Source of the DNA: Nymphaea colorata
Taxonomy: Eukaryota > Streptophyta > Magnoliopsida > Nymphaeales > Nymphaeaceae
Length of the DNA stretch: 64,000 nt
Direction: 5' to 3'
Assembly (NCBI RefSeq): GCF_008831285.2
Contig: NC_045138.2
Span: 25,515,934 to 25,579,933 of the forward strand
Shown: piece by piece, positions 1 to 64,000 of the stretch
Layout: the number at the start of each line of letters is the position of its first letter
Position numbering within the stretch: position 1 is the stretch's first letter
Made by a program: the position numbers and the translations under genes
Notes under the pieces: generated by a model
What the model was told of the DNA's origin: nothing
What the model saw: only the letters and a program-made list of their open reading frames with translations
Database searches by the model: none

Positions 1-1552
1 ATTAGTTTGTCTAAAGCTTACGTACGTGAATTGGTAGCTTCACCCATGGACCGAATGAATTAATGGGATTCGTAGACTCTTTATCTGCTCTTAAGTCTTA
101 ATGTATTAGAACTCTGGTCCTCCGGCTGTTTCCGGTCACGCGTTATCAGGGTGGCTTGTGCAAGTCCACGTCAATCTTTGAACGGCGGAGACCAATTATA
201 GCTCCACATATCAACTGCAAAAATCTTAAGAGTTTTATTGCTGCAAACTGGGCCAAGGGCCCAAGTGCCAACATGCCTGGATAGGGCCTGAGATGCCTGG
301 AAAAATCAAGAACACCCTTTGGCGTTAGACTTGGGCTCCTTTCAAAATGCGAACTTGGCTATATGTGCACGTTGAAAATACTTCCAGTTCACCAAAAAAA
401 AAAAGTGAAGATAAAACAAAAAATAGAAGAAAAAAAAAACTAGAAAGAATGTTCTATTTTAAAAGTTACTAAAATATGCACTCTGCACTGCCAAATGCAA
501 ACCAAGTAATATGTGCCATATTGACTTTTGTGACCAGCTCAGGAATAGTTACCAATTGGTTGCCCAAGTAAAGGCGTGCTCTTAATGCTGGCCTGAACCT
601 CACCAATAGGGGTGAATACGAACTGAGCTGAGTCGAGCCCGAGTTCAGTCAGCTCAAACTCGACTCAGCATTTACGTGTTGAGCTCGAGCTCAACTCGAT
701 TAAAGCTCGACAAACTCGTTTGAATAGAATTGATTCAATCAACTCGAACTCGACTCAGCAGTTACGTATTGAGTTCGAACTCGACTCGATTAAGGCTCGA
801 CAAACTCGTTTGAATGGAATTGATATTCATCGTTGAGCTTAAGCTCAACTCGATTAAGGCTCAACAAACTCATTGGAATAATTATTTGAACGACTCATAA
901 ACTCGCCATTAAACTAATTTGTTGTTCACCCCTACGAACCACCCCTACGAACCAGAACATTGATGGGTCTCGCACAAATTAAATATCCATAAATCAAGAA
1001 TTTTTTGCCAAGTGGTGCAATTAAGTGGATGGCTGTGACACTGTGGATTTCTTCTTCCTCACGTTTATCAAACAAGAACAAAGCCAGGTCTAACTGCTCC
1101 ATGCAAGGAGGAAGTAAGCAGCGGCAACGAAATCAAACACGTTTTCAAGAAAAAAGTTCACCGAACCCCGACTTCTATGGAAACTTAATCACCAGGACAT
1201 GCAATACAGGACTTAGGCGCGCTAGTCTAGGTCCAGACAAATGGTGGTAATAAAATTTCTAACTCAAATCTTTGGGAAAAAAGAGAAAGCGACGACGATT
1301 TCCTTGGAATAGCAAAAGAGTGGTAGTTCGTGTATCAGCTACTTCGTTAGCCATCACTAAGCTTGACATCAGCTTTTACTAGGAAAAATAGACACCATTG
1401 TCCATATCTACTTTGACTTGGTGGGGTGTTCTAAAGAGTATTATGTTCTTGGGCAAGCCTGAATGTTTCCTTGGGGTTTATTCGTTCAAATGTCTCTGTG
1501 TTCCATGTGGACAAGGGTTCCTGGTCCAACAAGTTCCAGAAATTTTGTCTTC
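1..1552. repeat. Segmental duplication, copy A (upstream region of an off-window germin-like gene)
   Basis: This stretch aligns with 4683-5805 over most of its length. Shared blocks include the start (ATTAGTTT.CTAAAGCTTACG), the block near 130-160 with ACGCGTTATCAGGGTGG, the block 998-1250 that includes GGATGGCTGTGACACTGTGG, and the block 1320-1552 that ends with TCCAACAAGTTCCAGAAATT. The copies differ by many substitutions and small indels, plus a MITE-like insertion at 607-934 present only here. Copy B sits directly upstream of GLP-1, so I infer that copy A is the upstream region of another minus-strand germin-like gene left of the window. Short ORFs inside it are not genes. Confidence 0.85.
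607..934. mobile_element. hAT-like MITE with internal 90-bp tandem repeats
   Basis: The ends form inverted repeats, TAGGGGTGAA at 607-616 and TTCACCCCTA at 925-934. These are typical of small non-autonomous hAT-type elements in plants whose interior is rich in GAGCTCGAGC-like sequence. The interior carries a 90-bp direct repeat: units start at 661 and 751 with CGACTCAGCA, and a partial third follows near 831. The element is absent from the paralogous copy B, which supports an insertion. A clean 8-bp target duplication is not visible; the right edge is blurred by a 13-bp repeat (ACCCCTACGAACC) at about 928-953. Confidence 0.6.
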
Positions 1553-3346
1553 AGGTACGACTTTTATCCGCGAATAAAAATCCTCATTTTGGGTCCATCA
1601 ACTTTGTGTTTGATACCTGCGTATGATGGGTGAAGGATAAAATTTAGAAACACGGACACAGACATTTATCTGCGATCTACAGTAAAATTCAGGGAAATCA
1701 AACAGGCTCTCAATGCAAAAGAAGAAGTCATGCAAATTACCCTGATGCATCGGATTCTGCTAGAGAATTTTCGCTGCATTTGAATGCAAACCGTACAATC
1801 CTATTCTAATTTTTGTGACAGATTCATAGCATATTATGTCAATGTTTCTGTTCCTAAGCGCCGTTACCTATAGGACATCCAAACCATGCAAGGTATATAC
1901 TCGTTCTAGTGTTAGAAATAATTTTTTACTTGATCTTGCTCTTGTTTTTCCATGATATTGTAAGGCTTTTCTTTATCATTTTATCCAAATTAGTTTCTGA
2001 ATCTCGAGACTCAGGATTCGACTTGTCTATTACCGTCTCTAAAATCGGTAGGTCAACTCTGTAGCTTAGGCTAGGTTTTGTTAACCATATTGTTTTTGAA
2101 AGAAAAACAATATATAACTCATCATTTAAATGTAAAATGGTTGAATAGTAATCTGATCACTTATGTAACTCAAGAATAAGTTAAATGAGCATCAAATAAA
2201 ACTTTGACCAAGTTATATTTGCTCATGTACATTCATCAAAAGCAGAATTTGGACTATTTAACTACTTTTTATTTGCAAACTTCAACGTATAATGAGCACC
2301 CAGTATGGTTGTTATATTAACGAACAACAATTACTCCAGAGAAACAACCATTAGTATCAAGATTACTATCTATCACCAATTTTTGGCCGAGCCGTACAAG
2401 GTTTCGGCCCCGTCAAATGAGTTTTGAGAGAAAGAGTTTTGGATAAAACTAGTTTAATCCACTAGGTTAAACCAGTCGAGCCGAGTAACATGTTCGCTTG
2501 GCGATCTTTCAACACTTATGTTTTCTTAGAAACTATGATACTTGGAGTGTTGGGCACAGTTAAATTCAGATTAATGAGTCACAATCTTGCTTTTTTTTTT
2601 CCTTCCAAATAAGCATGATAACATAGCCTTGCCAATACACCAAAATAAATGGTATGGCACATTATTCAAAGATTGCCAAGGAAGGCCTACATGTCCACAA
2701 CAAACCATTTGAAATAATGATGTATACATGTCTATTACTTATAGGTACTTTATTTGATCATTAAAGAGAGAGATCACCTCAAGACTTGGTTCCGATTCAA
2801 GCCCGCAGGGGAAGAAGGTCTCCCCAACCTTATTATTCAAAACAAAGGAGTTGCACACATATACAAAAAAACCATCACCGAGACAACAACACTGCTACGA
2901 GAGCAAACAATAACATCAAGGCAGTACTAAAAAAAATCAAGACTATAGTAGCGATCAAATCGGGAATAAAAAAGGATCTCAATACTCTAGAATGATTAGG
3001 GGGACTGACAGGGGCCTTAAATTCTGAAAAGTTATATTTCAACACTTGTTAAAATTTTGAAACTATAATTTGGCTCTGTCATGAAAAATTTTCTGACTAC
3101 CCTTGGCTTCCATCAACAACTCTAAATTGAATGAGCCTCTTCAGAAATTCTGGAAAGCAGGAGGGAAGCTTAGTCCTGCCTTCAAACGCATTTCCAACCA
3201 TTTTTTTTTTCCACCTGTTGTTGTTAGAAGAGAAAACACCGATTCTATGATGGGCATGTCTGATTCTTTGAACACAGGCAAACAGAACCTTTAGTTCAGG
3301 GAGTTTTTGATCCTCAGTTGTCACACAATAAAAGGGCATGACTTTC
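1553..3346. other. Intergenic, no gene seen
   Basis: AT-rich sequence between copy A and the 3' end of GLP-1. I find no spliced coding potential or tRNA. Short ORFs at 2786-2995 and 3103-3294 show no recognisable protein features. Confidence 0.6.
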
Positions 3347-3352
3347 TTTATT
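3347..3352 (-). terminator. Poly(A) signal candidate of GLP-1
   Basis: AATAAA on the minus strand, about 85 nt downstream of the GLP-1 stop codon, in the expected window for a plant near-upstream element. Confidence 0.5.
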
Positions 3353-3435
3353 CATAATAAATTGCCACAATAGGCATACATGTCACACGCATTTATTAAT
3401 CTTACATTAATAAGTCCCCATGCACCAAGTCCTTC

Positions 3436-4253
3436 TTAGTTGTTGTTGTCCATCCAGAAGGCAGATTGCAGCTCATCAATCACCTTCTTGTCAACCTGGA
3501 AGGCCTTGGCAAGAAGGTCATCCGAGATGGGTGGCTTCGCCCCGAACACAGCATTAGCAATTGTTACGACGCCAGGGTTCTGGCTGCTCAGCCCAGCAAT
3601 GGCCACAGCACCTTCTTCCCCTATGTTTTGCTGGAAGTGGATCAGCCCCTGTGGGAACACAAACACGTCTCCCTTGTACAACTTCTTCGTAAACAGCCGG
3701 TTCTCCGGGTTGCTGGTCACGAACCCCACGTATAGGCAGCCTTCCAGCACCACCAGGATCTCGGTTCCGCGAGGGTGGGTGTGAGGTGGGTTCAGTCCCC
3801 ATGGAGCAAAGTCAATCCGAGCCAGGGAGATGCCCAGCGTATTCAGTCCAGGGATTTGTTGAACGTTGACCGCGGTCACCATCGAGCCTAGTGGGTTCGA
3901 TGTGTTGCCAGGCTTGTCCAGCCCAGAGAAGAAGAAATCTTCCGGCTTAGCCATCATTGGGTTCTTGCACACCTTGCCATTCACAACAACTGCAGCAGAC
4001 AATGAGGTAATTGAACATGAATCACATAAGAACATTACGAACATTGAATATTAGACACATAAAAAGACTATAATTCCCATGAATATACGGCAAGGCTCAC
4101 ACCCCCACACACACACTCACACAAGTATAAAGAAGAAAAGTACGCACTTGGGCTGTTACGGTCAGCAACACAGAAGTCTTGGAGCTGGCTAGGATCAGAA
4201 GCATGGGAGAAGGCAGCTACAAGAGAAAAGAGGATGAGGTATGTGAGCTTCAT
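3436..4253 (-). CDS. Germin-like protein (GLP-1), secreted cupin
   Basis: Two exons on the minus strand: 4148-4253 and 3436-3989. The intron has donor CCAA|GTGCGT and acceptor CTGCAG|TTGTTG. The product is 219 residues, the usual germin-like length. Residues 1-19 form a secretion signal ([15 protein letters not shown]...), followed by germin box 1 with QDFCVAD and Cys28/Cys43 for the conserved disulfide. The cupin metal ligands are His105, His107 and Glu112 in [10 protein letters not shown] and His153 in [14 protein letters not shown]. An N-glycosylation site (NTS) lies at residue 64. Family members are apoplastic Mn-binding glycoproteins, some with superoxide dismutase or oxalate oxidase activity and roles in defence; which applies here cannot be told. 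Cys120 is an extra cysteine, where GLP-2 has threonine. The start is the ATG beginning the signal peptide, about 100 nt downstream of a TATA box. An in-frame upstream ATG would add a non-signal extension and was not used. Confidence 0.95.
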
Positions 4254-4350
4254 CTTGAAGGCTAGCCTTGAGAAATGCAACCTGTGTATTGTATGCAACT
4301 CTTAAGGCTGAAACTCTCTGAGGATGCTGGAAGATGGTGCGATGCATCGG

Positions 4351-4358
4351 CTTTTATA
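4351..4358 (-). promoter_or_regulatory. TATA box of GLP-1
   Basis: The minus strand reads CTATAAAAG about 100 nt upstream of the GLP-1 start codon. A transcription start about 30 nt downstream would give a 65-75 nt leader. Inference from sequence and spacing only. Confidence 0.7.
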
Positions 4359-4619
4359 GTGTTGCAGACAAAGATTTAGCACACTTATCTTACGTTATAA
4401 TATTAGGACAAGGAATAAGTCATCAATCCTTGCCTTGCTGATTGAGACACAATATTCAACTTCTTTGAATTTTGGACACGCAATTAAATCATCTTCGCTT
4501 ATGACCAACACCACTCAGAGATGGTGCTTGCACCAATTCAAACTTCATTATTTTCCTAATTCTTTTAAATATTAAACAGTCGCAGATATCACCAAGTCCA
4601 CTCTGCCGCATTGTTTTGT

Positions 4620-4650
<31 letters not shown>

Positions 4651-4669
4651 AGAGAGAGAGAGGGGAGAA
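4620..4669. repeat. (TA)n then (GA)n microsatellite
   Basis: About 14 TA units (4620-4647) followed by a short GA run, at the border between the GLP-1 promoter and duplicated copy B. Confidence 0.9.
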
Positions 4670-4682
4670 AGTTTAATGTTTT

Positions 4683-5805
4683 ATTAGTTTAACTAAAGCT
4701 TACGTACGTGACTTGGTAGCTTCACCCATGGGCCAAGTGGATCAATGGGATTCGTAGACTGGATCTGCTCTTAATGCATGAGGACTCTGGTGATCCAGCA
4801 GTTTCCGGTAACGCGTTATCAGGGTGGTTTCTTCGAGTCCTTTTCTTTCTTCTTTCTATCTGAACCTTTGAAGGTTGGAGACCATCTATAGGTCCATCTA
4901 TCAACTGCAAAAATCTTTTAGAGATTTTAGTGCTGCAAACTGGGCCAAGTGCAGGGGCTCTTAGGTACTCAGCAAGGTATTAGATGGGGCCCGGAGATGG
5001 CTGGAAAAATCCTGAACACCCTTTGACTCCAGACCAGTCAAACGGTTGTTTACTTGGGCTCTTCACAGGCCACAGACGAAGCCTTACTGGCTTCTGCAAC
5101 CAGGTCAGGAACAGTTACCAATTGGGCTGCCCAAGTAAGGGCGCACTCTTAATGCTGGCCTGAACCTCACCAAAACCTTGCTGAGTACCTAAGAGTCTGA
5201 AGGGTGGCCCCAACTTTCCATAATCAAGAATTTTTTCCCAAGTCTGTTGCAATTCAGTGGATGGCTGTGACACTGTGGATTTCTTCTTCCTCACGTTTAT
5301 CAAACAAGAAAAAAAGCCAGGTCTAACTGCTCCATGGAAGGAGGAAGTAAGCAGCGGCGACGAAATCAAACACGTTCAAGAAAAAAGTTCACCGAACCCC
5401 GACTTCGATAGAATTTTAATTTCCATGATATGCAGTACTGGACTTAAGCGCGCTCAACTGGGTCCAGATAAATGGTGGTAATAAAATTTCTAACTCAAAT
5501 ATTTTGAAAAAAAAAAAAAACGATGAAGATTTTCCTGAAATAGCAGAAGAGTGGTAGTTGGTGTACCAGCTAATTCGTCAGCCATCACTAAGCTTGACAT
5601 CAGCTTTTACAAGGAAAAATAGACACCCTTGTCCATATCTGCTTTGACTTGGCGAGGTGTTCTAAAGATGGTATAAGAGTATTATGTTCTTGGAGGAGTC
5701 TGAATGTTTCCTTGTGGTTTATCCGTTCAAATGTCTCTGTCTTCCAGGTGGATACGGGTGATGGAAGAAATTAAAGACCTAGTCCAACAAGTTCCAGAAA
5801 TTTTG
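4683..5805. repeat. Segmental duplication, copy B (upstream of GLP-1)
   Basis: Paralogue of 1-1552. It lacks the MITE: where copy A carries it, copy B reads straight from CTGAACCTCACC into about 50 bp of unrelated sequence and back into the shared CAAGAATTTTTT. Within copy B, AGGTACTCAGCAAGGT near 4960 recurs inverted near 5180 (ACCTTGCTGAGTACCT), about 200 bp apart. Confidence 0.85.
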
Positions 5806-6880
5806 CATTGGAGAACTTCTTCAATTGGTCAATAAGTTTGGTTTATAATTATCGACTACCTAACCTATAGACAAGAGTTTTAGATATTATATTTAGTATT
5901 AATTGCATACTCACCAATAGAAGACTTTCAGCAATGTTGAGAGTTTTGGTTTTCATCTGGGGATCTTTGAAAGAGACGCATATCGTGGTTACGCAGCGGC
6001 TCGTTTTTGGGTGATTTATATTTTTCTATTTAAAATTAATTATAATATTCAAAAAATTTGAAAAAAAAATTATTTTTTCAAGCCCATGTATTGGCTACCG
6101 TCGTTTCATTTTGCGAATGCCGGAATATCGGTAGGGTACAGCTAATACGCAGCCAATATTTCCGGATTAAGGAGATTGGCGATAAATAGGCGGCTTTAAC
6201 ACCTTGCAAAGAAAAGCCAGTGTTACCTGGATCGGCCAAAATCAGCCGATTTTAATAGAGTCCGTGAGTTCCGTGGCCGATTCAAGGGTGTCACTTATAG
6301 TTAACATTTTAATTATTTTTTAATATATTTTAACTTTTGATTGTAATTGTCTCAATATTTTAACCGTTCGTTCTTTAAATAAATTTTTAAATATTTTTGG
6401 CTGGTTGACAACCGATTCAATTCCTGAACCGATTTAAAGAAAACTGGAGAAAACTTGATAAAGAAATTATTTGTTGGTCCGCTAACTAAAAAAAAAAAGA
6501 AAGAAAAACCCAATCATCAGAGTTGGTGGCTCGGGCTCACACGAAGTTTTCCTCTTGAAGGGGTCCCTATGATTTAAAAAACAAAAAAATTTGATGGATT
6601 TCATCCATTACGTGATATTGCAGGACTTACACTTTGCAATTGGTTTTCTAAGTCATGGGCATCATGCGACATAGATTTAGTCATAGTGCATGCACAATTA
6701 TGTATGCCCTTGATTCCTCAAGAAAATAAAATACTTCTTCAGCAAGATGGGTGGGAGAAGGAAGGTAAAAGTGGAGATTCTAAAGAAGAATGATCTCACC
6801 ATGACTTCAGTATGCATACATCCTCCTGCATTCACTCCCATTACAATTGGACATCATGTCCAAGTGTTAGCAGAAAACTA
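5806..6880. other. Intergenic, AT-rich repeat-like sequence
   Basis: No coding potential seen. The stretch 5985-6440 has low-complexity AT tracts and repeated GCCGATT-type words (for example near 6170, 6235 and 6280). It looks like degenerate repeat sequence of unknown class. Confidence 0.4.
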
Positions 6881-7104
6881 ATACATTATATAGTTACAAA
6901 TCAATTGCGTCGAAGAAAAAACGACTAGAAGAAGAAAAAAAAGCCTAACAAGACAACGAATGTACGATGAAGCTACGTGAATGTGTCTACGGAGTAACTA
7001 AGAGGAAGAATCTGTACTGATACTCGCAGAATTCATACAAACACATGAAAAATGTTGCGGTGTTACAAAACTTGCAACCAAAGAAAGAGTTAGAAGAGAA
7101 GCAC

Positions 7105-10100
7105 CTATAGTTGGCCGATTTTCTTGGATAGCCATCCAACCCTCATATTTGGTTGCAGATTCAAAAAAATGGCTGCCTTGTTGCTGTCTTCAAATAAATC
7201 CAAAGACTTCATAAAAAAGTCATCATTAATCTCCCCTTTCCCATGCATTTCCTTCAAGATCTGCCCACATTTATTGATGAGGTTCAAGGACGACGCATCT
7301 ATAAAAGATTTGACACATTGGCAAAGGTTCCCTAACATCTCCGATATCTGCATGTGACCAGTAGGTGGGAGATCGCTGGACTCCTTCGCTTCGGGTTTAG
7401 TGCCAAAAGATGGCTCATTTGGGGGTAGGCTTTGGACTGGGTTTTCATCTTGTGCTAAGGATGTATATGAAGTCATTTCGTCAACAGACTGTGGAGGAGG
7501 AGGCAGAGTCTCACACTGACCACTGTTGTTTGCTTCATGTGACTCCATGACTACTGTGGTGGGCTCCTCAAATATCTCTAAAAATTCTTCAAAGTACTTC
7601 CACTTATCAGCATCTCTGTACTGTCGCCTTGAAGGGTATCTCTGCCAAGGATACAGACCACCCACTAGCATAAGAAACAGTAACCAAAATACACAACAGT
7701 ACTCGGTTCACCGCTTGTTCCGATAAGAAATGTTTGAACTTACCTGAATATAGTCACTCCACACAGCATCATCAACCTGAATCTGCTTCCTTTCTTTGTT
7801 CCACGAGAAGCCATTAGTATTTAAAATCTCTTTGCAGATGTGCATGTTAGGTCTGGCACGCTTCAACTTATTTTTAATCTTTTCTAAGTTATACTCTGGC
7901 CCAAATCTCTCAATCATCTTTCTTTCTACTTCCCGCATAGCCTTGCCTCTTAATTTCCCTCCCAGCTTCATGCCTGGTGTACGTGCTTGTTCTAGCATAC
8001 ATGTAATTAGATACTCAACCTGATAATCACTCCATTTGAGGGTACCATTCCTATCTGATTGTCCCTCATCTTGTGTATCTAAATTAAACAATCAACAAAC
8101 AACAATTAATTATGAGCACCAATACACAGATAAGTAAACATATGAGAAAATTTGATAAAGAAACAGATAGGAGACCCGTCAACATCCTACAATATGTCAC
8201 TGAAATTCACAAAAGGCACTAGCACGTTCCAAGTTGAGATTGCATTTGTACTAAAACACCAGGATTTTACGTTCCACACGTTATTAAAACCCCAAGCATA
8301 ATAATGTAAGAAAAACCACAACTATTCTCACATGTAAGCATCATGCACCAGAACCCTACTTGTAGAACAGAACACAAGCATTAACATGAAAACCTAGTTG
8401 CACTAACATGTCGAGATTGCAATTAAAACCTAAGCATGTCACCGGAAATCTCATATCCCAGCGATAAATAATCTAAAATTACATATGCAAGTCTAAAATC
8501 ATAATCACTAGCAAGGAATTTGGGCAACAACAATAGACAACCTACACACATATGCTGCTCAATCTAGCACCAGGACAAGTGGACTCACATTGATCATCAT
8601 TTTCTGCTTCACACAGTGTCCCAATTGCCATTGCATCCCTACCCTCGCTTACTGTACTTGATTCATCATATATCTCTGACAATTGTTCATAGTATTTCCA
8701 TTTATCAGGATTTCTGTATGGACGCCTTGATGGATATGCCTGCATAGCCAAAGATAGAAGGTAGAAGGAAGAATCCAGGCCAGCCAGTATGAATTTAAAA
8801 CACAAATCAGCATATATATATATATATTCTGTGATACTATATCACCACTATTTTGATAAAGGAGACATCTAAATAAATTTACCTTAATGTACTCTCTCCA
8901 TACTGCATCATCTACTTCAATACATTTTTTCTCACTGTTCCAGGAGAACCCCGCAGTGTTTAACAACTCTTTGCAAACGCGCAAATTTGGCCTTGCACGT
9001 TTCAACTTGTTTTTAATCTTGTCTAAATTATATTCTGGACCAAATCTCTCCATCATCTTCACAGCTACAGCCATCATAGCATTTAGTTTCAATCCTCCGC
9101 CTGCCTTCATTCCAGGTATGCGTGCTTGCTCTAACATACACTCAATTAGATAATCAACCTGATGACTACTCCATGTAAGGCTACTGTCTCTCTCACATTG
9201 TCCTTCATCTTGTTCCATAGCTAATTTCCAAAGTTTCAAACAACCGAAGCACAATAAGTATGGCAACTAAACATAAAATGTAAATGACATAGGGATAGGA
9301 CACCTATAAGTACTTGAGAATCACCTACTGGGGAAAATGTGACCACTTAGTTAAATAAACAAAATGTTTTGTTCCTAAACATTCCAATTGGTTGGAAGAG
9401 CCATAAATATAGCAAAACTCCTTCATTACTCTGAAAACCATCAATTCATGTAAAGACAAATGAAATAATTCCAAGTAACCAGTAAAATGCAAGCATTTTG
9501 CATATCATTAACACGAGGTCTGATTGCATTAAACCCCCATAATTCCTAAAATTTCTCAAAGCATCCAAAATCCCTTCTCAGGTTTAAAACCAAAGCAGTG
9601 GAAAAACTTACCCTAATTTGCTATTGAAAGTTGAAACCCCATCCTTAACCAATAGTCACAAGTAAAAACTCTTTGGACATTATCAACATTTTGAAGCCAA
9701 CCAATAATATCGACACAATATTACAATATCTCCAAAAAATTGCAGAAAATAGTTACCACAATATTAACATGATATTTTCCTTTTGAAAAAATCCTCCTTG
9801 TATGCACATTTCTTATTTTGTGTTTCTTTTATAATGTAAAAATTTGTGCAAATGTTGGCCAATGTTTCATGAGAAAAGTAGCAGGCTAGCAGCAAAACAT
9901 AATCTCATAATTTGCTATCGGCATCTAAAAAAATCCTAGAAATTGCCAAGAATGAGACCTGTAAGCATTAGAAGGAAAACCCGTGCATTTCCATGTTTTG
10001 GAAGACCTCAGTTATTCCAACATGTGATTGAATCAAGGGAAACAAATTTAAAAATGTGAGGGGATGTCTCACATTGATCATCATTGTTTGAGTCACATGG

Positions 10101-10698
10101 TGTCTCATGTGCTACTATGGCTCCATGCTCTCCATGCTCATCCGCTGCAGTGGCATCTTCAAATATTTCTGAAAATTCTTTGTAGTACTTCCACTTATCA
10201 GCATTTCTGTATGGTCGTCTTGAAGGATATTTCTAGAAAAAAAAAAAGAAAAAGAAAAAAAGATAGTCCGGCCGTATGTGTAAAACAACATCACCGAATA
10301 GACAACACTCTAAAGCTTTATATTACACTACTCAGCTCATGTCAAAAGAGAAGTTCGAAATTTACCTGAACGTAACTTTTCCAAATAGCATCATCCACCT
10401 CAATCTGCTTCTTTCTATCATTCCAAGCAAATCCATCAGTCTTCAACATCTCTCTGCAGATGTGCATGTTTGGTTTGGCTCGCTTCAGCTTATTTTTAAT
10501 CTTTTCTAAATTATAATCCTGCCCGAACCTCTTAATCATCTTCTTTTCTACTGCCCTCATTGCCTTTCCTTTCAATGCCCCTCCTGACTTCATCCCTGGA
10601 ATACGTGCTTGTTCTAACATACATGCAATTAAATAATCAAGTTGTTGGTCGCTCCATTTTAGACTGCTCCGCTCCATTTGCCCTTCAGCTTGTTCCAT
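7105..10698 (-). CDS. MYB/SANT-like DNA-binding protein with three tandem domains
   Basis: Six coding exons on the minus strand: 10366-10698, 10073-10232, 8883-9220, 8589-8739, 7744-8078 and 7105-7641. All junctions are GT-AG and keep frame, giving 617 residues. Each of three modules has a long exon with the MYB/SANT-like fold (W-S-x-x-Q-x-x-YLI, YNLEKIKNKLKRA, GF-W-N, VDD-x-W-x-Y) and a short exon starting YPSRRPYRN-DKWKYY. This matches the plant Myb_DNA-bind_3 type domain found in L10-interacting-MYB-like proteins and in PIF/Harbinger-associated proteins. The final exon adds an acidic, proline-containing linker and a helical tail (LDLFEDSNKAAIFLNL...W) seen at the C-terminus of such proteins. 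The predicted role is nuclear DNA binding or protein interaction; the target is unknown. The start is ATG-GAA-CAA at 10696-10698, two bases after a splice acceptor, so the upstream exons are untranslated. Confidence 0.88.
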
Positions 10699-11654
10699 GA
10701 CTAAATTTAAACAGCCAAAGAAGCAGAAGGATGAACAAGGGTAAAGTACGTAAAATGGATGGGCAAATATCCTATACTTAATTACGGCAAATCTTTTTGT
10801 TATAAAACCTTCAATTAATGAAGCCCCAAAAGATGTCACTAAAAGCACCAGTATTTGTAGTACACCACCAAATATGAAGTAATTTACATTCAAATTCCAA
10901 GCATTTAAAAATTCGTTTTCCTGTTTAAGACCCCACGTACTAGTAATATGAAATTCCATTGAAATAGCATGTGACCAAAGTCTTAAGCATAAAATCGCCG
11001 AGCACCCAAGGTGCAAGCACTAAATCTTAGAATTCCATTTTCAGGGAAAGAAAAAGATCAAAGTAAAAGAAGAACCTAATGCAAGCATCAACACAAAGAT
11101 AGCACAAGCTTAAACAGCCTGACATGCCGCTGGGCATTAAAACAAGCATCAGGCGAAGAGGGCGAAGAGCATTCAATTTCTGAATGCCTAAATAAACATC
11201 CAAAAGCTGTTAAGGAAACATGAGAAAAAGGGAGGAAAAACCATCAAGAGAACATAGAAAGCAGACCGTTTTCAGCAGAGAACATAGCATATGAGCAAAG
11301 GAACAGCCTTTGAAGTCCATCAAAAACACTCCTTCAGCATGACCGCGCAGTTCATAAAGACAACATTCCGGACAAGCTCGTGAAAATCAATTAATAACCA
11401 AGCATAACTACGCAAGTCGGGAAAATCCATTTTTGATAACCAAGCAAAAATGAGCCCACATACACGAAGCATAGCATACCCAAAAAAGAAAATTTGTGCT
11501 AAAGAAGTAGCAAAATCGAAAGAATTACAAACAAAACCGCGCAAGCAACCAAAGGAAGGGAAAAAACACAGCAAAACCCCTAAAGCTAAACATAACACAA
11601 CCGGATAAAGGAGAAGAGCGAAGAACGGGAATGGCGAAGGGAGAAGGCACTCAC

Positions 11655-12130
11655 CTGCATAAACAAGCCAACTCCTAAGAACGTATCGTCATCCCACTTG
11701 AAACAACTTAAGCTGCAGCTCCGCTGATCAAAACCAAGCAAGGACGAAAAGGCCCTAAGAATCAAACGAAGGCAACGGATTAATATACATGGTTTAAGCA
11801 AACAATTAGACAACCAATGCATACTATTAGTACAGAGTGTAATTCGGCGAAAATTTAACCCTAAAAGACACAGAACCTTTCCGTTCCGTAGACTCGGAGA
11901 CTGGTCGAACAGGCCATTCTCCGGCCGGAGCGCAAGAAGAGACTTACCGGGAAACACCCTTTACCGGCCTCTGAGCGTGTGTGAGGGAGAGAAGGAGAAA
12001 GGGAGAGAGGAAGAGGGAGCGGGAGCGGGAGCGGGAGCGGGAGCGGGAGAGGGATTCGGAGACTGGGGAACGAACCCACAGGAGAGCGTCTCTGTGTGCG
12101 GAATCTAGAGAGGGAGATGATCAACAACAA
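11655..12130 (-). other. 5' untranslated exons of the MYB/SANT-like gene
   Basis: Two strong minus-strand donors lie upstream of the coding exons: CCCG|GTAAGT, with the exon edge at 11948, and GCAG|GTGAGT, with the exon edge at 11655. The second exon would begin after one of several AG acceptors near 11712-11723. Its reading frame does not continue into the ATG at 10698, so I read both as leader exons. The leader holds (GGGAGC)n. Confidence 0.5.
12015..12053. repeat. Hexamer microsatellite (GGGAGC)n
   Basis: Five to six consecutive GGGAGC units within a purine-rich GA stretch (11985-12060), inside the predicted leader of the MYB/SANT-like gene. They generate spurious Arg-Glu and Pro-Leu ORFs. 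Confidence 0.9.
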
Positions 12131-13644
12131 AAACTGTTGTGCCTTTTACGCGAACGTCACCATGACTCGTTGAGGCAATGACACGATCTTGCTTCTTAAA
12201 TCTTTAAACAAAATATGTTGCGCTTGAACTAGTTTAGAATTAGGTGCTGAAATCTTTCGTTTTTTCTTCCATTTATTTTGTTTGATCAATTGCATGGGGC
12301 GCACATAAATAACGTCACACCATTCGACATTGTCGGATGTAATGCATGAGACAATGTGCTGCTGTGAAAGGTCGAAAGATTTTCTTCAAAAACATCTACA
12401 AAACTGTTTAATAAAACTTAATAGTTGGAACAAAATAAACAAGTAGAAATAAAATCGGCTTGCAAGGCGCCAAAGCTATGAACAGAACGATTTAAATTCG
12501 TCTTCTATTTAATTTTGTATTGAAATTTTTATCATCTTACCTATTTAGTAAGAGGCTAGATCTTTGATAATTTCTCTCAAGTTGAGTAGTGATTTGATAT
12601 TTATGCAAACAGTAAGCATTTTTTGTAATTTTCAAAATTAGTAACACACTTTATCAAAAAGCCATTTGGATAGTATGGCATAGAAGTTTGGTTTTGAATT
12701 TAACAAAACACATAATTGAAAAGCCATTTTGATAGTATACAAGTAAACTTTTTGGCAATTTTAAGAACAATTTTCGCCTGCTTCTTTTACAAGTGGTTTA
12801 GGCTCGAGGTGAAGACTTGTGTTAGTCGCCAATTTTGTGGAAAAAAAAATTAAAGACGAGTGGACAATTTCTCTCATATGAATTCTGCAGTAAGATAAAA
12901 AATCTCCTCCATCAAGCACGTCCATATTTTACTTCTCAATTTTTAAGATTTCTTGCCTTACCTTTACACTTGACAAAGTTTTAAATAATAAATAACTGAA
13001 CCACACGGTTGACACTTGATCTAAGATCTTTAACTTGCACGCCCGCACACTCTTAATCACCACCCACACTCGATAAAATTCAAGCAGTCACTGCCTCTCT
13101 AGACAAGCACCACTATGCTAATCTTTTGAGCTTTATAAAATATATCATACAATAATTTACAAAGTGTCTTTTCATCCGTTTGACTTATATTATCGCTGCA
13201 TAGCTCTTAGAATATTATAATTCATCTTAAGTGATGTAGATGAGCAGGAAGAGTATTATCATTGTACCGTTTAATAAGAAGGCCAAAGTCTCTACCTTTT
13301 TTCAAGAACATCTGACCTACTTTCAGTACCTTGGAGTGATGTCCCCACTGTTCTTGAAGTTGCATGTCGATGTCCCCTCTCTTTAGACTATCCTTCAAAT
13401 TCGTCATTTCTTAAGAATGGAGTGATTATATAATCGCCAACTTTGTAGCTAAAGCAACATGAAGTCTCATAAATCCACTTTGGCATGGCCATGCAAGATC
13501 ACCAATATGTGCATTAATGATGCATTTCCCCAGTGAGTTCTTTCACTGGCATTAAAAAAGGTTGATTTAATTAAGCCAACTGGTAGAGAAGATGTCAAAT
13601 TTATTTAATAACATAGAGAGGGAGATGGAGAGGGAGGCGTTTGA
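12131..13644. other. Intergenic, promoter side of the MYB/SANT-like gene
   Basis: AT-rich with no gene found. The minus strand just upstream of the presumed transcription start contains GGTGACGTTC (around 12153-12163), a bZIP-type TGACGT core; function not shown. A short ORF at 13222-13407 has no recognisable features. Confidence 0.4.
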
Positions 13645-13650
13645 TTTATT
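13645..13650 (-). terminator. Poly(A) signal candidate of GLP-2
   Basis: AATAAA on the minus strand about 150 nt downstream of the GLP-2 stop, inside the farther of two similar 3'-flank blocks. Confidence 0.4.
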
Positions 13651-13796
13651 TAGCAGTTGCCAAGGAACCATACGTGTCACATGCATACATAAAGAAGATG
13701 ATAGAAATATGATCCATTATTATATTATATTATATGAGGGTGTTTGACTTATTTAGTAGTTGCCAAAGAGGCATACATGTCACACTTTCTGGTCAT

Positions 13797-14728
13797 CTAA
13801 TTGAATGGAGCCTGCAACTTTTCGATGACTTTCTTATCGACTTGGAAAGCCCTGGCAAGGAGGTCTGCCGAGATGGGTGGGTTGGACCCAAACACCGATT
13901 TAGCAATAGTGATCACACCTGGGTTCTGGCTGCTCAGTGCAGCCAGTGCCACCGCGTTCTTGTCTCCTATGTTCAGCTGAAAGTGGATCAAACCCTCTGG
14001 AAACACAAACACATCTCCCTTGTACAATGTCTTCGCGAACAGTCGGTTGTTGTCCTGATTACTAGTCACAAACCCAACGTATAGAGTGCCTTCCAACACG
14101 ACCAAGATCTCGGTTGCGCGAGGGTGCGTGTGAGGTGGGTTCTGGCCCCATGGAGCGTAGTCAATGCGAACCGCAGAAATGCCCAGAGTGTTGAGTCCCG
14201 GGATTTGTTCAACATTGACCTGGGTCACATTGGAGCCAACCGCATTCTTAGTGTTGCCAGGCTTGTCCAGCCCATGGAAGAAGAAATCTCCAGGCATGGC
14301 GTCCTTAGGGTTCTTGCACACTTTGCCATTCACAACAACTGCACGCATTTGACAATGAAATTAATCAGGAATCAAAGTTTAAGAATCAGTATAAGCATGT
14401 CGAGTAACAAAATAATATGGCAGTGATCATCTATAAAGTTAAGATATGTACACTTACAAGTCTGGTTTTAGACAATAATACATGGTCATTATGGTACTGA
14501 ACGTTCATGACCTATATGAATGTGAAACATTAAAATGTGCTGTATGTATGTGCATCTATGTGTGTGCATGTCTTCTCAAGTACGTGTGTGTGCATATGCA
14601 TGCACCAAGAGTGAAAAAGTACTTGGGCTCTGGTTGTCAGCAACACAAAAGTCTTGTAACTGGCTTGGATCAGATGCGCTGCAGAAGGAAACTGCAAGAG
14701 TGAGGAGGATGAGGAAGGTGAGTTTCAT
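13797..14728 (-). CDS. Germin-like protein (GLP-2), secreted cupin
   Basis: Two exons on the minus strand: 14623-14728 and 13797-14338. The single intron falls at exactly the same codon as in GLP-1 (CCAA|GTACTT to GTGCAG|TTGTTG). The product is 215 residues. It has an N-terminal signal peptide ([18 protein letters not shown]), box 1 QDFCVAD, the metal-binding set [10 protein letters not shown] and [14 protein letters not shown] with three His and one Glu, and N-glycosylation sequons NQS near residue 32 and NVT near residue 72. It ends KLQAPFN, whereas GLP-1 has extra residues ending DNNN. The close match in sequence, intron and flanks to GLP-1 marks a paralogue pair; the MYB/SANT-like gene lies between them. 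The predicted protein is an apoplastic Mn-cupin with undetermined enzymatic activity. Confidence 0.95.
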
Positions 14729-14830
14729 TCTGGAAAACTTGAGAAGTAAACGAATCTTTTACAGAACACAGGCTGAGAAGTCTTATGCTCTTACAAGGGT
14801 AGTGTTCCTGCGAGGTGGCAAGCATTCGGT

Positions 14831-14837
14831 ATTTATA
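14831..14837 (-). promoter_or_regulatory. TATA box of GLP-2
   Basis: The minus strand reads TATAAAT about 105 nt upstream of the GLP-2 ATG, the same spacing as in GLP-1. Confidence 0.7.
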
Positions 14838-14839
14838 GA

Positions 14840-17100
14840 GCTCAAACTAGAGAAGGCCTTAGCTAATGAACATCAGCCGAACCCTGACTTGCTGATGGAT
14901 GCACACTAACCTCGACGACTTTTCCATCATATCTAATAATTTGCAGAACTGACTAACAACTGTACTTTGATGTTGTCACCGCACCTGCTCAAGAACTACT
15001 AAAGGTAGTTTTATGAATTGTCTGCAATTAGCGAGCTGTCTGACAGTGCCTTCTTCCAAAGTCGTTGCTTCCTCTACTGGTGCTCTACAGTCTCATGGGC
15101 AGCAGCTTCCTACTGTTAAGTACAGCTAAATGAGGTCTAAATGCAACTTTTTTCAGATATATTTATTTGACAAAGACAGGTAGAGAATGCCTCTAAAATA
15201 ACATTGTAATGTGCTTAAATGGTTTCAAATACATAGCAATGTTGACTACTGTAGGACATTTAAAGTAATGTGCTGTTAGTTGATGAGACTATATGCGAAA
15301 GCTGCAAATTAATTCCAAACTATGAACCATTCAGGAACCCAAACAGCGACGTGACAGTGGTGTTTCCCCCAAACATCTAGCGGCTCGGTTCCAGTACATA
15401 GTTGGTGGTGGGCCGATGGCGGCTTTTAACTATTGGTGTAAAACATGACGTGGAGAATCCATGAGACTAGTAATGAAGTACTTGTGAATGATGGTAGCTA
15501 GTGGGTAAGAGGTAATGAATCGGTTCTCTCAACCACAATGGGATGGGACTTCTCCTGAACCGTGAGGTTCAAACTAATTTGAGTGTTTGGTTGCCGAAGT
15601 TGAGATCTAATGGGTATTTTCATTTTTTTCCCCTCTGGTGGAAACGCAGTCTGCTGCATTTGAGTTCACTGTAAACACACGACATAGATCATATAGTTTT
15701 GAAAGAAAGGTACATAATGATTGTGCATAGTACATAGTCATATATATAGTGATTATAAGAAACAGTAATTGATTAGACACCACAAATATACATTCACTAT
15801 AAAAGATCATGTCTGTCATAGACAATCGCAAAAGTGGGTGGCGGTCGCATTAATTTGATTAATTGTAGTCGGGGGTTGATTAATCTGACTTGCAATTTAA
15901 AGGCTGATACGTCAGAATCCATCTGAACAATGCTACAGTCACTGAAGACGCATGACTTGCCCTTTGGCTTTCTCAATCAAACTTAAGTGGATTAGGTTCA
16001 TTAAAGAAGCCACTTCTTACTCATTGATCGGGAAGTAAAGGGCCGGGTTAAATTCCAGTTTACTTGTGAGGTAAATGTCACCGACTCACTTGTGACGAAG
16101 TTGGGTAGCAGGATACAAAAAGCCGCATCGAGTCCAATTTAAATACGATTGCCTATTCTTTAATTAAGATGAGCTTAATGTGTCACCAATGGACCCTCCA
16201 GTAGTAGTTTTAGTCATTGATTTCAATGCATTCATTAGGTGGCCTGAGAATATGCTTTTTCTTGACAACATGGATGCCATATTTGAGCTCGCTTATCCTT
16301 TCAATATCTCACTTTGTTCAGGTAGATAACAGAGACATCATGGTTCACTGTACAGTAGACCTGCAGAAGAACCGTAATCCGAAAGGTCTTGAGTTCTGGA
16401 AGCTATACGTAGGAGTAAAGGGCCGGGTTAAATTCCATCGGCACCCTTAGTAAGGAATACCGTCTGATATGGGCAAAATTCACTAAATTGCATTGAGTTG
16501 CAAGGAGATGCAAAAATGTAGAAAATATGAACCTGAGATTGAAATTTGATAATTTGACATACATTAGATCACTAGGCGGATTCCGCATAACGAACTACAA
16601 CCAAAACTGAACCTGAGGCAGTAGATGTAAGATTTTCGATCCTAAGCTAGTTGAACTTGTTCCATTTAGATTCGCCCTTTCAATTCTATTTGGAATATGG
16701 TGAAATTCCGTTTCAATTCAATTCTGTGAAGGCCACCTTATTTTGCCGGTCGAGGGCATCAACCAATGATGAATGCCCGTATTTGTATTCTAGTTGTGAA
16801 ACCCTTTCATTTGCGATCTTAATTTGTTCATTGATGGTCATGTTCTCACACGGCAGAAAGCAGAAAGATGCAGAATAAAGAGATTGGTTTAGGTCAGGCA
16901 TGTACAACATTATTTTGGGGAAGGCGTAGGACTTAGATCGATCCTAATCCAACCTTCGTAGGACCATGTCCGAACCTGTATATGTGGCCAAAGAAGGGAA
17001 CCATGTATATTCAATTAAATCAAGTGCACACTTCAACTATTAAAATTCCTCTGGCATGAAACCGAATTATGAAATAAATGGGTCTCTCTCTCTCTCTCTC
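14840..17100. other. Intergenic upstream of GLP-2; contains a spaced 24-bp direct repeat
   Basis: No gene recognised. A 24-bp exact repeat containing AAAGGGCCGGGTTAAATT occurs at 16034-16057 and 16414-16437, exactly 380 bp apart. A (CT)n tract lies at about 17082-17109. Confidence 0.5.
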
Positions 17101-17153
17101 TCTCTCTCTTTTGTGGAGACTGAAAGCACAGACAAAGTAACCATCCACAAAGA

Positions 17154-20100
17154 TTACCAAAAGTACCACCGCTTCTTACTGCCCGAATCCTGTGGCTCTT
17201 CCTTCCTCCTGTTTGCCATTCCCTGATTCAGAGCTTCTAATCTTTTCCTGCGAAATAAACAAATATATGGTCAGTAAATATGAAGGCATAAAACTTCTAC
17301 ACCGATAAGAGTACATGCAACAAACGACCAACCAATACTGCAAATTTAAGAACACAACGGCACATTGACATATATTGGACATTTAAGAACACATTCTGCT
17401 TCAATTGCAGAGTCCAGATAACAAGTCAAATGGCGTTCAAACCAGCCATATTATCTGGTAATAGAACTGTAATACGGTGGAAACTGGAGAGAAATTTGTG
17501 TGTTTGGGACCCTTGGATATGACATCGTGACTAAAAGTACAGGTTCTAATTGGGGATCCCACAAGTTGTTCGCAAGCACTCTTGGTTTCTAGGCAGCTTC
17601 AGTATTTGAAATTGTTAAGACGTGTTTATACTCAGTATTAGGCTTGAGAGGGCACTTGTGTAATAATGTTTCTTTTAATGACTTTCTTGTAACTTATCCC
17701 TCTCCTCTAGTCTATATAAAGAGGAGTTAGGGATTCTTTCGATGTTAATCAAAGATTATTTCTCTTAAATTCATCATGGTATCAGAGCTCCAGCCGTCTC
17801 CTCCTCAGCGAGTTGTCGCCGACTGAGCGGCGCCGGCCGCCGCCTCATCGGCGTCAGTCGCCGCCGCCGCCCTTTGCCGCCCTGTCCATTGCCGCCCGCT
17901 GTCCATTGCCGCCTGATCCATCCCTGCTGCCCCTCGTCGCCCTACCCATTGTCTGCCTGCGCCGCCTCCGCCTGTGCCGCCTGCGCCCGTCTGCCTACGC
18001 CCGTCCGCCTGCGCCGCCGCCGCCCGTCTGCCTGCGCCTCCGCCTGTGCCGCCTGCGCCCGTCCGCCTGTGCCGCCGCCGCGTGTGCACTCCGCCCAGCA
18101 CATCTTCGCCGCCGCCTCAATGCTGATTTTTCCTCTCTGCGTCTTTCCGCTGCATGCTGCTCAGCCGCTGCTCTGCACGCTGCTCCTCTGCTGCACGCTG
18201 CTCCGCCGCTGCTCTGCCCGTGGTTCTGCACGCTGATTTTCTTCTCAGCGTCGTCTCTGGTATCTCTCTTCGTTCAACTCTGCTGTTGCCTCTTCTCGCC
18301 GATCAGACTTCTGGATTGCTACCTGCGTTAACTGCATATTGCTTCATGATCAGCATGTTGTCTTTCGATATGTGATTGTATTCTTTTGCCTGCACTTCCT
18401 ATTCCGTGGCTCGGTTTCCTCCTTTGTGTTGAAAGATGTCTGAAATTAGTAGTAGCGCTAATACCTCTTCCTTTGTATCGTCGGGAGAGATGAAGAGTTC
18501 CCCATTTTCCAGCATTATCACCAAAATGGATGGGGGTAATTACGAGATGTGGGCCATGCAAGTAAAAAGAACTTTGATCGCCCATGAGAAGGAACATCTC
18601 ATATTGGAGCCCGAGCCCGTACAGAAGGTAGGAAAATATACTACTTGGTTTAAAGATAATTCATTGGTTATGGTATGGATTGTTGGTACTCTCTCACAAG
18701 AAATTGCAAATGAAGTCTTGCACAAGGACAGTGCAAAGGATATGTGGAATTCCCTTGCTGCCACTTATTCACAGGCAAGAAATGAAACGCGCATTATGCA
18801 GCTTCATCATGATATCCATCAGATGCGACAAGATGGCAGACCTCTTCACACTTATTATTCTAGTCTCAAGTCCATGTTTGAGAGACTGAATAGCTACTTT
18901 CCCGCATGCAAGTGTGAACAACAAAAGGCATACAGAGATATGCTTATGGTAGGGGTCTTTCTTTCTGGTTTAGACTCTGTTTATGAATCCGCAAAGAACC
19001 AAATGCTTACTAGTCCCTCGATTCCTCCTATTGATGAGGCTTACAGTAGGCTCAGCAGAATTCCGATCTCTGCATCGACTGTTCCTGATACCACTTCTGC
19101 TATGCTTGCTACTCGTGGCAGAGGTGGACCCTTTTTTGCCAGAGGACGAGGGGGCCGTGGCCGTGGCAATACCCCTTCGCGCCCTGTATGTCAGTTTTGT
19201 CACCGCATTGGTCATACTGTGGATAAGTGTTGGCAGAAACATGGTCGTCCAGCTTTTGCAAATCAGACTGTATCTACTGATTCTCCTGAGCAGCCTAAGC
19301 CTCAGCACACTGCCTCCTCCAGTGAGTTGCATGTAAATGACATTCTCTCTCAGTTGAGGCACTTGATTGGCGACAGCGCCCATCCAGCCCCTGGTCCGAC
19401 CACTTCTACTGTTCCTACCGCTGCGAGTGCTTCTTCATCTGGTATGTATTCTGCCTGTACAGTCTGCTCTCCTCCTGACACTACAGATTGGCTTATTGAT
19501 TCTGGTGCATCGACACATCTCTGTGGGGATAAGACGCAATTCTCCTCTTACGTCCCTACTCCACCGGGTCGTTCGGTTATTCTAGCAGATGGAAAAGATT
19601 CACCAGTTGTTGGACATGGAGAGGTCCAACTTACTTCATCATTGCCGCTGCAGCACGTTCTTCATGCACCAGAATTCCCCCATAGCCTACTTTCTATCAG
19701 TCAGATTACCAGAGAATTAAATTGTCGTGCTATATTTGACTCTTCCTCTCTTGTGTTTCAGGATATACTGACGGGCAGGGTGATTGGCAGTGGCCGTGAA
19801 CAGGGAGGTCTCTACAGGCTAGTGCATTCCTTTCCCTTTGCTGGATCTACCTCGTCGGGGTCGTCCTCATCCTCGGCTTATACTTGGCATTTACGTTTTG
19901 GACATCTCCCGTTTCAGAAACTGCTGCATGTTCTCCCTCAGCTGTCTCATAAGTCGTCTTTTCAATGTGAGTCTTGTCAGTTAGGCAAACACCATCGGTC
20001 ATCCTTTCCTCCGCGGTCTAGTAGAAGTAGCCACTCTGTGTTTGAGTTACTTCATTTTGATGTTTGGGGCCCGAGTCGTACTCCTGACCTTCAGGGTCAT

Positions 20101-23100
20101 CGGTATTATCTTGTTGCTGTTGATGATTACAGTCGTGTTAGTTGGGTTTTTCTTATGAAACACAAATCTGAAGCGGGTCATGTAATCAAAAATTTTATCA
20201 ATGAAATTCTGACTCAGTTTGATACTTGTGTCAAGATTGTGCGCTCTGACAATGCTCTTGAGTTCTGTGCTTCCTCTTTAGAACAATTTTTCAGGGATAA
20301 GGGTATCATTCACCAAACTTCTTGTGCCTATACCTCTCAACAAAACGGGGTTGCTGAAAGAAAACACCGCCATATTCTTGATGTCGCCAGAACCATTATC
20401 ATACACAGCCATGTTCCCCATTCTTATTGGGGAGATGCTGTTCTTACAGCATGCTATCTTATTAATCGCATGCCGTCATCCGTGTTGGGAGATCTTATTC
20501 CTTTCTCTGTTCTTTTTCCTGACAGAGAATTGTTTTCTGTTGCACCTCGTATTTTTGGATGTGTTGCCTTTGTTTAGTTGCTTGGTCCTGGGAGAGATAA
20601 GTTATCCCCTCGGGCTATCAAAACGATCTTTGTTGGTTATTCCCGCACTCAAAAGGGATATCGTTGTTATGATCCTTCTACTCGTCGATATTATGTGAGT
20701 GCTGATGTTACATTTTTTGAGTCCACCTCTTATTTCTCTCCCAATGGAACTCAATTAAGGGTGCCTGAATTTAGTGATGAAGTCCACCTTCCTTTACCTC
20801 TCATGAGTTATCCACAACCCGTTGCTTCGCGTTTTGGGGTTATCTACCAACGTCGCACTAAACCTGTTCAACCTGCCCCCTGTGCTCCTGTGCCTTCACC
20901 CAGCATGCCCAAGGTACTTCCTGAACACACAAATCCTGCTGACCATTCTTTATGTGATGATGCCACAGGGGACTCTCCAGAGCATGCTACTGGTCCTCAT
21001 ATTAATGAACTTGATATGCCTATTGCTCAAAGGAAAGGCAAACGCAGTTGCACTATGCATCCTCTCTCTGGTCATTTGTCCATGGCTCGACTCACTCCTA
21101 CTTACCGACAGTTTGTCAAGGGACTGTCGGCTGTAGCTCTTCCACAGACTCCCATGGACGCTCTTTCTGATCCCAAATGGGCCGCAGCTATGCAAGAAGA
21201 GATGGATGCCCTTCAGTCTAGAGGCACCTGGACACTAGTTACTCCTTCATCTGATGCAGCTATTGTTGGTTGTCGATGGGTATTTACTGTTAAATACAGA
21301 GCAGATGGCAGCATTGAGAGATATAAGGCTCGCCTGGTTGCAAAAGGCTATACTCAGACTTATGGGGTTGATTATTATGATACCTTCTCTCCTGTGGCAC
21401 GACATGCTTCTTTACGGGTTCTTCTCGCTGTTGCCGTCAGCAAGAATTGGTCTCTATCACAGCTTGATGTCAAAAATGCCTTTCTGTATGGTGACCTACA
21501 TGAAGAAGTGTATATGCAGCAACCACCAGGGTTTGTTGCTGAGGGGGAGTGTCAGAAAGTGTGTAGATTGAGAAAGGCAATTTATGGTCTGAAACAAAGT
21601 CCTCGAGCTTGGTTTCAAAAATTATCAGAGAATATTGAGAATGAGGGCTTCAGACGTTCTTCGGCTGATCATTCCCTTTTTGTCAAGAAAACTTCTACAG
21701 GTACAGTGATAGTTATTGTCTATGTTGATGATATCATTGTTACAGGGGATGATATTCAGGGGATTTCCAACATCAAGGGCGTCCTTGGACGACACTTTGT
21801 CACCAAGGATCTTGGTGAGCTACGCTATTTCCTAGGTATTGAGTTTGCCAGAAATCAGAAGGGTCTTATCATGTGCCAAAGGAAATACGTTACTGATGTC
21901 TTGCAAGAGACAGGTATGCTAGGATGTCGACCTGCCTCTACACCCATGGACATCAATACTCGCTTGTATGATGATGATACTGAAGATGTTGATGCTAGAC
22001 AATATAGAGGGATTGTTGGGAAGCTCCTATATATCACTGTTACTCGACCTGATATTGCCTATGCTGTCAGCAGAGTGAGTCAATTTATGGATAAGCCCAA
22101 GAAAGTCCATTGGGATGCTGCCATGATGATTCTCAGGTATCTGAAAAATTCACCAGGAATGGGACTCTTCTTTCAAAATGGTACATCTCTCACTATATCT
22201 GTGTATGTTGATGCTGATTATGCGGGATGTCACCTTGACAGAAAATCCACTACTGGGTTTTGTGTGTTCATTGGATCCAACTTGGTTACATGGAAGAGTA
22301 AGAAGCAGACAGTGGTTGCCAGATCAAGTGCAGAATCTGAGTATAGAGCTATGGCTCAGGCTACTGCTGAAGTTATGTGGGTTAGATCTCTGATGTTGGA
22401 TCTTACTGTGGAAGTGCCTCTTCCTATGCAATTGTTAGGTGATAACAAAGCTGCTCTGTTTATTGCTAATAATCCTGCTTTCCATGAGAGAACCAAGCAT
22501 GTTGAAGTAGATTGTCACTATACCAGAGACATGATTCAAAAGGGGTTTGTAAGTACCTCACATATTTCAACTACAGGGCAAACTGCTGATATTTTTACTA
22601 AAGCTCTTGCAAGAGGACCATTCCAAAGTTGTTCCAAGTTGAGCTTGTTTGACATATACGCTCCAACTTGAGGGGGAGTGTTAAGACGTGTTTATACTCA
22701 GTATTAGGCTTGAGAGGGCACTTGTGTAATAATGTTTCTTTTAATGACTTTCTTGTAACTTATCCCTCTCCTCTAGTCTATATAAAGAGGAGTTAGGGAT
22801 TCTTTCGATGTTAATCAAAGATTATTTCTCTTAAATTCATCAGAAATAAATAAGGTATTTCCCAGAACATGCATTAGCATTAGTCGTATCAAAGCATTGC
22901 ATTGTCAAGCCTACCTACACGATGGATGGTGGAGTTGCATAGACAACTCTACCTTCAATGCAATGTCGGCATTTGGTAGAACTTTCACTTAAATTTGCAG
23001 AAAACAGGCATATCTATTCAACAATTTTATTTGACGTGTTGAGGCCAAGCCAGGCTTCAAAACTGTCATGAGGCAAGGCATAGGCACATAAACATAAGCT

Positions 23101-26100
23101 TCATGACTAAATACTAAATAGTGAGGACATATAATATCAATAAAAAAAAAGAAATATATGAAAAAAGCAACGAAATTGACAAATATATAATTATATACAA
23201 CATTGAATCATCTTAACAAAGAATCATGTTCAATAACCATATATCATGCAACAATAAGACAACTAAATTACTTGATAGTTGGTAGCAATTGCGTAAATAT
23301 AATATGACCTGAAAGAATTAAATAGAAAAGACGTGTTTATGTTTGGGTTTGGATCCAGGTTCAAACTGTGGATCCTATGGGTGTGTTTTTTTACCCAGGC
23401 ACGTAAACAATGGCAGAAATGTAAATTTTGTATTATCTACTACTAAGCCATGTAAAAATGTGCTTGATATTAAAGAGAATCAGGACACGCCCATTTCTTC
23501 TGAGGCTGCCATTAAACTGTTGGAAAAGCCTCTTCTTGCTCTGTCGTTTCTTCACAGGTCAACGACTTTGGACATCAAGTTTTGACTTCTGACATATGTA
23601 CTTCAACAATCACATATGCTTAGTGCAAAACAAAAGAGACATTCCCCAAAAATATGGCCTGACACGGTATATAAAATGGCAATAACACAACTTTAAAAAA
23701 ATGCTCCAGAACTAAATGAACATAACAAAGATCAGGATGGCAACATGGAGACAACTTGAACTACAAAGTGAGAAGGATTTCTAACAATTAAATATTGCAG
23801 GTACTAGCCTCTCAATCAACACTACAAGCTATAGTTGGACTGATTCATATACCCCACAGTTTCAAACAGTTTATTGCAATAACGAAAACATTCCCCAAAT
23901 TACAACTTCAAATAACAATTCAGTGTCAAGGCTATTCAAATGATCCAGCAACGAGAACAGCACAAGCTCAAGAATGCAAGAAGAGCAAATCATAATAATA
24001 AACAAAATCTTAAGTATCTGGACCTCAAATTATTCAATAATCAGGTCGAGGGAAACTCAACAAGGCTAAGATTTTGGAAGAACTATAAAAATCTAACAAT
24101 TACACCAAAAGAAAAAACTGTATGACCAGCCATCTGCCCCACAGTTGCATCACTAGTTATCGTCCCCTCCAGCCAGATCCACTCACAGTTTTGTAGCCAC
24201 ATCAACAGGTTTCTCCATTCATCAAATCAATTTCCATGTTGCGCAACTGCCTTTGTGATTGTGGTCTCCTTCCACCCAAAAGGGTAGAGATAGAGAGAGA
24301 AAGAGGTGGCAAGGGGGTCACTGAAGTAGGTTTTATTTTCCTTAAGTTCTTAGGTTTGTCATTAGGTGCACGCTTTATATCTGAGGTGCACCCCAGCAAG
24401 AAGTGTGAGCTTCACAAGGAAAAATAGAGATAACCCTTATGTTAGCCATAATACATGGGACTGCACAAGCTTTGCACCAAGAGACACCTCAAGGCAGCTA
24501 GTTCATGCCTCACCCTGAAGTGTATGCTTTGAGGCCTGAAGCATATACCTTCCATAACATGCATCACACACCTTGTTTCCAAACAGAGTCCTCGTATATC
24601 TAGATACATGTTTCAAGCATTGAGCATTGAGTTTCGAGTATGAACAATATTCACAGCAAATCCAAAGGCTGTGATTCATAATCATGTAAGTCCAGCATTG
24701 ACCACCAAGCCCATTATCCTCCTAGTCTTCTCTCAATTCATAAGGGTGTGCCTCAAAAATTCCAATTATTCATTTTCATTAGTGCAAATCCAATAGGATA
24801 AACATACCTAAGAAAAAGTAACAGTGAAAAGGCCTTCCTACAACAGAGAGAAAAAGACTATTTATTTCCCAAAGATATATACATGGTTCAACTACAAAAA
24901 GCGCATGCATGGTAAAACATGGTGTAAATTGTCTGCATATAAGAAGAAACATAAGGTAAAAAGTACCTTGTGTCCTCGAGATTCCCATGCAAGCTCCACC
25001 TCTGTCTAAAACCTTCCATGCCCTCTATTCCACTTGCAAGAATCATGCGCCTGAAATTTTGTATCATACATGATCAGAGTAAGCAAGAGCTAAATTTTCT
25101 ACCTCCCTATCTTATATCTAAAAGGGGGTGGATATTTATCTGAAGTGCTCGTTCAAAAGGGATGAAAAAATCACGAGATCTCATTAGGAAGAAAACAACA
25201 AAAAATCACCCAATATGTTACCCCTGGGAGGTCGTTGTTATGGGAAGAAACAAACAGCACAAAAGAAAGGTTAAAAAAGATATATATAATATAAGTGGTC
25301 CTTTATACTTATAGCACTATGCAGCTAGTACTCTAGATGGCCTAATGCATTTGGTTCAATGCTATAATCTCAGGGAATTCATAAATGGACTTCATTAACA
25401 GTGAAACATATTGCTTGCTATTCAGAGGAACTTGAGATTTGAGAATAATAAAAGAGTAGTGACTGCAGTGTGAGTTAAAGAAATGAGAAAAGTAAAAGAC
25501 AAGGACATGACCATAAACGTATTGTAGATCACAAGATTGCGCTGACCTATTACGTGTTTTACATACATGATAAACTCATAATTATTCATGTAATAACTTC
25601 CAATGACATGCATGCTTGGTATACTGCTACTATATGCATCAAAGCCATTTTGTAATTGTCAGTATACTGCACATCAACACCAAAGGTGCGACTGCCAGAC
25701 CGGACCAGCTGGTTTTTTTTTTGCCATGAAGTGTGAGACGGAGGAAGCGGATAATTGCCCTAATCAGAATGCGCATGCTGGTCGGCGGGGAAAAAACGGA
25801 GGAAAGCCCAACAGGGATGGCGGGGAACGAGTGGAGGAACGCCCAACATGGATGGAGTGTGAGATGGAGGAAGCGGCAGAAAGCCCTACTCAAAATGCGC
25901 AGGCAGATGATGGGGCGTGTGAAGGAAATGGACCCGGTCGGTTGGGCAAAGCATTGCCCTGTCTCTCGTTGGTGCCCCTTCCAAGCTCTGGTAGCCATCT
26001 TAACCCTGGACCAGGGGATTTCTGCTGCTGGCTCTCCATCTGTGAGTTTCTTACATGTTGACCTCATGTGAGTGAGGGCACCACAAATGTCACAAAATGA

Positions 26101-29100
26101 AATCCCGGATTCGTAGACAACCTCCTGTGAGATTTGTCGACCATCCCCCAAATCCAGAGAAACCCACGGCACCTGGGAGAAATTAATTGGCACTTCAATC
26201 TTTACTCTTGCAAACCGACCTTCTCCCATTTGCCCGACCAGCTATCTTCCTCCACATATTCCTCTCGAAGGGCCCTCGCTATGCCCTTGTAGCAAGATTC
26301 ATTCCATAGGTGGATCGGTAGCTGAATCACCTCATGTCCCCTTACCTTTTCATTTTATTAATGGAAATGGTAGCTAAGTATCTTAAGGACAAATAATGAG
26401 GAGGGCCATTCGCCTCGCCTCCCCTCCTCTCTTAGAGCCATGCCTGATCTCCATTGCTTAATGTTTGCAGATAATCTCCTGCTATATAGTGTTGCTTCGT
26501 TTAAATCGCTAACCAGAATTAAGAGTGTCCTGAGTCAGCTAGAAGAGAGAGTGGGCTTCATAATCAACAACTCCAAATCTTCTCTGATTACCTTTAACGT
26601 TGACACTCCACTAGAGCAAAGGTTGGCCAACATTGGTGGCTGGCAGGTTAAGCTGTCTATGGAATATTTGGGTGTTCCTCTTTTTACAGGAGACTTAAAC
26701 GTGGAGCTTTGCGCAGGGTTGATTACGAAATTTGAGAAGAAAATGGCACCCTGGAAATCCCAACTTCTATCCTATGTAGAGCGTGCATGTCTTATCACTC
26801 ATAACCTGAGCTCCATGGATAATTTTTGGATGCAATCTTTCTCTCTCCCTCATGATGTAGTGAAGAAACTGGAGAGATGCATGGCCAGCTTCCTTTGGGC
26901 TGATACTGAGAAAACCCGACATAGCTACCAAATTGTCTGGCGTACATTATGTAAGCCCAAGGTGGAAGGAGGGATTGGTATACGCCTTCTTGAGGATGTT
27001 AATGATTCCCTCCTAGCGAGCAGGTTGTGCTCTTCCTTTAATAACAACTCCCTCTTTGCTCAGTGGTGCAGGACTAGATATCTTAATTGTAAGAATTTGT
27101 GGACTGTGCGATAAGCCGACAACCATGGAAGGGATCTTGGGCTTGGAAAAGCTTAGGAAAAGGTTGGAAAAAGATAGCCAACTGGGTGAGGTGGAAGATT
27201 GGTGATGGCAAATTAGTCTCCTTCTGGTCAGATTGGTAGCATGATGAAATTCTGGTGAAATCCATCTGTGGGGAGGACTATGGTGTCATAGTCGATCAGC
27301 TGAAGCTTTGAGTGGTCGAGGTTAGGGAGATGGGTGAGGCCAGACTAGCTTTGCCAAGCAAGGTTTTAGCTGTGACTGTATGTATTCAACTAATGAGGCT
27401 GACAAACTAGTTAGTAATGCCCAAAAACTCAAGGATCTAAGCTCTAGATCGATTTGAGAAGCCACAAGGCACAAGGATAGTCAGGAAGGCTAGCGGAAGG
27501 GTATATGGAACAAACATATCCCAATCAGAGCTAGTTGGACTACTTACATTGCCAGCCACATGAGACTGACCACTCAAGACAAACTAAAAAGACACGGAAT
27601 GCATTTGGCTAATAGATGCCACCTATGCAAAAGGGAGAAGGAAAACAATGTGCACATCATGTTCAAGTACTCAGTAGTACAGCAGGTGTGGAGAAAGGTG
27701 ATTACAAGGTTTGGCACGAGTAGGCTCCCATGGCAGAGTATAGATAAGGAAATCCAGCTTTGGAGAAAGGTGTCGTTAAAGGCTAAATGGCTTAGAAAAT
27801 GTTGGATGTTGCTTTTCCCAATCATGGTTTGGAAGTTGTGGTGGTTTAGGAATGAAGTGGCACATGAGAGAATGACCACAGTTACAACTGAACATATTTT
27901 CTCTGCTATTTTGGTGCTCAGCTGATGAGGCTTTTCAAAGTTTGCAGTTGGAGGAAGAGGAGCGAAAGGCAATGTCGACTTGGTTGTTGACTGGAATCCT
28001 GTTTAAGGGCAGGCTCTCAACCTTAAACAGGGAAGCTAGTGTGCTTCAAATTGTCACTTGTAAAAAGGGCATTAAAACCACGATGTTGGGCATGTGGAGC
28101 TTGAGAGGAATGGAATCCAGTGAGGCCTTACTTACTGAAGCTCACTCTCGGGACGATGATGCAGAATTACACATGCTGAATGGCTGCAATCTATGGCGAG
28201 AGTCATGGCAGTTTTGGGATCATATCGAACAATGAAGGTTGGAAACGATGACTTAAAGCGATGCTGGAAGGCAGGAGGCCGATCAATCAGAAATGGCAAC
28301 ACATTAGGGCACTCAGCCAACGTATAAGGGTACTTTGCCAACTGCCTACTTTAGAGGCTGGGGAGCAGATGTGTCAGTATGGAGAACGAGATGCGAGGGA
28401 TGATGGTGGTTAATGATAAGTAAGCTTTACAGTTACTGTTAGTGCTTTAGTCTACGCTTTTAATCAGGAGCAGCCACGCTGGTGGTTTTTTTGGCCTATT
28501 GGTGGCAGTTTTGGGGCAGCTGGGTTATGCTTGCCTGGGTTCTTTCTTTTTTTCTACTGCTGTGGCTGATGCTCAGCTTTTGTAAATCTTTCTTTTGTCC
28601 TGTACATAACTTTATTTTTTCTGCAATAAAAGGGAGGGAGCCTATCTCCCAGCAGCCATTTATTGGTAAGACATTTTCCTTGAGAGTCAAGATGTGAAAC
28701 AGTTCAGAAGTGGGTTTTGAACCCTAAAATCTCAGCTGATGTTTTAAAAATTAAAAATATTATGATTCCCCCATCAACATCCTTCTTTATCTTGAATTTC
28801 ATTTCTTATTCTTTCCAATTTCATTAAGCATTCATTCATTTGGACAAATATAAAGGTTCCACATAATGAAAAGCATCAACCACTATGCTCCTTATAACTG
28901 ATTAGGTTATCTATACGTTCTCCCACTCCCAATATAAATCACATTTCTGAAATTTTTTTGAGGGCAATGCATTTCAGTAAAATAGCTTCACAAGCTACTA
29001 CAAGACAAAACCTTAATTATTTGAAGCTTTGTGAGAGAAGAAATTTGGAAACTTGTGCCTAAGTTAAACCAAGGGACCCTTGAACAACAAGAGGCTATCC

Positions 29101-30637
29101 AAGATTACCTTGGAAGATTAAGAAAATTCACTTCAAAAATTATGGATTACAAGTATATATGCTATCCGAAGATATAGCAGATCAAAAGAAAATTTGCTGC
29201 TCTCCTATACAAAGGTTTTTCTAGCTGAGTAATCTACTACAAGTTAAAAGCTGTCAGTTTAACCTCAATGACAATACATGACTAGTAAAACAACAAATGT
29301 GCAAGTTTATACCTCTCTAGTGTAGTAATATCTGATTGAAGTTGAGCAGCTCTAGCTTTTGCCTCATCTAAAGGCATTGAGGAACCTAGCGTTCGTTCAC
29401 TCTGTTGAAGCCTTTTCCTTAATTCATTATCCTGCAAATTAGTGTACAAATGAGCACTAGAAAAAAAAAATGTATATTTGTTTCTGAAATGAATGACCAC
29501 TGGTTAATGCCACATCAAAGATCATATCATACTCAGGAGGAAAAGAAATCTGAAAGCACAGAATCAAACATTTCAAAAAAGATGTACAGGACTCTCACCC
29601 GCTTTTCAGCACATTGCCGATACAAGGAAATCTCATCTTGACAAAATGGTTCAATATCATTGATTTGCAAACCTAAATAATTGTTTTACAATTAAACTTC
29701 TGGTAAAATTCACACTAATGCTAAAAAAGATGACTATAGCATGCTTAAACTACAGACTGCTGGCAAGTAAACAAATCATTCTCATAAAACAACTCAACCC
29801 CAATAAGTTAGGTGCAGATGACTTTTTGTTAACATCCCATCAACAGAGAAGGGTTGTAATAATATACATGAAACAGCAAGACTTGAATCAGCTTTCTTAG
29901 AACCATTATATACAAAATGTTTCACATGCTTCCACAAATTTACCTTTCCAGAATATAGGACCTCATACAAGTGAATGTGCCATTCAAGAACCTAGAATTC
30001 CACAAGTAATCAAAGCCCCAATTCAAGTTCAACAAACTGCAGGGAGTAGCCGGCCAATGGAAGTAAATAAGAGCAGGTCATGCGACTGAGTTACACATGA
30101 ACAAGGATATTGTGAGCTGGCATATCACACGGTGCTCCACTGCAACAACAGCATTAATCCCTATCCCATTTGTTAGTCAACGCACTCAGACAGACATTGA
30201 ACATCTTCAACATGAGGTTACCATCACAATGGTGGGAAAGAATTTTCCAATTTACAAAGGTCCTGAGACTGAGCAGCCTTTCCAATTGTAAAATGCAGAG
30301 TCCTAAGAGTTAAAACTGGGAGGCCTTGAACCAACAAAGATCAGATTTCTTTTCCTTTAATATATGTAAAATTACTTTCTCTGTATGAGAGAACTTACAT
30401 AAGAAAAGGTTTCTGAGAATGCCATCACACAATTCAACTCCTTCAAGTACATGTGATGCTATCTCTGGGGGAATGATAGGAGATGGCGGCCCCATCATAA
30501 GATCATCACCCACCAAAATGGTCTCCTCCATTACTGGCTCTTTGTCCACTGAGGCCCGAAAAGTTTCCATCACATCACAAAATCCAGTAAAATAACAAAA
30601 ACGCAAACACTGGAAACAAAGTCATCTTACCATCCAT
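17154..30637 (-). CDS. Twin-CX9C (CHCH-like) coiled-coil protein, transposon-expanded gene
   Basis: Six coding exons on the minus strand: 30631-30637, 30399-30548, 29599-29672, 29313-29431, 24967-25050 and 17154-17247. All introns are GT-AG and the phases fit, giving 175 residues. The order is an acidic start, a proline-rich stretch GPPSPIIPPE, then two CX9C motifs (Cys43/Cys53 and Cys63/Cys73, separated by nine residues). A charged, probably coiled-coil region follows with EGFRQRWSLHG near residues 129-139, and the tail is basic, ending KKRWYFW. Twin CX9C is the signature of CHCH-fold proteins, often in the mitochondrial intermembrane space or respiratory-complex assembly. I do not recognise the exact family, so function is inference. 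The 7-nt first coding exon (ATGGATG|GTAAGA) is the least certain; if its intron is retained, an in-frame ATG lies about 36 nt upstream of exon 2. Introns 4 (4.3 kb) and 5 (7.7 kb) hold a LINE relic and a Copia element. Confidence 0.85.
17608..17612. repeat. Copia target-site duplication, left
   Basis: GAAAT directly before the 5' LTR; the same five bases follow the 3' LTR at 22843-22847. Confidence 0.9.
17613..17776 (+). repeat. 5' LTR of the Copia element
   Basis: 164 bp from TGTTAAGACG to AATTCATCA, identical by eye to 22679-22842. It contains a TATA box (TATATAAA at 17713-17720), the presumed element promoter. Confidence 0.97.
17777..17790 (+). other. Primer-binding site (initiator tRNA-Met)
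   Basis: TGGTATCAGAGCTC begins at the first base after the LTR, the standard Copia primer site complementary to the 3' end of initiator methionine tRNA. Confidence 0.95.
17791..18435 (+). other. GC-rich repeated leader of the Copia element
   Basis: About 645 nt between the primer site and the gag start. From 17810 to 18210 it is dominated by GCC, CGCC and CTGC words. A block starting CCTCCGCCTGTGCC recurs at 17965 and 18037 (72-bp spacing), and a CTGC/CGCTGCTCTGC block repeats around 18150-18222. Open frames on both strands here are low-complexity and probably not coding. Confidence 0.8.
18436..20577 (+). pseudogene. Copia gag, protease and integrase part of the polyprotein
   Basis: The frame runs 713 codons to an in-frame TAG. 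It starts with gag (the region with MDGGNYEMWAMQVK is typical), then a CCHC zinc knuckle (CQFCHRIGHTVDKC, about residue 252). Protease follows with DWLIDSGAST (about 354), then the pre-integrase zinc region (HLRFGH...CESCQLGKHH). Integrase has the catalytic Asp in LLHFDVWGP (about 540), Asp in IVRSDNALEF (about 601) and Glu in GVAERKH (about 640). The frame breaks just after FGCVAFV at the end of the integrase core, and homology continues in the same frame after the stop. I therefore read one polyprotein gene interrupted by a nonsense codon rather than two natural genes. Confidence 0.9.
20578..22671 (+). pseudogene. Copia integrase C-terminus, reverse transcriptase and RNase H
   Basis: The same frame continues after the TAG to a TGA at 22669-22671. 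It opens with the integrase C-terminal segment (GRDKLSPRA...FVGYS). Reverse transcriptase follows with ARLVAKGYTQ, QLDVKNAFLYG and the catalytic YVDDIIVTGDD (about 380 codons in). RNase H comes last, with SAESEYRAM and DNKAALFIANNP. There is no frameshift or further stop, so the catalytic centres look intact. Translation of this half would need stop readthrough or another copy's products. Confidence 0.92.
22668..22678 (+). other. Polypurine tract of the Copia element
   Basis: TTGAGGGGGAG directly abuts the 3' LTR, the usual plus-strand primer. It overlaps the stop codon of the pol frame. Confidence 0.9.
22679..22842 (+). repeat. 3' LTR of the Copia element
   Basis: 164 bp, no differences seen from the 5' LTR; followed by the GAAAT target duplication. 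Confidence 0.97.
22843..22847. repeat. Copia target-site duplication, right
   Basis: GAAAT directly after the 3' LTR, matching 17608-17612. Confidence 0.9.
22848..24966. other. Remainder of intron 5 of the twin-CX9C gene
   Basis: AT-rich intronic sequence with no exon-like segment that fits the gene. An 80-codon plus-strand ORF at 23343-23585 starts with SINE- or retrogene-like sequence but has no recognisable domain. Confidence 0.5.
25639..26229 (-). pseudogene. LINE ORF1 fragment with CCHC zinc knuckle
   Basis: The minus-strand frame reads RFARVKIEVPINF...VVYESGISFCDICGALTHMRSTC. This is the end of a DUF4283-like gag domain followed by a CX2CX4HX4C knuckle, as in plant L1 ORF1. The rest of the frame is low-quality and overlaps an imperfect tandem repeat (period about 127 bp, 25730 and 25857). 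Confidence 0.65.
25690..28640. mobile_element. Degenerate L1-type LINE relic in two opposed pieces
   Basis: The right piece (about 26310-28640, plus strand) carries the C-terminal part of a LINE reverse transcriptase and a zf-RVT-like region. It ends near a CTGCAATAAAAGGGAGGG motif typical of plant L1 3' ends. The left piece (about 25690-26290) carries an ORF1-like zinc-knuckle protein on the minus strand. Both lie in intron 4 of the twin-CX9C gene. The endonuclease and most of the RT are missing, and multiple stops and frame changes make it dead. Outer borders are approximate; no target duplication was identified. Confidence 0.75.
26326..28240 (+). pseudogene. LINE reverse transcriptase / zf-RVT fragment
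   Basis: A first piece at 26326-26396 gives MSPYLFILLMEMVAKYL, the RT block after the GDPLSPYLF-type motif. The main frame, 26440-27114, contains LMFADNLLLYS; the usual FADD catalytic pair is FADN here, so a metal-binding Asp is lost. It continues into the thumb region (YLGVPLF..., W.S.LLSY..R). A later frame, 27560-27925, has the zf-RVT-like RCHLCKREKENNVHIMF...VW and WWFRNEVAHE. Stops and frameshifts separate the pieces. Confidence 0.85.
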
Positions 30638-30686
30638 GGTTTCTGATTAACTTTCCTCTCTGAAGAAGGAATTGAATGGAGAGAGT

Positions 30687-31230
30687 GCCTGCAAATGCAA
30701 GTAGTCGTTATTGAACACCTCTCGGTAACATCCAGAGGCTAGTCCGTGTGTGTGTGTGTGTGTGTGTGCGTGTTTGTAGATCAGAAAAATTGATATGTGC
30801 TTTCTTCTCTGCTTTCAACAACCAGTTGCGATTATCAGAGGAAATAATCGAACCCCAAACGACAAAAAACAAGGCCATCGCTCTGTGAAACGTAGAGAGA
30901 AAGAGAGGGAGAGAAAAAAAGGGCTGATGCGGCGGCCGCATGAAGAAAGAGAGAGAGAGAGAGAGAGAGGTGGTGCCGCCGTTGCAGCCCATCCACCCGC
31001 CGTGAATCAGGCGTGTAAGAGAGAGAAAGATAGGGGGGATACCTGTGAAGCCGTCTGCGAAGACAACAGGGGGTCGACACGCCGGCTCCGACAATAGTGA
31101 GTCGAGAAGCGATGGCGGGACGAGAGAAGAGAGGGAGACGGGTTTCTGGCGCGCTCTTCCTCACTTCCGATATGGGAGAACAGGAGCCGTCCGATATCTC
31201 TAAAATCGGATAATCGGACGGCTCCCAATC
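30687..31230 (-). other. 5' leader region of the twin-CX9C gene
   Basis: The minus strand has an acceptor TTTGCAG|GCACTC (exon edge about 30686) and an upstream donor CACAG|GTATCC (exon edge about 31043). They define a leader intron of about 355 nt and a first non-coding exon near 31043-31230. The intron contains (GT)n at 30746-30768 and (GA)n at 30947-30968. ORFs here are low-complexity products of those repeats. Confidence 0.45.
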
Positions 31231-31260
31231 CGGCAGAATTTTAGTCCGGTTAATCAACAC

Positions 31261-34200
31261 TGGAATATAAGATTGATGTGTTTACATTGTTAAAAAGAAA
31301 ACCAAATTTTTTTGGTACATTTTTTTACAACTGATCTCAATTGTTTTCTTCGCGGGCTTTAAATGATTGACATTGTCTTCATCATTTTAGTACAGAACGT
31401 ATTTTTGCCATAACAAATTAGTGTCTCCTGTAACAATAAATATTTTATATATTCATTTATTTATGTTCAACAATATCATCCACGTTCGTTCACCTTAGGT
31501 TGTAATTGCCGGAAATTCTTGTTCGAGGTCCAGCATTCATGGGTGCATTTCTCGAATGACGAGTGTCTTGATGTATCTTCAGTTTAGTTTTATTTATGCG
31601 CAATCTCCAGAGTTGAAGGGTATATCATATGACCACTAAAATTCTTGAGATAGGTGGGAAAGTAGAGTGGCTTGCCGTCGCACCGACCGCCACTCATTCT
31701 TGGTGTACACAGTAATCTGGATTAACTTTTCCACAAGGTGACAATTGCCAGAATTAATATGTCGAACACCTCAATGACCTCGTGGGAGATGTATGCCATG
31801 CGTGGCAGCATGAATATAGGCTTCATTCAGGTTCACCCCCATTTGTGGTGAGATTTTAATCTTTATTTTAATTTAGTTTTGCCCAGTTGCTTTACCAGAG
31901 AATATAGATTTTGCAGATTGTTTGCCTATCTTTACATGCATGTATTTGTCATACATTATATATCATGTCCATGCTTTTCCTTCAAGCAAGGACATGACAT
32001 GTTGCGAATACTAAAAAAAACCATGACTGAGGAAGTAAAACCCCTTTTTTAGTTGATTCATAAGAGAATTCATGCTGCTCAATAGAACAGAAATTAAAAT
32101 GAGAATATGCAGACAGGATGCTTATAATTTTCGGGAAAAAAGAATCCCAATAGAAGACGTGTATTATCGTTTTCTATCCAGATGCAGAGAAAATCCCGGA
32201 TACTCCTCGCCTCGAGTGCAGGTACTTTAGAATACAGTGGTAATGGTGTGTCATTCCTAGTTATATTTCTTTTTCTTCTAAGTTCTAATGAAGCAAAGTT
32301 TGCAGAGTGTGTTGACAGAATACACCTTGTTCTCAAATATATGAATTTGGATTTTTCGTCTTGTTGTAGCTTAAAACTATCTCCTTGTGTGTCTCTTTAT
32401 AAAGCTGAGTCTCTTGAGTTAAGCGACCTTTTCTAAACCACTCAAGTATAAAAGAAGGTCATAACTTTACTCAGGAATCCATTTACATCTAACATTGGCT
32501 TACTGAATATTACTGGATTGGCTTAAGTAGGCATCCTCCAGGGCTTATAGCAAACAGGTTGAATGGGAAGGAAAGAGAGGGCACCATCTTGGGCAGCGTT
32601 CTCTGGTTCTCTCTAGAATGGTGCGTTTGTGACAACAACCTCACTGTTCGTTTAAGTTAGTCTGTCATCTTTGCAAGCAAGGGCTCTCTGTAAGACGTTG
32701 AAGATGGTAAAAAGGTCCAATGACGGGTGCATCCCCTTGGCTTAATCTGTTAGACGTCAGGCTAGCCCAACCTTACAAATCAAAAAGTACATGACATTGT
32801 TAAGGTGGAGTTCTCTCCTGAGAATATTAAGCACAGAAAAGTATTTCTTATGCAGGCATGGCATGCTTAATGGCAAAAGAATTTGATATAGAACTTTCTA
32901 AGGCTACCATTTTCATATATGATGGAGCTCTGCCTACCAGTACTTTAAGAAAGCATGGGTCCTTCAATACTGCTTGAATTCAGAATCAGCGAAAGTTGAC
33001 AGTTTTGGCTTACTTAGTCTATATTCACACCAAAAGGACTTCCTGCTGCAACTTTGTGAGGCAAAGAGTCTCTTGAATAATGGAGCCTTGGATCACGTTG
33101 GTGATTCAGGTTTCGTTTTGATTCAGTATCAATCATATCTATCAGCGAGGAAACCATTTACCAAGTATAGAGAAGATGCAGTATGTTGCTGCATCAAATC
33201 TAGCGCAGAACAGACATTACTATAAACGCCTCCACTTCATGAAGACTTTACTTCATGCGATGAAATTTGCAAACTAGTTGCATGCATGATGATGAGGGTG
33301 AGCCCTGACCACGAAGCGTTATAAGGAGAACAGCATGAGAAAACTCAGGCAGCAAAAATGCAGTGTGCAGACTTGATCCAAGCTGGTCATCAACCAAGCT
33401 TCATCTTGCAAAATGAAAAATTTAGCACAGAGAAGATGGTTAAGGCAGAAAATGCACTGCCAACATTCTGTCCACCTCCTCAAGTTGTTCAAAGAATGCA
33501 TGTCGAGGGTTTGATACTGGTCTGCTTGTAAGTCATGGTATAATCTGCTAAGAATCTGTATAAACTTCTCCTCCTCACCAATGAAGAGACTTGGCTTGCT
33601 CAAGCTTACCAACAAAAAGAGAGAAAAGTAATCCCACCCTGAGGCCTTGAAAACAGCATGTGCAAACTAAGCCAAAAAGATGAGACCAACTGCTCATAGC
33701 TTGGCATCTAAGAGCTCATTCAAATTCACAAATATACTTGAAATGCTGAACATGAATATCAGGAAACTGAGGTCTGCTTGTCCAAACCTAAATCATTACA
33801 ATGTTGTTGGATACAAGCCCGCACCCGGGGGCTGAGGGGTTGGACGGGGGCTTCGGCCTTAGCCACGTTGGTGGGTCTCCCCCACTGACATGGACACCGT
33901 TGGATTCAATGCCAAACCTCCTTCTGAAGTATTTTGGCTCTGCAATAAGTTGGTTTGACTATAAGCCTGCTGTGTCTATCTCATAGATGTCACATCTTAG
34001 CAGACAAAATATCTCCGGCTTAATGAATAAGCCAAAGCTCAATCTTCCAGTTGTTCTTGAAATAATGTATTTGGTGGAGTTGAGTAATATAAAGTCGTGT
34101 TTGATTGGGGAGAGTCGAAGTCGAAAAAGAGCTGATACCACAGAATACCTTATTATGAACCCAACCACAATCAAAGAATTGATTTGACACCATTGTACCC

Positions 34201-36059
34201 AAGTCAGGATGACAAAATAAGGAGCTTAACCTAAGATTACTTCACTTTTTTTTTTCCTTTTCTAAGCAGATTATAGAAAACAACCAAAGATTTATTTCAT
34301 ATGGAAAAGATGAATTATATCAAATTGTCCAGATTTTGGACATAGTTTTGAAATCCACAAATAGAAAAAAAAAATTGGAGCTGGATTTTAATATTTGATC
34401 GGCACAGACAGGTCACAAGGGTACTTTTACTAATTGAAGGACTGCTAATGTGTGGTCAGAAATCAAGCTTTTCTCCTTGGCCAAGAGAAAAATGATAACT
34501 ACTATTTTTCATGTTAGAAAAAGCAATACATATTGAGATGCTGACATTCTAAATGCTTCCACTTTATGTAACAAAATGCTTATACTTGGAAATACTTTTC
34601 CTGTTTCATTGTTAATCATGTTCACCCATACCTGCATTTGTTCCACCACACATGCATACATTTCTCCTCCTACATGGGAATTTAAGAGAACGATAATTCC
34701 TTCAATTGGAAATTAAATGGGTCTAGGCCTAACCTATCATGGCAGACCCATATCTCAGGATCAAACACTGTCCAAAGACTTTGAATCCGACATGATTGAG
34801 GCGGGGGGTCATGTAGACGGTGCGTTGCAGTTTTGATTTTTGTAGGTGCTACTTTCCTAGTTGTTCATCCAGTGCACTCCATCGAGTTGAAGGCAGCCCA
34901 CTATCCACCCGGACTTCGACACAACCCAGAACCCCAGACTTCAGGGCTCATCTGGGGGCTGGAATCCGATGCAGACAGTCGATGGTAAATTGACACATAT
35001 CAAATATTGTCTCTATTGAACAATGAAAAAGTTGATAGGAACACCTATTTTGGTACATATCACCACAAAGAGCTACAGAAGTAGGTAATGAGAAGACCCA
35101 TAGAGTATGGTTTTTCTTCCCTTATTTTACATGTGAAACCACAATTGGTTCCGGGAGATTTCATACTTCGTTCAAGCGTGTAAAACTGCGTGAAGCATTT
35201 TTCCCTTTAAGGAACGAAGACTGACTTTAGCTTGTGCAGAGACTGCACAAGCTCCGTTTGATGCATGTGAAGAAAAAGAGTTGGACCTCTACGACTTTTT
35301 TGCGTGGGAAATTTTCCCCATTTCAAAGAAAAATGCACGGTAAACATGATAAACCGTACAAACTTGGAGAAAAATCCACCATACTACACAGTGTTTTTCT
35401 TGTGCATCAAACAGAGCCTAACGATTTGACCTATCTGGTTAGGGCACAACTTAGTCGCAGAGGCACATATGGCTGGACTAAGGTCCGGCTTCATCGCGAC
35501 CATAAAGCTCGGCTACTACCCTTGCTTTCTTCTTCATCAAATTAGGAAACAACGTGAAGAATGGTACATCATGGATTAAATTAATGAGCACACTTGACAA
35601 TCAGCATCAAACAGTACCCTGCGTGCTCATAGCCTGTCGATATTCTTCCGTGGGGCCGAACAGAATTCGCATGTCTCCATTAAACTGTTAATCTCCATGA
35701 ATGATATGATTCTGCACATTAAATTATGTTAGTGCTAGATTTGGTGGCACGTATTAAAAAATCAAAGAAGAAGAAGAATATTGTATAGTCGGACGCGAAT
35801 TGTGACAACCACTTGGGCAGGAGTCCACGACAGCGTCACCTACAGCGCTTCCTGTCTGCTCGAAATCCAGACTTGACAACTCTCCCCCGCTGTCCCCGTC
35901 AACGCTACTGTTGATCATAATCATATTAAACTTGCTTCTTAAAAGAAACCAAAGCGTATATTAGTTAAAAGACTTGAGATGATCAAAGGTAGGCAAGTCC
36001 AATACGTATTATCAAAGAAATCAAACACGGAAATCATACATTGTTCAACATTATATTGT
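31261..36059. other. Intergenic, gene-poor
   Basis: No host gene recognised on either strand. ORFs at 32182-32436, 32974-33225 and 35234-35545 lack recognisable domains or convincing splice context. A SINE-like patch lies near 33856-33910. Confidence 0.45.
33850..33960 (+). repeat. Possible degenerate tRNA-derived SINE
   Basis: TAGCCACGTTGG near 33856 is one base off an RNA polymerase III A box, and GGATTCAATGCC about 43 nt on resembles a B box. No tail or target duplication was identified. Confidence 0.25.
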
Positions 36060-36095
36060 TTTGAGTATATATATATATATATATATATACTCAAA
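36060..36095. repeat. Perfect palindromic (TA)n hairpin
   Basis: A TA run flanked by TTTGAG on the left and CTCAAA on the right gives a perfect 36-bp inverted repeat, directly before the CpG-rich block. Confidence 0.9.
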
Positions 36096-36115
36096 GCAGT
36101 ATCGGACAAATAAAA

Positions 36116-36560
36116 ATTTTCCGGTAGCTGGACGCGATCCCCCGCCACCGCCGGCGTGCCTGGGGGGACCACCGTGGAGCGGGGTCACCGGGGGGCCGCT
36201 GCCCGGGAGGGGTGGTGGGCCCCAGGTCTGGTCAAGGCCCTCGGCGCGCAGAGTGGGAGGCCACCGAAGATTCCGCGTGCCTGCCGACCGTCACGCGCGA
36301 ATCCAGCGGGGCCCGCACGGGCGTGGGCCCCGCGACAGCGACCCCCCAGTGGCACGTCCCCATGGGCGAAACAATGGGGCGATCATCGCTTTATTCATCG
36401 ATCCTTTCACGTGGCCGTTTGTTCTCGATCCGACGGTCCCCGGTCCGCCACGCGGCACGCCCCACGAGGCATGAATTCCACGGTTCCGGTGTGTGGAGTT
36501 CGGATCCGGGAAGGGATTTGATACGAGGACCAGTTTGGATCCGTCCAATTCGATTCAGAA
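36116..36560. other. Isolated GC- and CpG-rich block
   Basis: About 445 bp of strikingly high GC inside AT-rich DNA, with words such as GGCCCGCACGGGCGTGGGCC and CACGTGGCC (G-box-like, near 36408). ORFs in several frames on both strands are open simply because stops are rare in GC-rich DNA; none resembles a known protein. It could be a CpG-island-like promoter fragment, a piece of rDNA spacer or a captured gene fragment. I cannot decide between these. Confidence 0.5.
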
Positions 36561-39500
36561 CTTACAATTACAAAAAAGTTGGATCACTTGCCATGGGAGA
36601 TTTAGATCTCATAAAATTATATACGAGAGTTGGACCAGAGGTCTGATATGCTAAGAACATTTCAGAGCATTTCATAGGAAGAACGTGGCACCTTTGAAAG
36701 GTAACCACATATGTTTTCATAAAATAATAAGAACATAATGTTCTTTTTTGCCAAACACCGGCTACCGGTTTATAGCAACCACTAGTTTGAGATTTTCCAA
36801 AGGCAGGCAGTGATTTGTGGTGAGATTGACAAAATTCTACCAAACACATTCCTTTCAGGTTGTGTTTATAAAGTTAATAACATGCTCTTATCAATAATTC
36901 TAATGAATAAGGTGACGGATCAGTGGCTAATCTTTTCTACGTCTTGTATGATTGTCTTTGTAGAATAAAAACTAAAGTTCTTCCTTCCTGTTTGTTTTTT
37001 CACATCACCCTATAATTTATCCGAGAACCGAAAGGATGTTCTTACTGCGTATCACTAAACTGAGATATGATGCGAATGCACAGCACGATACGCTACTGTT
37101 CCGAAGGAAAGAAGCGAAATGATGGAGTGGAAGGCTGTAGGGAACGCTATCAGTAAAAAGGGCCTGCTTGCTCTGTCACTGTTCAAATGAATCTAATTCT
37201 CTGTTCTCAGTTTGAAATTTGGAACTTAGGTGCATACTTTTTGAAATAGAGAGAAGGGCACGCGCGATGTTCTGGGCACAGTGACTACAGCGACTCTTCA
37301 TCCTCCTCCCTGGCCCGCCCCGCCCTCTGGTGTGCCTCGGAATTCCCACCACACCCACTGTGCAAAGTGATGAGAAATGATGAGGACCACACAGCTGGTG
37401 CCTCAAATCCCATCTTATATGGATTCTGATCCACGATCTAGATTTCTTGAAATGAAGGGCAACAATTGACGTGTTTGGGACAGTTTTGGCGTGGAGCCAA
37501 GATTTACCAAGATTTACCTTGGCATGTAGTTAAGATTTATCACTAAATTAATATATGACACTTTAGTTGATAGGTGTATCGACATTTTAATTGATAGGTA
37601 TATTGCTCAATCACCTGAAACGGTAGGCAAACCCGCCATTAGGGTCCTCCGGTGAAAATAGGCACTCCTTTGTCAAAAGCTAGGATGAAAAAAGAATGAG
37701 CGATTTCGTGTGTTCGCCGTCCCGCTGTCGCCGTGTCTTGGGAAGCTTCTTCGAAGCTGCCCCGTCACATTCATGACATGCGCGTTTGAATCTTGCTTAC
37801 CTCCAGTCTTCCATGTGCATGGTGATCTAAAATCTTGGGATTTTAGATCCGACGACTTTTTATCGCTCACTTTTATTGCATTGCTCTCTCCGCCGAATTT
37901 AAAGAATAATAACGATATAAAATTAAATTCAAAGTTGCTTGACGTTAAATAGATCTTTGATCCTAGAATTCAGATCAGTATGATGTAGAATAACAAGACC
38001 GCCTAACTAGAGTACGAGTTTACACATGTTGAAGATATTAATATTAATAAGTATCTATGCAGCTAATTGGCATTGATATTCAGGATAAAGATGAGAGACA
38101 TAATCCACCCAACTGATCTTTTTTCTTTTTTGAGATTCATTAAATTTGTGGTAGATCCTAATACTTGAACAAAGCAAAGACATGCTGCTTCAAAAAATTG
38201 ACATTAATCTTGAGGATTTGGCATAAAAATGACACCTACCCAAAAGATTTTAACTGAAAATGTTTGTTTATCGATTTTACATCTTGGTCGATTCTAACAA
38301 CAGTGACGGACGCTAGTTTTTATTTAATGTGAACATGATTCTGTCATTCCCTGAAACTGTGAGCGTGTTCGTTAAGTTGTTCTTGCTTTCCCGTTTGACA
38401 ATTTCCTCTGCGTTTGATCATTTAAAATTATCCGGCGACAGCGACCGGTTGAGGAGCCAGAGGAAGATGATTGGGTCCATCGTAGCCAAGTGGTCTACAA
38501 ACCAAACACATGTTCTATGGCTTTACTTTACAAAAATAATTCTAGGCACATAGATCATAATATTATTGAATCAATTATATATGTATATACACCTTTATTT
38601 GATTTTAAATTTTGATACTGTATGATTTCTGGTATATAAAATGTAGGTTGGCAGTGGGAATTCTTGGTCGAGGCTGGACTTAGGTTGCATAAAAGTGGTC
38701 AACTGTGCCGGACCTGTGCCTTGCAAAAGCCAATGGCATAAAGTGGCTGGATTCGAGCCGCGTGACACTATTTTTATCAAGCTTAGTCAGTTTTTCTATC
38801 TTTCTTTCTTTCCTTGCATGTGGACTCACTAAGGCTGGTAACATGTTGTAAATATTCCAATGTGGAATCACACGCAGGAAAGCATGCAAGCAACGTGCAG
38901 GCACACACACACACAGAGAGAAATCATTTTATCTGGGACTTGAAATCGGCTCTCACACAGAAGGGTGTGGGCGAGTCTGGTATACTTTTTGAAAATGTAC
39001 ATTTTTTATTATATCTGGCTGGTTTGAGGTCAGAATGCTTATGAATTGCACATATTGATTGTATTTCCTTTTTGTTGGCCAACTTTCGCTTTTCGATTTG
39101 AAAGTACAAAATAAAGAAAAAAAAACTATATCTTCTTCCACAATAGGCTTTAACAAGAACCCCCTAGCTGTTTGAATGGAAATGGAAAAATGTTTTCCAA
39201 ACAAGTGTTGTCAATATGGTAGTATATTATCTCATATCGGCTGATGCGCATCTTATCGGCCTATGTGCAAAATGGTATCGAGCCAATCGAAATGTGAACA
39301 AAACATCGGCAAGCAATTATTATATTTTGTGTTTTTCTTTTATTATTATATTTCATGTTTGTTTTCATGAGTGTTTCTACCTTAATTTTTTGAGTTACAG
39401 TAACAATTTATACGGGGCCAAAGGAAACCACTTAGAACTCATATTTTGAGTGAACTTCAAGGCAGTGGAATAAGTACATCGTGGGTCCCTAAATGAAGAC

Positions 39501-42500
39501 CCGAAGACTTTGACAAGCTTTTGGCCGTTCCCACACCGTTTGCGTGACACTTGCAATGAAAGATTTATCTTTCTGCATGACTCAAATATATGAATGGATT
39601 AACTTTATTTATGCAAATGTAGTGGGTATATCCAGTTACTAATAGATTTTGGATTCAATCGATTTGGTATGTGCTTTGAATCCGAATTAATCAAGTCTGG
39701 CATCTGGCAGGAATTCGATAAAGATCCGACCCGATTACATGTAAATGCCTAAGGCTTTGGATTTTCACTTGAATCCACATCTAAATCCAAAATCTGACTA
39801 CAGAGTCAGACTAAATCAAACTGGATAAAAAGTGGATTGGACTTAAATTCAAGGCGTTCTCATCCATATCTAGATAACTTGTAATCAATTCACCATGACT
39901 TCTGCTCAAAACTTACTGTGGGCACTTGATCTAGTAAATCTGAACTTACCCTCCTGCCTGTCACATTAGGAATCAAGTTAATATAGAATCCGATGGGACG
40001 AAAAGTGACAAAATTTGCTCATACCAAATTCAAACAATTTGCAATTCTATCTGCAACTGCCCGGTGCGGGGCTTGTTTGACTTTGAAGTCCTTCCAAACG
40101 ACTCGTCACATTTCTTTCAAATTAAGGGCCAGCATCTTGTACTCCTTGGAACAAAGATAAGTGCATATGACAAGAGCCAGACGACAACCAAGCCTTCATG
40201 AAGAAAGTCTCTCTCTCTCCCTCTCTCTCACATCAACCTCTTTTTACTTTTCTTCGTGGGTTGATATGATGCAATGGCCTAACAGAAGAAATGATCATGT
40301 GAAGGACGTCAAGATCAACAACAAAAACATTCTTTATGATAGAAATAAAATCATCTTACAAGTTAATCTCTTGAATGGCTGGCGTTAATTCATGCATTTG
40401 CTACATTAGCGTTTTCCATTAATGGTTAGACAGAGCTTCAACTTGGGTATCGTATTCTTGACCTTCTTGAGCTGTAAGGTGAACTGTTGGTTGTGAAAAG
40501 ATGGAGTAGCTTGTAGATATAGTTTAAATAAAAAAGATGGATCATCTTCCAAAGGAGGCTATTGTTTGGTTTACAGATTGTGAGATCGAATTTTATGGCA
40601 GGCGCATCTTGTCAAGAATAGAAGGTTAGGACCATCAACCACGGTTAGAAACACTCCGATATACCAACCTTGTTCTGCCTTTCTAAGTTCATGGAGATGA
40701 GCAGGCTTTGAGAATGGAGACTGTAAGGAAGTTATGGTAGATGTTTGCGATTAAATTAAGTCCAGCCTTCGACTAATAACAAACATGTTCAACTGGCCTT
40801 TTCAAGCATTTGCAATTCATTTTCCATATTTCCAATTCTAAGCATGGAACGCACTCAAATGCAACTGCCAAGAAGAAGGATGAAGCCTGTCAAGCAGAGG
40901 ACCAGACTTAATGGGAGAGCCATCTATTTCATGCAAAATTTTAGGCCTATTTGGTGAAGGCTCTGAACAGTGTGCAATCATATTCATGAAGACTGTGCAT
41001 CTAGTGGTACATGTGGAGTTAGGATTTTGTAATCAATTCCGAGATAGAAAAAGGAAGATCATGAGTTATTGCAGATGAAATAGCATGAGCTTGCCTATAA
41101 GAAAAGTACCACGGGCTTTCTTGATCTGGATATTTAAGGAAATTCTCACCATCAATTTGCGAATGAACCATAATTAATTGACTTGGACTGTCTTCAATGA
41201 TAATGTTACCAATGTACTCAGCTTTAACTTAATGACTCAAAATGACGAAAGGTATGGTCTAGACAGCTGGTGAATATAGCTAGGTCCAGGTGGTACAGAT
41301 ATTATTGAACAAGGTACATTCAAAAGCTGTGCTAAAGACCATTGCAGGTTCTTCCTTTTCCTTCTCAATCTTTATTTTGGCAATGTAAGGTCAGGAAGGT
41401 CTGTGTTAAGAAGCACAGCTTGGACATCTAACTCGTAATCTCTTTCAACCGAAGGTCTGAAGTCCAGCCCAGTAGTCAAGTGAAGGAAGCTCTTGCTGAT
41501 GCGCTTAGAGTCTTCTAAAAGCTGCTTCGGAGAGTGGCATGTCAGTTTAGGGTGCTAACATACAAAAGGTACTTCAATAGAAGTTGCACTTCTATGCACA
41601 TGGCAACAAATACAACACCATGGTACCATCAAGAAGGAACGACGTCAAATTGGAATGCTCAGACAAAAATGCTTGCTAAATGTCAAACAGACCACATTGA
41701 TACTGCTATGGGTTTGTAGAGTAAAAACCATCACCACCTCTCTAGGTTCTGCTCAATTATGAAAGACTGGTACTAGCACGCAAGTCAGACTAGTAACAGT
41801 GGCAGTGTGAAGATATCAGCAATGGCATCACCATAGTAATGAATAAAGCTGAATAAAGCTGTTCGAAATGGAAACTTGCATCCATTATATTGATTTCATC
41901 AACAAAAGTTGCTTTCAATGGAACTGTAACAGCCAATTACTGCTACGAGGCACAATCTTCCATGCATGAAGATGGTCACAAAAAGGAAAAGGAAAAAGCA
42001 AGACATTCAAAATAAACGTTCATCTGTCACTGCTGATTAAAGATTAAAAAGAAAGCCAAGCTCATGCATTCTCTTCATGGCATGAAAGAAAGATCTTATT
42101 CCAAATCTTCTCATGATACATCAGTAAGACTGACTGAGGTTGAGACTAAACATTAGCCTCACTCCACCAACACCAAGAAAACCAACGACAACATTGTCCC
42201 GATACAAATTTAAAAAGGAATATGTCAGGCACAAGTTTATGTACAAAGAAACATAGTCGATGGAGATCAAAGGAAAGAAAATGATCAAGAATTAGACAAA
42301 CCAATCTTCCTCAATCTTCTTCCTCTAACTGAACGTTCCAAATCCACCAGCAGAAAAGGATCCGAGGTTCCTCTCAGTGCAAATCTCCAACAAATTGCAG
42401 CTGACATGAGCGCTCCGATCCAGGCTTCACCCGTCTTTTCTTCTTTAGCTTTCTTTTGACAGTAATATTTGGACTCACTTTCACACAGAATCTAGAACAA

Positions 42501-42680
42501 CACCATCCTTAAAACCTCTCTATACCTAAAGAAAGTTTTCATGAAAAAGAAAACACCAAAAAGATCGACTAGAAAAAGGAGGGAGATGGACTGAAGAAAG
42601 CCACACCAAAAGGGTCCATAGTTTGTAAGTAACTCAACGTGGTTATGTTTATCTTTCTTCTTCTTCTCCTCTCGCCCCCA
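36561..42680. other. Intergenic, gene-poor, including Dof-1 3' flank
   Basis: No supported gene. A GC-richer patch at 37250-37350 and a (CT) run at 40207-40228 are present. The last few hundred bases are probably Dof-1 3' untranslated sequence. Confidence 0.4.
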
Positions 42681-42689
42681 ACTTCATTC

Positions 42690-43918
42690 CTACATCAAAG
42701 AAGCTATACTTGACCCATAATTTGTAACATCAGGCCATGACCCAACGCTTGGGTTCCAATAAAGAGATGGTTCATTGTTATTGGTCCCAAACATGGCCTG
42801 ATTCGATACATGCCACTCTAAGTGACCCATGCGCTTGCCGTCCTCCTCGATCTTCACGCTCAAATTTCTCAAATTTTCTTCACTCACCTTTGGTTGAGTG
42901 CCACTGTTGCTCAATTCCTCCAGCGGTAGAAAAAAATTCTGCTGTTGGACATGTCTCCATGGACCTTCTGACAGAATACTGCTTGAGAAATTACCGCTGA
43001 GGCCATCAAGAGGCTGACCCAGATGAGAAAACGTGGTTGGGAATAGAGAAGATGCCCCAGAAATTTGACTTATGCCGCTAAACCCATTGTGATCCTGCAG
43101 GAAATTGCACTCAAGGGCGTTCTCCTTTGCAGGAAAGCCTGCCCCAGAAGAGAGAACAGACTTTAGCGATGACACAAGAGAGCTGTTGATATGAAATTCA
43201 TGGTTAAGAAAAGTTGGGTTTTGGAGAGGACTGCTGGTTGTGGTGGCTGTTGCAGAAGTGCTAGTGGGCAAGGATGAGAGTGGTGGTGTTGGTGGTAGGG
43301 TTGGTTGGGAAGAAGATGTTGCATTTGATGGCACCAGTGCTGTGGTCTTGAGATGAGAAGAAGGGCCGCCATGGTCAAAGGTCGTGGTTCTCTTCACCCG
43401 TTTGTTCTTCCTGCAGCCACCACCCACAGGAACATTCCTCAGCGTTCCCCCTCTGGTCCAATAACGCTTGCATGTCTTGCAGAAGTGTCTGGGCTGGGAG
43501 AGGCTGTAGTTGTTGTAGTAGCAGAACTTGGTGTTTGAGGAATCACATCTGGGGCACTTGAGGGCAGAATCAGCTGGGTTTTTAATACCTGCTGCCTGTT
43601 CCATGACCCTGGAGGACGAGGAAGAAGATGGCGATGGCATCAAGCCCCTCTCCTGAATCTGAAACGTAAGGAGAAAAGAAAGGAGATGTTTTAGTAGTAA
43701 ATTTCAGCAGACAAGCAACATAGAGAGAAAAAAAGAGGAAGAAAAATCACGAAAGAAACATGAAAGCACATATTCGATTCCAAGGACTAGAAAACAAAGG
43801 GATTGATGTCGAGAGTTGATGAAAGAGAGAGAATAGAATTAGAGAAAGCAATTAAATGAGGACGTACCTGTGGCCACTGAGAGGAGTCCACGCAAAGCTG
43901 TGAGGATGTTATCACCAT
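42690..43918 (-). CDS. Dof zinc-finger transcription factor 1
   Basis: Two exons on the minus strand: 43868-43918 and 42690-43652, giving 337 residues. The intron has donor CCACAG|GTACGT and acceptor GATTCAG|GAGAGG. The first exon encodes the short N-terminus [17 protein letters not shown], a layout common in Dof genes of the OBP3/DOF5.1 type. The Dof finger is CX2CX21CX2C (Cys50, Cys53, Cys75, Cys78) with [19 protein letters not shown] and the following [16 protein letters not shown]. The finger binds AAAG-core DNA. The rest is Ser/Thr/Pro-rich and ends [14 protein letters not shown]. Nuclear regulator; specific targets are not readable from sequence. The second exon alone has an internal ATG, but the spliced start fits the family better. 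Confidence 0.93.
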
Positions 43919-44015
43919 TATTTTCGTTTCTTTTTTCTGATCTTGCTCGTTGTAATCCTTGCCTACTTGTGTGTGTAGAGGGAGGAAGAGAAAGAACCGT
44001 GAGAAGGATATGCAG

Positions 44016-44019
<4 letters not shown>

Positions 44020-44050
<31 letters not shown>

Positions 44051-44880
44051 CTTAGTGGAATAAGGTGAAGAAGAAGACGTGTTCTAAAAGGAATCGTTGA
44101 ACGTCGTGTAAGCCGACAAGAGGTGGGGGGAGGGGTGGCGGGTGGGAGTGAGACGCCCAATCCTTCCAAACTGCAATCAGGGGTCGGGACGGGCGAAGCG
44201 TTTGTTTTCAATGTGGGGACGATGACTGCTATGGCTTATTCCTTGAAATGACGTTTGTCTATGATGGGTCCCCTCCTTTCCTCTCCTCTACGCTGCTTCT
44301 GCCGCTTTCTCCCCTTCTCTTTCTCTACTTCATCCAGGACAAAACTACCGACCTCTTACATACACGTACGCAGAAGCGGGAGACGGGAGAGAGAGAGAGA
44401 GAGTTCTGCTTCTTTTGATCCAATGATGGTGGGTTTTTAATAGTTACTGGCTGAGTTAAGAGAGAGGGAGAGACAGTGGGTGTGCTTTGTTCATGTGATC
44501 CAAGATAGTGCATTTCTAAAATAGTTACCTCTCGCCTAGAGAGAGAGAGAGAGAGAGAGAAGGTGAGAGTGTTTTATTCTGGTCCAAACTCCAAAGATGA
44601 GTGGGTTTTTGAAAGCTGCTGGCGGGAGAGAGAGAGAGAGAGTTCTATTCTTTTTGTTTTTATAGGTCGAGGAGGGGGCGAAAGAAGGAATCCCCAAGAA
44701 AACAAAGCCCGAGGGCAAGAGAACAAATCCTGCGTCGCTTCTGCTCAGTTTAAACAAACACAGAATTTGGCAGCCATGTAACAGTCTCCCATCTTGCTCA
44801 GAGAACAACCAGATTTAAAACAACCAAAGAAGGTGGTAGCGGAGAAATAACAATTTGCAGAGAGAGAGAGAGAGAGGCCA
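44020..44880. repeat. Cluster of (GA)n tracts upstream of Dof-1
   Basis: Five separate (GA)n runs: about 44020-44046, 44388-44402, 44539-44562, 44627-44642 and 44857-44876. All lie within 1 kb upstream of the Dof-1 start. Such GAGA tracts are candidate sites for plant BBR/BPC proteins, but they may be simple microsatellites. Confidence 0.8.
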
Positions 44881-47800
44881 CCCTTTTCATCTCCCGCCCC
44901 ACCCCCATGTGGGCAGCTAAGCACTTAGCTCAAAAGCATGATGCTCTTGGGGAACAAATGGATTTTGTAGTCTCCCGAGGGATCTACCCCCCTAGAAACC
45001 CTTCCCTTCAATTATTCTCTCCCCCCCACTGGGGACGAAGTCAGGAAATCCTTTGTTTAATCACGTATAATTTACTTTATGTAAACAAAGAAACTATTAC
45101 GCAAATGTGGTGGCCGTATAGTTTACTGTGTACGCAGTAGAAGTACTGCCGTATGAAGATATAGACATAGGAGTTTCTGAATTCAGAGGATTCTGTTGAA
45201 AAACGAGAGAGAGGTGCATGTAGTTTGAGAAGGAAAGAATGTCGGTCCATCGAGCGGTGGGCAGTGGATCATCCACGGGGTCCCACATTCCACCACCTAG
45301 CTAGGTCTTCCATAGCAGAGATTCCCCACCCCCGTTTCACATTAAGCCACAGTGGCTAGCAACCTACTTAGTTAGGGCACTACATACCGAATCAAATGGG
45401 ACAAATGGGTAAGTTGTGTGCGACAACGCAGTCATTCCAAAGAATAGCCTGCATCAAATCTGCACCGAAAATCTAAGAAATCTGCTTCCTCCATGATCCA
45501 TCCACTAATGGCCATTTATAATTTTGCTTTGCTGCTAATACGATCACATCAGTTTTGACATAAGGCCCATATTCTTAGAACTAATTAGAAGCTCGCTTGG
45601 AAACTGCCACTCAATCAATCTTTTCTTCTTCTTTTTTTTTCTCCCTAACACGAGGCAGAAACAGATTTAACGAAAAACACATTTTCCTTAAAGCACCTAA
45701 ACATGGTTCATGTGGAAAGTTGGCAACAACAACAACGGCCAACTTCCGACAGGTGGACCGGACGGCACGTGGAAGCTTCAGGCGGTGCCGTCTGCTCTAA
45801 TTATTAGGTTTAGATCATGTTAAAACACAGTTAAGATGCTGATTAGAGGAGCACAAGAATGCAGCGCAGGGTAAGGCTTTAGTGGAAGGTGAATAAGATG
45901 TGTGTGTGTGTGTGTGTGTGTGGGCAGAGAGGGATGAAGAGGACGAGGGAAGGCACATGATAAGGGGCCAGGGGCAGCCGACTCCGTCAGCAGGCCACGA
46001 GGTGCTCCCCAATTTGGGAAGCTGCCCCCCCAGGTAGCACGTGATCCACCAGCCAGTTTATTCCAAAGAGGCGTTGTCCTACTGAGCCCTCCCTTGCTGC
46101 GCTGCATATGCCCCGCCAAGCATGTCTTTGACATCCAACGGCCAACATGTCATCTTTTATTAAATTATCATTATGAATGTTAAAGATATCATTCCTTTTA
46201 GGTTTATATATACCCATCCAGTAGTTCTAGGTTTTTCTTTTTCTTTGTAAGTCTGACAGAACAAATGAATTTGAAATATTTGAAACCTAGAAACAAAGAA
46301 GAACATTTTCTTGATATCTACAAACTGCACCTTATGGGCTCAACAAGTTTAAGGCCATTGATTTTTTCTCTTATCAATATGCACATCAAAGTTCTATTTT
46401 GACGTGGTTATGTAAATTCATCTATACAGTTAGATTTGGCAAGAATACTGCACAGTGGTAGCACGCTGATAGCGCATTAGACAGCAAATGAATAAGATAT
46501 GTGTACACATAGAGAGAGAGAGAGAGTTTTCGGTCCTGGTATCATTATCTTATTTCACTATCACTAGCTCATCCCCAAAAGAACTCATTTGAAGGCTTTC
46601 TTTCTTTAACTCACAAATGTGCATTCCGATTATTAAAAGCTACAGTGGAACACTAGAAGTTTTCAGTGCGCAAAACAGATTTTACAAAGATACGACAATT
46701 GATGACATACAAATTTTTTAAATTGTGTAGAATAACACCTTCCCATGATTACCGAATTTGCTCAAGAGAAATAATCATAGATATATTTTGGAGAAAGAAC
46801 GACAAGGATGACCTAAGATTTGTGAGGCACAACGAATTTCTTTCCACGGACAAATATTTCAAAGGTGGGGAGGAGGGGGACCATGAATCAAAACCTAACA
46901 CCCATCATTCAATCCCAATGCAGACGACAAAGATCTCACTGGATTTCTTTTTCTTTTTAATACGTCCAATAGTTTATCAAGATCATCCCTACTCACATTC
47001 TTAACCCCTTGCTTTTTATTATTTTTCTATTGATTGCCAGTGTGTGTAAAGAAATTGCAGGAGTCGTCACGGTTGCATTCTTGGGAGATGGGCCCCAAAT
47101 TGCCTGGTCTTCTGCCAATTGGTATCATTATATAGATATATATATAATGAAAGAAGTAAAAAAAAAATTCCTTTGTGAATTCTGGATGGGGATGATATGG
47201 TCCATCGAATTCAACGTTGGGGTGCGTCTTCTAGTGCCTTCTTAAGGGGATTTTGTGATGAGGGGTAGTGGAGTTGCGTCAGAGACATACCACGTAATAA
47301 GATTATGAAATTGGGAAGTTGGAAGCCACCTGCAGCGATGCAAAACCATTGTTTTTTTTTTTTTTTCTTGAAGAATAAGAAAATCTGATAAAAGAATATG
47401 CGTTACCTGCCAAAAAGACGAATAGAAAATTGTTTTTTCAGTTTGGGGAGATGGGGAGGAAATTCGGGGCCTCTCTCTCTCTCTCTCTCTGTGCCTGTCT
47501 CTGTCCACTAGACACGCCGGTTCTCTCCTGAAAATAAATGATAGCGAGTGGATGTCTCCGACTAGTGTGATTTCTCATCACTCCAGGATAATGGATTACT
47601 TGCACTTGGAAGCTACGCACCTGTATAGCAATCATGCCCCCAAAGACTAATGTCTCTCTCTCTCTCTAAGTTTGAGAAAACAATAACTGCCGTATAGATC
47701 TTTCTCTGGGGTTCATAGGCGACTCATAGGGACTAACCGTATAATCTTGCTTTCTTCTGATGTAGGTTTCAACAGATATTGAGAAACTAAAAACGCGATG

Positions 47801-49286
47801 TTTTAAAGCAGCAGTTATAAACGCGATGTTTTTAAGCAGCAGTTATTATTTGATTTGATTTGATCCAGCGTTGTCTAAATATCTATAAAGATGCTGAAAC
47901 CTCTGTCTTCGTGTGCTCTTACTTTCCAAGCACGTTATGTTCCAAAAAATCTTGGATAACTTGAACACTTCCTTTCGAGGTGCTTCAAAATTATACTTAC
48001 AGAGGCCTTAGCTTCATCTTGAAATAATAGATGTATTTACCACACCTTGCTTGGTAGAAAGCACGTACTGGATTAGGATGGTATTAATGAAGATGGGTAC
48101 AATAGGATCAAGGTTGACATAGCACGAGAACAAAGGGAAGGATGTTTCTGGGAGTTGGAGACCTTCAAGCTGAGAAAGGTCAAAAGGATAATACCTGGAG
48201 TGTCTCTTGGCATGGACTGGTGCAGATGTGCCTAACCAACCCCAGCTTGTCAACAAAATGAAAACAAAACAAGAGATCTTCAATATAGAATGAAGATGAG
48301 AAAAGTAAGATGATAAAGCAATTGTCAACGACATTCGCAAGAAAATATAGTTGATAATGACCCATCTCTACCCGTCTCCACCCTCATCAACCTTCTCGCC
48401 TTTCAACTCCATGCCCATACAGCCAAAGGAGCAAGTAGGGTAGGTTGAAGTCCTTAACACATAACTCCACTACCAACATCAATGTAAGCATGTTTCTTAG
48501 TAAATAAGCAATGACAAATACATATTATACCTGTTGGTTTGCATCATCCTTTAAAACACGTTCTCCAGACACATTCCTAACGTGTACATAAATTAGAAAC
48601 ACCTTTTTGGACTCTGCATGTGGTCTGTGGGCTTATGCATGTGCGTATGTCCATGTATGTCCTATTTTACAAGTTCACGTAACATGTCTGGTAAATTTAT
48701 TCTTAGCCAATTATTTGCAAAAGAAAATGACTAGGAGTTTTCTTACACACGGATCATTGCATGTGGCTGCTGCTGCTTTAAAGCCTGCCATTCAGGCACT
48801 CGTGGTGGCTTCTCCATTATCTGTTACTAACTGCCACACCTTTGCAAAAGAAAAATCGATGAACTTAATGAGAGTTGCTAGTAAATGAGAAGGATCAGAA
48901 ACCGATACATGAGGGGGAATCGAGGAAGAAAATGCCTTGAAAAGTATTACAAGAGCATAAGCGGTTGATTGAATGAAGTGGGTTTAACTTTTAAGCAGGA
49001 AATGAATGGAAGGCAGAGAAGCAAATTGGGGAGGAAGCTTGCCTCCTAATAACTCCAGAATTTAGCAAGAGATTGCTAAGCAGGGAATTAGTATCTATGG
49101 TTTTAATGTTACAAAAGGGAAGCCATCCTCCGGAAAAGTAATTTTGTTGCCTATGCTGGATGGGAAAGTTGAGAGTGGGAAACAATATCTTTTCTCCCAA
49201 ACATTACTAACAAAAGAGAATTTTTATAATAAATATCTCCTAGGAACTTAAACTCTCTCTCTATAATAAATATCTCCTAGAAACTT

Positions 49287-49335
<49 letters not shown>

Positions 49336-50460
49336 AGCCCCTCCTTTTTTAATGGACACAAAAACTTTTCTCCTTCATCCAGCAGAGAAATAGGAAATTC
49401 AAGAATACAACAAGCTCCTTATTTTTCTTTTTTCTCTCCCTTCAACCTATAGATTAGCTTCTCAGTTCTCGCCGAAAACCACAAGCCACATATTTGTTGA
49501 CACGCCTCAACTGATAACTCCACTTTAGCAAGTTCATGTGCGTAACACCTCCATTTATTTTTCAACGTATTTCTGCCATGTCATTAGCATGTCAAAGTAT
49601 CATCAAACAGAAAGCCATCATGTAGCTTTTTTATGCTTGTGGTCTTTTCTTCACTCTTCTTTACATTGCCATAGTTTTGAAAAGGTGTTTCACATAAGGA
49701 AAGAAAATGAGAATACTTGTCAAAACTCAAAACGCATTTTGAGACCATATAGGCTGTGGTCCAAACATCATAGGCTCTTGTTCTTGTTGACGAATTTTCT
49801 TTGCTTCATAAAATTCCTGCTGTTCTACATTATCTTGGAGAGAGTAGATCACAGTGCAAATCCAAATATTTCACTTGTCACAATCATGCCATAAAAATAT
49901 ATTAATTGAACTAAACAAATTAAAGCAGGAAACATGCTTATAATAACTATCTACATCATTCTGTCATTAGTGTCCGATTCCATGCTCAAAAGACAACTCT
50001 GCATGTGCCTTATTATTTCAAGAAGTCTAACAGCCTCGTCAAGATAGATCCTACCATACAAAACAAGGGTGATATCCCTTGCGCACCAGAAGTCCCGTCA
50101 CTTTGGTATGCCAGCAATGGATGCATGCTCCAGGCATTCAAACCTACAACTCTTAATTTGGAGGCTTCAGGCAAACCCATATAGCCAGGTGTAAGCAATT
50201 CTTACAAGAAGAAGAGTAGAAGACCTTGTTCATTAATAACTAAGCAAGCTTGGTTGGGCTACCTAGTAGCTCTTTTAACATGGTAAACTTGAAACCAAAA
50301 CCAATTTATGTAGGCCCAAGCGCAATGCTAGGCTAATCAATTTTAATACATATATACAAGCCAAAACCAAGTGAAACAAAGTGCAAATCATTTGTCATGG
50401 AAAAAGGGCTAGCTGAGTGTTTGGATTCTCATCCCAAAAGGGTTCAGCAACACGGAAACA
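44881..50460. other. Intergenic with microsatellites
   Basis: No gene recognised. It holds (GT)n at 45900-45922 and (CT)n at 47472-47491. A short direct repeat with AACGCGATGTTTT lies at about 47790-47846, and a 35-bp direct repeat with TAATAAATATCTCCTAG at about 49226-49295 runs into (CT)n at 49290-49333. ORFs in this region are repeats or featureless. Confidence 0.5.
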
Positions 50461-50476
50461 AGATATACACAACCTC

Positions 50477-52550
50477 TTATGACTTCATAGCAATGTTGGT
50501 GCAGAATAGCATAAAAATTGTTGAGACTGTCACCTTAAGAAGTACAAGCTCATCATCCCTAGTATTGACATCACTTGCCACAAAAGTATGTGTTTGCAAA
50601 GAAAACACATTTTCTTGAGCTCCAAGAGTTTGACAGAAAGGCACATCGAATTGTAATATCTCCCGAGTAGGAACCAGAGTAAAAGTCAACTCAGAAGAAT
50701 GAATTTTGCTCCCTTTGACAAGTTTCAATAAAAGGCATCCAACATATTCACATAAAAGAGCTCAACAGGACATATAGTACGGCACATTTGAAATATATGC
50801 AGTTACGGCACAGTAATTTAATAGCCTCTAGCTTCTGTTTGAGTAAAACAAAGACGACCATGAGAAATATTTTCAACTATGCAACAAGCAACGAAAATCT
50901 GCCTCGCCTAAAGTCAATTAGAAGTCAGCAATATAAACTAGAAGAACCGCTTCCACCAAGACCAGTTAGGAAGACAATCAAAAGTATCTTGACATCAAGT
51001 TGTTAATTATTGGATCCTGCACCTTATTAATTCAGCCAGAAAATACATAAAATTCTCTTCAAATGACATCGTAGACCCAACTGGAGGAGAAAAAAGTAGA
51101 TGGGGAAGCATTTGTCAAAGGGCCTTTGCATGAGATGTCAAAAGAGTGGCTGTCTGAGATGTCTTTCAAAAGAGATAATGAAGAAAAGGGCGCACACTGT
51201 AATAATTTACATAACTAGAAGCAAAACAGCATATATGAGAATAGAAAGAAAATCAAGAAATGAGCCAAAATTTTTTCAACACGCCAACAGCCTTACATCA
51301 CAAACCTCAAAATCAAGAGTGCTCCTCTGATTTACATTATGCATCTCTTTCTCCACAACTCTCTCGATTGCCTCCAAATATCTAAAAGCTAGCCAATCAT
51401 GCAGGTCAAGTAGATCAAGCCAATTATTGGCAGCAAACCAGACACAGGAAAAGGCATGGCGACTCATTCCTTTTAGACAGTACATACCCCCGGATTCAAC
51501 CATCTATGCTCTGCTGCTTCATAGGTCCAATACATCTTTCGTTACCAGGTGATCAAGGAAAGAAAGAATTCAATACCTACCAATAAGCACCTTGTATGTG
51601 TTCAAGAAAGTGATATAGTGGAAGGGCAGGGAATACAGTTTGCAAATATGATCAAAATAAAAAGTATCCAGCACCATAACTCACAAGATTGTAGACCAAA
51701 AAAAAAATCCTTGGAAATATTAGAAAAGTTGAACATACGCATATCTAACTAATTTGGACAGTTAGAAGTTCTTCTAATCTAAACCTAGGTCAATAGTTGA
51801 TAAAATTATTAGGTAATGTAAATGCAATCAGAAAATACAACCACAAAGATACGAATAGCATGCTGGATCAGGCAAGGGGGTTCAATGTGGATGGTGATCA
51901 TGGATTTTCGATCAAAATAATCTATGTTTTATTTAAGAACTTGACTTAAGAGGCTCCAGTGAATGAAACAACTATAATACCACCAGAGTTTCAAGAGAAG
52001 GACCTTCCACGCACAAACGGTAAATGAGTCGCATGGTTAGCACCTGGCTTATTGCCATAGAATCTTGAAAGTGGCAGTATACAAGATTTGCAAAGATACA
52101 AATAACATGGCAGCAAAAGATGAGAAGTTTCCAATAAGGTAAAAATGAGTTCAAAATCACGAAAGTTCGTTCTTAAATTTCAAATCTTCATGATGTTCTT
52201 CAAAGACTCGAGCCAGAACTGCGGCAATAAACGACAGGGAGAAAAGGAAATGACATCTCAGTGGCGCCACCAAATAAAACTAAAAAAAAAAAAACCCAAA
52301 ACAGGGAAGAATGCGAAAGAACGAGCAGAGAAGGAAGAGGGAGATATCAAGAGAGATAAACCACAGGCGAAACTTCCATTAAACGAAATGGAAAACCAGC
52401 AAGCAACTAGCAGGACACCAAAAGCTAGACCGAAAAAGAAGATCAAGAAGAAGACAACGAGCTCGAAGCAATCGAAACCTCGATCGCGTATTTGGAAGGA
52501 CTCCCTTCCCTTCTCCCGCGCTCTCCATCTGGCTTTCCCTCTCCCTCCAT
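50477..52550 (-). CDS. Candidate multi-exon gene, product not recognised
   Basis: Two minus-strand segments look like real exons. One is about 50533-50775, with ELTFTLVPTREILQFDVPF and NVFSLQTHTFVASDVNTRDD, ending DDELVLLK|GTGACA. The other is about 51307-51500, with HAFSCVWFAANNWLDLLDLH and AFRYLEAIERVVEKEM, ending DFEG-type sequence at TTTGAG|GTTTGT. Possible further exons are 52030-52070 (after TTTCAAG|, DSMAISQ), about 52180-52225 (after GCCGCAG|, LARVFEEHHEDL) and a first exon 52479-52550 (MEGEGKPDGERGRREG...). I could not join them into one frame, so the model is incomplete. I do not recognise the family. It could also be a decayed gene. Confidence 0.35.
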
Positions 52551-54726
52551 CAGTTTGGGAATTGGGAGAGGGCGCGAAACCTGCGATACTAAATGCTCCG
52601 CTCAGTTACGGGTCGAGTATCTGGTTAACCCGAAATCCAACATGCGTTGATAAACGGGAAGCCATGGATAACCCGGCCCCTCTCAATTTTTTTGATTGAA
52701 ATATCAGCTTTAACGTGTCGTCCAAAATCTGCGTCAGACAATCACGTAGCGGAGCTGCTTGTTGGGCAGGGTGGGCCACTGTCCACACCAGCCCATGAAA
52801 AATGGCATTATAATGTGTCAATATTACATTATTATGACTCCACAATTATATAGAAGTCTTGGCTCTGCCATTGGTTAAATTAAATGACATATTGACGTGA
52901 AATTACTTACATTGATGGATTTTTTTTTGTGAGTGGGTATATCTAGTGATGAATTCATTAATTTCTAACAGCTTGTTGAAGATGGTAGAAATTTGTTAAT
53001 GTGGTAAAACTGGTTTGGTAGCTTTCATATTGAAGAACTACCGCACCTTTTTTTTTTTTTCCTACCATGAGGTTATGTGTTGGCCTCTAACACATTGTTT
53101 TGGTAGCGGCAGTAAATGAAAACCGCCGACAAACACATACGACCTATATATGTCAGCTTACAAGTAAGTTCGAAGTGGCTTTCATGCACTTAGTTGCTCT
53201 TAGAATACATGGAAACTTTGCCCAGACATGAAGAAATTTCCCAGCATATTTAGGCAGCAAAATACATGTACTTAACACCACTTTTCTAATTTTATACGGA
53301 TTCGCCCATAATTGGGATCGCGTTCAATAAGAAAACATTGTGTTCTTAGAACATACCAATTAAGAAATCAGGTTGGATTCATATAAGATTTAGTATTAAA
53401 TGTCATATAATTCGTTGTTCATAAATCTTGAAACTTGGTTCTTAACACATTGTATTGCAGCTCGGATTCAATTTAAAAGTGACATTTAAATTCGGATGTA
53501 AATTTCAAATTCAGATTATGAATTTGGATATGGTATTACACTTTTTCATTTGTCATGGACTCCCAATATGTGACTATCGAAAAAGCAGATATGGTTAAGA
53601 ATGCATCTTATTCAAATCGAATCTATTGACATCCCAGATACACGACCCAAAAACATTAGTTTTTGTTGAGTTAATTCCTACAAAATCTATTAAAATGGAG
53701 AAAAAAAAAAGAAGGCAGAGCGCCGAAATCACAAAAGCCTATACAGTAAGGACCCCCAACAAATTATAGAAGGCCATGCATAAAATTGTAGTAATTCGAG
53801 CACTTGGATTGAAGGACTGTTAGGAATAGATATAGATCTTCCATAGGAAGACAAATTGAAATGTCCAAAGTTTTGGAGAATATAAATAAGTTTCCTTAAT
53901 TTTGCTCTACCTAATGATGGAACCCGAAATGTTTGGCTAAGAGGCACTAGTAGGCTAAAACTTAAAGGGTTAATTGTCGGGGCAAAGCTAGAAATTTTTG
54001 CCTATAAGGCAATAAATATATATGTACAAATTTTCAATTGGCATCGGGGCAGTGACCCAAGTCTCATGGGGCTGATCCATATCATTAAACCCAAACCTAC
54101 CTAGATCCAATCATTAAAAGCAAGGTTTTAAAGTGGGCTCCATTGGGCATACGCCCTACGCAGCCCTCTCCTACCTCTGCTCCGGGTGCTTGTGCATAAA
54201 CAAAAGCAAATAAAGATATAGACATGCATAAATATGACAATTTTTATGGGCTGGTGCGAGCAATGGCCAACCTCATGTTTTACCCCATGTTCCTCCCTTG
54301 GGATCACCAGACAGAGATCCTCAATTAAGAAATGGGAGACCACTAGGGCAACGCACCACTGCAGATACTATAACACTATATATGTTCTTGTTTCAAATGG
54401 AGCCATTATGTCAAATGTTTGATTGTGAAATGTAAAGTCATCTATTACTATCTTATGTTCTTTCACTAATAATCAATTTGTTCTCCAAATATTTATTTGA
54501 TGAACATGCATTTTAGGTAGGAACACAATATTCTTGCTAAACACATTAGGGAAATTTCTTGGTGCTTTTGATCTGTTTTTTAATGCGGTGATGGTGCACC
54601 CAATGTGAACAAATATATAACCAACATATAGCATTTTGATTTTATGAAAGAAAATTTCCGAACTCTTCGGCATGGCGGAAAAGGACTCAATATCTTAACT
54701 TTTATTGAGAATGATATATATATATA

Positions 54727-54830
54727 GACCCCGGAGCATTACTCTGTTCGAGTACTGACTCCGGCCTCTCGGGAAGGAGAACCGGCACGCCCACCGAGAA
54801 ACGAGTCTCCACCCCGTCGGCGTTCTTATT
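54727..54830. other. Short GC-rich islet of foreign-looking composition
   Basis: About 100 bp (starting GACCCCGGAGCATTACTCTG and ending CCCCGTCGGCGTTCTTA) of GC-rich, non-repetitive sequence between AT-rich flanks, preceded by (TA)n. The composition resembles organellar DNA, but I cannot name a source gene. Confidence 0.4.
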
Positions 54831-57232
54831 GGATATAAATGAAATGGTATATGTTGAATCAGATCACGAGGATTGGCATTTCTTATTCTGATGGTGATTT
54901 TAAAATATATATCAATTAGGTTTTAAGAAGAAAGGAAATAAAAGGTTGGTAGAAATGAGTTAATATCAAAATCCAGCATTTCCAATATTAATAGGTCCCA
55001 TGGTTTCTCTTATCTTACATGTTGGTTGGTCGGCGTTCACAAGGATGATGGTTGCAGCCCTTTTATCGAGAGAAAGTTCAGTGCACACTATAACGCAATA
55101 AAGGAGGGAACAACATTTTGATAATTTGTTAAAAAAAATATGTTTTATTGTTTTTTATTTTTTTATTCTCACTTTTATCTTTATAATCTTTTTTAGTCTG
55201 TACAAAGACATTTTAGTCATATAACCAGCTTCAACCCCTGTCACCTCTCTCTCTCTCTCTCTCTTTCTCCCCTTTTCAAATACTGTCGTTTGCTAGACAT
55301 CAACCATTGATTTTTTTTTATGAAGACAACCATTTATTTGTTTTTTAATTATGACAGGTGATTTTCAGAACTTGATATGCCATAAGAAAAATTTTGAAAC
55401 TTTAGATACAGAAAATCAGAAATATGATCAAACTTTAGAAATAGTTAAATGCCACTTGCACATCGAAAACTGCAGAGTCCACTAAGGTAAACTTTGTTAT
55501 GATATCCACAATATGATCATAGGAAAACATAATCATATTGTAAAGCTAAATAATGCACATACACATTAGGGAAATATGATCATAGCATATCGGGACATGA
55601 TTCCAGACATCTTGGTGTACCTCACTGCTTGAATCAGTAGCTAAATTGTCAAAGTTGGTAACAGTGAGGATCTAATGTGCGTATCAAAGAGTATCAAATT
55701 ATATTGAATAAATCCAACAGTATGGATTGACTTCTAGCTCAGAAATAAATCTAAAAATAAGGACTTCATTTTTTATGTGCGCATTAGATTTTACAAGCAT
55801 CAAAGTTTATAGTGACTTTTATATACTTCTTAAAAAAAAAAACAAAAAGCTACCACACATATTATTCTTTAACCCTACATTTTTAAGCATAAATGGTAGG
55901 TGGGAAATGTAGCAACTTTAGCATTTTGAAAGGAGGATTGGGCCAAAGGCATTCTTTAGATGCTGGTCTTTAAAATGCATATTTTCAAACAGAAGGTTGT
56001 GTTCCATGTTCCTAAAATGCATGTTTTAAGAATTTCTATTCTAAGACCACGATGTGACAATCTCTGGTATCTAATAGTTTGATCTATGCATCACATCTAT
56101 AATCACATCGTATTTCCAAGAAGAAGAATTTAATGTCAAAATCATATTTTTTAAGAACATGTGTCCTCTCCTCCCATAACACGAAGTTCTCAGTACTAAA
56201 CAACCTCTTTAGTGATTGGGAAGAGATATCGTCAAGGAGATTGGTAGAAATGAGTATGGTTAAATGGGGAGACTTCTTGCTTCTGAATCTCTGATCAGTC
56301 CTGGTTTTCAGCTGGCGAATAAAGGTGCTTTGTGTAAAAGCTAACAAGTAACGGCAGAACATTTGATTTTTTTGCGAGAAAGGGATATCGTTCAAGTGAG
56401 AGAATGTTTTGAATGTGACGTCCAAGGCATTTTCAGAAGGAGGTGGGCTCCTTCTCTTAAAAGCGGCTGACTGTGGAAGACAAATTTTTTTCCAACTACT
56501 ATTTGCCATGGGGAAGACAATTCCTTTTTTACAGTAATATAGCATCTGTTGAACATCATAAACAATGTTATATCTCAAATATATATATATATATAAGAAG
56601 AAGAGGAAATCCTAGTTGCCATTAATTAAGATGCCAAGTTGGGAGACTCAGCAACATTGCTAGGAAAAAGCAAGGTAAGTCCTCCCTGAAACTGTGGAGA
56701 AATCATAGGCCCTTGTCGATGAGGAGTACTCTGATGTGGATGATTGCATCCTACATCCATTTCACAACCTTTTAAGACACAGTGAGCTCATGATCAGAAA
56801 GATCAGATCTTACTGGCAGTCGCGGTGAATGGAGAAAGGAACAGATGTTGATGAAGGTGGTACAAAGAATCGGCAACTAATTACACGAGAATGTGACCCT
56901 GGAGGAATACGTTGAATCCCATCGGCATCCTCCTTAGGACCTGGCTGGAGAGAACAGGTTATCAGCTCAACAACAAAAACCGGTTATCTCTCATGGGGAC
57001 GATCTTCATCAAATGACGTGATAGATTTTTTCTAACTACATTTTCAGGTGAGACGGGATTCCTCTCTGCCCTGCAAAACTTGTGTACTTTTTTCCATGCA
57101 AACAGGAACTTCCGGGTTTTGAAGATCAAATGCTGCTGCTCTTAGCACGGGTTGACGGACGGTTTTCCTTGACTCTGGTTTTTGTGCACTCACTGCAATA
57201 TACTTACCATTTTTGCACTAACCCCGTAGGTT

Positions 57233-57233
<1 letters not shown>

Positions 57234-57298
<65 letters not shown>
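57234..57298. repeat. Long (GA)n microsatellite
   Basis: About 65 bp of nearly perfect GA dinucleotides, the longest in the window. It encodes a spurious Arg-Glu run in an ORF at 57082-57312. Confidence 0.95.
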
Positions 57299-57299
<1 letters not shown>

Positions 57300-58639
57300 T
57301 TCGAATATGTAATAAACAAAGAGCTCATGAGTTGGGAAAACCGAAGAGAAAGGAAAAAGGAAAAGCAAACACGAAGAAAGAAAAGATCACGCATGAGACA
57401 TACGGATCACGCCTGTTAAAAAGGAGGCCGATGCGATTAACGACGAGAAAACCGAAAACCAAAGGAAAAGAAGGCTGCTTCTGCTCGTGGCGGTGGTTCA
57501 TTTACTCCTGTATTCAAAGCTTTAGTTGGTCTTTCTCTTCGAATTTTCCTTTTCCACGGGCTGCTGCATTGCAGTCCCGAGGAGAAAGTAAAAAAGCTGA
57601 TCAGATTTCAATGTCCACACAACAGCACTGCCCAACTAAAAATTTATCTTTCTCTCCCTTGAAACGTATGAGGAAAGGCGATGCCCGTTACCATCTTCTC
57701 CGTATCCAGTTTTAAGTTTCAAGAAAGAAGTTCACTGGAGATAAGTGGTAACGGATAAGATTAAAAAGGAAAAATAAGAGACGGCACAGAGAGCAGTGAA
57801 AGTATGTTTGCGCTTTTAAACTTAATTTAGAAAACTATAAACTTCAGTAAACATACGGATGTCACACGAAAGAATAACTTGGGCACGACCCCGAATAATA
57901 GAAGTACCTCCCTTTGAGAGTAGTTTTACTTTTGATTTGAGGGGTTTCTAGAAAATAATTATATACATGTGATTATGTGGAAATTTTAAAAACATATAAA
58001 TGAATAAAATAATTGTATTCTCTTACAAGTAAAACAAAAGGATGGTCTTCTCTCTATGTTTGAAAACATCTTTTTTTTTTAAGACATTCTTAATGCCGTT
58101 GAGTGTAAATTAAGACCAAATATAGAATATAGATTACTAAAAACGCTTGATAATAAAGAAAACCAATTGTGAGGATGAGCTAGACTCGCTGAATGCGTTC
58201 TGTTGCATATAAATACATATATATGCACACGTACACACACTCAGTCTTTCCAAAATAGCATTTGAAAACATTATGAATATATGAAAAAGGATTTTCCATA
58301 CAAATCATTGTCAAAGATTTTAAAAACCAAGAATCTCAATGTTTTTCCAGCAAAACTCATCTTACTTGTTTCGAAAACAAAATTTTTTATGCCAACTTCT
58401 ATGCTTTTAAATATGAGTAGCAAACTAATTGCATACTGTTAAAAAGGAGATGCCTAAAAGAACATACTTAGTTTGACACACACATATCTTAACATTGGCG
58501 AGAAATCATTCTTTTCAAGGTGTGTCATCTTTGGAGTTACTATCAACTCGCTCTCTTATATACACTACATCCATAATACTACACGACTATTTTTATATCT
58601 TGCATTGATTTAATGAGGAAAGATATATGAGACTGATCA

Positions 58640-58806
58640 TGGATTGTATCATTTTGTAGAGAGAGATAGAAAGAGAGAGAAGAGGGGGAGGTGGGGGTGG
58701 AGTAGGGAGACACGGGGTGCATCAGCCTCCATTGCCAACCGGAGGTAACTTTCATGGGTCTCGAACCTGAGACATATGCAGGTCCGACCAACTAGGCTAC
58801 ACACCA
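58640..58806 (-). mobile_element. tRNA-derived SINE
   Basis: On the minus strand an exact A box (TAGCCTAGTTGG, 58788-58799) is followed by an exact B box (GGTTCGAGACC, 58757-58767) about 20 nt on, the spacing of an RNA polymerase III internal promoter. The sequence after the B box is not a tRNA acceptor stem, so this is a SINE head plus body rather than a tRNA gene. The 3' end is uncertain; it runs into a (CT)-rich stretch. Confidence 0.7.
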
Positions 58807-59409
58807 GTTAATGGAGGGAGAGAGAGAGAGGAGAAAGAGAAAGAGGAAACTGGAAATGTCATAAAAAACAGCTGACAGGGAGATTAATGCAGAATTGAGC
58901 CACCAAAAAGCTCTGGCGATACAACTTTAATAATTCAGCTGCCACGCCTAATTTACCGGTTCATTAAAAACTATTGGATATCTGAACAAAGCAAGCTATC
59001 GTCTTTCAAAACTATCATACGTTTCTTCTTCTGTGAGTGAGAGTGCGTGTGCGGGAGCGCCCATTGTGCAAGGTTGCATGTATAAACAAATGAATCACGC
59101 ACATATATAAACGGAAAAAGAAAAAAGCGTTTAGTATGAGGAGAGCAGATCATGTAGGTGATATATTATTCTGGTACTCAACTATCTTGAACAACCAAAA
59201 GAAAAGTAGCAAATCAAATGATAATTGATGTTTCTCCTCATCACCACTATATTATTATTAATACAAAGCGACTTCTGAGACATTTATATGAAAGAACAAA
59301 ATAATGAGTGGAAGATTTTTCATATCCTTTTAATCCAAATCACAACCATAGAAAGGCACAACAACAATTGAAGATCATGTTATATATGGGGAATCGGGAG
59401 ATCAGATGC

Positions 59410-60255
59410 TTATAAGAATGAATTGGAGGGGCCATACCCTGGAAAATCCTGCCACTGCCCACCTACTAAAGAAGATCCACTACTGTTCCAGTAGCAGGCT
59501 CCGGCTGAAGGGGCGGCGCTGCTGTCGTATGCCGTCTGTGTCTCCGGCTTCAACGCCGGAGACCCACTAGCAGCAGCAGCTACATTTCCGGCGACGCCAG
59601 AAGACGGGAACGGTGGCAGCAGGTGAAGCAGTCCATCTTTGGTGCCAATGGAACCCTCGGCAGCATCAGCAACTCTCCATGATCCAATATCATTTACGAG
59701 TCCTTCTGGGACGTTGGGAAAGCTGGGTGGGGTATGTTCGGGTGCCGAGGCCACCAATGGCTGTTGATGATGATTGTTAAGAATGGCGCTATACTCCCCC
59801 ATGGTCATGCCATGACCGAATGGCGTCAAGCTGGAGAAGCTAGAAACTCCTGCGGAAAGCTTCACTCCTGTGGAAGATTGATCCATCAGAAATGGAGGTC
59901 TAATTGCACTGAAGAAGGGGGTGAGGAAGTCGGATTTGCCATCTTGGTGGGAAGAACTGGTAGGACTATCTGATACTAATCTCTTTGGGCGTTTCCCCCC
60001 TTTCCTGCAGCCTCCACCAACTGGAACATTCCTTAGAGTTCCTCCTTTGGTCCAGTACCTCCTGCAGGTCTTGCAGAAGTACCTGGGCTGGGAGAGGCTG
60101 TAGTTGTTGTAGTAACAAAACTTGGTGTTTAATGAATCACATCTGGGGCACTTCTGTGGCTGTTCAGCCTGGGGCTTAACTCTCCTAGTCTGTGCAGATC
60201 CTACCATCCCATCTGGGTTCTCCAAGTTTATTCCTCCTGTTCCCCTATCCTGCAT
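59410..60255 (-). CDS. Dof zinc-finger transcription factor 2
   Basis: One coding exon, 281 residues from ATG at 60253-60255. A splice acceptor (CTTTTTCAG|ATTCC, near 60281) lies just upstream, so a non-coding first exon farther upstream is likely. A longer in-frame ORF to 60339 crosses that acceptor and is rejected as the start. The Dof finger CX2CX21CX2C uses Cys36, Cys39, Cys61 and Cys64, with [19 protein letters not shown] and [17 protein letters not shown], then a basic GGKRPKR stretch likely acting in nuclear import. The C-terminal half is Ser/Pro/Gly-rich and ends [14 protein letters not shown]. It binds AAAG-core DNA by family. Outside the finger it is unlike Dof-1, so the two are not a recent tandem pair although 16 kb apart on the same strand. 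Confidence 0.93.
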
Positions 60256-60281
60256 CCTTTGCTCTTGTTTTCCTTTGGAAT

Positions 60282-61260
60282 CTGAAAAAGTGAGAGAAGA
60301 CGAGAGAAACCCTCCAGTCAGATAACTAGAAAATATCACGAGAGAAAAAAATTAAGAGCAAATCCTTTCATAAGCATGGCAAAGAAGACAACAAAAGAGC
60401 AAAGATTCATGCTTGGAGGAAAGACCAATTTGACAGAAAGGTAGAAAGACATAGTGACATATGATCCCAGATTAAAGGTAATAAAATTAAAAGGAAATAA
60501 TAGAAAATCTAAAGGATGCTTTTAAATAACCGATATACTTTTGAGACGGAGAAAGAAGTTCTTGATATGAACCTGTTAATTGAAGGTCCAGCAGTTGCTT
60601 TGATTTTTCCTTCTCACTTGCATGCGGCCAGAACAAACGCCAACTTTAGAGTTCCGTAATACCAAAGCTGTAAGAAGTGAGGAAAATCTGTCTGCTCGCA
60701 CTGTTTATGCGGAATCAATCCCAACCGTGATCACACTTGTCCTCCATCGCCATCACCGTAACCCTATATCACAAGCTGCAACCTTACCGATCAGATCAGC
60801 CGGAGCGACACCCATGTGCAGATCCCCAGAAAATGAGAGAGAGAGAGAGAGAGAGAGAGCTAATACCACGAGAATTGACAAAGATTGGGAAACAACAGAG
60901 CTACCAATTATATTTACAGACATAAATCAAGAACTAGTGAGGAACTCAGAGAGAGAAAGAGAAGGAGAGAGTACTTCTAGGGTTTTAGTGCTTCGTTCAT
61001 CTCCCCAGAAGACCATATTGGGAAAGTAGAGGACGAACGCTAAATTTTCCAGTTTCCCTCCTCAAAGCAGGAAGAGAAAGCCCAACCAAGGCCACGAGAA
61101 GACTCAGAGAGAAGGTGGTGTTCCCCTCTTGTTCCCTGTCACACGCAGAAAGCACTGCAACTCCCAGCACGAGGAAAAGCCATAGATCACAGGCACTGTC
61201 ACTCCCAAGCGTGAGAGGAATGGACAACTCTCCCTTTCTCTCTCTCTCTCTTTTGTTCCC
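60282..61260 (-). promoter_or_regulatory. Leader intron and 5' region of Dof-2
   Basis: The region upstream of the acceptor carries GA/CT runs at 60835-60860, 60947-60971 and 61232-61252. Transcribed leader sequence probably lies around 60970-61240, including CTAAAACCCTAGAAG on the minus strand. The donor is not resolved. Confidence 0.4.
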
Positions 61261-62277
61261 TCAATAATTCCGGGCGGCCAAGCGGAAATAACTCTCATTG
61301 TTAGGCGTGGCGTGGCGGTGGCGAATGTTGTCAGATGCTTGACCCTCCTTCCGCACACACGCATGCACGCACTCACACCCCCCTTTCTCTCTCTCTCTCT
61401 TCAAACACCCATACATATACACACATATATATCTAAACACACCTACAGATATATATTATATGAATATGTATATATTGGTGAATGATGTTGACCTCCACAA
61501 CATACATGCACGCACACACTCACCTTTTTCTATATATATAGAGAAAAACACATCCATATACACAAATATGTATATATATATATAAACCAGAGAACAAAAA
61601 ACCAACCTATTTTTCTCTCATGTTAAAGAACTCAGCTAGCAAAAACCAACGATGAGTTTGAAAGTGGTCAGTGTTGAGTTTAAATCAATCTTTTAGAGTA
61701 CAGAATTTGATTGCGATTTTGGTTCGACCGACCATTGATAAGTATTTTGCTGTCTTGGGTCCGATCCAACCTTAGCAAGGAACAAATGGGCAGGACAGGA
61801 CTTAAGTCCGTCATGGTCTACTGGGCCGATGCGTCTTTGCTGCAGAAGAGCAGAAAAGCTTAACATTGACAAGACATAAGGCTCGCCCTATACAACTCGC
61901 AGTAACCTTTCACAGCTAGGTACGCTGGTACAACCCCCTTCCCCATCCCTTCCCGTATCGATCCATCTGGAGGAGAAGGAATCGTCCTAGATTGCAAGAA
62001 AAAGTTGGGACAGTGAAACCTATCGTACATGTGATATTATTCCAAGCAGCTCTCAGAAATATTCCTTCTTCTGCAAAACAATAAAAGCTAAAGTTGGTTC
62101 TCTTAAGAAATCAAAAAATTCTAAACTGCCGGTGATCACAATGATGTGAACAATCAGCCCATGTTTTAAACTTATCTGCTCCGCCGCAGCCCTCCACATC
62201 TATATTTGGTGCTACTTAGCTTCAGTTTCTGTCACAATTTAATGGCTGATGACTGTGTAGAATCTGTGGTTAGCTAT
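61261..62277. other. Intergenic upstream of Dof-2
   Basis: Rich in (CT), CA and TA microsatellites (61387-61590). No gene found. Confidence 0.5.
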
Positions 62278-62278
62278 A

Positions 62279-62445
62279 AAGGGCACAGTGGAGCTGATCG
62301 CGTTAGGAACACATGAAAAAACAATGTCTCTAGTTCGATTTTCATGGGTGTTGCGTCTCTACGTCTTAGTAATGTCAGGCCGCATAGGATTCCGAAGGCA
62401 AGGGAAATTGGAAAGTTGGGAGTGGGGTTTGTGGGTAGTAAACTT
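62279..62445 (+). repeat. SINE-like copy
   Basis: A degenerate promoter head (GGGCACAGTGGAGCTGATCG) is followed by a B-box-like AGTTCGATTTTCATGGGT. The same CAATTTTCATGGGT-type string occurs at 63568-63582, which suggests one family with the copy at 63.5 kb. Confidence 0.45.
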
Positions 62446-62540
62446 CTTGTTCACCAAACTATCTCAAGTTAACTTTCATTAACTTTCATTTTTTTTTTTT
62501 ACCATTTCTGAGAGACAAGCCTAGAAAAAATTACTCTCAC

Positions 62541-62715
62541 CTGATATATAAGACCAGAGACACCAGTCCTTTTCTTTGTTGAAAGTTTCAAGTTCTTCTC
62601 CAGTAAGAAACTCTCCCTGTTCATGAAAAGGGACGGGGGCATTATCATGCTGATTTTGTATATAAGTAACGCCTGCTCTTATATGGTCTGGGTCATATAT
62701 GAGTTCCATAAATGG
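62541..62715 (-). other. Orphan exon-like segment, product not recognised
   Basis: A minus-strand open segment lies between acceptor CCCAG|CCATTT and donor TATCAG|GTGAGA. It encodes PFMELIYDPDHIRAG... to LTGEELETFNKEKDWCLWSY. Splice borders and composition look genuine. I cannot find flanking exons in either direction, and the family is not recognised. It could be a captured exon or a gene relic. Confidence 0.35.
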
Positions 62716-63511
62716 CTGGGTTACGTCACCATTTTTTCTCTCTCTAAAGCTATGAGAGAGGATTTGGAGTTAGGCTGCTCTTCAGGATCATTTCTAAAAA
62801 TGGGAGTGCTTTTGTTCCAATATTGGCAAAGGAGGCAGGTAAAGAAATTTGAAATGAATGAGGTAGGCAAGAAACTTGAAATGAAACAACTCTGTCTAAC
62901 CAATTTGGTAGTAAGTGAGGGTGCAATAAATTGAGGTAGACTTTGTTAAAGCCTACATATGGACAAATTTTCTCCTGAAGAAAAAAAAAAACAAAGAGTT
63001 GAAGTTTTTGAAATGGTGCAACATCTTTTGTCAAATTCAAGAAATTGCTCTAATATTTTTCTTTTCTCCAAAGGAACCCAAATTTAAACCAGCCCAGTAA
63101 TTAAACCTGCGTCGATCGGGATAATGCATCTTTCCGTTTAGTCTTAAAATTGAAAATTTTATTTTATCATCTTTTGAACGCAACTTCTTAGAATAATCAA
63201 CTTCCGGAAAAGTTATCAAGATGCTATCTGGCCTGGTCTAACTTCAGTTCCCACAAAAAAAATAAATGGCAATTGCAAGTTTCTCTTTTGCACATTAATG
63301 GGTTTAAGAATGTTGAAAAATTGAGAATAATTTCATATTAATGGGTTTAAGAGTCTTTGAATATCTCAAATAACCATGTGGGGATGCTAATGTATTTACT
63401 GTGAACTTGAATGGCATTAGTTAGTTGTAATTTGTATAATTACATACTTGCATCAACTTTGGATTAAACCATACAGTAATTGATAGTCAAGTTCAAGTGC
63501 ATTTGGTTTCA

Positions 63512-63660
63512 ATGGGTGTAGCACAGCTGGTCGAAGGTAAGGGACATGCAGATGTGCATGTCCTCGCTTCAATTTTCATGGGTCCTACTCTCATGTGCCT
63601 CAAAAGGTGGGGGTGCTAGGAAAGTGGCCTTCTGCCTACCCTAAGCCCCGATGCAGCCCA
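63512..63660 (+). repeat. SINE-like copy
   Basis: The A box TAGCACAGCTGG (63519-63530) fits the consensus; the B-box region (CGCTTCAATTTT, near 63565) is degenerate. It shares its post-B-box string with 62279-62445. Confidence 0.5.
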
Positions 63661-64000
63661 CCCAGGTTCTTGGAGGCAGAGGGAATGGGGAAGAGGGCTT
63701 TCTGACCTTCTCGGGTCGGGTGGTGGATTGTTAGCCTCCCACTCATCCATGAATATTTTTGGGTGTTGAGGTGAGGACATAAGGTACACTCTCGCTCATG
63801 GAGAGAGGCTGAAAGATGAAATTCATGGAATAGGACAAGCGCAACAAACATTTCACATGTATATGATTTCAGCTTTTAGTGATTTTCACAAGGAAGACGG
63901 ATAGATCCAGGTATTTGAAAGTGCATGAACTTTGGAACAGAAGGAAAACGACGTGATGATCAAAACTTCAATGAACAGATCATTAGTGCTCAGGACATCA
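63661..64000. other. No gene seen to window end
   Basis: Non-coding by inspection. A minus-strand ORF at 63636-63851 overlaps the SINE-like body and has no recognisable features. Confidence 0.4.

What the first reader, a model, noticed from the sequence alone, without database searches (positions are those of the whole stretch)
17154..30637. A 528-nt coding sequence spread over 13.5 kb by transposons in two introns
Six small exons join in frame into a 175-residue protein with two CX9C motifs. Intron 4 (25051-29312) holds a LINE relic and intron 5 (17248-24966) holds a young Copia element. The 84-nt and 94-nt exons flanking intron 5 are invisible to ORF tracks, so automatic annotation may truncate the protein or split the locus.
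Basis: partly seen in the sequence, partly recalled or inferred. Interest (0 to 1): 0.75.

Follow-up and report, generated by a model that had tools for sequence, protein, structure and literature searches.

The report
Small plant gene stretched by transposons
A short, widely conserved flowering-plant gene of unknown function is spread over 13.5 kb of a water-lily-family genome, largely because two retrotransposons landed in its introns; this is an ordinary gene layout, but the public protein of a close relative is cut short exactly at the intron that is longest here.

Summary
On the minus strand, six coding exons with GT-AG borders join to 528 nt and 175 residues. The product matches Pfam DUF7803 end to end (PF25086, E 1.8e-98). 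The protein search found 509 relatives and listed 120; the best is a 175-residue Victoria cruziana protein, 95% identical. All 120 listed carry four evenly spaced cysteines, CX9C-X9-CX9C. Exon 5 is matched in 120 of 120; exon 6 is missing outright only in P0023.

Intron 5 holds a 5,230-bp Copia element, antisense, with identical 164-bp LTRs and a 5-bp target duplication. Intron 4 holds LINE remains in two head-to-head pieces. Without the Copia, intron 5 would still be about 2.5 kb.

The predicted annotation failure is seen in a relative: Nymphaea thermarum protein P0023 begins with residues that intron 1 encodes here and ends with read-through of intron 5. Function is unproven; a mitochondrial intermembrane-space disulfide protein is likeliest. 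No transcript was available and the host-genome search did not complete. Ordinary; interest low.

The parts
30631..30637 (-). Coding end of exon 1 (ATGGATG: M1, D2 and the first base of V3)
   Evidence: GT donor follows directly; 116 of 120 listed relatives contain MDVD, and the other four rejoin the family at V3
30399..30548 (-). Exon 2, 150 nt; holds Cys43 and the first base of the Cys53 codon
   Evidence: AG/GT borders; at least 40% identical in 120 of 120 listed relatives
29599..29672 (-). Exon 3, 74 nt; completes Cys53, holds Cys63 and Cys73
   Evidence: AG/GT borders; at least 40% identical in 120 of 120 listed relatives
29313..29431 (-). Exon 4, 119 nt
   Evidence: AG/GT borders; at least 40% identical in 120 of 120 listed relatives
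25051..29312 (-). Intron 4, 4,262 nt, phase 2
26374..27922 (+). LINE 3' part: end of reverse transcriptase (RVT_1, 8.1e-05, below cut-off) and zf-RVT (7.2e-14, above cut-off), broken by stops
25642..26354 (-). LINE 5' part in opposite orientation: weak zinc knuckle zf-CCHC_4 (0.0019, below cut-off) and weaker DUF4283 piece (0.085, below cut-off)
24967..25050 (-). Exon 5, 84 nt
   Evidence: AG/GT borders; at least 40% identical in 120 of 120 listed relatives
17248..24966 (-). Intron 5, 7,719 nt, phase 2
17613..22842 (+). Copia LTR retrotransposon, 5,230 bp, antisense to the gene; one in-frame TAG at 20575-20577 splits its coding sequence
   Evidence: identical LTRs 17613-17776 and 22679-22842; gag, integrase and RVT_2 domains
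17608..17612 (.). Target-site duplication GAAAT, left copy
22843..22847 (.). Target-site duplication GAAAT, right copy
17154..17247 (-). Exon 6, 94 nt including the TAA stop; C-terminus KKRWYFW
   Evidence: AG acceptor; at least 40% identical in 117 of 120 listed relatives, absent outright in P0023 only
30689..31042 (-). Possible 5' UTR intron, 354 nt, GT...AG; candidate only
   Evidence: borders checked; inference, no transcript

Best explanation
This is an ordinary, probably functional nuclear gene of the DUF7803 family in a water-lily-family plant, on the minus strand. Shown by sequence: six coding exons, and two introns enlarged by retrotransposons, a young antisense Copia insertion in intron 5 and an old, broken LINE in intron 4. 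Inferred: the introns are spliced out normally, so the insertions lengthen the transcript but leave the protein intact. Inferred, and less sure (about 0.6): the protein is a soluble helical protein whose first two helices form a CX9C-CX9C hairpin with disulfides 43-73 and 53-63, imported into the mitochondrial intermembrane space through the MIA40/ERV1 relay, with a following coiled coil and an aromatic C-terminal tail as the likely docking part. The confidence given is for the gene structure and its transposons, not for the protein's location.
For: Gene model and splice borders. Pfam DUF7803 over residues 1-175. 509 relatives at E up to 0.001, best 120 listed. CX9CX9CX9C in 120 of 120 listed; exactly four cysteines in 96 of 120. 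Exon-by-exon conservation. Copia: domains, LTRs, TG..CA ends and duplication. LINE: zf-RVT. Predicted helices 30-56, 60-95, 98-122 and 128-161, mean pLDDT 76, with two cysteines in each of the first two helices (modelled on the Victoria protein P0001 with 66 other relatives). Plant twin-CX9C import by MIA40/ERV1 as background: PMC5877523, passages seen.
Against: No transcript or expression data. No localisation test. Pfam's general CHCH model was not among the matches. No solved relative by single sequence; the profile search gave four chance-level matches, best E 0.44. Fold matches are generic coiled coils over residues 94-170 and say nothing about the cysteine hairpin. No AATAAA lies in the 700 nt after the stop codon, while four lie in intron 5 outside the Copia, where shuffles give about one; this leans, weakly, towards early transcript ends.
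Confidence: 0.9

Rival explanations
1. The exons are remains of a gene that the insertions have killed: transcripts end early in intron 4 or 5 and no full protein is made.
For: AATAAA motifs lie on the gene strand in both introns: 3 in intron 4 and 5 in intron 5, the nearest about 100 nt past the exon 5 donor; none in the 700 nt after the stop. In intron 5 outside the Copia there are 4 against a mean of 1.1 in single-base shuffles, reached in 9 of 500. Intronic Copia elements can bring early polyadenylation in Arabidopsis (PMC7529245, passages). The N. thermarum record ends in intron 5.
Against: All exons are open with intact splice borders and the protein is 95% identical to the full-length Victoria protein. 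The AATAAA excess is seen in one of three stretches tested: intron 4 has 3 against 2.0 and the whole of intron 5 has 5 against 4.9. The Copia lies antisense, so its own polyadenylation signals face the other way (inference). If the Copia insertion is recent, decay might not show yet.
Confidence: 0.05
2. The truncated form (exons 2-5 plus read-through into intron 5) is a real alternative product in Nymphaea, made by polyadenylation inside intron 5, replacing the last helix and aromatic tail by about 25 other residues.
For: P0023 has this ending, and the window's own intron reads in frame to a very similar ending before a stop. AATAAA is mildly over-represented in intron 5 outside the Copia (9 of 500 shuffles) and absent in the 700 nt after the normal stop.
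Against: P0023 also starts inside intron 1, the usual sign of a gene-prediction error ('usual' is my judgement). None of the other 119 listed relatives ends at this border; P0115 departs later, after residue 163. Similar intron sequence is expected between close species without selection. The AATAAA test keeps base content only, and was one of three.
Confidence: 0.06
3. The protein is not mitochondrial; the four cysteines serve a cytosolic or nuclear role, for example metal binding.
For: No localisation evidence was found; some relatives are labelled LEA-related or presequence protease, labels that look like transferred or fused annotation.
Against: The exact CX9C-X9-CX9C spacing in 120 of 120 listed relatives with the pairs on two neighbouring predicted helices is the pattern of disulfide-relay substrates (recalled); the labels are inconsistent with one another.
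Confidence: 0.3

Closest known systems
DUF7803 family (Pfam PF25086)
   Same: Full length, all four cysteines, C-terminal aromatic tail
   Different: Nothing of note; the family name gives no function, and no paper in the held library contains the word DUF7803
Twin-CX9C proteins of the mitochondrial intermembrane space (COX17, COX19, CMC1, PET191 and others; PMC5877523, passages)
   Same: Two CX9C motifs on neighbouring predicted helices
   Different: Has an extra pair of long C-terminal helices (that the named proteins lack them is recalled); no match to the general CHCH model; location untested
Copia retrotransposon in a plant intron, as at Arabidopsis RPP7/COPIA-R7 (PMC7529245, passages)
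   Same: Copia element inside a long intron of a gene
   Different: Here the element is antisense, sits in the last intron, and any effect on transcripts is untested
Long LTR-rich introns in Chloranthus (PMC8626473, passages)
   Same: LTR elements as the main cause of intron length
   Different: Other lineage; one gene here, no genome-wide measure
LINE/L1 insertions in introns, Aristolochia genome (PMC8445822, passages)
   Same: LINE inside an intron
   Different: That paper reports raised expression of such genes; no expression data here

Membership tests
DUF7803 (PF25086) | Match above Pfam's gathering score over the whole model | tested here: met
   328 bits against a cut-off of 27, model positions 1-178 of 178
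Twin-CX9C disulfide-relay substrate | Two CX9C motifs | tested here: met
   Cys 43, 53, 63, 73; same spacing in 120 of 120 listed relatives
Twin-CX9C disulfide-relay substrate | Motifs on two antiparallel helices (helical hairpin) | tested here: inconclusive
   Helices 30-56 and 60-95 predicted, block means of pLDDT 76-87 from residue 31 to 100; coordinates not available, so neither packing nor disulfide distances were measured
Twin-CX9C disulfide-relay substrate | Match to the general CHCH profile | tested here: inconclusive
   Not among the four Pfam matches up to E 1; HMMER filters drop weak matches
Twin-CX9C disulfide-relay substrate | Location in the intermembrane space and oxidation by MIA40/ERV1 | not testable with these tools
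   Needs import or redox assay
Copia LTR retrotransposon | Paired LTRs with TG..CA ends and target-site duplication | tested here: met
   164 bp identical, TGTTAA..CATCA, GAAAT on both sides
Copia LTR retrotransposon | Integrase upstream of reverse transcriptase | tested here: met
   gag, pre-integrase and rve in 18433-20574; RVT_2 in 20578-22671
Copia LTR retrotransposon | Primer-binding site after the 5' LTR | tested here: met
   TGGTATCAGAGC follows the LTR directly; that it pairs with initiator tRNA-Met is recalled
Plant L1-type LINE | Reverse transcriptase followed by zf-RVT | tested here: met
   zf-RVT above its cut-off; RVT_1 at 8.1e-05 but below its cut-off
Plant L1-type LINE | ORF1 zinc knuckle in the same orientation as the reverse transcriptase | tested here: not met
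   The weak zinc knuckle (0.0019, below cut-off) lies on the other strand; so this copy is rearranged or is two fragments
Plant L1-type LINE | Target-site duplication and poly(A) end | tested here: inconclusive
   Exact repeats of 9 bases or more between 25050-26400 and 28000-29300 gave no convincing pair

The most novel reading that the evidence does not exclude
In water lilies the long last intron is used as a switch: polyadenylation inside intron 5 gives a second DUF7803 protein that keeps the cysteine hairpin but loses the last helix and aromatic tail, and the published N. thermarum protein is a partly correct record of it. (Odds raised from 0.05 to 0.06 after the AATAAA count.)
Probability: 0.06. 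Interest if true: 0.5.

Novelty: new member of a known kind. Interest (0 to 1): 0.2.

Why it matters
It is a clear, checkable example of how long introns and a 7-nt coding start can lead gene finders to cut a conserved protein at both ends; the public N. thermarum entry probably needs correcting. It also points to a protein with no paper under its family name in the held library whose four cysteines are invariant in all 120 listed relatives, and which would repay a localisation test.

Tried and rejected

Papers: DUF7803 is in 0 papers of the held library. Searches for plant twin-CX9C proteins (18 papers listed, one paper each) showed nothing on this protein in their listings; of these I looked at passages of PMC5877523 only. 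Searches on water lily introns and intronic transposons. The water lily genome paper PMC7015852 has no occurrence of intron, Copia, LTR or gene length in its main text (find). PMC12619087 (passages) describes MAKER annotation of N. thermarum; I did not establish that P0023 comes from that annotation.

LINE inversion: the head-to-head layout fits a 5' inversion during insertion (twin priming, recalled), but roughly the endonuclease and first part of the reverse transcriptase are missing between the pieces, and no duplication was found, so two separate fragments are not excluded.

Copy number of the Copia, the empty site and paralogues of the gene could not be checked: the request to the window's own genome did not complete seven times.

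Full report
Observation. Every intron begins GT and ends AG, and the join is one open frame of 175 residues plus a stop. Intron lengths are 82, 726, 167, 4,262 and 7,719 nt. No stop-to-stop ORF of at least 100 aa on the minus strand covers exon 5 or 6.

Is the gene real? Yes. The product matches one Pfam family, DUF7803, over residues 1-175 at 328 bits. A search of about 5.8 billion proteins returned 509 relatives at E up to 0.001, of which 120 are listed. The best is a 175-residue Victoria cruziana protein at 95% identity over the whole length. Next in identity is P0023 of Nymphaea thermarum (92% over 89% of the query); the other listed relatives lie at about 73-82%, among them Magnolia, Nelumbo, Acorus and Quercus. 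So the window is most likely from Nymphaeaceae, probably Nymphaea or a close genus (inference).

By exon, at 40% identity or more: exon 1 in 116 of 120, exons 2 to 5 in 120 of 120 each, exon 6 in 117 of 120 (exon borders rounded to whole residues). The three exon 6 misses are P0088 and P0106, both at 39% and both with the KWFFW tail, and P0023, which lacks the segment. P0115 departs from the family after residue 163 and P0096 after 171. Median identity is lowest in exon 6 (55%) and exon 4 (69%). Against the Victoria protein, exons 5 and 6 are 93% and 94% identical.

Cysteines. Residues 43, 53, 63 and 73 are cysteines, so two CX9C motifs are separated by nine residues. The pattern CX9CX9CX9C is present in 120 of 120 listed relatives, and 96 of 120 have exactly four cysteines. 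The Cys53 codon is itself split by intron 2 (sequence).

Annotation failure seen in a relative. P0023, the public Nymphaea thermarum protein EJ110_NYTH34602, begins METFRVSVDK and ends DTRFFLSYVSSYMKTIHAMFYHACTFL. In this window, reading intron 1 just before exon 2 gives METFRASVDK, and reading through the exon 5 donor gives DTRYFLPYVSSYMQTIYTMFYHACAFCS and then a stop. Three other relatives (P0083, P0090, P0097) lack MDVD and, like P0023, rejoin the family at V3, where intron 1 lies here; this suggests that the first junction is old and that its tiny coding exon is sometimes missed.

Transposons. Intron 5 holds a Copia element at 17613-22842 on the plus strand, antisense to the gene. Its two 164-bp LTRs are identical, with TG..CA ends, a GAAAT duplication on both sides, a primer-binding-site sequence after the 5' LTR and a purine tract before the 3' LTR. 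Its coding stretch carries gag, integrase and RVT_2 domains in Copia order, and is split by one in-frame TAG at 20575-20577; the SH3-like Pfam match starts at position 25 of its model just after that stop. With 0 differences in 164 sites the 95% upper bound is 1.8% divergence, about 0.7 million years at 1.3e-8 per site per year (the rate is recalled, from rice), so 'young' is fair but the bound is loose. Removing the element and one duplication leaves an intron of 2,484 nt.

Intron 4 holds LINE remains: on the plus strand the end of a reverse transcriptase (26374-27111, E 8.1e-05, below cut-off) and zf-RVT (27494-27922, 52.6 bits, above the cut-off of 27.5); on the minus strand a weak zinc knuckle (25642-26241, 18.3 bits, below the cut-off of 27) and a weaker DUF4283 piece (0.085). 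The pieces lie head to head. This fits a 5' inversion at insertion, but no target duplication was found. The outer limits of the LINE were not fixed.

Mechanism. The simplest reading is that splicing removes both introns and the gene works. For the protein, the model of the Victoria relative has four helices (30-56, 60-95, 98-122, 128-161), mean pLDDT 76, pTM 0.63, with pLDDT under 50 at residues 1-25 and 162-170. Two of the four cysteines sit in each of the first two helices, as in disulfide-relay substrates of the mitochondrial intermembrane space; plants import such proteins with MIA40 and ERV1, MIA40 being dispensable in Arabidopsis (PMC5877523, passages; PMC10669224, start of abstract in the listing). 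I put about 0.6 on this location; it is inference from motif and helices. No chain in the PDB copy is a sequence relative at a meaningful E-value, which weakly argues against a stable subunit of solved plant respiratory complexes, though I did not check which plant complexes that copy contains.

Evidence that leans the other way. On the gene strand AATAAA occurs 3 times in intron 4, 5 times in intron 5 and not at all in the 700 nt after the stop. In intron 5 outside the Copia there are 4 against a mean of 1.1 in single-base shuffles (reached in 9 of 500); intron 4 (3 against 2.0) and the whole of intron 5 (5 against 4.9) are at chance. This is one of three tests and keeps base content only, so it is a weak hint that transcripts could end early; I raised the odds of the truncated-isoform reading from 0.05 to 0.06 for it.

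Known background. Intronic transposons are common in plants: LTR elements are reported as the major contributor to long introns in Chloranthus (PMC8626473, passages), and genes with intronic LINE/L1 elements are reported as more highly expressed in Aristolochia (PMC8445822, passages). In Arabidopsis, IBM2 and EDM2 prevent early 3' end processing in long introns that carry T-DNA (PMC5364540, abstract), and EDM2 promotes full-length transcripts of genes with intronic Copia elements (PMC7529245, passages). Whether that applies here is untested.

Verdict. The locus is an ordinary member of a conserved plant family of unknown function with transposon-lengthened introns.

Noticed in passing
window 3439-4050 (-) and 13800-14360 (-): Two ORFs with strong Cupin_1 matches (E 4.3e-56 and 3.5e-55), probably germin-like protein genes (inference).
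   Followed up: no
window 8652-9266 (-) and 10345-11019 (-): Two ORFs with Myb/SANT-like DNA-binding domain (PF12776), about 1 kb apart.
   Followed up: no
window 42693-43703 (-) and 59413-60351 (-): Two Dof zinc-finger ORFs on the same strand about 16 kb apart, possibly a duplicated pair.
   Followed up: no
window 20575-20577 (+): A single in-frame TAG interrupts the Copia coding sequence although its LTRs are identical.
   Followed up: partly
window 17955-18081 (+): GC-rich tandem repeats in the Copia leader, within a 203-aa open frame (17720-18328) that has no Pfam match up to E 1.
   Followed up: partly
window 25642-27922: LINE pieces in head-to-head orientation, suggesting a 5' inversion during insertion or two separate fragments.
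   Followed up: partly
window 25784-25855: A 35-bp unit repeated about twice at 83% matches inside the inverted LINE piece.
   Followed up: no
window 17083-17109: A perfect 27-bp TC/GA microsatellite in the probable 3' UTR.
   Followed up: no
window 22848-24966 (gene strand): Four AATAAA motifs against a shuffle mean of 1.1 (9 of 500 shuffles reach four), and none in the 700 nt after the stop codon.
   Followed up: partly
protein P0023 (Nymphaea thermarum EJ110_NYTH34602): Public protein missing exons 1 and 6 and carrying residues that match this window's introns at both ends.
   Followed up: yes
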